From a virus: a stretch of 25,592 nucleotides of DNA. The stretch's first letter is position 1. The number at the start of each line of letters is the position of its first letter. The DNA lies in the IMG/VR virus record IMGVR_UViG_3300025655_000258, positions 1 to 25,592 of that record, one strand, 5' to 3'. Both the position numbers and the translations under genes were made by a program. Shown here piece by piece: positions 1 to 25,592 of the stretch. The notes below the pieces were generated by a model. The model ran no database searches and had not been told where the DNA came from. It worked only from the letters and a program-made list of their open reading frames with translations.

Positions 1-1055
1 GTGTAACCACCGCGAGTGAATGACTTAAATCCGAGCTTTACAGCCATGTCAGCGCTGTTGTTAAAAGCACCGAATTGACCTGGCAAGCCAGCAGTAACAC
101 TGGTTGCAATACCAGAAGCCAACATGTCGTCGATAGCGAGGTCTTGCTTTCTGTTCAAGTACATAGCGTATTCAGAAGGCGCACCTTGCTTATCCAACTC
201 CATGATCAAATCATCGAACTCAGCGAAGCTGTCCATCGGATTAGCGTTGGCATTAGAGATGACGATTCCGCCAGACTCAACAGCAGTAACATACCCGTCA
301 GAACCAGCCAAGTTGGGATCAAGGTCAGCCGCACCATTAGCAGTACCAGTGGCATTGTTGTTCTGCTCTCCGAACAACATGATCATCTCACGCTGATCTT
401 CAAAACGCTTGCGAGCCTCACCCTCAGCGTACATGAACCATCTGTATTCACCATTTCCGAGGTTCACCCAACCGATGTTCGTGGCCTGAGAGCCAGTAAC
501 TTGGTGGCGACCCTTAACGATGGTGAATGGGTTTCTCTTGCGAGTAACGTCAGTCTCAACAAAGTAGCTGGGCTGGGCTGATCCCTGTGGGTACATGTTA
601 CCCAAGAGGATCAACTCACCAGTTGCTGCTGGGTTACTACTAACAGAATTGTTGTCAAGAGGTACAAGAGTTATTGCCGTGCTAGTGCTTGAACTTTTAG
701 CAATATAACGCCTTCCAGTAGCCGCGTCCATAAAGACGTCATACTTGTTGATTGGAGTTGCAGCAATAGTCAATGTAACAACATCGTTTGTGTTACTAAC
801 CAATGCACTCCACGCAATAGTCTTGTGACGACGACCCACTTCGAACCACTCAACCTGGTCGGCAGATCCGCCAGAGTTGACTGCTCCAGTCAATTTCAAA
901 AATCCAGTAATACCTTGATCGCCGTAGGTTTCGACGAGGTTGCTCATGACCAGCTCCTTGTTGGTGCCGATCAAATCATTAAGTGCAGCATACGTCTCAG
1001 CCGTCGTTCTAAACGCGGGGTTAACATTTGTATGCTGTTGTCCAATATTAGCCAT
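1..1055 (-). CDS. Major capsid protein, partial (C-terminus beyond window)
   Basis: An uninterrupted minus-strand reading frame starts at ATG 1055 (MANIGQQHTNVNPAFR) and runs off the left edge, so 351 codons are visible. It lies directly downstream of a scaffold-like gene, the usual place for a capsid gene. The sequence is a mixed alpha/beta protein with short beta-rich segments, an RKRNPF(T)I - VSGSQ-like stretch around residues 170-190 and a charged helix EGEARKRFEDQRE around 220. That pattern resembles HK97-fold major capsid proteins of Bacteroidetes phages, where a helix contacting RRFDE-type residues is common. The assignment comes from gene order plus general sequence character, not from a confirmed homologue. 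The protein would form the icosahedral shell. A 12-nt spacer separates it from the scaffold gene. Confidence 0.75.
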   Translation of the reverse strand, partial: MANIGQQHTNVNPAFRTTAETYAALNDLIGTNKELVMSNLVETYGDQGITGFLKLTGAVNSGGSADQVEWFEVGRRHKTIAWSALVSNTNDVVTLTIAATPINKYDVFMDAATGRRYIAKSSSTSTAITLVPLDNNSVSSNPAATGELILLGNMYPQGSAQPSYFVETDVTRKRNPFTIVKGRHQVTGSQATNIGWVNLGNGEYRWFMYAEGEARKRFEDQREMIMLFGEQNNNATGTANGAADLDPNLAGSDGYVTAVESGGIVISNANANPMDSFAEFDDLIMELDKQGAPSEYAMYLNRKQDLAIDDMLASGIATSVTAGLPGQFGAFNNSADMAVKLGFKSFTRGGY

Positions 1056-1066
1056 TTTTTTAGTTT

Positions 1067-2164
1067 TTAGATGTTAAAAGTAAGTTTGTTAGATCCAGCC
1101 TTCATGAAGTTTCTAAGTTGACTTGTAAGCTGGTCTTCCTGATTTAATGTTTGGGATGAAGACGGGTTAGTATCCGTAGAGATATTAGCCGCCGAGGTCA
1201 CAACAGCCTTCTGCCCATCACCCAGCCCTTGACGATACGCTGACGCCACAATGGTGTCAATGTTATCAATCACGGCGAGGTGAGAGTTTAGTTTATCGTA
1301 ATCCCATGACCCATCGTTATTGATGTAATTATCAAAGAACGAATCAATGTTTTCGTTTCGGTTAATGATGTTATTTATTTGATCATTATTTAGACCGAAC
1401 GTAAATGTTTTGTCACCTCCAAGATCAAACTCGATAGCTTGCATGGCTCTTGTTTCTTGAATCATGTTCTGCATCCAGTTGTCGTCGATGTACAAACCAT
1501 CGTCGTCATAGCTATTATCTGTAATTTCTGGAGCCGCATAGGTCTGTCTGATCTTTTCGATCTCGCCCCGTGCGTCTGTCGCATCAATTTTCAGCTGAAG
1601 CATAGACATCTGAACATCCTGATCGTCATAGACGTTAGGGTCCAGCTTGTATTTGTTGCCAACAAGCATGTTGATCTCCTCGAAAGAAAGATTAGGATAT
1701 TGCTGAGACATCTGTACACGCACCACCGTGAGATCGTCCATTTCGGTCGGGTTCATCGATTGGTACGTAAACCAGTCTTCTGGCTTGCGGCCAGTGTTGG
1801 CCACAAAATCTGCAATAGCCTGCACGCGCTCGTCGATAGCAGGTTGTGATTGTAGTTCCTCGAAGCTATTGATCTCTCTCCCAAGCCTTTCACTTAGGTA
1901 AGTGTAGACCGCAGCCTCGATTTCCTCATCACTATATTCTTCTTGATATTCTTGAGCCTCTTCTTGATATTCTGGTTGATTATCATTTTGTGGCTCTGAA
2001 CTTTGTGTAATTTGCTCTAAAGTAGACGGCTCTGGTTGAGATTCTACTTCTGTTGTTTGTGGCTGATTATCGACAGCCATGCTTGCTGCAAGATCCTCTG
2101 GGTTGTTGAAAATCTCAAACTTTCCTCCAGTCTGTTCTTGTGCGTTTTCTTGTACGTTTTCCAT
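1067..2164 (-). CDS. Scaffold-like capsid assembly protein
   Basis: This 365-aa protein has a very acidic, Gln/Glu-rich N-terminal third (many QPE, EYQEE repeats to about residue 85), a helical middle and a short C-terminal tail ending in a basic/hydrophobic segment (RNFMKAGSNKLTFNI). Acidic, helical, low-complexity composition and a position immediately upstream of the major capsid gene are the classic marks of a phage scaffolding protein, which organises capsid subunits and then leaves. The C-terminal basic tail would fit the capsid-binding end. No protease motif is visible within it. The ATG at 2164 follows an AT-rich leader with no Shine-Dalgarno sequence. The role is inferred from composition and order. 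Confidence 0.7.
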   Translation of the reverse strand: MENVQENAQEQTGGKFEIFNNPEDLAASMAVDNQPQTTEVESQPEPSTLEQITQSSEPQNDNQPEYQEEAQEYQEEYSDEEIEAAVYTYLSERLGREINSFEELQSQPAIDERVQAIADFVANTGRKPEDWFTYQSMNPTEMDDLTVVRVQMSQQYPNLSFEEINMLVGNKYKLDPNVYDDQDVQMSMLQLKIDATDARGEIEKIRQTYAAPEITDNSYDDDGLYIDDNWMQNMIQETRAMQAIEFDLGGDKTFTFGLNNDQINNIINRNENIDSFFDNYINNDGSWDYDKLNSHLAVIDNIDTIVASAYRQGLGDGQKAVVTSAANISTDTNPSSSQTLNQEDQLTSQLRNFMKAGSNKLTFNI

Positions 2165-2187
2165 TGTATTGAATTAATTGATTTTTA

Positions 2188-2871
2188 TTAGTTAAAGTAC
2201 GCAGCAACTATTCCGTCGGCGACCCCGTCATCAGCAGAGATGTAGAACTTGCTGAAGTTGCCATAGAATATTTCTCCAGCACCGAGGGTGTGGATGTCAA
2301 TCGCAGTCTCAGCTTTTCTTACGTAAACGCCAGCAGATAGAGAAAGGCTGTCCTCCAATAGAGTAAGGCTTATCTCAACACCCGTGTCCGTAGTCAACGG
2401 AAAAGAAATAACATCACCAACCTCTAGGCCAGAACCTACAGTGGAAGTAACTTTTCCAGCCGTAACAACACCTCCAGCAACTGTGATTCCGTCAAAAGAC
2501 GGAACCACGACACTCGTTGTGACGTTTAAGCCGTTTCTAGTTACAGTAACGGTCCCAGAGGTTCGTGTACCCGTAGTTGCCGTTCCAGCCGTGACTACAG
2601 CAGTTGTCACAGAGGCTATGTCGTCATTGTCCATCATTTTTCCTGAGTTGCCAGGATTGTACACCGCGCTTCTGGCCACAGCGTCCTCCCCAAAGCTTTC
2701 ATGAACCTCATTCCCAGGGACATAAATGCTAAGGTCAGAGTCGTGAATGTTGTGAATTGCAACCCAACGAGCCCCCTGTTTGTTAGGCGCCGTCAGGGTT
2801 GTTCCGTGAACACTTTGTTTGAAAACGGATACGTTTCCAAGAGCTTGTGTTGGGACTAGGTTATTTGCCAT
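2188..2871 (-). CDS. Beta-rich virion protein, 227 aa
   Basis: The N-terminal 60 residues and the last 50 residues (KFYISADDGVADGIVAAYFN) look like strands of a beta-sandwich. The middle, about residues 85-160, is a Thr/Val/Gly-rich insertion. It follows the 134-aa beta protein with a TAATG start-stop overlap, so the two are translationally coupled. Together with the two preceding genes it forms a cluster of small beta proteins next to scaffold and capsid, which fits capsid decoration or head-tail connector roles. The family is not recognised. The Thr/Gly-rich insertion resembles fibre-type low complexity and could be an Ig-like bacterial-surface-binding domain. Confidence 0.65.
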   Translation of the reverse strand: MANNLVPTQALGNVSVFKQSVHGTTLTAPNKQGARWVAIHNIHDSDLSIYVPGNEVHESFGEDAVARSAVYNPGNSGKMMDNDDIASVTTAVVTAGTATTGTRTSGTVTVTRNGLNVTTSVVVPSFDGITVAGGVVTAGKVTSTVGSGLEVGDVISFPLTTDTGVEISLTLLEDSLSLSAGVYVRKAETAIDIHTLGAGEIFYGNFSKFYISADDGVADGIVAAYFN

Positions 2872-3275
2872 TATCCGAGAGTATTAGCTGGGTCATCCAT
2901 TCCGAACACCCCATATTCTATAACTTGATTTACTTTGGTTCCGTATGCCTTAAAGGTCTTGTCTACTGCAACAGGGATGAAGGCAAATTGTCCAGCAGCA
3001 ATCTTAGCTACTGAAGCATCGGAATCTGTATCGTTGTAGATGTAGATATAGTCTTCGTGCTCTGTAGCCATATTCTTGACGTACACGTACGCAGACGTAT
3101 CCTTATCGTTAGCTTTATATACAGTAATGCCGCTACCAGCACCAGAGGTATCAGCTACCTTAGCGCGAATCATAGTGCCAGAGTCAGCAACAAGCGTCGT
3201 GGCTACGTTAACGCCAAGCGCAGTGCTCATGACGTCGGCACTTGTCAATCCAAGTGTGACGCGAACTGTAGCCAT
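2871..3275 (-). CDS. Small beta-sandwich virion protein, 134 aa (paralogue A)
   Basis: The protein is predicted all-beta. A central segment, YVYVKNMATEHEDYIYIYND, is followed by GQFAFIPV. The gene before it (3275-3676) has the same layout: VYIKNTS..AEYITVEV then GDWMFIPY, with a final strand of VEYLVIYEA type. The protein at 19734-20183 also matches (LRITNLDASN..LRIQD then KSFILFND). The three appear to be diverged copies of one fold. It begins in a TAATG overlap with the upstream gene. Its location beside scaffold and capsid genes suggests a capsid decoration or head-completion protein, but this is inference; it could equally be a tail component. Confidence 0.65.
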   Translation of the reverse strand: MATVRVTLGLTSADVMSTALGVNVATTLVADSGTMIRAKVADTSGAGSGITVYKANDKDTSAYVYVKNMATEHEDYIYIYNDTDSDASVAKIAAGQFAFIPVAVDKTFKAYGTKVNQVIEYGVFGMDDPANTLG

Positions 3276-3676
3276 TACGCTTCGTAGATTACCAGATATT
3301 CGACCGTCATGTTAACGTCAGACGTGTCGATGTCGATGTCGCTGTTACCGTCGTAAGGGATGAACATCCAGTCACCTCCGTAGAGTCTGCCAAGAGACAC
3401 GTTCGTAGCACCAACTTCAACGGTAATGTATTCAGCGTTGCTAGTAGATGTGTTTTTGATGTACACTTTGTGAGCTTTATCTGCTGTATAATCAGCAGCA
3501 GCAATCAAGTTGTACGCAGTTTGAGCTGTAGCAAAAAACTTTCGAGCGACTCCAGTCGTTTGATCCAAGCCTGTTGCAACACCAGCTTTAGTCAGGGTTG
3601 CTGTGCTGCTCAGAGACAAAGAGTCGCCAGTGAGGTCTCCACTAGAGATAGTAACAGATGCAGTAGTAGTAGCCAT
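3275..3676 (-). CDS. Small beta-sandwich virion protein, 133 aa (paralogue B)
   Basis: This 133-aa protein has a Ser/Thr/Leu-rich N-terminus and a beta-strand core. The strand pair VYIKNTSTSNAEYITVEV followed by GGDWMFIPYDG closely parallels paralogue A immediately downstream. The start ATG at 3676 lies 21 nt after a TATATTTG box, so this gene probably opens its own transcription unit (decoration proteins, scaffold, capsid), giving high late expression independent of the genes upstream. Function is not established; capsid decoration is the best guess from position. Confidence 0.68.
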   Translation of the reverse strand: MATTTASVTISSGDLTGDSLSLSSTATLTKAGVATGLDQTTGVARKFFATAQTAYNLIAAADYTADKAHKVYIKNTSTSNAEYITVEVGATNVSLGRLYGGDWMFIPYDGNSDIDIDTSDVNMTVEYLVIYEA

Positions 3677-3697
3677 TTTTGTTTTGTTTATTTAGTG

Positions 3698-3705
3698 CAA
3701 ATATA
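3698..3705 (-). promoter_or_regulatory. Bacteroidetes-type -7 box upstream of the capsid sub-operon
   Basis: On the minus strand the sequence reads TATATTTG, matching the Bacteroidetes sigma-ABfr -7 consensus TAnnTTTG. It sits in the short gap between the stop at 3711 and the ATG at 3676 and would drive the beta proteins, scaffold and capsid. No certain -33 TTTG was identified. Confidence 0.65.
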
Positions 3706-3710
3706 GTAAT

Positions 3711-3959
3711 TTATCTGTTTCTCTTTCTGACCCTCCATCTGCTCACCCTACCCTCTTCTCTTTTCTCCCGCCTGCCCCTAGCTTTTTCTGAATCAGTAAG
3801 TTCACCTGCTGTAACTGGAGTTTCACTTGAAATCCTTTTCGTAGGCCTAAAAGACCGATCACCCTTAGAATAATCCTTGTCTCCAGAGAGCGTCCTCCAC
3901 TCTTCTTTAAACCACCGCCTGAGATTAGCTCCAGCCTTAGTCTTTCTTACTCTTGCCAT
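3711..3959 (-). CDS. Small basic phage protein, 82 aa
   Basis: A very Arg/Lys-rich protein with an N-terminal block GANLRRWFKEEWRTLSGDKDY and then RSFRPTKRISSETPVTAGEL. This combination (K/R-W-F-x-E-x-W followed by RP(S/T)KRISS-TP) is a recurring small-protein family in phages and large DNA viruses that I associate with DUF5872, though the Pfam name is from memory. The C-terminal third is nearly all charged (EKARGRREKREEGR). It overlaps the preceding gene by 23 nt. A nucleic-acid-packing or internal virion role is possible; function is unknown. Confidence 0.7.
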   Translation of the reverse strand: MARVRKTKAGANLRRWFKEEWRTLSGDKDYSKGDRSFRPTKRISSETPVTAGELTDSEKARGRREKREEGRVSRWRVRKRNR

Positions 3960-4092
3960 CTCCCCAGTTATTTACACCCACCTTTCTGCACTTAGCCAAA
4001 GCACCAGAAGCATAGGCTGATGGCCATACTTTGTATCTGGCCTTTACCTTATGGTAGCATGCATCCTTGTTAGATTTTATAACCTTTGCCAT
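3937..4092 (-). CDS. Small basic phage protein, 51 aa (KVWPSAYASGA family)
   Basis: The ATG at 4092, which overlaps the upstream stop as TAATG, gives MAKVIKSNKDACYHK and then the motif ARYKVWPSAYASGAL with CRKVG and NWG. This motif is a highly recognisable signature of a short protein family found in many phages and giant viruses. Two conserved Cys residues flank the aromatic core. A longer upstream reading frame exists but would overlap the previous gene heavily, so the TAATG start is preferred. Function is unknown; the tandem arrangement with other short basic genes suggests a virion or DNA-condensing role. Confidence 0.78.
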   Translation of the reverse strand: MAKVIKSNKDACYHKVKARYKVWPSAYASGALAKCRKVGVNNWGDGKSKKD

Positions 4093-4319
4093 TATCCAAT
4101 CGGTGGGGAGTCGAACTGACCGCTCCACTCACCACGGAGCTTTCTGGCGGCTTTCTTTCCAGCTTTTTTAAGTACTCTTTTCCTGATGCGCTCTTCCTGA
4201 TTTTCGCTAAGAGGCTTTACAGAAGGGGTCCCAGAACCAAGGTTCCCGATACTAGGGGCTGATGGTCCTTTCTCTGCGCTTTTCTCAAGCGACTTAAGAA
4301 GTTTTTTTACTCTAGGCAT
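4092..4319 (-). CDS. Small basic helical protein, 75 aa
   Basis: The preferred start is ATG 4319 (MPRVKKLLKSLEKSAEKG), which overlaps the preceding stop by a few bases. The protein has a Lys-rich N-terminal helix, a Pro/Gly/Ser linker (SAPSIGNLGSGTPSVKPLS) and a second basic helix with EERIRKRVLKKAGKKAARKL. It ends in a TAATG overlap with the next gene. I do not recognise a family. It belongs to the run of five short, basic, tightly overlapping genes at 3711-4793. Confidence 0.6.
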   Translation of the reverse strand: MPRVKKLLKSLEKSAEKGPSAPSIGNLGSGTPSVKPLSENQEERIRKRVLKKAGKKAARKLRGEWSGQFDSPPIG

Positions 4320-4497
4320 GACTAACAATTTTAAATGACGCGGTGGCAACAGCCTTAGGATGGGGTTTATAATCCCCCTTCATCAGAAAATATCTTCCTC
4401 GATCCACCATCCAGTGATATCCCGCAGGAGCATCGACAGACATTTTCTTATTGCTGACATTAAGCTCCCCACCCTTATTTTTCTTTACAGTATTCAT
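4312..4497 (-). CDS. Small phage protein, 61 aa
   Basis: The start at ATG 4497 forms an ATGA overlap with the previous stop. The core APAGYHWMVDRGRYFLMKGDYKPHPKAVATASFKIV resembles a short protein seen repeatedly in marine phage genomes (PxGYHWM..G..F.LM.....PH.GA...A.F...). It is basic, with aromatic residues spaced as in a small beta-hairpin. Function is unknown. Translational coupling to the 99-aa gene before it is likely because the start and stop share bases. Confidence 0.7.
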   Translation of the reverse strand: MNTVKKNKGGELNVSNKKMSVDAPAGYHWMVDRGRYFLMKGDYKPHPKAVATASFKIVSHA

Positions 4498-4793
4498 CCG
4501 CACTTACAATTCCACTTTCTCAGCGCCTTGTTGATTCGTGAATCAGGGTTGTTAGCAGTCTTTGCACTAGTGAGTCTTTTCTTCATGCCGCACATACGAG
4601 AACAGAAAGACTTACGTCTTGCAGCCCGCTTCCCTGATGGGTTTGATTCAGTGACAGCCATCTTAAGCTTACTGCCTGGATTGGCCCTCCTGTATGCGGC
4701 TACACCCTTAGCCGTCAAGCCACCTTCGCGAGACTTGTGAACGCCCATCTTCATTTTGGGCATTGTAGCTTTTCTCTTTTTTACCGTGGCCAT
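4494..4793 (-). CDS. Conserved basic phage protein, 99 aa (DUF6321-like)
   Basis: The sequence contains the ordered motifs HKSREGGLTAKGVAAYRR, NPGSKLKMAV, PSGKRAARRKSFCSRM, KKRLTSAKTANNPDSRIN and a final KALRKWNC. I recognise this as the small basic family usually called DUF6321, common in marine phages; the domain number is from memory. Its role is unknown, and Lys/Arg/Cys richness suggests nucleic-acid or capsid-interior binding. The ATG at 4793 is only 4 nt downstream of a TATATTTG box, so the transcript probably has no 5' leader. Confidence 0.8.
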   Translation of the reverse strand: MATVKKRKATMPKMKMGVHKSREGGLTAKGVAAYRRANPGSKLKMAVTESNPSGKRAARRKSFCSRMCGMKKRLTSAKTANNPDSRINKALRKWNCKCG

Positions 4794-4797
4794 AATG

Positions 4798-4805
4798 CAA
4801 ATATA
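4798..4805 (-). promoter_or_regulatory. -7 promoter box with leaderless start
   Basis: Minus strand TATATTTG, followed by CATT and then the ATG at 4793. With the usual spacing of a Bacteroidetes -7 element, transcription would start at or within a base or two of the start codon. Confidence 0.65.
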
Positions 4806-4809
4806 AAAA

Positions 4810-5067
4810 CTATTCGCTAGGCCTGATTCCGTACTCCCCAGCCTGAAGGTGATAGGTAGTTTCTCCTGAATTAGTCAGGTACGTGAAACACATGGTCTCA
4901 CCCTCTGGCACCTCTAGTGTTTCATATGTAGCGACGTATGTCCCGTCTTCTTGAAGACAATCAATAACGTCAGTCTCATTAAACCCCCAAACTATATTAG
5001 GGCAGTTCACATCTGCCCATGTTTGCTTGAGCTCGTGCTCACTAGTAATTGTAACCTGCTTTGTCAT
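4810..5067 (-). CDS. Small protein of unknown function, 85 aa
   Basis: The start at ATG 5067 (MTKQVTITSEHELKQTWAD) overlaps the stop of the RCC1-like gene as ATGA, which argues against a longer upstream start. The protein is acidic and beta-strand rich (GTYVATYETLEVPEGETMCFTYL) with no membrane segment or known motif. It follows the fibre cluster and may be a chaperone or small tail component for the propeller protein before it. That role is inferred only from coupling. Confidence 0.6.
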   Translation of the reverse strand: MTKQVTITSEHELKQTWADVNCPNIVWGFNETDVIDCLQEDGTYVATYETLEVPEGETMCFTYLTNSGETTYHLQAGEYGIRPSE

Positions 5068-6350
5068 GATAATGCAAACATTATTTGAGGATAAACATTT
5101 GACACGGAATTGGTATAGCACAATATGTCATCAATGGTCCCTGTTATGTCATTAGCTACCAAGTAGTCGTTTATGGATACCCATGAACCCTCTGTGGTTG
5201 CTGCTTTACTTTCTGACGACCCGTGCCATCCAGTTGATAGTGTTGAAGCAGAAACGTACCAAGACCCATTCTTTTTAGCAAAAACCGTATACCCAACGTT
5301 GTTTGCTATCTGGTTGAACAGCCGAATGTCTTGGTAGTCAGTATCTGAACCAATCTGAGTAAATGTTCCGCTAGTGGATGGTTCGATTCTCCACCCAGTC
5401 AAACTGGTTGACATATGCATAGTACCGTCAGTTTTCAATGCAAACGCACCATTTGACTGTATCCAGCACTTACTCCAATCTGTATCCGTGCCAACTTGAG
5501 TTGCGTATTGTTTGCTAGTAGCTGTTCCGTCACCAAGAGTCTTTCTGTAGTTCCGCCCCCAAGAAAAAAGTTTTCCGTCCTCAGTTATCGCAAGGCATTC
5601 ACCAGCAGAAACAGCTATCTCTGAAAAGCTTTCAGAAAGATTTGTTGTAGAGTTAGACTTTACCCTAGTAAATTGAAAAGTGCTGCCGCTGTTTATACCA
5701 AGTCCAGTACCGTAATATTGGTTCTGACCGCACATGTACAGATACTGAGACCCAGTAGACCCCTTTATTGCGAGCATGCTGTATGGAGAGTTACGATAGC
5801 ATTTTATATCTATCCAATCTGTATCTGTGCCAACCTGCGTAAAACCGTAGTTTGAATAAGTACTTGCTGTTCCAGTGCCAGATGTATTAAGATAGCTTCC
5901 GATTCCGCCGCTCCACCACAAAGTTCCGTCTGTCTTGATAACAATAAAACCATTGTTGTGCGGCTCTACCTTGCTTACATTGGTTAGAGCTAAATATGTG
6001 CCCCCATTATTTATGGCATTATTTGCGTCCGTAAGTGAAAGCCCCATATACAGGCCGTTTCCCCATCCACCAATATAAAAATTTCCATTAGAAAGAAGAT
6101 AGCCCCAAGCATAAAACTCGTCAATAAGCTTTACAACGCCTGTTGCAGAGCTTATTTGATACATGTGTGTCTTATTTACGTAATCACGCAGCTCAGCAGA
6201 GCTGTACGGACCGTATGTGTTGCTATCAATTGGACAAACAACGATTCCAGAATCTGTGGTTGCTGGCACTGGGTCGACACCGCCAGATGCCGTGCCAAGC
6301 CCAGAGATGCCAGAGATACTTGATGCATCAACTCCAATAATCTTACTCAT
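5064..6350 (-). CDS. RCC1-like beta-propeller tail/receptor-binding protein
   Basis: The 428-aa protein has repeats typical of RCC1-type propellers: short blocks of DGTLWWSGG, KLFSWGRNYRKTLGDGTA and MHMSTS, each preceded by a hydrophobic strand such as HNNGFIVIKTDG or SAGECLAITEDG. The phrase QVGTDTDW occurs three times with slight variants between blades, near residues 172, 286 and 330. RCC1 propellers are mainly protein-interaction scaffolds. In phages they sit in tail or adhesin modules, so recognition of a host surface structure is the likely role. The N-terminus is Gly/Ser/Thr-rich. Blade number cannot be fixed by eye. The stop overlaps the next gene. Confidence 0.72.
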   Translation of the reverse strand: MSKIIGVDASSISGISGLGTASGGVDPVPATTDSGIVVCPIDSNTYGPYSSAELRDYVNKTHMYQISSATGVVKLIDEFYAWGYLLSNGNFYIGGWGNGLYMGLSLTDANNAINNGGTYLALTNVSKVEPHNNGFIVIKTDGTLWWSGGIGSYLNTSGTGTASTYSNYGFTQVGTDTDWIDIKCYRNSPYSMLAIKGSTGSQYLYMCGQNQYYGTGLGINSGSTFQFTRVKSNSTTNLSESFSEIAVSAGECLAITEDGKLFSWGRNYRKTLGDGTATSKQYATQVGTDTDWSKCWIQSNGAFALKTDGTMHMSTSLTGWRIEPSTSGTFTQIGSDTDYQDIRLFNQIANNVGYTVFAKKNGSWYVSASTLSTGWHGSSESKAATTEGSWVSINDYLVANDITGTIDDILCYTNSVSNVYPQIMFALS

Positions 6351-6934
6351 AGCTCAAGCCAAGTGTTATCAGGTTTGAAATAGATAGTTCTGTTAGCGGC
6401 ATCCACCACATACCCTACAATCCTTACGAAATCACCAGCAGTACTAGGTGCTGTATTTGTAACAGCCCCCGCCGTTGTACTCATATACACGGGACTTCCC
6501 ATCTTAGTCGTTGTAGGAAGTAGAGCAGTAGTCGTCGTTGTGGACAGTTTAACTACCCCCTCAATCAACAATTCATCTCCAGTGCCTGCGTCTGTAACTA
6601 TAAACAGCATTCCAGTAGCTGCAGCTGCAGCAGACTGTGCCCCTACGTTGGATACGTTGGCGGCAGCTAGATTGACAAGGTTTCCAGCAGTGGCCGAAGG
6701 AGACGTGCCATAAGCGTCAACTATCAATCTGGCACCGTCCTGAAACTCACCAACATTCGTTGGGGCAGAGAACGACTGAGACATATTTGCTGCCCCAGAT
6801 GGTGCTTCAGCTTGCCAACCGTTCGTTGTGTCAAATGTGAGAACTTGACCGTCGGAAGGTGACATGGAGTCGTATACATCAGACAGGTCTTTTATACTGT
6901 TGCTATTTGTAAGCACTTTCTTCCAACCTGCCAT
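6347..6934 (-). CDS. Tail fibre-type protein, 195 aa
   Basis: It starts MAGWKKVLTNSNSIKDL, sharing an M-A-x-W-K-K-V opening with the 311-aa fibre protein two genes upstream. The block SPSDGQVLTFDTTNGWQAEAP resembles the DGxxxxVLTTDGxGxVSF repeats of the collagen-like fibre. The C-terminal half is Thr/Ala/Gly-rich and ends GDFVRIVGYVVDAANRTIYFKPDNTWLEL, a beta-domain ending often seen in phage fibre or tail-tip proteins. The likely role is as a fibre or adhesion subunit on the virion surface. It overlaps the RCC1-like gene by 4 nt. Confidence 0.68.
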   Translation of the reverse strand: MAGWKKVLTNSNSIKDLSDVYDSMSPSDGQVLTFDTTNGWQAEAPSGAANMSQSFSAPTNVGEFQDGARLIVDAYGTSPSATAGNLVNLAAANVSNVGAQSAAAAATGMLFIVTDAGTGDELLIEGVVKLSTTTTTALLPTTTKMGSPVYMSTTAGAVTNTAPSTAGDFVRIVGYVVDAANRTIYFKPDNTWLEL

Positions 6935-6938
6935 CTAT

Positions 6939-7091
6939 TTACTCTTTAGCTTCTTCTAATTTCTGCAACCTTTCAAACTCCTTATCTAGCTTTTCCATCA
7001 GTTTCGCTACTGCTGGAGCATCTAACGCCTTGATGGTTATATTCTTCATCGATTCTTTGATAAAGTAAACTTCACTTATCTCTAGCTTCAT
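6939..7091 (-). CDS. Small acidic/basic helical protein, 50 aa
   Basis: The start ATG at 7091 overlaps the stop of the 51-aa gene as ATGA and it ends with TAA at 6939, just before the fibre gene at 6934. The product begins MKLEISEVYFIKESM and ends in a charged amphipathic helix (MEKLDKEFERLQKLEEAKE), probably a coiled coil. No family is recognised. Tight coupling on both sides supports a real gene; it could be a fibre-assembly chaperone, but this is inference from position. Confidence 0.6.
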   Translation of the reverse strand: MKLEISEVYFIKESMKNITIKALDAPAVAKLMEKLDKEFERLQKLEEAKE

Positions 7092-7243
7092 GTGTTTCGG
7101 TTTTGAAGCTTATTAACTATTGAACTTAAAATAATCACATCCCTTCCCTCGAATGTCGAAGCTGCGATGTGTCTCAGCAGGAAGTCGATTTCGTTTTTAG
7201 TGAATTTGTTTTCGAGCTCCTGATCCTTTGAGATGATTGGCAT
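7088..7243 (-). CDS. Small protein of unknown function, 51 aa
   Basis: The ATG at 7243 overlaps the stop of the 311-aa fibre gene as TAATG. The product (MPIISKDQELENKFTKNEIDF...) is helical with a ...NEIDFLLRHIAAS...VIILSSIVNKLQ pattern. Start-stop overlaps with both neighbours make coding likely despite the short length. No motif is recognised. It fills the gap between fibre genes together with the following 50-aa gene. Confidence 0.6.
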   Translation of the reverse strand: MPIISKDQELENKFTKNEIDFLLRHIAASTFEGRDVIILSSIVNKLQNRNT

Positions 7244-8178
7244 TAAATATACAAGTACAAGTTTCCACCAGTAGTATCTGCAAAAAACGCTCCAGCACCT
7301 GCTTGAGTTTCAATATCTGGGGAAGAAGGTGCTGCAGTTCCAAATTCCATGACAGCAACCTCGAACATCGTAGAAGACGTGCCGTTATGGTTAGACAACT
7401 GCCAACCAGTAAGGTTAGCAGAATTACTCCACTTAAACTCTGGCCACTCAGCTTCAGTACCAGATGACTCAACTTGAATACCAGCTCCATTTGCAGTAGT
7501 GGTAGTAGGGGTACTTACGTCTGCAAGCTTGATGAGCTTGTCTTCGACATTCAAGTTGGTGGTATTAATCGTGGTTGTGGTACCGTTTACTGTGAGATCT
7601 CCACTAAGAGTAAGGCTGGTAAATTGAGGGCTGTCACCCGTTCCAAGACCAAGCGAAGTTCTTACTGTGGCGCCAGACTCGTATGCAAATGCACCCGCCC
7701 CCGTAGCAACAATAAACTGGCCGTCAGAAGCAGCAGCACCAAGAGTATCGAGATCCTGAAGAACTCCATCTACACCAATGGTGAGGGTTTCGTTGGCAGA
7801 CTGGTTGGTAGTAAAGTTACCAATAGCTCCAATACCAGCCCCAGGGCTAAGTGTAATGGTCGCGTCATTTGCAGACGCTGTGTTTGCAATCCACTTTAGG
7901 TCGCCGCCGCCTGTTGTGCTGTCATAAGACAAGACGTATCCATTAACTGCGGTGTTACCTGTTACCAAGTCAAGCTCAGCATTACCTACTACGTCAGCCC
8001 CCAATGTGGTGCCGCTGATTGTGATGTTTGCAGATCCGTCAAAAGAAACGCCAGTAGCTGAAACATCTCCAGAGAGCGCGATTGTTCTACCCGTAGTGAG
8101 AGTTGCTGCAGACCCAGTGGTATTCTGAGTGATTGTGTCAGTAGTCGATTCAACTACTACTTTTTTCCAAGTTGCCAT
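7243..8178 (-). CDS. Tail fibre protein, 311 aa
   Basis: Thr/Ser/Gly/Ala-rich throughout, starting MATWKKVVVESTTDTIT. Strand-rich repeats such as TLTTGRTIALSGDVSATGVSFDGSANITISGTTL and SLTLSGDLTVNGTTTTINTTNLNVEDKLI are characteristic of trimeric phage fibre shafts; the last has the SGDLTVNGTTTTIN(T)xN motif common in T4-like and marine phage fibres. The C-terminus (GTAAPSSPDIETQAGAGAFFADTTGGNLYLYI) resembles a tip domain. The start lies 20 nt after a TATATTTG box, so this begins its own unit. The likely role is an adhesin or fibre on the tail. Confidence 0.75.
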   Translation of the reverse strand: MATWKKVVVESTTDTITQNTTGSAATLTTGRTIALSGDVSATGVSFDGSANITISGTTLGADVVGNAELDLVTGNTAVNGYVLSYDSTTGGGDLKWIANTASANDATITLSPGAGIGAIGNFTTNQSANETLTIGVDGVLQDLDTLGAAASDGQFIVATGAGAFAYESGATVRTSLGLGTGDSPQFTSLTLSGDLTVNGTTTTINTTNLNVEDKLIKLADVSTPTTTTANGAGIQVESSGTEAEWPEFKWSNSANLTGWQLSNHNGTSSTMFEVAVMEFGTAAPSSPDIETQAGAGAFFADTTGGNLYLYI

Positions 8179-8198
8179 AGTTTTGTTTTTGTTTTTTG

Positions 8199-8206
8199 CA
8201 AATATA
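8199..8206 (-). promoter_or_regulatory. -7 promoter box for the fibre sub-operon
   Basis: Minus-strand TATATTTG in the short gap before the ATG at 8178. It also overlaps the last few bases of the collagen-like fibre gene (stop at 8208), so fibre genes 8178 to 5064 may form a separate unit. Confidence 0.62.
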
Positions 8207-8207
8207 A

Positions 8208-9326
8208 TTAAGAAACACCAAAGTACAAATTGTCACTGCTGTCGGCATACATGCCTCCTTCAAATGCAGTTGGTGCTGATATAAATCTTTTGAATTTTAG
8301 AGTTCCGTCTAAGTTAATGCTTCCAGTTCCGCTAGGTGTAAACTGAATGTCACCGTTTGTTGAGCTTGTAAATAAGTTAAATGTTTGTACGTCAAGATTA
8401 CCACCAAGTTGAGGGCTGGTATCATTAACCAAATCAGATGCAGCAATCGTTGTGAACGATACGCTTCCAAAACCATCTGTTGTAAGAACTTGATTAGCAG
8501 TTCCGTCTGACGTTGGCAACGTGTATGCTGACGTTGTTGTGTTTGTGGAACTGCCAATAAAAAACTTTCCTTCTGGAAGGTTTGGCACATCGTTAGATCT
8601 ACCAGCGCCCATAATGATGCCAGAGATCTTGTTGCTACTCGTGTTTACCTTAATGATAATCCCAAGGTTCTGAATAGCATTTGTCCCAGTGGGCTTGGTT
8701 GTGGTCCAGCCACCAGAAGCCCCCAGGTATACTGTCTGACCTTCCGTGTAGATAGAAGCGTCAGGGACATCTACATTATTGATAAACCCAAGGGCGATAC
8801 CAAGCCCCTCTTCATCGTCATTGAGATCTTCGTTAAGTACGAAGTGAGCAGGATAGTTTGTAGCAGCATCTGCTGCAATAACTTCAGCTAGGTTACCTAC
8901 ACTACCAGTAACGTGTACTGGAGTCCCCTTATAAAGAATGCCACCAGATACGTTCTTTACATTTTCTGCAATAGTCTGTGGATGAGCAAAAGACACAGTT
9001 CCAGCCCCGTCAGTAGTAAGCACCGTTCCCTCAGCCCCATCAGCAGCTGGAAGCGTATAAGCACTCCACTTGGTATCGTAATCAGTGGCGCTGTTCTTCT
9101 GTACAAACTGATTTTCAGTTCCTCCTGCAGGGCCGACACCAGCGGGACCCTGTGGTCCAGTAGCACCAACATCGCCCTTAGGCCCCTTGGTGGTTACGCT
9201 AATGCTCGAAGAATCACCATTAACAATAGAAATGGATGGTGTTTCCTCCGCAAAAGAAATTAAATTGGCACCATTAACACTTACGCTAACCTGGGTACCA
9301 GCCGACGTCTGTACAGATATTGACAT
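8208..9326 (-). CDS. Collagen-like tail fibre protein, 372 aa
   Basis: Residues 48-69 are Gly-X-Y triplets (GPKGDVGATGPQGPAG), the collagen-type triple helix that phages use for trimeric fibre shafts. An N-terminal beta segment (about 1-45) probably docks on the tail. Downstream, a motif DGxxxxVLTTDGxGxVSF occurs twice (near residues 97-113 and 280-297), flanked by LP(A/T)xDG. The middle region around 120-230 has the fold-like KNVSGGILYKGTPVHVTGSVGN segment common in phage fibres. It is coupled by a TAATG overlap to the preceding gene. The expected role is an adhesive fibre or neck whisker. Confidence 0.78.
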   Translation of the reverse strand: MSISVQTSAGTQVSVSVNGANLISFAEETPSISIVNGDSSSISVTTKGPKGDVGATGPQGPAGVGPAGGTENQFVQKNSATDYDTKWSAYTLPAADGAEGTVLTTDGAGTVSFAHPQTIAENVKNVSGGILYKGTPVHVTGSVGNLAEVIAADAATNYPAHFVLNEDLNDDEEGLGIALGFINNVDVPDASIYTEGQTVYLGASGGWTTTKPTGTNAIQNLGIIIKVNTSSNKISGIIMGAGRSNDVPNLPEGKFFIGSSTNTTTSAYTLPTSDGTANQVLTTDGFGSVSFTTIAASDLVNDTSPQLGGNLDVQTFNLFTSSTNGDIQFTPSGTGSINLDGTLKFKRFISAPTAFEGGMYADSSDNLYFGVS

Positions 9327-9772
9327 TAGTATATATCAGTTATCTGAGAATTAACAGTAAAAGATCCACGAAGAATTGCTTTGTGAATGTCCAATCCAGT
9401 ATTACTTGGTTTAATGTATTTTATGTCATATATATACGAGCCTGGTCGTATCTTACTCATAGTCTCAGCGGAAGCCTCAAGAGTTACATTTCCACTATCA
9501 TCAAGAATCGGTGACTCAAAGGACACAGCGTTCTCAATCTCACCTTTAGTAAGGCCAGGCGTCTGCAATATGACCTTACCCTCATCAGCAGATCTGGTTC
9601 TACCAACGCGATTTACCTCTTTGATCTGAATATGGAAAGTGTAACCATCAGTAACAAGTGGCAGGGCTGTGCCAGAGGAATCTTTCATGGTTAGGGTCAT
9701 AGAGAACGTATCACCTTCTCTACAGGTGATATTTAAAGTCTCTGTTGTATCAAAATTTACTGTCTGAGCCAT
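9326..9772 (-). CDS. Baseplate/fibre-attachment beta protein, 148 aa
   Basis: All-beta 148-aa protein: EGDTFSMTLTMKDSSGTALPLVTDGYTFHIQIK, then ETMSKIRPGSYIYDIKYI and a last strand ILRGSFTV. This strand layout, in which an Ig-like domain holds a substrate-modifying or fibre-linking module, is like BppU/YDFR-type N-terminal tail domains in other phages. It lies between the portal and the collagen-like fibre and overlaps the fibre start by TAATG. A probable adaptor connecting the fibre to the tail or portal vertex; family membership is inferred from pattern alone. Confidence 0.6.
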   Translation of the reverse strand: MAQTVNFDTTETLNITCREGDTFSMTLTMKDSSGTALPLVTDGYTFHIQIKEVNRVGRTRSADEGKVILQTPGLTKGEIENAVSFESPILDDSGNVTLEASAETMSKIRPGSYIYDIKYIKPSNTGLDIHKAILRGSFTVNSQITDIY

Positions 9773-12207
9773 TATCCTTTAAATATTTCATCCATCAATC
9801 CCGTCATGGGTTCTTGAACCTCATCTCTTTTTCCCTGTCTTTGAGATATAAGTTTACTTTGATCTGCTGTTTGTTTTCCAAGGCGGTCATCCTTTCTGTC
9901 CTCTTTAAGAACCTCAAGCTTTTCTTTAAATGCCTGATCATCTTCCTTGAAACCGAGAGTAGCCTTTGCTTTAATCATCTCAATTTCTTTTCTAAACTCG
10001 TGCCTGATTTGCTCAAGCTGTGCCTCCATCTGGTTCTTTAGCTTCATCTTTTCCATCTCAACCTGAGCCTCCGCTTGGAGCTCTTGCATTCTAAGCTGCG
10101 ATGCATTTTGAGCAGCCTCCATAGCCTCTTGCTTTTGAATCTGAGAATTTTGTTGAGCCATCTCGCTCATCCGTTGCATCCTCTTCTTTCTTCTAACAAT
10201 AAGGAGTCTTTCTGCTTGGTTTACATCTTTGAGTTGTCTAATTGCGATGGCGTCCTCAAGATCTATTTCTTTCTGCTGAAGTGCCATTTGTACATTTTGC
10301 TCAAGATACATCTTGTCTTTTTCCTCCATATCCTTTACAACAAGAACTCCAAAATTGAACATAGGGAGTTCCGAAAAAGACGAAAGTGCATCCATATTCT
10401 CCTTACCAATGGCCCTTACATAAGATCCATAAATAACAGATTCCTGAGGGAGGATTTGAATACATTTTACTATATCTTGACAAACCTTCTTGAACAGAAT
10501 CATAGAAGCGTTTGTGATGTCGTAAGTAGCATTATTAGACGCCTGTATAGCCTGCTCCCTTACACCAACCAAAGAATCCGATTTTGGTGTTGAAGCATCA
10601 ACAACTTCGTTAATTCCAGTGGTGTCTCTAATGAGCCTTAAGTAGTGATTATACAAACCAATAAGCTCATTAATGTTCCTTATATTGTTACTTATCTCCC
10701 TAACGGGCGGGTTTTGAAAACCACCTTCTGGATTCTTGCTCCTGTAATAGAACACACCAGTCTGTTCATAAATATCATGAAGATCGAGAGGCTGAAGCTC
10801 ACCCCCCTTTCCTAGCTGAACATTTTCAAGACCCTCAATATCTATAATCAACCCATCTGGCTTTGCTTTAGCTATAGCCTGCTGAATCTTAAGGTGCGTA
10901 AGCTGAAGCATATCAGCAAATCCGATGCAGCTATCAACCATAGACTTCGGAATCATATCCGTAAGATTGGTAGCAACTGCTGAATAAGAAAGAGACGCTT
11001 GTGAGATATCGTGAATGTTTTTAGGGATATTCTTTTTCTTTCCGTAGTCAAAAAGAAGTCCAGCATCTAGAACATAGCTCCCACCATAGACCACCTTAAC
11101 GTCCATGCTGTGTGGGCGACGCTCATAAACGGATCCCTTTTGTGGCTTGTAGTCAAGTCCCTTATAAAAAAAGTTGAAGTTACCGTGCCTGTTTTCTTTC
11201 TCTTCGAAGTGCATGGTTTCAACAGTCAAAAATTCAAAGTCAAGAACGTTTACTGAATACTCATCGTATCCATAACTCATTCTATTGAGACCTTGATCAT
11301 ATGACTTTGTACTGTACTTGCTGGAATCATTCCCATTCTTACCTTTTACTTTTGTAGCAATTTTTTCAAGGTCCTCTTCGGAAAGTTGATTGCCAGCAAG
11401 TCTTCTCAGCTCTGCAATAGAAATCTTTTTTATATGACCAGCATAGTTTAGATCATTCATACCGAAGTCTTCGGTATAGCTGTGTATAAACAAAGATGGA
11501 TCTACATATGATACCTTGATGCCCTGGTTCGGATCGTTAGATCTTTTTACAACCGACATGCCAAGATTGACAAGGTCATTTACGCATCTCCTAAAGACGC
11601 CGTCGTTAAAGTTGTTCCAGGAAAGGGTTAAGTTCGTTGCAATCTGGGCAGCAACCTCACCGCCAGTCTTTATATTTTCCCCGTACAAAACATCGGCCTC
11701 TTCTTGGCTGTCTGGTAATGAATTTGGATCTTGACCAAACGTCATACCAGTGTTCTCTTTGAATTTTTTTAAAAGATCTTTGTTGGCAACCTGAGCCATC
11801 AGAAATCTTTTTTGATTATTCTTCTCTGAATTAGATAGAGGATCAATAGCCTCAAGATTTGGGTATGGATCTCTAGATAGGATTTTATTTACTACAATTC
11901 GAACAAACTTTGGCAATATGGGTACTGGGGTGTAGTCTAAATTCATAAGACTACCATCACCACTGTTCGGGTCCATAGTGTTTAGTAGCTGCTTGTAAAT
12001 GTTGGTATCTTGAGCACCAACAGCATACTTTCTGCTTCTGTCAAAGATTCTGTTCCTTTTTGCAATAAGGCTCCCAGAGTCAGTCATTCTCCCCCACTGG
12101 GAGTCTATGGCTTTGGCATATTGTATGCCATACGCTTTTGACGCCTTTTCTTCTTGGGGTGCTAAAGGATCTGGGAATCCCTTACTCGTACCTTTTGTAT
12201 CTTGCAT
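9772..12207 (-). CDS. Portal protein
   Basis: The 811-aa protein follows the large terminase directly, as portals do. The N-terminal half has portal-like features: PILPKFVRIVVNKILSRDPYPNLEA, DPSLFIHSYTEDFGMNDLNYAGHIKKISIAELRRL, and a long middle helix-rich segment with DTTGINEVVDASTPKSDSLVGVREQAIQASNNAT, which resembles the portal stem/clip helices. From about residue 630 to 785 the sequence is almost entirely Gln/Glu/Lys/Met-rich coiled coil. That makes it longer than ordinary portals, as in crAss-like and other Bacteroidetes phages. It forms the dodecameric DNA gate and the motor dock. A TATATTTG box lies 26 nt upstream of the ATG. Confidence 0.85.
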   Translation of the reverse strand: MQDTKGTSKGFPDPLAPQEEKASKAYGIQYAKAIDSQWGRMTDSGSLIAKRNRIFDRSRKYAVGAQDTNIYKQLLNTMDPNSGDGSLMNLDYTPVPILPKFVRIVVNKILSRDPYPNLEAIDPLSNSEKNNQKRFLMAQVANKDLLKKFKENTGMTFGQDPNSLPDSQEEADVLYGENIKTGGEVAAQIATNLTLSWNNFNDGVFRRCVNDLVNLGMSVVKRSNDPNQGIKVSYVDPSLFIHSYTEDFGMNDLNYAGHIKKISIAELRRLAGNQLSEEDLEKIATKVKGKNGNDSSKYSTKSYDQGLNRMSYGYDEYSVNVLDFEFLTVETMHFEEKENRHGNFNFFYKGLDYKPQKGSVYERRPHSMDVKVVYGGSYVLDAGLLFDYGKKKNIPKNIHDISQASLSYSAVATNLTDMIPKSMVDSCIGFADMLQLTHLKIQQAIAKAKPDGLIIDIEGLENVQLGKGGELQPLDLHDIYEQTGVFYYRSKNPEGGFQNPPVREISNNIRNINELIGLYNHYLRLIRDTTGINEVVDASTPKSDSLVGVREQAIQASNNATYDITNASMILFKKVCQDIVKCIQILPQESVIYGSYVRAIGKENMDALSSFSELPMFNFGVLVVKDMEEKDKMYLEQNVQMALQQKEIDLEDAIAIRQLKDVNQAERLLIVRRKKRMQRMSEMAQQNSQIQKQEAMEAAQNASQLRMQELQAEAQVEMEKMKLKNQMEAQLEQIRHEFRKEIEMIKAKATLGFKEDDQAFKEKLEVLKEDRKDDRLGKQTADQSKLISQRQGKRDEVQEPMTGLMDEIFKG

Positions 12208-12233
12208 TATTTAGGAATTCCATTTGTCTTTTG

Positions 12234-12241
12234 CAAATATA
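12234..12241 (-). promoter_or_regulatory. -7 promoter box upstream of portal
   Basis: Minus-strand TATATTTG between the terminase stop (12247) and the portal ATG (12207). It could give portal and fibre transcription independent of the terminase. Confidence 0.65.
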
Positions 12242-12246
12242 AGTAA

Positions 12247-14361
12247 TCAGCCGATTACCCTATATCTCCTAAAAAACCTCTTCTCAGAGAAGTCTGACTG
12301 CGGCATTATTTTTTCCTTTTGAGCAGCCAATAAACAGAGTCCAGAGCTAATACTAAGGTCGTATTTTGTTCTGTTGTCAATTTTAAATCCGATCCAGTCC
12401 TCAAGGGTTCTATTGAAATACATTTTACCGTATTCACCAGAATCATGATTTATTCCAACGTGATCGTGTATGTACGCCTCAATAGAATGGGCGTGCGCAT
12501 GAATAACATCTTGAGAGTTTGATGGAATTCCCTTTGTTTTTACCTTTTGAGCTTGTGGGTTACTAGATAAGTGAGCTGGCCTACCTAATAAATAACCATC
12601 ATATCCTCTAGACTCAAAATATCTAGCGATACCGTATTTGTTATTTTCAATTAGTATTGGATACCCATAAAATACAGATGCCATAAGTACGTCTTCATAG
12701 AATATCTTGGCCAATGGGGGCCGAGAAGCATATTCCAAAACGAACATATTTGACGGATGCTGCATATTAAACTTATTGTATAAATGCATTGCGCCTTTAG
12801 ATCCCCTCCCATCTACTGTTGCGTCAAGATCATAAGAGTCAACACCACCAACCCCTAAATATGAATTTGGTGCAACTCTTTTATTTCTATCGAATTTTTT
12901 CTGATTTCTAAGTTCTTCTGGAGGCATCCAAGCAACATGGAATCTACCATTAGGATCTGGCTTAAATACAACATCAGTATCTTGATCACCGTTTTTCCAG
13001 TGAAAATTACCTACAACAACTGGATTTGGATAAAGCTCGTCGTTGTACTGAATTTGCTCATAGATTTTTGTAATGTTAAATAGGGTGCTTTGAACGCTAT
13101 CTCTAAAAGCTTCGTCGGTGGTAAATGGAAACTGCCTTATAACCTCATTAAGTTCTGACGGGTCGTCAATAAGACCCTGTCTTTCGTTTTTAAGGTATGA
13201 CTTTGCCCCGATAAGAATATTCTCACCATCAATACCCTCCAATGGGGATTCTGGATCATTTACAATTGCTCTTCCGTGCCTATCAAAAAATCCTTCTAGA
13301 GCCTCGTATGCTGGTATAAATAGTCGATATAGTCCGCTTCTAGTCCTCCCATTCGCGTTCCTCTCTGATGGGTTCGAATCCCCCCATAAATCCTTGTATT
13401 CTTTTCCGCCCTTGTCCATTGGATTTACGGTGCTTCCCACCATGGCCTTTCCGACTACTTTTCGACCGACGATCAAACAGGTCCGTTGAATCCTCCAAGC
13501 GTCCCTTATGTCTGTAGGTTTTTCCCATTTTCCTGCCTCATCTAAATAAAGCAAATGTAGCTTTTCGCCATCATATGCATTGTTTGTTGTGTTTTTCCAG
13601 TTAATTACCGTATTAAGAGCCTCGCCCGTCTGCGAAGTCTTATTTTTCTTCGTGATTCTCTTACTCGGCTCGCGAAAAGCCAGCTCCATGCGTGGGTTAG
13701 TGGTACCATCTTGAATGGGTTTAAAGAAGAAGGGGTAATGTCGAAACATGTACACCACCTTCTTCATAAATATATTTTCCTGCGCGTCTTTACCAGTTTT
13801 TGACTGTATTCCAAGCAGCTTATCCTTAATCTGCGTGGCCTCATCAACAATGATAGAAGAACATATGTTAGTGTATCCAGAACGGCGACACTTAGTATAA
13901 AGCTGCCCGATACAACGGGGATCAGCCTCACACGCGGCCATATGTATAAAAATTTCGCGTTGAAATGCAAGATAAGAAGGATATCCTATATCCATTCTCG
14001 TCCACTGAAGCATCATGTAATGCCTGCCCGTAATATATGTAGGGACACCGTCATTATAAAACCAAAAGCCCTCACGCCTACGGCGAAATTCCTCCTCGAT
14101 ATATGGAGAAAACTTTTGTCTGAACTCCCTTGGCATCTCACCCCACTCATCCATAGAACGAACCCTAGACAGCTCCTCTGGCATAGGTTTCCTCGACCAC
14201 AGCTGCATGTTGTTTGGGAGTCCATATCCTTCAATCTCCTTTTTGGGAGGCTGAGCGGGAAGTAAAATGAGTATCCCACCGAGCTCAAGAACCTCACCTT
14301 TCGTACCCTTGGGGCAAATTGAGATAGCAGGCTCATCGTAGTCATCTACCTTGACCAGCAT
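12247..14361 (-). CDS. terL: Terminase large subunit
   Basis: The 704-aa protein has both halves of a packaging motor. In the ATPase part, the Walker A position is a deviant CRRSGYT at residues 158-164, where terminases keep a basic-R-x-G pattern, and Walker B is LLYLDEA at 270-276, with Asp-Glu for magnesium and catalysis. A coupling-motif-like GSTVNP lies at 309-314. In the RNase H-like nuclease part, GGVDSYDLDAT around 506-515 supplies the first catalytic Asp, and a His-rich VIHAHAHSIEAYIHDH segment lies further on. The product pumps DNA through the portal and cuts concatemers. No separate small terminase was recognised with certainty. The start overlaps the 43-aa gene before it by 20 nt. 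Confidence 0.93.
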   Translation of the reverse strand: MLVKVDDYDEPAISICPKGTKGEVLELGGILILLPAQPPKKEIEGYGLPNNMQLWSRKPMPEELSRVRSMDEWGEMPREFRQKFSPYIEEEFRRRREGFWFYNDGVPTYITGRHYMMLQWTRMDIGYPSYLAFQREIFIHMAACEADPRCIGQLYTKCRRSGYTNICSSIIVDEATQIKDKLLGIQSKTGKDAQENIFMKKVVYMFRHYPFFFKPIQDGTTNPRMELAFREPSKRITKKNKTSQTGEALNTVINWKNTTNNAYDGEKLHLLYLDEAGKWEKPTDIRDAWRIQRTCLIVGRKVVGKAMVGSTVNPMDKGGKEYKDLWGDSNPSERNANGRTRSGLYRLFIPAYEALEGFFDRHGRAIVNDPESPLEGIDGENILIGAKSYLKNERQGLIDDPSELNEVIRQFPFTTDEAFRDSVQSTLFNITKIYEQIQYNDELYPNPVVVGNFHWKNGDQDTDVVFKPDPNGRFHVAWMPPEELRNQKKFDRNKRVAPNSYLGVGGVDSYDLDATVDGRGSKGAMHLYNKFNMQHPSNMFVLEYASRPPLAKIFYEDVLMASVFYGYPILIENNKYGIARYFESRGYDGYLLGRPAHLSSNPQAQKVKTKGIPSNSQDVIHAHAHSIEAYIHDHVGINHDSGEYGKMYFNRTLEDWIGFKIDNRTKYDLSISSGLCLLAAQKEKIMPQSDFSEKRFFRRYRVIG

Positions 14362-14473
14362 AACGCTTTCTGTAGTTTTTAGACGACTTGCTAATAGAAG
14401 TTTTCTTTTTAGAATGAACTCCTTTGCGCCTAACTCTTTTTGACTTGTATGTTGATACCTGTACTTTTGACAT
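14342..14473 (-). CDS. Small basic phage protein, 43 aa
   Basis: The ORF from ATG 14473 to TGA 14342 encodes a protein with YKSKRVRRKGVHSKKKTS and ending SKNYRKRYAGQGR. The GVHSK-K-TS...SKNY.K.Y.GQGR layout is a very common tiny protein next to terminase genes in marine Bacteroidetes and cyanobacterial phages, as far as I recall. Net charge is strongly positive. It overlaps the terminase start by 20 nt in a different frame. Function is unknown, possibly DNA binding in packaging. It lies between tRNA-Arg and the terminase. Confidence 0.78.
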   Translation of the reverse strand: MSKVQVSTYKSKRVRRKGVHSKKKTSISKSSKNYRKRYAGQGR

Positions 14474-14486
14474 CTTAATCGTATTG

Positions 14487-14560
14487 TACGCCTGCCAGGA
14501 CTCGAACCTGAAACCTGCGCATTAGAAGTGCGCTGCTCTATCCTGTTGAGCTACAGGCGC
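14487..14560 (-). tRNA. tRNA-Arg (anticodon UCU)
   Basis: The minus strand folds as a full cloverleaf: acceptor GCGCCTG with CAGGCGT (one G-U), D arm GCTC/GAGC, anticodon stem GCGCA/TGCGC closing the loop CTTCTAA with anticodon TCT, and T arm CAGG-type stem around TTCGAGT. The discriminator is A and CCA is not encoded. The anticodon reads AGA (and AGG), a codon used by the AT-rich late genes, so the tRNA probably supplements host decoding. Confidence 0.93.
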
Positions 14561-14572
14561 AGAGCGAATAAA

Positions 14573-14755
14573 TTACCACTCAGCACACTTCACTGGGCCC
14601 ATATGGGCTACGCCAGGGAAGTCTGGTCCATTATTCTGGTGCATTTTGTGGTTGTGATACCTCTTATGCTTAGACACAGAGGTGTGTGGTGAGCAGCTAG
14701 TAAGCATAAAAGCCGCAACAAAAACTGAAATGATGGGTAAAATAAATTTTTTCAT
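14573..14755 (-). CDS. Small phage lipoprotein, 60 aa
   Basis: It starts with a textbook lipoprotein signal: MKK, a hydrophobic helix (FILPIISVFVAAFML) and a lipobox LTSC with the modified Cys at residue 21. The remaining 39 residues are His/Lys/Asn-rich (HKRYHNHKMHQNNGPDF) and end with a second Cys. After lipidation it would sit in the host inner or outer membrane facing the periplasm or outside. Small phage lipoproteins of this type are known as superinfection-exclusion or lysis (spanin-like) factors; which applies here cannot be told. It lies between tRNA-Arg and a virion-type gene, a common place for cargo genes. Confidence 0.75.
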   Translation of the reverse strand: MKKFILPIISVFVAAFMLTSCSPHTSVSKHKRYHNHKMHQNNGPDFPGVAHMGPVKCAEW

Positions 14756-14767
14756 GACGCTAATATA

Positions 14768-15535
14768 TTAGAAGCTGTTCAAATAATCAAGCAATGCCTT
14801 TCTGTATTCATCCTTTTTTATAACGTCCTGACTGAATAGCCAGGAGAAGGGGTCATTCTGTTGTTCTTCATTTTGAACAAACCACTCTCTAATCTTCTCA
14901 ATATCTGAATCTTTTACAACATAGTCATCGATAACACCAAGATTTCTCATTGCGGCCTTAAGAGCCATTGGCTTGGCTTCTGCCTCCATATTTGGAAGAC
15001 CAAATCCTCCATTGTAATTAACTAACTCCTGGAACATCTCTTCAGCACCCGTTCCCCTAAACGCCTCTTCAGCTTGTCTAAAAAATTCCCTTTTTGCCTT
15101 GCCAACCCCCTTGCCAAGGGTTTTGTCAATATTAAAAAATCCGCTTGGAGCCTGAGCACCATGGATTGTTTCTTCGTACACAGTTAGAGGGTCATTTTCT
15201 CTTGATTTAGGTATAAACGACTTTCTACCAACGTTATAGCCAAACGGACCAGGATTTTCGTAATAATTGGCTAGATAATTAAGAATGTCTTTAGAGGATC
15301 TTTTTTCTAGAGGTGTATAGTCAAATCCTCCATACGTCTTATCAATAAATGGGGCCATCAATCCAATCCCATAATCCTCTACGAATTCAGTTTGTGGGAA
15401 TCTAATTTTTCTTCTCCTCTGATATCCCCCAGTTGCAGTTAAATAATCAAGAATCTCCCTTTCAGTTTGTGAGGGATCCTTTTTGACTCTTATGGGGCGA
15501 GGTTCGTCGTTGTTATTTGACTTCGTTAATATCAT
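14768..15535 (-). CDS. Unknown protein with degenerate metallopeptidase-like motif, 255 aa
   Basis: Soluble, mixed alpha/beta protein with Pro/Arg-rich N-terminus (EPRPIRVKKDPSQTERE). Residues about 120-140 read DPLTVYEETIHGAQAPSG, resembling the HExxHxxQ zinc-peptidase helix of phage virion proteins but with Glu in place of the first His. Downstream, the GGFGLPNMEAEAKPMALKAAM segment could hold a third ligand Glu. Catalysis is therefore doubtful, and a structural derivative of a peptidase fold is more likely. It precedes the lipoprotein and follows a 76-aa basic gene with a 4-nt overlap. The family is not recognised. Confidence 0.6.
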   Translation of the reverse strand: MILTKSNNNDEPRPIRVKKDPSQTEREILDYLTATGGYQRRRKIRFPQTEFVEDYGIGLMAPFIDKTYGGFDYTPLEKRSSKDILNYLANYYENPGPFGYNVGRKSFIPKSRENDPLTVYEETIHGAQAPSGFFNIDKTLGKGVGKAKREFFRQAEEAFRGTGAEEMFQELVNYNGGFGLPNMEAEAKPMALKAAMRNLGVIDDYVVKDSDIEKIREWFVQNEEQQNDPFSWLFSQDVIKKDEYRKALLDYLNSF

Positions 15536-15762
15536 CGACTTCTTCTTTTTTTCGGCCTATTATTAGCCCTGTTTACTGACTCTGGCTGGGGTGTAGTCCT
15601 ATCAGAGGTGCCAACATGAGCATTGTCAAGGCCATCACCATTCCCGTAAACACCGAGTCTGCGAGCAATACGGTTAAGACAGGCCCTGTACTGCTTAGCC
15701 TTACCTCCCTTCCCGTACTTTTCATACTCTTTCTTATAGTTGCGTTTTTTGACATTGGCCAT
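15532..15762 (-). CDS. Small basic phage protein, 76 aa
   Basis: The core KEYEKYGKGGKAKQYRACLNRIARRLGVYGNGDGLDNAH matches a small-protein pattern found widely in phages: a basic helix, then GxYGNGDG(K/L)D.(S/A)H, and a basic tail. Tail residues (NRANNRPKKRRSR) are typical of nucleic-acid-binding or capsid-interior proteins. Its ATG is 4 nt from a TATATTTG box, which suggests a leaderless message. It overlaps the 255-aa gene by 4 nt. Function is unknown. Confidence 0.75.
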   Translation of the reverse strand: MANVKKRNYKKEYEKYGKGGKAKQYRACLNRIARRLGVYGNGDGLDNAHVGTSDRTTPQPESVNRANNRPKKRRSR

Positions 15763-15766
15763 AATG

Positions 15767-15774
15767 CAAATATA
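15767..15774 (-). promoter_or_regulatory. -7 promoter box with leaderless start
   Basis: Minus-strand TATATTTG followed by CATT and the ATG at 15762, identical in arrangement to the box at 4798-4805. It lies directly after the tRNA-like element. Confidence 0.65.
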
Positions 15775-15780
15775 ATTAAA

Positions 15781-15858
15781 GTCCGCGAGGCGGGACTTGA
15801 ACCCACATGTGACCAGTTACCCTTTCTACAAGGTATAAGCTTGAGGGGATACTCGCGG
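15781..15858 (-). tRNA. Degenerate or atypical tRNA-like element
   Basis: On the minus strand a perfect 7-bp acceptor (CCGCGAG with CTCGCGG) encloses a standard T arm, GTGGG-TTCAAGT-CCCGC, with discriminator A. The 45 nt in between are 4 longer than in a standard tRNA and do not form an ordinary D arm. The best hairpin is TACCTT/AGGGTA around GTAGAA, too tight for a 7-nt anticodon loop; GUA (Tyr) and UGU (Thr) can be read nearby but neither stem pairs properly. It may be a divergent tRNA, a decayed one, or a tRNA mimic kept for processing of the transcript. It sits just downstream of the HNH gene. Confidence 0.55.
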
Positions 15859-15863
15859 ATATA

Positions 15864-16238
15864 TTAGAACAAGCCTGCGTGTTTCTCTCTGTGACAGTTT
15901 GAACAAAGGATCATGCACTTATCAAGCTCCTTCTTAATCTTATCATCAAACCTTGTTCTTCGTTGTTTGCCCAAACCAAAATCCTTTTCATTAGGGTCTC
16001 TGTGGTGGAAGTCAATAGACCAGTCACACCTGTCGTACCCACACCTCTCGCACTTACCTCCCTTATACTCCACACACTTTCTTTTGAACTCTCTAGCCCT
16101 ATCAGTCCTGTCCTCGCACATACATTTTTTACAGAACCCACTTAATCCAGCCCTACCCTTTCTGTCTTTTCTGATGTAATACTCGCTATCAGGTTTTTTT
16201 GTCTTGCACCTTGGGCACGTCTTTTTTTCTTCGATCAT
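15864..16238 (-). CDS. HNH endonuclease with N-terminal zinc ribbon
   Basis: Taking ATG 16238, the 124-aa protein has a zinc ribbon (C8-x2-C11 ... C36-x2-C39), a knuckle CERC at 63-66, then the HNH core IDFHHRDP (His 78-79) and LCSNCHREKHAG (C112, C115, H116, H120). HNH enzymes nick or cut DNA with a single metal ion. In phages they act as free-standing homing nucleases or assist terminase at packaging. A TTG start at 16271 is possible but gives a longer overlap. The gene is adjacent to the tRNA-like element, as homing nucleases often are. Confidence 0.88.
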   Translation of the reverse strand: MIEEKKTCPRCKTKKPDSEYYIRKDRKGRAGLSGFCKKCMCEDRTDRAREFKRKCVEYKGGKCERCGYDRCDWSIDFHHRDPNEKDFGLGKQRRTRFDDKIKKELDKCMILCSNCHREKHAGLF

Positions 16239-16260
16239 GTGTTTTAATTCTGTGGCAATT

Positions 16261-16416
16261 TCAGTCCTCAAATTCGTCGTTCCAGGACTCCTCCCAGAAC
16301 TTATAGTCTCTGGCTATACGCGCTTCCTCGTATCTATAAACAATATCTTGCCAGTTACTTAGAGAATTTTTCAGCGAATCCTCCACTATAGTCTTTTGCT
16401 TGTTCGATTTCTCCAT
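16261..16416 (-). CDS. Small overlapping gene, 51 aa
   Basis: The ORF from ATG 16416 to TGA 16261 encodes a product opening MEKSNKQKTIVEDSL and ending with FWEESWNDEFED. It overlaps the 96-aa gene by 62 nt in another frame and fills the otherwise empty space to the HNH gene. The final half is amphipathic and strongly acidic with several Trp/Tyr, unlike random translation. No family is recognised. Overlapping arrangement and clean fit between neighbours support it moderately. Confidence 0.5.
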   Translation of the reverse strand: MEKSNKQKTIVEDSLKNSLSNWQDIVYRYEEARIARDYKFWEESWNDEFED

Positions 16417-16645
16417 TGTCTTTTAGGTCTTTAATCATTTGTTCAAGGCGCTGTCTTTCGACGAGAAGGTCTTTACAATCTGTCGCCGTTTGTTTGATGG
16501 ATTGTAGCTCTGCCTTTCTTGCGCTACCATTAATTTCTGGATCAACTGGTTTTTTTATTTCATCAATCATATTGTTGATTGCAATCTCCATGCTGTCCAT
16601 TAGCTTTTGAGCTGCCTCAATTGTTGTGAATTTCTTCTTCGACAT
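16355..16645 (-). CDS. Coiled-coil protein, 96 aa
   Basis: Nearly all helical: ATIEAAQKLMDSMEIAINNMIDEIKKP, then ELQSIKQTATDCKDLLVERQRLEQMIKDLKDNGEIEQA with heptad-like spacing. It is short, acidic-basic balanced and lies in the packaging-side part of the operon upstream of the terminase. Small terminase subunits have such helical oligomerisation domains, but no N-terminal HTH is visible here, so this is only one option. It overlaps the co-chaperonin gene by 29 nt. Confidence 0.62.
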   Translation of the reverse strand: MSKKKFTTIEAAQKLMDSMEIAINNMIDEIKKPVDPEINGSARKAELQSIKQTATDCKDLLVERQRLEQMIKDLKDNGEIEQAKDYSGGFAEKFSK

Positions 16646-17216
16646 ACATCAGGTCTATTACGCGAGTTCTGTAGTATTCTTCCCCGTCAATTTTGATGCG
16701 GTAGTCTCTATTTTCTTTAAACCCAACAACATCACCAACCTTAACTCCTAATTTATTAAGATCTTCAGACTCAAAGGCTACGACACCTTTTGTTGGGAGG
16801 GCATCTTTGAGAGAAACTACGTCAATAACGCTGTTTTTTGTGTCTTCTTTTTCTACTGGCAACAAGAGGCTCCATCCAGCCAATGGTGTTATTTTACCAT
16901 CTTTGTTTTTGTATGCAATGGCCTGATTGTTTGCTGCCTCTGATGGGTTGTAGTTTACAAAATAACTCTTGTCATTGCCAGTGAGTTTTTGACCTTCTTG
17001 CATAACCACAAGGTGATGAAAATACAGCGTGTCACCAACCTCAACATCTGTTTTATATTTTGCTGGTGTTGCAATAACTGGACCATCGGTAACTCTGTAT
17101 GCAAATTCTCCACCCTCAAAACGAGAGTCAATATATAGTTCCAATCCGCTGGCAGTGGAGATTGTATCGTTGATCGGCTTCTCAAGCTCAACGATAAACA
17201 TATTTAAGGATCTCAT
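16617..17216 (-). CDS. GroES-like co-chaperonin
   Basis: The 199-aa protein carries a Cpn10-type beta barrel: FIVELEKPINDTI at residues 7-19, EVGDTLYFHHLVVM around 59-72 (the VGDxVxF(H/K) strand), and a C-terminal repeat-like VGDVVGFKENRDYRIKIDGEEYYRTRVIDLMYVEEE. That final piece, in which the message 'K.DG.EYYR.R..D.M' closes the barrel, is typical of phage GroES homologues such as T4 gp31-like co-chaperonins. They cap host GroEL, enlarge its cage and help fold the capsid protein. It is about twice the length of bacterial GroES, so contains an insertion or an extra domain. The start overlaps the 49-aa gene as ATGA. Confidence 0.72.
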   Translation of the reverse strand: MRSLNMFIVELEKPINDTISTASGLELYIDSRFEGGEFAYRVTDGPVIATPAKYKTDVEVGDTLYFHHLVVMQEGQKLTGNDKSYFVNYNPSEAANNQAIAYKNKDGKITPLAGWSLLLPVEKEDTKNSVIDVVSLKDALPTKGVVAFESEDLNKLGVKVGDVVGFKENRDYRIKIDGEEYYRTRVIDLMYVEEEIHNN

Positions 17217-17362
17217 TTCTTATAAGGGAACATCTCGTTTAGCTTCTCTTTTCTCTTATCGCATCCGCAGTCACTAGACATCCTCTCTACAAGCTTTTTA
17301 AGACCAGTTGTTTTGGTGATTTTTTCAATGCTATCACCAAGCCCTTTTGATTTTTCAGACAT
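17213..17362 (-). CDS. Small conserved phage protein, 49 aa
   Basis: The ORF from ATG 17362 to TGA 17213 has KGLGDSIEKITKTTGLKK and then DCGCDKRKEKLNEMFPYKK. This GLGD.IEKIT..TG..K...........CGC..R...LN..FPY pattern is a small family that I recognise from marine phage genomes, usually in this neighbourhood. Cys-Gly-Cys suggests metal binding with another Cys elsewhere or a redox turn. Function is unknown. Its stop overlaps the co-chaperonin start. Confidence 0.75.
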   Translation of the reverse strand: MSEKSKGLGDSIEKITKTTGLKKLVERMSSDCGCDKRKEKLNEMFPYKK

Positions 17363-17364
17363 GA

Positions 17365-17604
17365 TTAAAAATTTAAATCAAATTCGATAATGCACGGCAT
17401 ATCGTCTACAACCTTCCACATTACGTTGCTACCATCTTCTTCCTGAAGGTATACAATGTATCTGTTTTTACCGTGTCTATAAAGAAATGCTTCATCAACA
17501 ACAATTGCGCTTACATTGCTGCTTCCAGCTCTCATGCCGACATAATACGCCATGGCGTCCTTGGGATCCCTCCCAATAATAATTTTTCTAATAACACCTT
17601 CCAT
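17365..17604 (-). CDS. Small phage protein, 79 aa
   Basis: Beta-rich 79-aa protein: VIRKIIIGRDPKDAMAYYVGM, then YRHGKNRYIVYLQEEDGSNVMWKVVDDMPCIIEFDLNF. The layout KI.IG.D..DAM.Y.VG ... Y.VY....G....WK......P..IE(F/Y)D.. resembles a small conserved marine-phage protein of unknown role. It begins in a leader directly after the 101-aa gene and is 2 nt from the next gene. The genes 17213-17910 form a set of small accessory products around the co-chaperonin. Confidence 0.68.
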   Translation of the reverse strand: MEGVIRKIIIGRDPKDAMAYYVGMRAGSSNVSAIVVDEAFLYRHGKNRYIVYLQEEDGSNVMWKVVDDMPCIIEFDLNF

Positions 17605-17910
17605 TTAATTCAAGCTTATGCCAAGTCCTTGGATCAGATCATCAATATCTAAATCGTCTTCCTTGTAAGATTCGTTTGCAAAGTTAAATAATTCATTTAA
17701 CTCTTCTCTGTTTCGCAAATTGTATCCCCATATAGCCTTAAGCTGCTGATTGTCTTCATCAATATCATCGATAAGGCCTATTATCATAAGGGACATCAGA
17801 TCATCTCTAACACCATATTCATCAATTAAGTCCTCAATTTTAAGTGCTATTTTTTGAATCTCAAACAGAAAACCATCTCTACTCATATCTTTGTATTTAT
17901 CTAAATCCAT
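17605..17910 (-). CDS. Small acidic protein, 101 aa
   Basis: I prefer ATG 17910 (MDLDKYKDMSRDGFLFEIQK), which lies about 60 nt after a minus-strand TATCTTTG box. A TTG 60 nt upstream at 17970 would extend the protein by 20 residues but would be one base from that box. The protein is acidic and helical, ending NFANESYKEDDLDIDDLIQGLGISLN. No family is recognised. Its 5' region overlaps and opposes the plus-strand winged-helix gene, so each gene's promoter lies inside or near the other's start. A regulatory antisense relation is possible. Confidence 0.6.
   Translation of the reverse strand: MDLDKYKDMSRDGFLFEIQKIALKIEDLIDEYGVRDDLMSLMIIGLIDDIDEDNQQLKAIWGYNLRNREELNELFNFANESYKEDDLDIDDLIQGLGISLN
17886..17893 (+). 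promoter_or_regulatory. -7 promoter box of the winged-helix gene
   Basis: Plus-strand TATCTTTG matches TAnnTTTG and lies 21 nt before ATG 17915. It is located inside the first codons of the opposing minus-strand gene. Confidence 0.55.
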
Positions 17911-17914
17911 TTTA

Positions 17915-18346
17915 ATGCCTAAAAGTGTGGTTTCTAAAAGAAAACTCTTTAGAGAGTTTTCGAAGCTCAATCAAAGATACGTAAAACGTAACTACCTAAA
18001 GCACCTTAGGAGAGAACTGCTTAAAACAAAAGATAGCCACTCTATCTTTCAAAAGGAAATAATGTTCATGCTGTGGGCGTACGATCTTGAATTTTTCACC
18101 CTTAAGTACGCATCTGATGACTTTGGTATAAGCAGCAAAAAAATTGGTGTGGAATATGTATACCCGTTAGTAAAGGAGGGGTTGATATACAAACACTTTG
18201 ATAAGCTTACCCCGTCGGATTCTAGAGAAGATCATCTCTTTAGAGATGAGACGAAATTTAACTACAGAGTAAGATATGCGCTAACACAGCGCGGTAGAAT
18301 TATAGTCCAGCAGATATACAGAAACCTAGAGGGAGAATCTATTTAA
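17915..18346 (+). CDS. Winged-helix regulator, 143 aa
   Basis: The only plus-strand gene in the left 22 kb. After a basic N-terminus (MPKSVVSKRKLFREFSKLNQRYVKRNY) comes a winged-helix pattern: FQKEIMFMLWAYDLEFFTLKYASDDFGISSKKIGVEYVYPLVKEGLIYKHFD, where the FGISSKKIG...YPLVKEGLI run fits recognition helix then wing. A YALTQRGRIIVQQIYRNLEGE tail is the MarR/PadR-type 'T..G....' ending. It probably binds DNA and controls phage genes, perhaps by acting on the opposing promoter. ATG 17915 is used; a TTG 24 nt upstream is in frame. It ends in a 4-bp overlap with the convergent endolysin. Confidence 0.75.
   Translation: MPKSVVSKRKLFREFSKLNQRYVKRNYLKHLRRELLKTKDSHSIFQKEIMFMLWAYDLEFFTLKYASDDFGISSKKIGVEYVYPLVKEGLIYKHFDKLTPSDSREDHLFRDETKFNYRVRYALTQRGRIIVQQIYRNLEGESI
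17972..17979 (-). promoter_or_regulatory. -7 promoter box for genes from 17910 leftwards
   Basis: Minus-strand TATCTTTG lies within the coding region of the opposing winged-helix gene. It would start a message with a 55-60 nt leader before ATG 17910, giving two interleaved divergent transcripts. Confidence 0.55.
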
Positions 18347-18822
18347 AGTCCTTTCCCGAAGATTGCTTCGTAATATACTTGGCCGTCATCATCTCTACAA
18401 GCCCTGAGACACCTTTTACGATTAACGCCATCGTAAACGTAAGAGACGTGAACCCAATCAGGATTGTCGTCATCACCAAACTCCCAAATGAGCTGATCAA
18501 ATTCCAGATTGTTCTTGATGTATTGGAATATCTGAGAATTTGTACAACCTCCGAATACGTCTGCGTCCAGATCAAGTGCTCTACCTTCCATGTGTTGGCT
18601 ACGAACCGAGCCTCTGACAGCAGCGTTGAGCTCAGGCGACCTATACCCGCTCGACACGTATATAGGACACTTGAAAGCGTCCCTAAGAGGTTGAAATACG
18701 TTGAGCGCAACTTGTCGAAGATTTTCCGTAGTCCAGTCATCGGGGGTGTTATCTATGCCTAAGCGCTTAGCTGTAATACTTTTAGTGACTTCCGATAAGG
18801 TTAAGTTCTTAGATAAATTCAT
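18343..18822 (-). CDS. M15-family peptidase endolysin
   Basis: The 159-aa protein has the full M15A/VanY-type zinc peptidase signature: SSGYRS at 57-62, SQHMEGRALDLDAD with zinc ligands His77 and Asp84, catalytic-type Glu in DQLIWEFG around 114, and the third zinc ligand His125 in DWVHVSYV. Such enzymes cut peptide cross-bridges in peptidoglycan (D-Ala or L-Ala-D-Glu type) and phages use them for lysis or, when virion-borne, for entry. No signal peptide or membrane segment is seen, so a holin or other export is needed. It is flanked by virion-type genes and overlaps the convergent winged-helix gene by 4 bp. Confidence 0.9.
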   Translation of the reverse strand: MNLSKNLTLSEVTKSITAKRLGIDNTPDDWTTENLRQVALNVFQPLRDAFKCPIYVSSGYRSPELNAAVRGSVRSQHMEGRALDLDADVFGGCTNSQIFQYIKNNLEFDQLIWEFGDDDNPDWVHVSYVYDGVNRKRCLRACRDDDGQVYYEAIFGKGL

Positions 18823-19217
18823 TAATCATATTTCGGAGTATTCTCAATCCTTCTGTTCAAGTTGTTCACCATTGCTTTGTGAATAGCTTTGCCAATGATT
18901 GTTTTGGCTGTTGCCTGACGGTTTCTGTGTCTAGCTCTTTTTCTAGAAAGGTCGGCATACTTATCGCTTATAGATCCCCCATCTTTATATTTAAGAGCTT
19001 TTTCTGTTTGCTGATTCACGAGGGAATCAAACATGTGCTTTTGAAGTTGCTCCTTATCCTTAGAGTATTTCTGTGCTATTGCAGCTTTCGCAACGTCTTT
19101 TGAGCTTTTTCCCTCATCAGCATTAGAAAGCTGGGCAAGAAGGTAATTGACATCCTTGCCCTTTCCTAGGCCTGGCCCAAATTTACCTCCGTCTGGATAT
19201 TTTTTTACTGATCTCAT
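18822..19217 (-). CDS. Basic virion-type protein, 131 aa
   Basis: I choose ATG 19217 (MRSVKKYPDGGKFGPGLGKGKD); a longer frame upstream would run into the preceding gene. It holds two YxDGG motifs (YPDGGKF near the N-terminus, YKDGGSI at about residue 90). These resemble the tyrosine-diglycine motif of other large virion proteins in crAss-like and marine Bacteroidetes phages, and the 627-aa gene upstream starts similarly (KYYNGGQN). The C-terminus is a basic helix (RKRARHRNRQATAKTIIGKA). Function is unknown; a virion protein delivered or packed with DNA is plausible. Confidence 0.65.
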   Translation of the reverse strand: MRSVKKYPDGGKFGPGLGKGKDVNYLLAQLSNADEGKSSKDVAKAAIAQKYSKDKEQLQKHMFDSLVNQQTEKALKYKDGGSISDKYADLSRKRARHRNRQATAKTIIGKAIHKAMVNNLNRRIENTPKYD

Positions 19218-19248
19218 AATACTTAAAATAGTCTGTTGTTTTAATGGT

Positions 19249-19719
19249 TTATTGACTCCACTGACCGCTTTTTCCTTTTTTAGCCTCGTTTCTACATGCA
19301 ATGTCTTTGCATTTCCCCCTAATCTTATCTCCAAGTGTTAGGTTTGGATTGCCAACCGACTTACTGTAGTTAGGCTTTCCACCACCTGGTTTAAGTTTTG
19401 TAAGTTTTATTTTTGGGAGCTTTATCTTTGGTAGATTTACCTCAGGGGTCTTTATAGTTTTCTTTTTACTTGGGTCAGATCCAGCTTTTTTTGCCTGAAA
19501 TGCGGCCTTTGACTCTTTCTTCTGAATTTTTCTTACCAGTCTTGCATTCCCAGCGTCTGCTGCTACAGACTGTGCTTTCGCAGATGTCGCGCCCTTGCCA
19601 GCTGTTTTCTCTACAACTCTTTTGAGTTGGTTTTCAGCACGGGAAAGTCTGCGCTGATTAGCTCCAGTGGTAGACCTAAATATGCGTCTATCTTCTTTTT
19701 CCTGATTTCTTACGGCCAT
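19249..19719 (-). CDS. Lys-rich repeat protein, 156 aa
   Basis: Strongly basic with a low-complexity repeat NLPKIKLPKIKLTKLKPGGGKP around residues 93-114, preceded by helix-forming Ala/Lys-rich sequence and followed by CKDIACRNEAKKGKSGQW. The two Cys could coordinate or crosslink. No family is recognised. It lies between the beta protein at 19734 and the YxDGG protein, so probably belongs to the virion set. The repeat may give extended KxKLPKIKL-type strands that bind acidic partners or DNA. Confidence 0.6.
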   Translation of the reverse strand: MAVRNQEKEDRRIFRSTTGANQRRLSRAENQLKRVVEKTAGKGATSAKAQSVAADAGNARLVRKIQKKESKAAFQAKKAGSDPSKKKTIKTPEVNLPKIKLPKIKLTKLKPGGGKPNYSKSVGNPNLTLGDKIRGKCKDIACRNEAKKGKSGQWSQ

Positions 19720-19733
19720 GGTATGTTGTTTGT

Positions 19734-20183
19734 TTAAGTGGCAACAGCAAATATTTCAATGTCTGCAGTCTCCCCACTAGTACCAGTAGCGTCGGCAGAA
19801 ATCTTTTCTATTTGAGAGAGTGATATTGTAGACCCTATGGCAGAAGAATCACAGTCTATTTTGTCATTAAACAGAATAAACGACTTTGACGCACCGATCT
19901 GAACAAAATATTCTTTCGTATTTGATGTGTCTTGTATGCGAAGATCTACAGTATTCGATGCATCGAGGTTCGTGATACGCAAGTACTGCATTGTTCCGTC
20001 TACCAAAGCACCCCCAGACGGGTTTGATGCCTGAAACTCTAAAATAGTTTGCTCGGCATTTGTAACGGTAAGAACCCTGTTAAATGTTTCAGTTACACTA
20101 TTAACCTCAACAACATTCTTGTTGCCACGATCCTTACCGTTAATCGTGATATCTTCTTGTATAGTTACTCTAAGTGTTGCCAT
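19734..20183 (-). CDS. Beta-sandwich virion protein, 149 aa (paralogue C)
   Basis: All-beta protein with the same layout as the two genes at 2871-3676: a first strand (MATLRVTIQEDI), a central pair LRITNLDASNTVDLRIQD then TKEYFVQIGASKSFILFND and a final strand ADIEIFAVAT. Paralogue A and B counterparts are the VYVKNMA.. and VYIKNTS.. segments. It starts 4 nt after a TATCTTTG box. A role as decoration or head/tail surface protein is likely because copies flank the capsid gene, but no family name is known to me. Confidence 0.65.
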   Translation of the reverse strand: MATLRVTIQEDITINGKDRGNKNVVEVNSVTETFNRVLTVTNAEQTILEFQASNPSGGALVDGTMQYLRITNLDASNTVDLRIQDTSNTKEYFVQIGASKSFILFNDKIDCDSSAIGSTISLSQIEKISADATGTSGETADIEIFAVAT

Positions 20184-20187
20184 GGCT

Positions 20188-20195
20188 CAAAGATA
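20188..20195 (-). promoter_or_regulatory. -7 promoter box with leaderless start
   Basis: Minus-strand TATCTTTG fits TAnnTTTG and is followed by 4 nt (AGCC) before ATG 20183. Confidence 0.6.
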
Positions 20196-20202
20196 CTAAA
20201 TG

Positions 20203-22086
20203 TTATTTTACCACTGCGAAGCCTGGCCTCCTGCGCTTTACAACTCTACCACCATTAGAATGGGTCATAGACTGCGGGTAACCGCGCTCTGTATAGTATG
20301 CCTGCCTGTGTGATATGGCTCTCAGCTTTACGTGGCCACCCTCGATAGACTCTACTATATACTTTTGATCTGGGTGAAGCAATACCTCCATCTCTGATGG
20401 ATATATTTCCATGCTGCCTAGCTGCGAAGGGTTGGCTACAGCCGTTCCTTCTGGTATGACGATCTCTAACTTTAGCTGCTCACCACCCACACCAGGTGTT
20501 CGTCTAGAGGTTTGCCTTGGTAGCTTGGCATGGAGAGACGTAGATACTGGTCGCGAAGATCGTGGCGATACCGAACTCACATCTTTTAATTCTTTTTGAG
20601 AAAGTGTTTCTACGATATCACCTACCTGATATTTATCTGGTGACCTCACATCCACAACCTCTCCATTTCTTATTACTCTGGTTGGTGTCAATCTCTGTGA
20701 TTGATTTCTAAATACAGTAAATTCCTTTAATGCTGTTGGCCACTCATCCATGGTGACTCTAGAAGATACTTTTTCAATAGTTGGGCCAGTTTGCCCTTGA
20801 GAATGCTTTACAAGAATTCTACGGGCTCTAAGCGTTGGTTCGCCACCGATAAGATCGTCAAACGGCGAGGTACTGTAGCCACTACCTAGCGGTAGCCTGG
20901 TCATAGCCAACTCTGAGTTTATTTTACTCATGCCATCAGCGCCATACAAAATCTCATCATCAAATTCCTGCCCCAAAGTAGAAAGCCTTCTATAGAGATC
21001 GTCTTGATTTCGAGTGACATCCATAGTGCGTTTCCATACATCACTTTGATACTTTTCAGTCCCGTACAGCATATCACTACCTCCAACGGTGCCACCGTGA
21101 CCAGGAGGTGGGAGGTTGATTTTTCTGAGGTAGTCGTCAGCAGTACTATGCGGGACTTTATTTGGGTTGGGGTACTTCCTTGCTTCTTTACCAATGACTT
21201 CAAGGTCTGATGTTAGCCTTCTAAGCGCATTGATTTGATCGGGTGTTAGGTCTTCAGCATTTTTTTTGATCAAAGAACGAAGAGACTCTGTAACGCCTTC
21301 ATCCATACCCTCCATGGCATAGATGATATCTTTTTGAATTTCTTCAGGTATAGACCTAAACTCAGGTGAGTTTGCATACCCGCTAAGAAGTGATGTATGC
21401 TTTTTCTGAAGGTCAATCCACCGTGGCATCAGGGATGGGTTGAGGTCAGACCTCATAACTTTATTAGCCAACCACTCTGGAAGGTTCTCATCAAGAACCT
21501 TTTTGTAGTCGATTACATCGGTCTCGGCATTCGACCATCTATCAACAGCTCTCGGCAATGGAGTTACATACTGGTCAATCTTATCCATCCCGTACTTCAC
21601 CGCCTTGTTTATAGCTGGTATGGCGTTGGTAACAGCCTCGGCACCTAGGTACTTAAAGGCATCCTTACCAATGGTCAACAGCCTTGACGCAAGGTAGTCT
21701 TCTAAAGCTGCAGCGGGTGTCCCGAATCCAGCGGCAGTGCTAAAGGCCACGTTTGCTGGTTGCGATGGGTTGTATGCTTCCGTGGCATACTCTTGGGCCT
21801 CTTCTCTAGATAGCGGTCGGTCTAGGTTCTCAAGGTATTCTCGCCTCTCGTCACTCATAAAGCCAACCTTCGTAGGGGTGTACTTCTCTGGGGCAGCTGC
21901 CTGCCGAGACTGTAAAAGTGCTGCTTGATTGGCCTCTTCAGCGCTAACTCTTAAAAGCTCACCGTTAGGTCCCTCCTTCCAGTTTCCGCTAGCAAGCATC
22001 CTTGCTTTAACCTCAGGTGGCCAGTTTTGACCCCCGTTGTAGTACTTTCTTACCCTTTTTAGGGGTTTTTTTGATACCGCCCTCAT
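20203..22086 (-). CDS. Virion-linked ADP-ribosyltransferase-like protein, 627 aa
   Basis: The N-terminal half is helical (YNGGQNWPPEVKARM motif early, long linker to about residue 330). From about 430 the sequence shows the R-S-E signature of mono-ADP-ribosyltransferases: a first strand FTVFRNQS with Arg460, PVSTSL (STS motif, residues 515-517) and the ARTT loop with YPSEMEVLL, giving Glu565-x-Glu567, followed by HPDQKYIVESIEGG. In the family, Arg binds NAD, the STS strand lines the pocket and the second Glu is catalytic. Such enzymes attach ADP-ribose to host proteins or RNA. The C-terminus carries a basic NGGRVVKRRRP tail. The start is 5 nt from a TATATTTG box. Catalytic activity is inferred. 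Confidence 0.75.
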   Translation of the reverse strand: MRAVSKKPLKRVRKYYNGGQNWPPEVKARMLASGNWKEGPNGELLRVSAEEANQAALLQSRQAAAPEKYTPTKVGFMSDERREYLENLDRPLSREEAQEYATEAYNPSQPANVAFSTAAGFGTPAAALEDYLASRLLTIGKDAFKYLGAEAVTNAIPAINKAVKYGMDKIDQYVTPLPRAVDRWSNAETDVIDYKKVLDENLPEWLANKVMRSDLNPSLMPRWIDLQKKHTSLLSGYANSPEFRSIPEEIQKDIIYAMEGMDEGVTESLRSLIKKNAEDLTPDQINALRRLTSDLEVIGKEARKYPNPNKVPHSTADDYLRKINLPPPGHGGTVGGSDMLYGTEKYQSDVWKRTMDVTRNQDDLYRRLSTLGQEFDDEILYGADGMSKINSELAMTRLPLGSGYSTSPFDDLIGGEPTLRARRILVKHSQGQTGPTIEKVSSRVTMDEWPTALKEFTVFRNQSQRLTPTRVIRNGEVVDVRSPDKYQVGDIVETLSQKELKDVSSVSPRSSRPVSTSLHAKLPRQTSRRTPGVGGEQLKLEIVIPEGTAVANPSQLGSMEIYPSEMEVLLHPDQKYIVESIEGGHVKLRAISHRQAYYTERGYPQSMTHSNGGRVVKRRRPGFAVVK

Positions 22087-22091
22087 AAGAG

Positions 22092-22099
22092 CAAATATA
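22092..22099 (-). promoter_or_regulatory. -7 promoter box before the ADP-ribosyltransferase-like gene
   Basis: Minus-strand TATATTTG followed by 5 nt (CTCTT) and the ATG at 22086. It overlaps the end of the preceding 43-aa gene. Confidence 0.65.
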
Positions 22100-22231
22100 C
22101 TACTTTTTGTGCTTGAAAAATTCTATTTGTTTCAGCCTCCTCATAGCCTCTAAACGGTTTTTATAAGGGCCACCAAGGTTTTCCCCATCCTCAGAGCGTA
22201 CAAAATACCCGTTTTTCCGCTTTACGATCAT
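22100..22231 (-). CDS. Small conserved phage protein, 43 aa
   Basis: The ORF from ATG 22231 to TAG 22100 reads GYFVRSEDGENLGGPYKNRLEAMRRLKQIEFFKHKK near its end. The pattern V.SEDG.NLGGPY....EA..RL.Q(I/V)E(F/Y)FKH is a well-known tiny phage protein in many marine and gut phage genomes. It is basic and probably folds as a beta-hairpin plus helix. Function is unknown. It is the first gene of the minus-strand block and follows a TAACTTTG promoter with a long leader. Confidence 0.78.
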   Translation of the reverse strand: MIVKRKNGYFVRSEDGENLGGPYKNRLEAMRRLKQIEFFKHKK

Positions 22232-22345
22232 GATATAGCTACCCTTGCGTTATAACAACTATTGGTCATAGAGAGAAATTCGCTCATCAGCTTTCTGTAT
22301 TCACACAAAAACACATGAACAGACTCAACTATCTAAATAGTTACG

Positions 22346-22353
22346 CAAAGTTA
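22346..22353 (-). promoter_or_regulatory. Promoter for the minus-strand late block
   Basis: Minus-strand TAACTTTG matches TAnnTTTG, with a TTG about 20 nt upstream (in TTGACTTTT), the spacing expected of a -33 element. It would give a leader of about 105 nt before ATG 22231. Confidence 0.65.
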
Positions 22354-22636
22354 TAACAGAAAAATTTAAAAGTCAACCCTAAACAAGCAGTTGAAGAAAC
22401 AGCGTGTAAGTCATTGATTAGGCTGTTGTTAACGCTTGCCTGCGAAATCTATGGGTGAAAGCTTAAGGTGGAAAAAAGGTCAGAAATACGGATCTAGGGG
22501 ATTATATAGATCTATACACGCCAGCGTGCTCGCACCCAAACGCCTTATGAGACCCCCCTCCCTTTGACCTTTGGTCAACTTCGCCATACATTTCAGCTTT
22601 TATCTAAACATCTACGATGTTTTGATAGAGGCTAAA

Positions 22637-22759
22637 ATGCTGATGTTGTTGAAATTTGGTGGAATTGTGTTGACATTTCCAGTAGGGGACAAAACCCCGC
22701 ACGATTACTACGCGCCGACCTTCGGTCCATGTATGGTAACGCATAGGGTTTGCTATTGA
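22637..22759 (+). CDS. Possible small gene, 40 aa
   Basis: A plus-strand ORF from ATG 22637 reads MLMLLKFGGIVLTFPVGD and ends TFGPCMVTHRVCY. It opens with a hydrophobic helix and then a Cys/His/Tyr-rich stretch. Its sequence contains hairpins (GGGG-CCCC, GACC-TTC-GGTC) like those in the downstream genes, which hints that it belongs to the same type. It lacks the leader repeat in its immediate upstream region, although CATCTACGATG occurs 31 nt earlier. Evidence for translation is weak. Confidence 0.3.
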   Translation: MLMLLKFGGIVLTFPVGDKTPHDYYAPTFGPCMVTHRVCY

Positions 22760-22926
22760 CAATTCAAATTGCCAACAAAAAACTCTGCCGAGCCTCGTAT
22801 GATGTGCAGGCATATGCCCAAGCGCGACGCCGCTTCTTCCCCTGTTTCCACGCGGAGTACTTCGTACTCTTCACGCGGGAGAAATCGCGCAGGAAGAAGG
22901 GCTTGGATTTTCGGAAAACTCTGCCG

Positions 22927-22934
22927 TAGATTTG
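22927..22934 (+). promoter_or_regulatory. Promoter for the right-arm operon
   Basis: Plus-strand TAGATTTG fits TAnnTTTG, and a TTG (in TTGGATTTTC) lies 21 nt upstream, consistent with a -33 element. Transcription from here would begin about 22940, giving a leader of about 35 nt before ATG 22975. No other promoter was found among genes A to G. Confidence 0.6.
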
Positions 22935-22951
22935 CATCGGCACTTTTGCCA

Positions 22952-22977
22952 TCAAACTTCAATCTTCATCTCCGATG
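22952..22977 (+). promoter_or_regulatory. Conserved translation leader, copy 1 (gene A)
   Basis: Leader TCAAACTTCAATC followed by TTCATC-TCC-GATGAA, a 6-bp hairpin containing the start ATG. The same unit precedes five more genes on this strand. No Shine-Dalgarno sequence is present, as is usual in Bacteroidetes. Confidence 0.7.
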
Positions 22978-23409
22978 AACAATTCAATCAAATCTACTGC
23001 GAAGCAGTACACCGTCAGTAGCAACGAAGTTGCTAAGTTCCTCAAATTCAACGGAGTCAAGCTGAAAGCTTGTCCAGCTACGGTCACTCTGACGGAGTCA
23101 GAGTTAGAACAAATCAAAGATTTGTTTTGGGAAGATGCTCCTTGGATTGGGGACTTGGTCGCTTACAGCGACTTGCTGTTTCTCCAAGAGAAACACTTGT
23201 CAGTTGACAAGTCAACTGGTGTCGTCTTCCTTGAAGACGAATGGTCAAACGATGGTGACTTGTACTGCGAAGCAGAACAAGAGTTCAAAGAGCTGTCAGC
23301 GAAGCTGTCAGCCTTTGGAATCGAAATTGTCGACGAAGTCGAAGAGTACCTCGAAGAGGTAAACGCTCTTCCCTTGGAAGAGAAACTCCGTCGGTTCAAG
23401 CACTGCTGA
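22975..23409 (+). CDS. Gene A: acidic protein of unknown function, 144 aa
   Basis: Acidic helical protein. The N-terminal 25 residues are polar and the rest has LEQIKDLFWEDAPWIGDLVAYSDLLFL and a Glu-rich end (VDEVEEYLEEVNALPLEEKLRRFKHC). No family is recognised. Its nucleotide sequence holds at least 15 perfect or near-perfect hairpins, most with 3-nt loops (for example TAGCAAC-GAA-GTTGCTA at 23019 and TCGTCTTC-CTT-GAAGACGA at 23222), together covering about half of the gene. The stop codon lies in the loop of ACTGCT-GAA-AGCAGT. Gene A starts the right-arm operon, probably transcribed from the promoter at 22927. Confidence 0.82.
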   Translation: MNNSIKSTAKQYTVSSNEVAKFLKFNGVKLKACPATVTLTESELEQIKDLFWEDAPWIGDLVAYSDLLFLQEKHLSVDKSTGVVFLEDEWSNDGDLYCEAEQEFKELSAKLSAFGIEIVDEVEEYLEEVNALPLEEKLRRFKHC

Positions 23410-23420
23410 AAGCAGTCTTT

Positions 23421-23447
23421 CAGACCCCCTTCGGGGGGTCTGTTTTT
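23421..23447 (+). terminator. UUCG terminator hairpin between genes A and B
   Basis: CAGACCCCC (23421-23429), loop TTCG, GGGGGTCTG (23434-23442), then TTTTT: a 9-bp GC-rich stem with the very stable UUCG loop and a U-tract. It looks like an intrinsic terminator. The next leader begins only about 6 nt later, with no promoter between, so partial readthrough or RNA processing must supply genes B to G. Confidence 0.75.
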
Positions 23448-23453
23448 CCCTTG

Positions 23454-23479
23454 TCAAACTTCAATCTTCATCTACGATG
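23454..23479 (+). promoter_or_regulatory. Conserved translation leader, copy 2 (gene B)
   Basis: TCAAACTTCAATC then TTCATC-TAC-GATGAA with ATG 23477 inside the 3' arm of the hairpin. It is almost identical to copies 1 and 6. Confidence 0.7.
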
Positions 23480-23665
23480 AACTACTTTCATTCAACCCTT
23501 GATTCTTCGAATCAGTCTAACAGCAGAGCTGTTACCAAGGAGCGTGTTCAAGCTCTGCTTGAATTGTTTTGGACTGCCAACCCTGAACTCTTGTTCCTTG
23601 ATGCGGAGTTCTGCGAACTCTCATCTGAGGAACAGGAGGCAATCATCAACGAGTTGATGGACTGA
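23477..23665 (+). CDS. Gene B: small acidic protein, 62 aa
   Basis: The 62-aa product begins MNYFHSTLDSSNQSNSRAV and ends LSSEEQEAIINELMD. It is helical, acidic at the end and has no recognised domain. It carries the right-arm hairpin pattern: TGATTC-TTC-GAATCA, TAACAGC-AGA-GCTGTTA, TTCAAGC-TCT-GCTTGAA and GAGTTC-TGC-GAACTC lie in a row. The start comes from the conserved leader. The stop is followed by a structured RNA element. The function cannot be inferred from sequence. Confidence 0.78.
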   Translation: MNYFHSTLDSSNQSNSRAVTKERVQALLELFWTANPELLFLDAEFCELSSEEQEAIINELMD

Positions 23666-23674
23666 CAAAAACTT

Positions 23675-23729
23675 TGGGGGAGTATCAGATACCCTGAGTT
23701 CTTACGAAGGGTATCAGATACGAACCCCA
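23675..23729 (+). ncRNA. Structured RNA element of unknown class, copy 1
   Basis: The RNA folds into one long hairpin: outer stem TGGGG/CCCCA, an internal loop GA against GAA, stem GTATC/GATAC, internal loop AG/CA, stem ATACCC/GGGTAT, a 4-nt bulge TGAG, stem TTC/GAA and loop TTAC. The apical TGAG-TTC-TTAC-GAA part and the GAA after the second stem are identical in the copy at 24611; the stems differ by compensatory pairs. It lies between genes B and C. It does not match a hammerhead, twister, pistol, hatchet or HDV-like core as I know them. Confidence 0.75.
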
Positions 23730-23741
23730 CCATTCAAATTC

Positions 23742-23772
23742 AAACTTCAATTTTCAAATTTCATTTCCAATG
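23742..23772 (+). promoter_or_regulatory. Conserved translation leader, copy 3 (gene C)
   Basis: AAACTTCAAT, then TTTCATT-TCC-AATGAAA, a 7-bp hairpin containing ATG 23770. The base pair next to the ATG is T-A where other copies have C-G, a compensatory change. Confidence 0.68.
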
Positions 23773-24414
23773 AAAAAGTCAACCAACCGAGTCGAACTGC
23801 TGAAAGCAGTTTCAGTTTCAGTCAATGAGTTCTACTTCTCACCGTCAACGGTGAGAAAAGGAAAGGCACGAAGTGCCATTCAAGACCTGCTCAACTTCGT
23901 TGAAGCAGTAGAGTTGCCGAAGGCAAAGCCAACCAATTCAAAGACATCTGACGAGCAGTCCCAAGGGACTGAACAAATGATGGAGTTGTTCAAGCAGTTC
24001 CTTGCCTTGCAAGGAATGACTCAAGAACAGCCGAAGGCTGAACCCCAACCGAAGGTTGCCAAGCCGAAGGCTACTAAGCCGAAGCGTCGTCGTAAGACGA
24101 CCACCAAGAAAGCTACTCCTCAGCAACGAGTTGCTGACAGACAAGAGAAAGCCTTCCACGGTCGCCCTGACACCCCCGTCACACCATGTCATACGAAAAA
24201 GACAGCTTCTGTTGAAGCTGCTCGGAAGTCAGCCCTTGCCGTTAGCGAAGCTAATGGAGCCGCCGATAGAATTAGAACGAAGGCTAATTCTCGAAAAGCA
24301 GAGCTTTTGAAGGCATTCCAAGCGAAGCTTGACTTGGAGTTTCCGTTGGATGGAACATCCAATGAAGTGAGTTTTGATGACCTCTCCCTTCGGGAGTTGG
24401 CCAAACTCTTCTGA
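23770..24414 (+). CDS. Gene C: protein with histone H1-like basic linker, 214 aa
   Basis: Residues 1-60 form a possible folded helical domain (LLKAVSVSVNEFYFSPSTVRKGKARSAIQDLLNFVEAVEL). From about 85 to 125 the sequence is Pro/Lys/Ala/Arg-rich (QPKVAKPKATKPKRRRKTTTKKATPQQR), resembling histone H1 or AlgP-type DNA-binding tails, and a second helical part ends LDLEFPLDGTSNEVSFDDLSLRELAKLF. The likely role is DNA or RNA binding or compaction. The gene includes very dense hairpins, many with GAA loops and PKA/PKV codons (for example GGCAC-GAA-GTGCC and CAACC-GAA-GGTTG). The basic region could be partly a by-product of hairpin repeats. Confidence 0.8.
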   Translation: MKKSTNRVELLKAVSVSVNEFYFSPSTVRKGKARSAIQDLLNFVEAVELPKAKPTNSKTSDEQSQGTEQMMELFKQFLALQGMTQEQPKAEPQPKVAKPKATKPKRRRKTTTKKATPQQRVADRQEKAFHGRPDTPVTPCHTKKTASVEAARKSALAVSEANGAADRIRTKANSRKAELLKAFQAKLDLEFPLDGTSNEVSFDDLSLRELAKLF

Positions 24415-24433
24415 TGTATGATGTCATATGATA

Positions 24434-24489
24434 GGCACACTGATGAGGCTTTGTTAGCCGAAACACCCCCTTCGGGGGGTGTCTGTGTC
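24434..24489 (+). ncRNA. Type I hammerhead ribozyme 1
   Basis: All invariant parts are present. Stem I GGCACA (24434-24439) pairs with TGTGTC (24484-24489). The core is CTGATGA (24440-24446), stem II GGCT/AGCC has loop TTGTT, then GAA (24460-24462) and A15.1, which pairs with U at 24482. Stem III CACCCCC/GGGGGTG is closed by a TTCG loop. The cleavage triplet is GUC with cutting after C24483. Stems II and III are loop-closed and stem I is open, which defines type I. It lies between genes C and D and its 3' product would begin UGUGUC, just 26 nt before the next start codon. Confidence 0.93.
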
Positions 24490-24512
24490 AAACTTCAAAT
24501 TCATTTTCAATG
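24489..24512 (+). promoter_or_regulatory. Conserved translation leader, copy 4 (gene D)
   Basis: CAAACTTCAAATT, then CATT-TTC-AATG, a 4-bp hairpin with ATG 24510 on its 3' arm. It follows directly from hammerhead 1, so after cleavage this is the new 5' end of the message. Confidence 0.68.
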
Positions 24513-24596
24513 GTACTTGACCTTGTGTTTTGGGTGGCTATGATGCCCGCAGCCCTGCTTATGATGTGGCTTGCATATGATGAGCTGACCGACTAA
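24510..24596 (+). CDS. Gene D: 28-aa predicted membrane peptide
   Basis: The ORF reads MVLDLVFWVAMMPAALLMMW and then LAYDELTD. The first 22 residues are continuously hydrophobic with Met and Trp, a likely single membrane helix, followed by an acidic C-terminal tail. It has the conserved leader and lies between the hammerhead and the next RNA element. Tiny phage membrane peptides often act as lysis helpers, holin-like or inhibitor peptides; no such function is shown here. It is flanked closely on both sides. Confidence 0.7.
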   Translation: MVLDLVFWVAMMPAALLMMWLAYDELTD

Positions 24597-24610
24597 CCGA
24601 CAACCTTGGG

Positions 24611-24666
24611 GGGTGAGTATATACACCCTGTGAGTTCTTACGAACAGGGTGATATACGAACCACCC
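24611..24666 (+). ncRNA. Structured RNA element of unknown class, copy 2
   Basis: Same plan as copy 1: outer stem GGGTG/CACCC, stem GTATAT/ATATAC, a bulged A, stem CACCCTG/CAGGGTG, then the identical TGAG-TTC-TTAC-GAA apical unit. Compared with copy 1, several base pairs differ on both sides and keep pairing, and the GAA after the GTAT..stem is retained. It lies between genes D and E, ending 24 nt before ATG 24691. A processing site, self-cleaving motif or protein-binding hairpin would fit; none is shown. Confidence 0.75.
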
Positions 24667-24675
24667 ATAAACCCT

Positions 24676-24693
24676 TCAAACTTCACTCCAATG
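24676..24693 (+). promoter_or_regulatory. Conserved translation leader, copy 5 (gene E)
   Basis: TTCAAACTTCACTCCAATG gives the leader core with ATG 24691, but the short hairpin of the other copies is not formed here, only the CAAACTTCA sequence is kept. Confidence 0.55.
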
Positions 24694-24924
24694 ACAAATT
24701 TATTTGAACAACCCGTAGGACGTTCCGTCCTTGTTCTCAATAACCTTCATTTCGGAAAGCATCTTGATGCTTTGAACAGGTGTGCAAGACTTGTTCCTGA
24801 TTACGTCAAGGGTTTTGCAACCCTTGTGGTAAGCACACCATATATGAATGATGTTGCGAAAGATGACGTCATACGTATGCTGATTGGTCTTGCCGATGAA
24901 GCAGACCCCGTAGAACACTGCTGA
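24691..24924 (+). CDS. Gene E: small protein, 77 aa
   Basis: ATG 24691 follows the leader; an in-frame GTG 42 nt upstream lies inside the RNA element and is not preferred. The product (MTNLFEQPVGRSVLVLN...) is mixed helical/strand, with a central FATLVVSTPYMNDVAKDDVIRMLIGLADE and it ends EHC. No family is recognised. It includes hairpins such as AAAGCAT-CTTG-ATGCTTT and CAAGGGTT-TTGC-AACCCTTG. The stop codon lies in the loop of CACTGCT-GAA-AGCAGTG, the same arrangement as in gene A. Together with gene D it lies on the fragment bounded by the two hammerheads. Confidence 0.75.
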   Translation: MTNLFEQPVGRSVLVLNNLHFGKHLDALNRCARLVPDYVKGFATLVVSTPYMNDVAKDDVIRMLIGLADEADPVEHC

Positions 24925-24934
24925 AAGCAGTGAA

Positions 24935-24988
24935 GGCACACTGATGAGTCCTGAATGGACGAAACACCACGAAAGTGGTGTCTGTGTC
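24935..24988 (+). ncRNA. Type I hammerhead ribozyme 2
   Basis: Stem I GGCACA (24935-24940) with TGTGTC (24983-24988), core CTGATGA (24941-24947), stem II GTCC/GGAC with loop TGAAT, GAA plus A15.1 (24961-24964), stem III CACCAC/GTGGTG with GAAA loop, U16.1 at 24981 and cleavage after C24982. Versus ribozyme 1, stem II is changed at two pairs and stem III shortened and changed with pairing kept, and the UUCG loop is replaced by GAAA. That is strong evidence for RNA-level selection. It lies between genes E and F. Confidence 0.94.
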
Positions 24989-25011
24989 AAACTTCAAATT
25001 CATCTACGATG
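24988..25011 (+). promoter_or_regulatory. Conserved translation leader, copy 6 (gene F)
   Basis: CAAACTTCAAATT followed by TCATC-TAC-GATGA, a 5-bp hairpin with ATG 25009 inside. It matches the sequence after hammerhead 1 up to CAAATTCAT. Confidence 0.68.
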
Positions 25012-25182
25012 ACATCAAATGACATCCTCGACGTGGCTATCCTCGTCACCGAGTATTTACTCGACAAAGCACCTGAACTCCTCTCACCTGACGTGTTAGA
25101 GGTGGATGGCAAGTACACGGAACTCACGTTTCACCTGCAAGACAGCATCGAAGATGCTCTTGCTCAAATTATTAAGCGATAA
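25009..25182 (+). CDS. Gene F: small acidic helical protein, 57 aa
   Basis: The product opens MTSNDILDVAILVTEYLL and ends HLQDSIEDALAQIIKR. It is amphipathic helical with Asp/Glu clusters; no domain is recognised. ATG 25009 comes from the conserved leader, which is preferred over a longer frame starting inside hammerhead 2. It contains AGCATC-GAA-GATGCT and CGAGT-ATTT-ACTCG hairpins. The stop and the next start form TAATG. Confidence 0.75.
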   Translation: MTSNDILDVAILVTEYLLDKAPELLSPDVLEVDGKYTELTFHLQDSIEDALAQIIKR

Positions 25183-25586
25183 TGGAAAAGTTCAGTCTTA
25201 CTGACTTGTACTTCAAAGTACAAGGTGGGGAGGGATTCAGCGTCCTTCCTGATACGCTCGTATCATACCCGTTCGGAGGGTATGCTGTTGGGGGGGGTGA
25301 CTACGACTCCACCCACGGACAATTCATCGAGAACCTTTCTTGGAACACGTTCCAAGACTGCTTGAATGATATGATACACGAGTGCGAGCTTGCCGCTTTA
25401 GCGGGAAAAGATGTAGTGATTGGTGGATGGGTTAAGGAGGATGGATGGTGTGTCCTTGAAATTTCAGAGGTGTATACATCTATGACGGAGGCTATCGACG
25501 TAGCTATGCTACGGGATGAGGAATCCATTTGGGATTTCGATAAGAAACGAGAAATCAAATTGAGAGATGAATCCAAAGACATTTGA
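25182..25586 (+). CDS. Gene G: unknown protein, 134 aa
   Basis: Begins MEKFSLTDLYFKVQGG, has glycine-rich FGGYAVGGGDYD around residue 30, a Trp/Phe-rich LSWNTFQDCL and a GGWVKEDGWCVLEISE strand pair. The last part is charged helical (EESIWDFDKKREIKLRDESKD). No family is recognised. It is translationally coupled to gene F by TAATG and has hairpins including CTTGTACT-TCAA-AGTACAAG, CGTAGC-TAT-GCTACG and TTGGAA-CACG-TTCCAA. The two parts flanking the Gly-rich loop could be a small alpha/beta domain. Confidence 0.75.
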   Translation: MEKFSLTDLYFKVQGGEGFSVLPDTLVSYPFGGYAVGGGDYDSTHGQFIENLSWNTFQDCLNDMIHECELAALAGKDVVIGGWVKEDGWCVLEISEVYTSMTEAIDVAMLRDEESIWDFDKKREIKLRDESKDI

Positions 25587-25592
25587 ATCGAC
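25567..25592 (+). CDS. Possible next gene, partial start
   Basis: An ATG at 25567 in another frame opens MNPKTFES and continues past the window edge. It overlaps the end of gene G by 20 nt. The leader repeat is not present, so a start coupled to gene G is the only support. Confidence 0.25.

Follow-up and report, generated by a model that had tools for sequence, protein, structure and literature searches.

We propose that a 25,592-nt stretch of an uncultured virus (IMG/VR record IMGVR_UViG_3300025655_000258, positions 1 to 25,592; hereafter the window) carries a phage regulatory junction, in which a MarR-like regulator gene and the genes opposing it would be placed under facing, interfering host-sigma promoters, with the regulator tipping the balance between them. 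We put the probability of this reading at roughly 0.6. Judged from codon usage across relatives, DNA-level selection acts on the opposing promoter box within the regulator codons. It is from sequence comparison of this kind that we infer promoter activity, interference, the binding site, and the sign and timing of control.

Relatives analyzed and probable host

Relatives of the window protein were collected from viral contigs in two sets. The first set comprised 126 confirmed stretches, of which 80 were kept and 55 remained after near-duplicate removal. The second set was obtained by a profile search of viral contigs, in which at least 597 sequences were confirmed; the best 80 of these at least 597 were kept, so this set leans to window-like sequences, and 49 were used after leaving out 23 repeats of the first set, 7 near-duplicates, and L142 (same contig as L027, with an internal start). 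Together, the two sets gave 104 non-redundant relatives (55 + 49). These sequences are kin and not independent of one another, so the counts given below are not probabilities. The first set was sorted by regulator residues 19–24 into group A (n = 33), group B (n = 11), and group C (n = 11); because the groups are defined by these residues, the in-gene contrast between them is partly built in, whereas boxes in the gap before the gene are independent of the sorting.

With three different members as query, tblastn gave no match to the regulator in 50,697 phage records. Among prokaryote genome contigs, one partial match was found, in a Bacteroidetes MAG contig, which is consistent with the type of promoter box described below and with the terminase relatives found in Flavobacterium and Cellulophaga phages. 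The hosts of this uncultured virus group are probably Bacteroidetes bacteria.

Locus organization

The regulator gene (17915–18346, plus strand; 143 aa, ATG at 17915, stop ending at 18346) lies alone between minus-strand genes. The initial annotation had described it as a lone plus-strand gene, and this was borne out: its coordinates were verified, and the opposite orientation was also found in relatives. In a simple ORF call on the 55 first-set sequences, the left neighbour was on the opposite strand in 52/53 called and the right neighbour in 52/52 called; the exception among the left neighbours (L029) has an opposing ORF in a separate check. The minus-strand run, put at 22 kb in the initial annotation, ends at about 22.1 kb, and from 22975 on the longest ORFs are on the plus strand.

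On the 5′ side of the regulator, all on the minus strand, stand an acidic opposing gene (17605–17886; 93 aa, or 101 aa if started at ATG 17910), a 79-aa gene next to it (17365–17604), and a co-chaperonin GroES-like gene (16617–17216; 199 aa; phrog_13932, E = 8.8e-45; Pfam Cpn10, E = 8.5e-07), followed further on by the terminase and portal genes. The opposing acidic protein has 23 acidic versus 8 basic residues, and the searches gave neither a family above cut-off nor a confident fold for it (pLDDT 64, best E 3.3). Its gene is conserved beside the regulator: an opposing ORF adjoins the regulator in 79/80 first-set loci, the remaining one (L054) being cut by the contig end, and in 50/50 second-set loci (49 without L142; best 80 of at least 597). 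At the place of the 79-aa gene, an ORF of 77–79 aa was present in 71/80 loci, and profile searches gave no family match for this gene. The Cpn10 domain lies within the C-terminal half of the GroES-like protein. On the other side of the regulator, the endolysin gene (peptidase M15; 18343–18822, minus strand) meets it tail to tail with a 4-nt overlap. Elsewhere on the minus strand of the window, a tRNA-Arg(TCT) gene (14486–14560) lies immediately upstream of the terminase gene, and a 627-aa protein (20203–22086) weakly resembles ADP-ribosyltransferases toward its C-terminus (PF03496, E = 3e-4, below cut-off).

Predicted fold of the regulator

The earlier assignment of the regulator as a winged-helix protein was supported by structure prediction and comparison, with MarR-type chains at the top. 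The AlphaFold2 model (55 sequences; mean pLDDT 75) contains helices at residues 46–55, 63–70, and 74–87, strands at 91–98 and 116–123, and a further helix at 125–140. A Foldseek search gave the MepR–DNA structure (4lll) as the best match (E = 3.9e-3, probability 1.00), with none under 0.001. Similarly, the best VIA-align match was TcaR (3kp7; Z 11.2, rmsd 3.3 over 98 residues), and the rows shown by VIA-align were transcription regulators, mostly titled or known as MarR-type. Pfam MarR models matched 0/55 members at E up to 1, a PadR Pfam match was found in 4 of the 55 (best E 0.0076), and phrog_17028 was matched by 7/55 (best E 9e-06). The window protein itself was unmatched by phrog_17028, and neither Pfam nor PHROGs gave it a name. 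We thus call the regulator MarR-like in its predicted winged-helix fold, not a member of the MarR sequence family. Between its two wing strands, about 17 residues form a conserved stretch.

No conserved operator or palindrome was found in the window's relatives, and the candidates tried were rejected. A perfect 9-bp inverted repeat at 17940–17961, whose arm length was reached by 0/200 shuffles of the window, had arms of at least 7 in only 14/104 relatives and was not conserved. TTACGTAA was found at 10 places in the relatives' gap versus 7 elsewhere and was dropped. ACGTANNTTTG was present in 11/12 long genomes at 13 places, 9 at the regulator and 4 elsewhere (a split reckoned from contig coordinates), versus 6 for the reversed control, and no regulon was deduced from it.

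Predicted promoter boxes at the junction

Both TAnnTTTG boxes named in the initial annotation were found in their places. The −7 box of the regulator, TATCTTTG, lies at 17886–17893 on the plus strand, and the same TATCTTTG lies at 17979–17972 on the minus strand, inside regulator codons 20–22, as the box of the opposing gene. Directly upstream of this minus box is a conserved TTTTACG (17980–17986, minus strand; regulator codons 22–24). TAnnTTTG is the consensus given for the Flavobacterium psychrophilum sigma-A box in PMC9723704, with a position of −12 to −5 relative to the start. This position yields predicted starts at 17898 and 17967, in agreement with those proposed earlier, and the two predicted transcripts would be antisense to each other over 17898–17967, which is 70 nt on recalculation and not the claimed 80 nt or so. 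The plus box had also been placed within the opposing gene, which is correct if translation of that gene begins at ATG 17910; with the start codon at 17886, the box may instead abut it. In 13/33 group A sequences, the ATG that corresponds to 17886 is the most upstream one, and in L041 the opposing gene requires an upstream ATG.

Both sites carry the box near −7 by which Bacteroidetes sigma-A promoters are recognized. The Bacteroidetes −33 element is TTTG placed 17–21 nt before the −7 box, and at this distance it was absent for both boxes (17886, plus; 17979, minus). The antisense leader, that is the RNA of the 5′ overlap, had no special fold (z = −0.28), and an Rfam scan gave tRNA as the sole match.

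In the window, TAnnTTTG was found 25 times against 22.3 ± 4.4 in shuffles, and 32/100 shuffles reached 25. Such counts are what would be expected if these were ordinary divergent genes with chance box matches, the overlap being forced by compact packing and nothing being regulatory, a reading that we consider highly improbable given the relatives described below. With box counts at chance, the window alone does not demonstrate promoters, and the comparison with relatives decides. This comparison supports the minus box strongly, and the plus box moderately, as putative promoters.

Conservation of the opposing box within the regulator codons

Across the 104 relatives (second set: best 80 of at least 597), the most synonymously frozen regulator codons were 20, 24, and 23 (ranks 1–3 of 119 columns), which spell the opposing box and the preceding TTTTACG. 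Q20 was encoded by CAA in 79/79 (rank 1), K24 by AAA in 79/85, and V23 by GTA in 74/83 (ranks 2 and 3); the five other Gln columns had CAA/CAG counts of 15/5, 16/8, 25/12, 65/39, and 21/83. In the first set only (55 sequences, 122 columns), a ranking by synonymous variation that ignores position in the gene placed Q20 1st, V23 2nd, K5 3rd, and K24 4th. Tree parsimony gave Q20 0 changes in 30 rows (rank 1), with K24 at rank 3 and V23 at rank 4. Additionally, Lys codons 3 and 5 (17921–17929) showed a strong AAA preference in relatives, perhaps as an A-rich translation-start context.

Arg21 was AGR in 79 sequences of the combined set and CGN in 2 (L051 and L059, both group B), versus 67/37 for Arg13. 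Where R21 was swapped (K in 5, S in 1; four of the six being close relatives), the box was retained in 6/6. Among the box codons, the last base of Arg21 alone varied freely (AGA 25, AGG 54), and this base is an "n" of TAnnTTTG. That the sole free synonymous base in the box falls on the consensus "n" argues against an alternative in which codons 19–24 are frozen as the binding site of the regulator itself (or of an activator), the likeness to a −7 box is secondary, and transcription of the opposing gene begins at promoters lying further upstream. We consider this alternative unlikely, although it would explain why TTTTACG, which is not part of the −7 box, shows nearly the same degree of constraint and is almost unique to its place: in 457 kb of first-set loci, TTTTAC-N1-4-TAnnTTTG had 25 occurrences within or close to the regulator (24 of them at the in-gene place) and one elsewhere. 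It would also fit the persistence of GTA at V23 in 9/11 group B sequences, which means that not all of the constraint is due to the box, and a cyanophage MarR-type protein that is described in PMC9692554 as binding downstream of the start site.

The exact minus box was present within the gene in 30/33 group A sequences, at nt 50–72 (TTTC in the other 3), and none of this group had a minus box in the 30 nt preceding the regulator gene. In an out-of-sample test, the exact in-gene minus box was found in 49/49 further sequences (best 80 of at least 597, L142 dropped), and the QRY sequences of the second set had CAA together with TAC in 43/43 (best 80 of at least 597). Taken with the top rank against other codons, the out-of-sample count speaks against chance box matches.

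Relocation of the boxes and exchange of the regulator

In group B, the exact minus box was found in the gap before the gene in 11/11 sequences and was absent at nt 50–72; the gap between the two genes is roughly 38 bp, and the two boxes face each other within it. In the same group, Q20 was replaced and R21 and K24 were variable. A shift of the box from gene to gap would be expected if the opposing gene had one promoter, and this combination of a relocated box and released codons is a second argument against a binding site at codons 19–24. Over 484 kb, the 55 first-set sequences contained 16 pairs of facing boxes at most 12 nt apart, and 11/16 were the group B junctions, a concentration that is hard to reconcile with chance matches. 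Extra minus-strand TAnnTTTG copies elsewhere between −60 and +110 were found in 3/11 group B and 2/33 group A sequences. Group C had near-consensus boxes only, with TTTC at the in-gene minus box in 10/11 and none in 1, and with TTTC in 5, TTTA in 5, and none in 1 at the plus box.

In the 45 nt preceding the regulator, an exact TAnnTTTG was present in 18/33 group A, 11/11 group B, and 0/11 group C sequences. The plus box was exact in 20/49 further sequences (best 80 of at least 597, L142 dropped), giving 49/104 in the combined set. Among the 55 first-set sequences, no other plus-strand TAnnTTTG was found 8–250 nt upstream of the regulator, save one in L013. In group A, the position of the plus box tracks the opposing ATG, so the start-codon context of the opposing gene may explain part of its conservation. 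By these counts, the regulator's own box is weaker and less certain than the opposing box.

The regulator also appears to have been exchanged between loci. L019 and L066 share 96% identity over the 320 nt upstream of the regulator and 63% in the regulator, which indicates that regulators were swapped beside the same opposing gene. Such a swap by recombination beside a similar opposing gene was observed for L019, L022, and L024 against L058, L063, and L066. The swapped-in regulators L058, L063, L064, and L066 belong to group C and have only TATATTTC at the in-gene place.

Other boxes in the window and the genes that the junction may feed

The window contains six copies of TATATTTG, at 3705, 4805, 8206, 12241, 15774, and 22099, all on the minus strand, and 6/6 lie closely upstream of minus-strand ORFs, the portal gene included, so that they provide a ready set of candidate promoters. 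Of the 127 copies in the first set (55 sequences), 69% lay at most 60 nt upstream of an ATG ORF, versus 4–13% for five control words; on this placement, these viruses seem to use host-type sigma-A boxes. No TATATTTG lies directly upstream of the terminase gene, the nearest minus-strand copy being that at 15774. Several genes further along the minus strand are preceded by boxes of their own, so the junction should act most directly on the 93-aa, 79-aa, and GroES-like genes. Its output may reach the GroES-like gene, perhaps with others beyond it, but as far as box positions indicate it is not the sole promoter of the co-chaperonin–terminase side. Switching that side between early and late expression, as the initial annotation suggested, would be a conjectural role.

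For four of the seven minus-strand boxes (the six TATATTTG copies and a TATCTTTG at 20195), transcription is predicted to begin at the ATG itself or a single base ahead of it (predicted starts at 4793, 15762, 20183, and 22086), so these mRNAs may be leaderless. Promoter-like sites in a sigma-70 scan were about as frequent as expected by chance (13 vs 10.4), and the scan was not used. A perfect TTGACA-16-TATAAT at 15749–15776 on the plus strand, located at a minus-strand gene start, is probably a chance occurrence.

The minus-strand boxes at 20195 and 22099, upstream of the junction, are also what one would look for if the locus were a noncontiguous operon or excludon, in which minus-strand read-through from the endolysin side would give a full-length antisense RNA and the local promoters would be minor. 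The layout matches the description in PMC7154746, the 4-nt overlap leaves no space for a terminator between regulator and endolysin, and a tail overlap of a few nucleotides recurs in several relatives. This explanation leaves the selection on codons 20–24 unexplained, however, and a terminator-like site on the minus strand inside the regulator (18249–18232) means that read-through may also end there, terminator-like sites in the window being at chance (4 vs 3.8). We regard it as quite improbable.

Distant relatives in other phages

In Cellulophaga phage phi13:2, gp081 was the only regulator-profile match of that genome (E = 0.002; hhalign E = 6e-05, probability 65), and it is oriented against the genes around it, next to the structural module. 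Matches to phrog_17028 were obtained for phi13:2 gp081 (5e-123), Panino CDS0105 (1.7e-13), and the "repressor protein" of MW202828 (5e-15), and each of the three is opposite in direction to its neighbours. The regulator profile found nothing in the whole MW202828 record, and hhalign for its repressor was weak (probability 8.5). In phi13:2 and MW202828 the boxes stand back to back, not facing, an arrangement which, in two cultured or complete distant relatives, would be in keeping with chance box matches; the phi13:2 boxes belong to the CT and TT variants, which were seldom seen ahead of ORFs in the first-set count. In MW202828 (L082, 3053–3100), an inverted repeat whose 9-nt arms match perfectly is overlapped by both of the divergent −7 boxes; 17/2000 shuffles reached this level, and the repeat is a likely candidate operator.

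Maribacter phage Panino (L170, 5631–5646) has facing boxes that, with no gap between them, form a perfect 16-bp palindrome, TATCTTTGCAAAGATA. The palindrome is the longest in 12.4 kb, contains the only facing box pair there, and sits just upstream of the two-gene run containing CDS0105; such a pair, like those of group B, argues against chance. The annotated starts of the flanking genes (5626, plus; 5669, minus) lie upstream of the predicted transcript starts and were therefore probably set too early. An integrase is annotated elsewhere in the Panino genome. As a sequence pattern, facing boxes extend beyond the window's relatives, to Panino, and the in-codon box is seen only in the window's relatives.

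Among tblastn matches in elemo records, the homologous stretch in elemo phage NC_055853 runs in the same direction as the terminase. NC_055852 gp48, picked by eye as an elemo homologue, had no PHROG match and was rejected, and an A3 profile match in an elemo phage, located within a 3703-aa frame, was put down to chance. In Tenacibaculum phage Gundel_1 (L165, 5151–5561), a single gene on the opposite strand, with a tail overlap of 4 nt, lies close to the structural genes; the regulator profile did not reach this gene, which is phrog_17252, of unknown function, and whose product we take by eye to be GNAT-like. The profile found no homologue in Cellulophaga phage phi38:1, for which infection transcriptomes reportedly exist. 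A literature search, with most subscription journals outside it, gave no publication describing a junction of this kind for phages of Flavobacterium or Cellulophaga.

Proposed mechanism

In the proposed junction, the regulator and the first opposing genes (93-aa, 79-aa, and GroES-like) would be read from two facing host-sigma promoters. In the window's group, the opposing promoter would lie at regulator codons 20–24, about 70 bp downstream of the regulator's start, and in the second group both −7 boxes lie within the intergenic gap of about 38 bp. A polymerase from one promoter would pass over or sit on the other, the two promoters would thereby disturb each other, and one direction would be favoured at a time. 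Judging from the palindromes at the junctions of Panino and MW202828, the regulator probably acts as a protein switch on top of this interference; it would most likely bind the junction as a dimer, repressing the opposing promoter, its own promoter, or both.

A further-reaching form of this proposal, which we offer tentatively and consider rather unlikely, is that apparently lytic marine phages time their late genes by a lysogeny-style facing-promoter toggle, with codons 19–24 serving both as the rival's promoter and as the binding site of the regulator. If this were true, the switch would be written in coding sequence and would travel with the regulator upon exchange by recombination. The junction would represent a control switch common to hundreds of uncultured viral contigs, and its six codons offer a target for a direct test. 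Laboratory entry points are Panino, with its facing boxes and palindrome, and the Cellulophaga phages phi13:2, phi18:3, phi19:3, and phi46:3, with the back-to-back arrangement seen in phi13:2.

Comparison with known systems

Many MarR regulators are divergent from their targets and autoregulated. The regulator described here resembles this family in its predicted winged-helix fold and in its divergence from a presumed target, but differs from it in the lack of a Pfam MarR match among the 55 members, in the lack of a conserved palindrome, and in the stretch of about 17 residues between the wing strands. With the phrog_17028 proteins of other Flavobacteriia phages it shares the orientation opposite to its neighbours and, in the case of Panino, the facing boxes; it differs from them in that the boxes of phi13:2 and MW202828 are back to back and in that the window protein has no phrog_17028 match.

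The regulator locus has the geometry of a noncontiguous operon, a single opposite gene inside a same-strand run, and its predicted overlapping 5′ ends correspond to one of the excludon layouts drawn in PMC7154746. The cyanophage P-SSP7 pMarR is likewise described as a phage-encoded MarR-type factor of a marine podovirus (PMC9692554), a likeness by description only; it differs in that it activates a host gene.

The closest parallel to the interference reading is coliphage 186, in which the facing promoters pR and pL interfere, with a 5.6-fold effect measured at pL (PMC6593788). As in phage 186, a regulator gene and opposing genes would be read from facing promoters with overlapping transcripts, here at the level of sequence. 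Phage 186 is temperate and uses CI and CII, whereas the present locus has a predicted MarR-like fold, a TAnnTTTG box, and one promoter placed within the regulator codons. The tyrosine integrase model PF00589 matched 0/12 long relatives (52–65 kb, contigs that may be incomplete), with controls at 14/14. On this analogy, the best reading of the junction is interference of the kind known from phage 186, in a variant that would have a MarR-like regulator.

What the first reader, a model, noticed from the sequence alone, without database searches (positions are those of the whole stretch)
20203..22086. Putative ADP-ribosyltransferase on a large virion-side protein
The C-terminal 200 residues show Arg460 (FTVFRNQ), PVSTSL (515-517) and SEMEVLL (Glu565-x-Glu567), in the order of R-S-E type ADP-ribosyltransferases. 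The N-terminal half and the basic C-terminal tail look like virion proteins. As in T4 Alt, such a protein may be packed in the head and enter the host with DNA to modify RNA polymerase or to join RNA to protein. The location next to beta-sandwich and basic proteins supports this.
Basis: partly seen in the sequence, partly recalled or inferred. Interest (0 to 1): 0.68.

Follow-up and report, generated by a model that had tools for sequence, protein, structure and literature searches.

The report
Tagged ADP-ribosyltransferase cargo of a phage
A marine phage of Bacteroidota bacteria carries, among its late particle genes, a protein that very probably ends in an enzyme which attaches ADP-ribose to other molecules, mounted on a leader that related phages mount on quite different payloads, so it may be an exchangeable host-attacking cargo carried in the virus particle.

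Summary
The motif is real. The 627-aa protein at 20203-22086(-) has STS (515-517) and E565-x-E567 in R-S-E order. Its C-terminal 198 aa match Pfam PF03496 (ADP-ribosyltransferase exoenzyme) at E=6e-5, 22.9 bits, just under the 23.4 cut-off. A search of solved structures by sequence lists Vip2 and C3 ARTs first, but only at E 0.2-0.5. The strict signature appears in 5 of 100,000 shuffles. Structure prediction did not settle the fold (pLDDT 39-40).

The gene starts the late operon of a podovirus related to Flavobacterium and Cellulophaga phages. It has the late box TATATTTGC and lies 6 kb upstream of terminase and portal. Its ~120-aa leader recurs in relatives with unrelated payloads: an HExxH protein (L091) and a 1131-1140-aa protein (L010, L088, L089). 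Both ends carry tags (N-terminal K-Y-x-x-GG, C-terminal GG-basic) that occur together in 10 variable late proteins and in none of 555 conserved genes.

Best reading: an R-S-E mono-ART delivered as an exchangeable virion effector, working like T4 Alt on a different scaffold. Packaging and activity are inferred, not shown.

The parts
20203..22086 (-). 627-aa gene: leader + middle region + C-terminal R-S-E ART-like domain
   Evidence: PF03496 E=3e-4
22091..22099 (-). late-type box TATATTTGC, 5 nt before the ATG
   Evidence: 6 copies in the window, all on - strand, expected 0.18; in relatives TATATTTG 217 sense vs 14 antisense, commonly 4-5 nt before ATG
21715..22086 (-). leader, residues 1-124, shared with proteins of different payload
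   Evidence: phmmer E 2.5e-36 (L091), 2.6e-20 (L010), 9.4e-20 (L088, L089); alignment
22030..22050 (-). N-terminal tag RKYYNGG (residues 13-19)
   Evidence: tag in 46 of 431 variable late genes vs 4.9 expected, 0 of 555 conserved genes
20797..21714 (-). middle region, residues 125-430, no recognised domain
   Evidence: no Pfam family; no homologue in loci
20311..20796 (-). ART-like domain, residues 431-592
   Evidence: PF03496 6.2e-5; Vip2 and C3 ARTs head a weak PDB list
20707..20709 (-). R460, candidate catalytic Arg (VFRNQ)
   Evidence: sequence; strict signature
20668..20670 (-). R473, alternative catalytic Arg (VIRNG)
   Evidence: loose signature; in the first strand of the low-confidence model
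20536..20544 (-). S-T-S, residues 515-517
   Evidence: inside the PF03496 match 514-583
20386..20394 (-). E-x-E, E565 and E567
   Evidence: same spacing of [FY]xSExE[VI]LLx5Yx[VI] as Vip2 in the alignment; motif pattern unique in the window
20206..20265 (-). C-terminal tag THSNGGRVVKRRRPGFAVVK
   Evidence: GG-basic C-tag co-occurs with N-tag, Fisher p=3e-6
19734..20183 (-). 149-aa beta-rich protein, conserved next gene; marks the cargo locus
   Evidence: homologues in 32 loci (31 besides the window's own) whatever gene lies upstream
12247..14361 (-). terminase large subunit (phylogenetic anchor)
   Evidence: phrog_6681 E 8e-201
9772..12207 (-). portal protein
   Evidence: phrog_6547 E 7e-186

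Best explanation
The gene makes a late-expressed cargo protein of a Bacteroidota podovirus. A conserved leader and short basic glycine-glycine tags at both ends most likely direct it into the particle, and the C-terminal 160 residues are an R-S-E (Alt/VIP2/C3-like, ExE) mono-ADP-ribosyltransferase. Ejected with the DNA, it would use host NAD+ to ADP-ribosylate host targets, probably on arginine, early in infection. Relatives carry other payloads on the same leader. Shown: motif and profile match, late gene position and box, shared leader with different payloads, tag statistics. Inferred: ART fold and activity, packaging, injection, target.
For: PF03496 at E 3e-4 and 6e-5; Vip2 and C3 ARTs among the top PDB sequence hits, E 0.2-0.5; strict signature in 5e-5 of shuffles; hhalign with a phage-ART profile P=0.0013 over the ExE half; that profile itself finds mainly ARTs in PDB, best Vis 1.4e-7. 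Late box, with a different motif before the divergent early genes. Same leader on unrelated payloads. Tags at both ends. Small basic proteins encoded upstream of terminase in Cellulophaga phage phi40:1 are MS-proven virion proteins. The literature finds 44% of phage ARTs in contexts that suggest packaging (PMC9503650).
Against: The PF03496 score is just below the curated cut-off. AlphaFold models are poor (pLDDT 39 and 40); the ART-like matches of the second (VIA Z up to 6.3) depend on an alignment built from ARTs, Foldseek itself gave nothing significant, and the single-sequence model gave none. The catalytic Arg is ambiguous. No orthologue of the ART region was found: none in 49 related records, phages, plasmids or IMG/VR. 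No direct proof of packaging; the tags are absent from the examined genes of the MS-studied relatives phi18:3 and phi40:1.
Confidence: 0.5

Rival explanations
1. An active ART made late but not packaged: it modifies host or phage proteins in the producing cell, like T4 ModA/ModB in manner, or blocks superinfection.
For: The late box shows only when it is made. Packaging is not shown; the tags could serve something else.
Against: The leader and tags are shared by unrelated payloads, which fits a delivery scaffold better than cytosolic enzymes. T4 ModA and ModB carry no such leader (own knowledge).
Confidence: 0.2
2. A catalytically dead or purely structural ART-fold remnant in an ejection or internal virion protein.
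For: Profile score just under the cut-off, ambiguous Arg, long stretch between R460 and STS, no orthologue found.
Against: STS and both Glu of ExE are intact and correctly spaced.
Confidence: 0.1
3. A MuF/Bxa-like polymorphic toxin aimed at competing bacteria, with an immunity gene next to it.
For: Shared N-terminal domain with exchangeable C-terminal payloads in phages of Bacteroidota, as in Bxa (PMC11699363).
Against: No MuF domain. The next gene (149 aa) is conserved whatever the payload, so it is not a matched immunity protein. No integrase recognised in the window.
Confidence: 0.08
4. Chance resemblance; the C-terminus is not an ART.
For: Sub-threshold score, poor structure models.
Against: E-value 6e-5 corrected for the library, independent PDB ranking, signature shuffles.
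Confidence: 0.08

Closest known systems
Phage T4 Alt (head-packaged mono-ART, Alt/VIP2 group)
   Same: R-S-E active-site order, late gene in the virion module, proposed head cargo injected with DNA.
   Different: No match to any PHROG family; tagged leader, whereas T4 uses its own capsid-targeting sequence; podovirus of Bacteroidota; packaging unproved; one of several exchangeable payloads.
MuF-ART fusion proteins of phages, incl. Bacteroides Bxa (PMC11699363; PMC9503650)
   Same: ART at the C-terminus of a phage structural-module protein with exchangeable C-terminal domains.
   Different: No MuF domain; leader unrelated as far as tested; no matched immunity gene seen.
Polyvalent proteins of phages (Iyer 2017, PMC5512222)
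   Same: Virion-side proteins mixing host-directed enzyme domains, incl. ARTs and zincin peptidases (cf. HEAQH in L091).
   Different: Polyvalent ARTs are of the H-Y-D (HYD2) clade; [quoted passage not shown] Only one recognisable effector domain here.
PhiCrAss001 capsid and tail cargo proteins (PMC10172136)
   Same: Bacteroidota podovirus that stores and ejects large cargo proteins.
   Different: Those are ejection and RNA-polymerase proteins; no homology was tested or claimed.

Membership tests
R-S-E ADP-ribosyltransferases (PF03496 / Alt-VIP2-C3 group) | S-T/S-S motif followed by E/Q-x-E at ART spacing | tested here: met
   S515-T516-S517 and E565-x-E567; aligned with Vip2 and PF03496 119-178
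R-S-E ADP-ribosyltransferases (PF03496 / Alt-VIP2-C3 group) | Catalytic Arg in the first core strand | tested here: inconclusive
   R460 and R473 both possible; PF03496 match does not reach this part
R-S-E ADP-ribosyltransferases (PF03496 / Alt-VIP2-C3 group) | Profile match above the curated cut-off | tested here: inconclusive
   22.9 bits vs 23.4, so just below the cut-off, at E 6.2e-5
R-S-E ADP-ribosyltransferases (PF03496 / Alt-VIP2-C3 group) | ART fold | tested here: inconclusive
   Models pLDDT 39/40; VIA second look mostly ART-fold chains, Z up to 6.3, but the MSA was ART-derived; single-sequence control none
R-S-E ADP-ribosyltransferases (PF03496 / Alt-VIP2-C3 group) | NAD-dependent ADP-ribosylation | not testable with these tools
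   needs biochemistry
T4 Alt-type head-packaged ART | Late gene in the virion morphogenesis module | tested here: met
   same strand and same upstream box as portal and other structural genes
T4 Alt-type head-packaged ART | Present in the head and injected | not testable with these tools
   no proteomics for this lineage
T4 Alt-type head-packaged ART | Detectable homology to Alt | tested here: not met
   no PHROG family at E<=0.1, no phage tblastn hit
MuF polymorphic toxins | N-terminal MuF domain | tested here: not met
   no MuF hit in Pfam at E<=10
MuF polymorphic toxins | Payload-matched immunity gene next door | tested here: inconclusive
   adjacent 149-aa gene is kept whatever the payload; the 156- and 170-aa ORFs further on are window-specific, basic and untested
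Polyvalent proteins | Two or more effector domains in one polypeptide | tested here: inconclusive
   only the ART-like domain is recognised; middle 300 aa unknown
Polyvalent proteins | ART of HYD2 type | tested here: not met
   R-S-E/ExE signature instead

The most novel reading that the evidence does not exclude
A lineage of marine Bacteroidota podoviruses uses a general tagging code (N-terminal basic-K-Y-x-x-GG plus C-terminal GG-basic, with or without a 120-aa leader) to load exchangeable enzymes into its virions; the ART is one of several interchangeable warheads.
Probability: 0.35. Interest if true: 0.68.

Novelty: new variant of a known kind. Interest (0 to 1): 0.47.

Why it matters
Head-packaged ARTs are known from T4 and as MuF fusions, but in the 2017 survey R-S-E (Alt/VIP2) ARTs were said not to occur in genuine polyvalent proteins. 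Here one seems to sit on another delivery scaffold, in a well-populated group of aquatic phages of Bacteroidota. The terminal tags, shared by unrelated variable late proteins and absent from conserved genes, give a concrete and testable candidate for a capsid-targeting signal, and would make unknown proteins of this lineage findable as likely injected effectors.

Tried and rejected
Orthologue searches with the full protein, the ART domain and ART alignments: none in IMG/VR, phages, plasmids or genome contigs. The leader was not found in genome contigs. PF03496 in 49 related records: only the window. A DNA pattern for the ExE motif gave five contigs, one a real ART, L093. AlphaFold: single sequence pLDDT 39, four-sequence alignment pLDDT 40, pTM 0.42; Foldseek against PDB nothing at E<=1e-3; VIA second look dominated by ARTs and the ART-like domain of anthrax lethal factor, but the input alignment was of ARTs, so I give it little weight. 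MAFFT places the Ser motif and the Arg differently depending on trimming, so the Arg was not decided by alignment. A literature search for the YXXGG motif in phages found nothing relevant. A conserved -33 box upstream of the late box was looked for and not seen.

Full report
What is there. The window is a whole IMG/VR record of 25,592 bases, by its gene content a fragment of a phage genome. The minus strand carries a structural module: terminase (phrog_6681, E 8e-201), portal (phrog_6547, E 7e-186) and a capsid-like protein (phrog_13704). Terminase relatives in named phages are Flavobacterium elemo phages (40%), a 60.9-kb podovirus MW202828 (48%) and Cellulophaga phages (34-36%), so the host is most likely a Bacteroidota. 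Eighty terminase relatives at 78-100% identity were fetched from IMG/VR. The reported gene, 20203-22086(-), is the first gene of the leftward late block.

The ART claim. Pfam finds only PF03496 (ADPrib_exo_Tox), residues 514-583, E 3e-4 for the whole protein and 6.2e-5, 22.9 bits against a cut-off of 23.4, for the C-terminal 198 aa. A sequence search of PDB gives seven weak hits, E 0.22-0.57; the first four are Vip2 chains and another is a C3-type ART; in the Vip2 alignments [FY]-x-S-E-x-E-[VI]-L-L-x5-Y matches column by column. The strict R/STS/ExE pattern occurs in 5e-5 of shuffles and in no other ORF of at least 150 aa in the set of loci used. A DNA pattern for the ExE motif led to a remote phage ART, L093/L097, and through it to L098 and L099. 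Read by eye (not tested), L098 also has a MuF-type head-protein part before its ART. Hits of the same query in named phages lie in genes annotated as minor capsid, minor head or head morphogenesis proteins. All three keep R, S-S and E-x-E, and their profile finds mainly ARTs in PDB. Profile comparison with the window domain aligned the ExE half at P 0.0013. I take the ART assignment as very likely on sequence grounds, not proved.

What structure could not settle. AlphaFold on the domain alone gave pLDDT 39. With the three remote ARTs as alignment it gave pLDDT 40 and pTM 0.42. Foldseek found nothing significant; the VIA second look listed mostly ARTs and the ART-like domain of anthrax lethal factor, best Z 6.3, rmsd 3.5 over 85 residues. 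Because the alignment came from ARTs, this is partly circular, and the single-sequence model gave no match. In the second model R473 lies in the first strand and R460 at the end of a helix, but the alignment favours that. ExE, rather than QxE, points to arginine as the acceptor; this is an inference from known ARTs.

Surroundings. Two upstream motifs divide the window. TATATTTGC occurs six times, only on the minus strand, before the ART gene, the portal gene, and the 76-, 99-, 133- and 311-aa genes (expected 0.18). In relatives TATATTTG occurs 217 times in sense and 14 times in antisense, with the ATG commonly 4-5 nt downstream. It fits the Bacteroidota -7 consensus TAnnTTTG (own knowledge). 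TCAAACTTCAA occurs five times, all on the plus strand at 22952-24997, among the divergent small genes (expected 0.04). I read these as late and early classes; the ART gene is in the late class.

A leader with different payloads. The first ~120 residues recur in L091 (63-65% identity, 559-575-aa protein whose later part holds HEAQH, an HExxH zinc-peptidase-like motif) and in L010, L088 and L089 (1131-1140 aa, another payload). In L010, L088 and L089 the gene lies just before the conserved 149-aa beta-rich gene, as in the window; in L091 it lies on the late side, next to genes with the early motif. Other relatives have unrelated proteins at this place. PF03496 is found in none of the other 49 records searched. 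The ART is thus a rare payload at a variable locus.

Terminal tags. Many of these proteins begin with a basic stretch and [KR]-[YF]-x-x-GG, and several end in GG-basic. The N-tag is in 46 of 431 variable late genes (4.9 expected from shuffled termini) and 0 of 555 conserved genes; the C-tag is in 19 (7.4 expected); both occur together in 10, Fisher p 3e-6. The pattern was defined after seeing examples and relatives are not independent, so the p-value is indicative only. In the window only the ART protein has both tags; a 131-aa neighbour at 18825-19217 also has the N-tag. What the tag binds is unknown.

How it most likely works. Made late, loaded into the prohead by its leader and tags, ejected with DNA, and then modifying host proteins early in the next infection. 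Shown: sequence motif, late-side box, shared leader, tag statistics. Inferred: fold, activity, packaging, injection, arginine target. In Cellulophaga phi40:1, mass spectrometry found small basic proteins encoded upstream of terminase in the virion, a parallel by position only. The tag was not seen in the examined phi18:3 and phi40:1 genes, so this inference stays open.

Comparison. T4 Alt is the functional model; head targeting and proteolytic processing of Alt are described in PMC9026906. Iyer et al. [quoted passage not shown] The later survey (PMC9503650) reports Alt/VIP2 ARTs fused to MuF and 44% of phage ARTs in packaging-like contexts. Bxa of Bacteroides (PMC11699363) is a MuF-ART with exchangeable payloads and immunity genes. 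The present protein lacks MuF, has no payload-matched immunity gene that I could see, and uses a different leader. It is a new variant of a known kind. Interest is moderate; it would rise if the tags prove to be a packaging code.

Noticed in passing
window 22952-24997 (+): TCAAACTTCAA lies shortly before the start of several divergent (early) genes, five copies; also in relatives L086, L091, L021. Likely an early promoter or leader signal.
   Followed up: partly
window 3697-22099 (-), and loci L004-L083: TATATTTGC box commonly 4-5 nt before the ATG of late genes, with no clear -33 box: near-leaderless late mRNAs.
   Followed up: partly
L091:3121-4845(+): Protein with the same leader but a later part with HEAQHFVD, an HExxH zinc-peptidase-like motif; no Pfam family above its cut-off.
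   Followed up: partly
L080:279-3842(+): 1188-aa cargo-locus protein with a Gly-zipper-like stretch and a weak match to P22 ejection protein gp7 (E 0.044).
   Followed up: no
window 5064-6350 (-): 428-aa RCC1-repeat protein among structural genes (PF25390 E 3e-11); homologue in only one of the fetched relatives, L037.
   Followed up: no
window 14486-14560 (-): A single tRNA-Arg(TCT) just upstream of terminase.
   Followed up: no
window 15864-16271 (-): Cys/His-rich ORF that reads like an HNH endonuclease (no profile run).
   Followed up: no
window 18343-18822 (-): 159-aa protein that reads like an M15-type peptidase (lysis gene), conserved in about 20 relatives.
   Followed up: no
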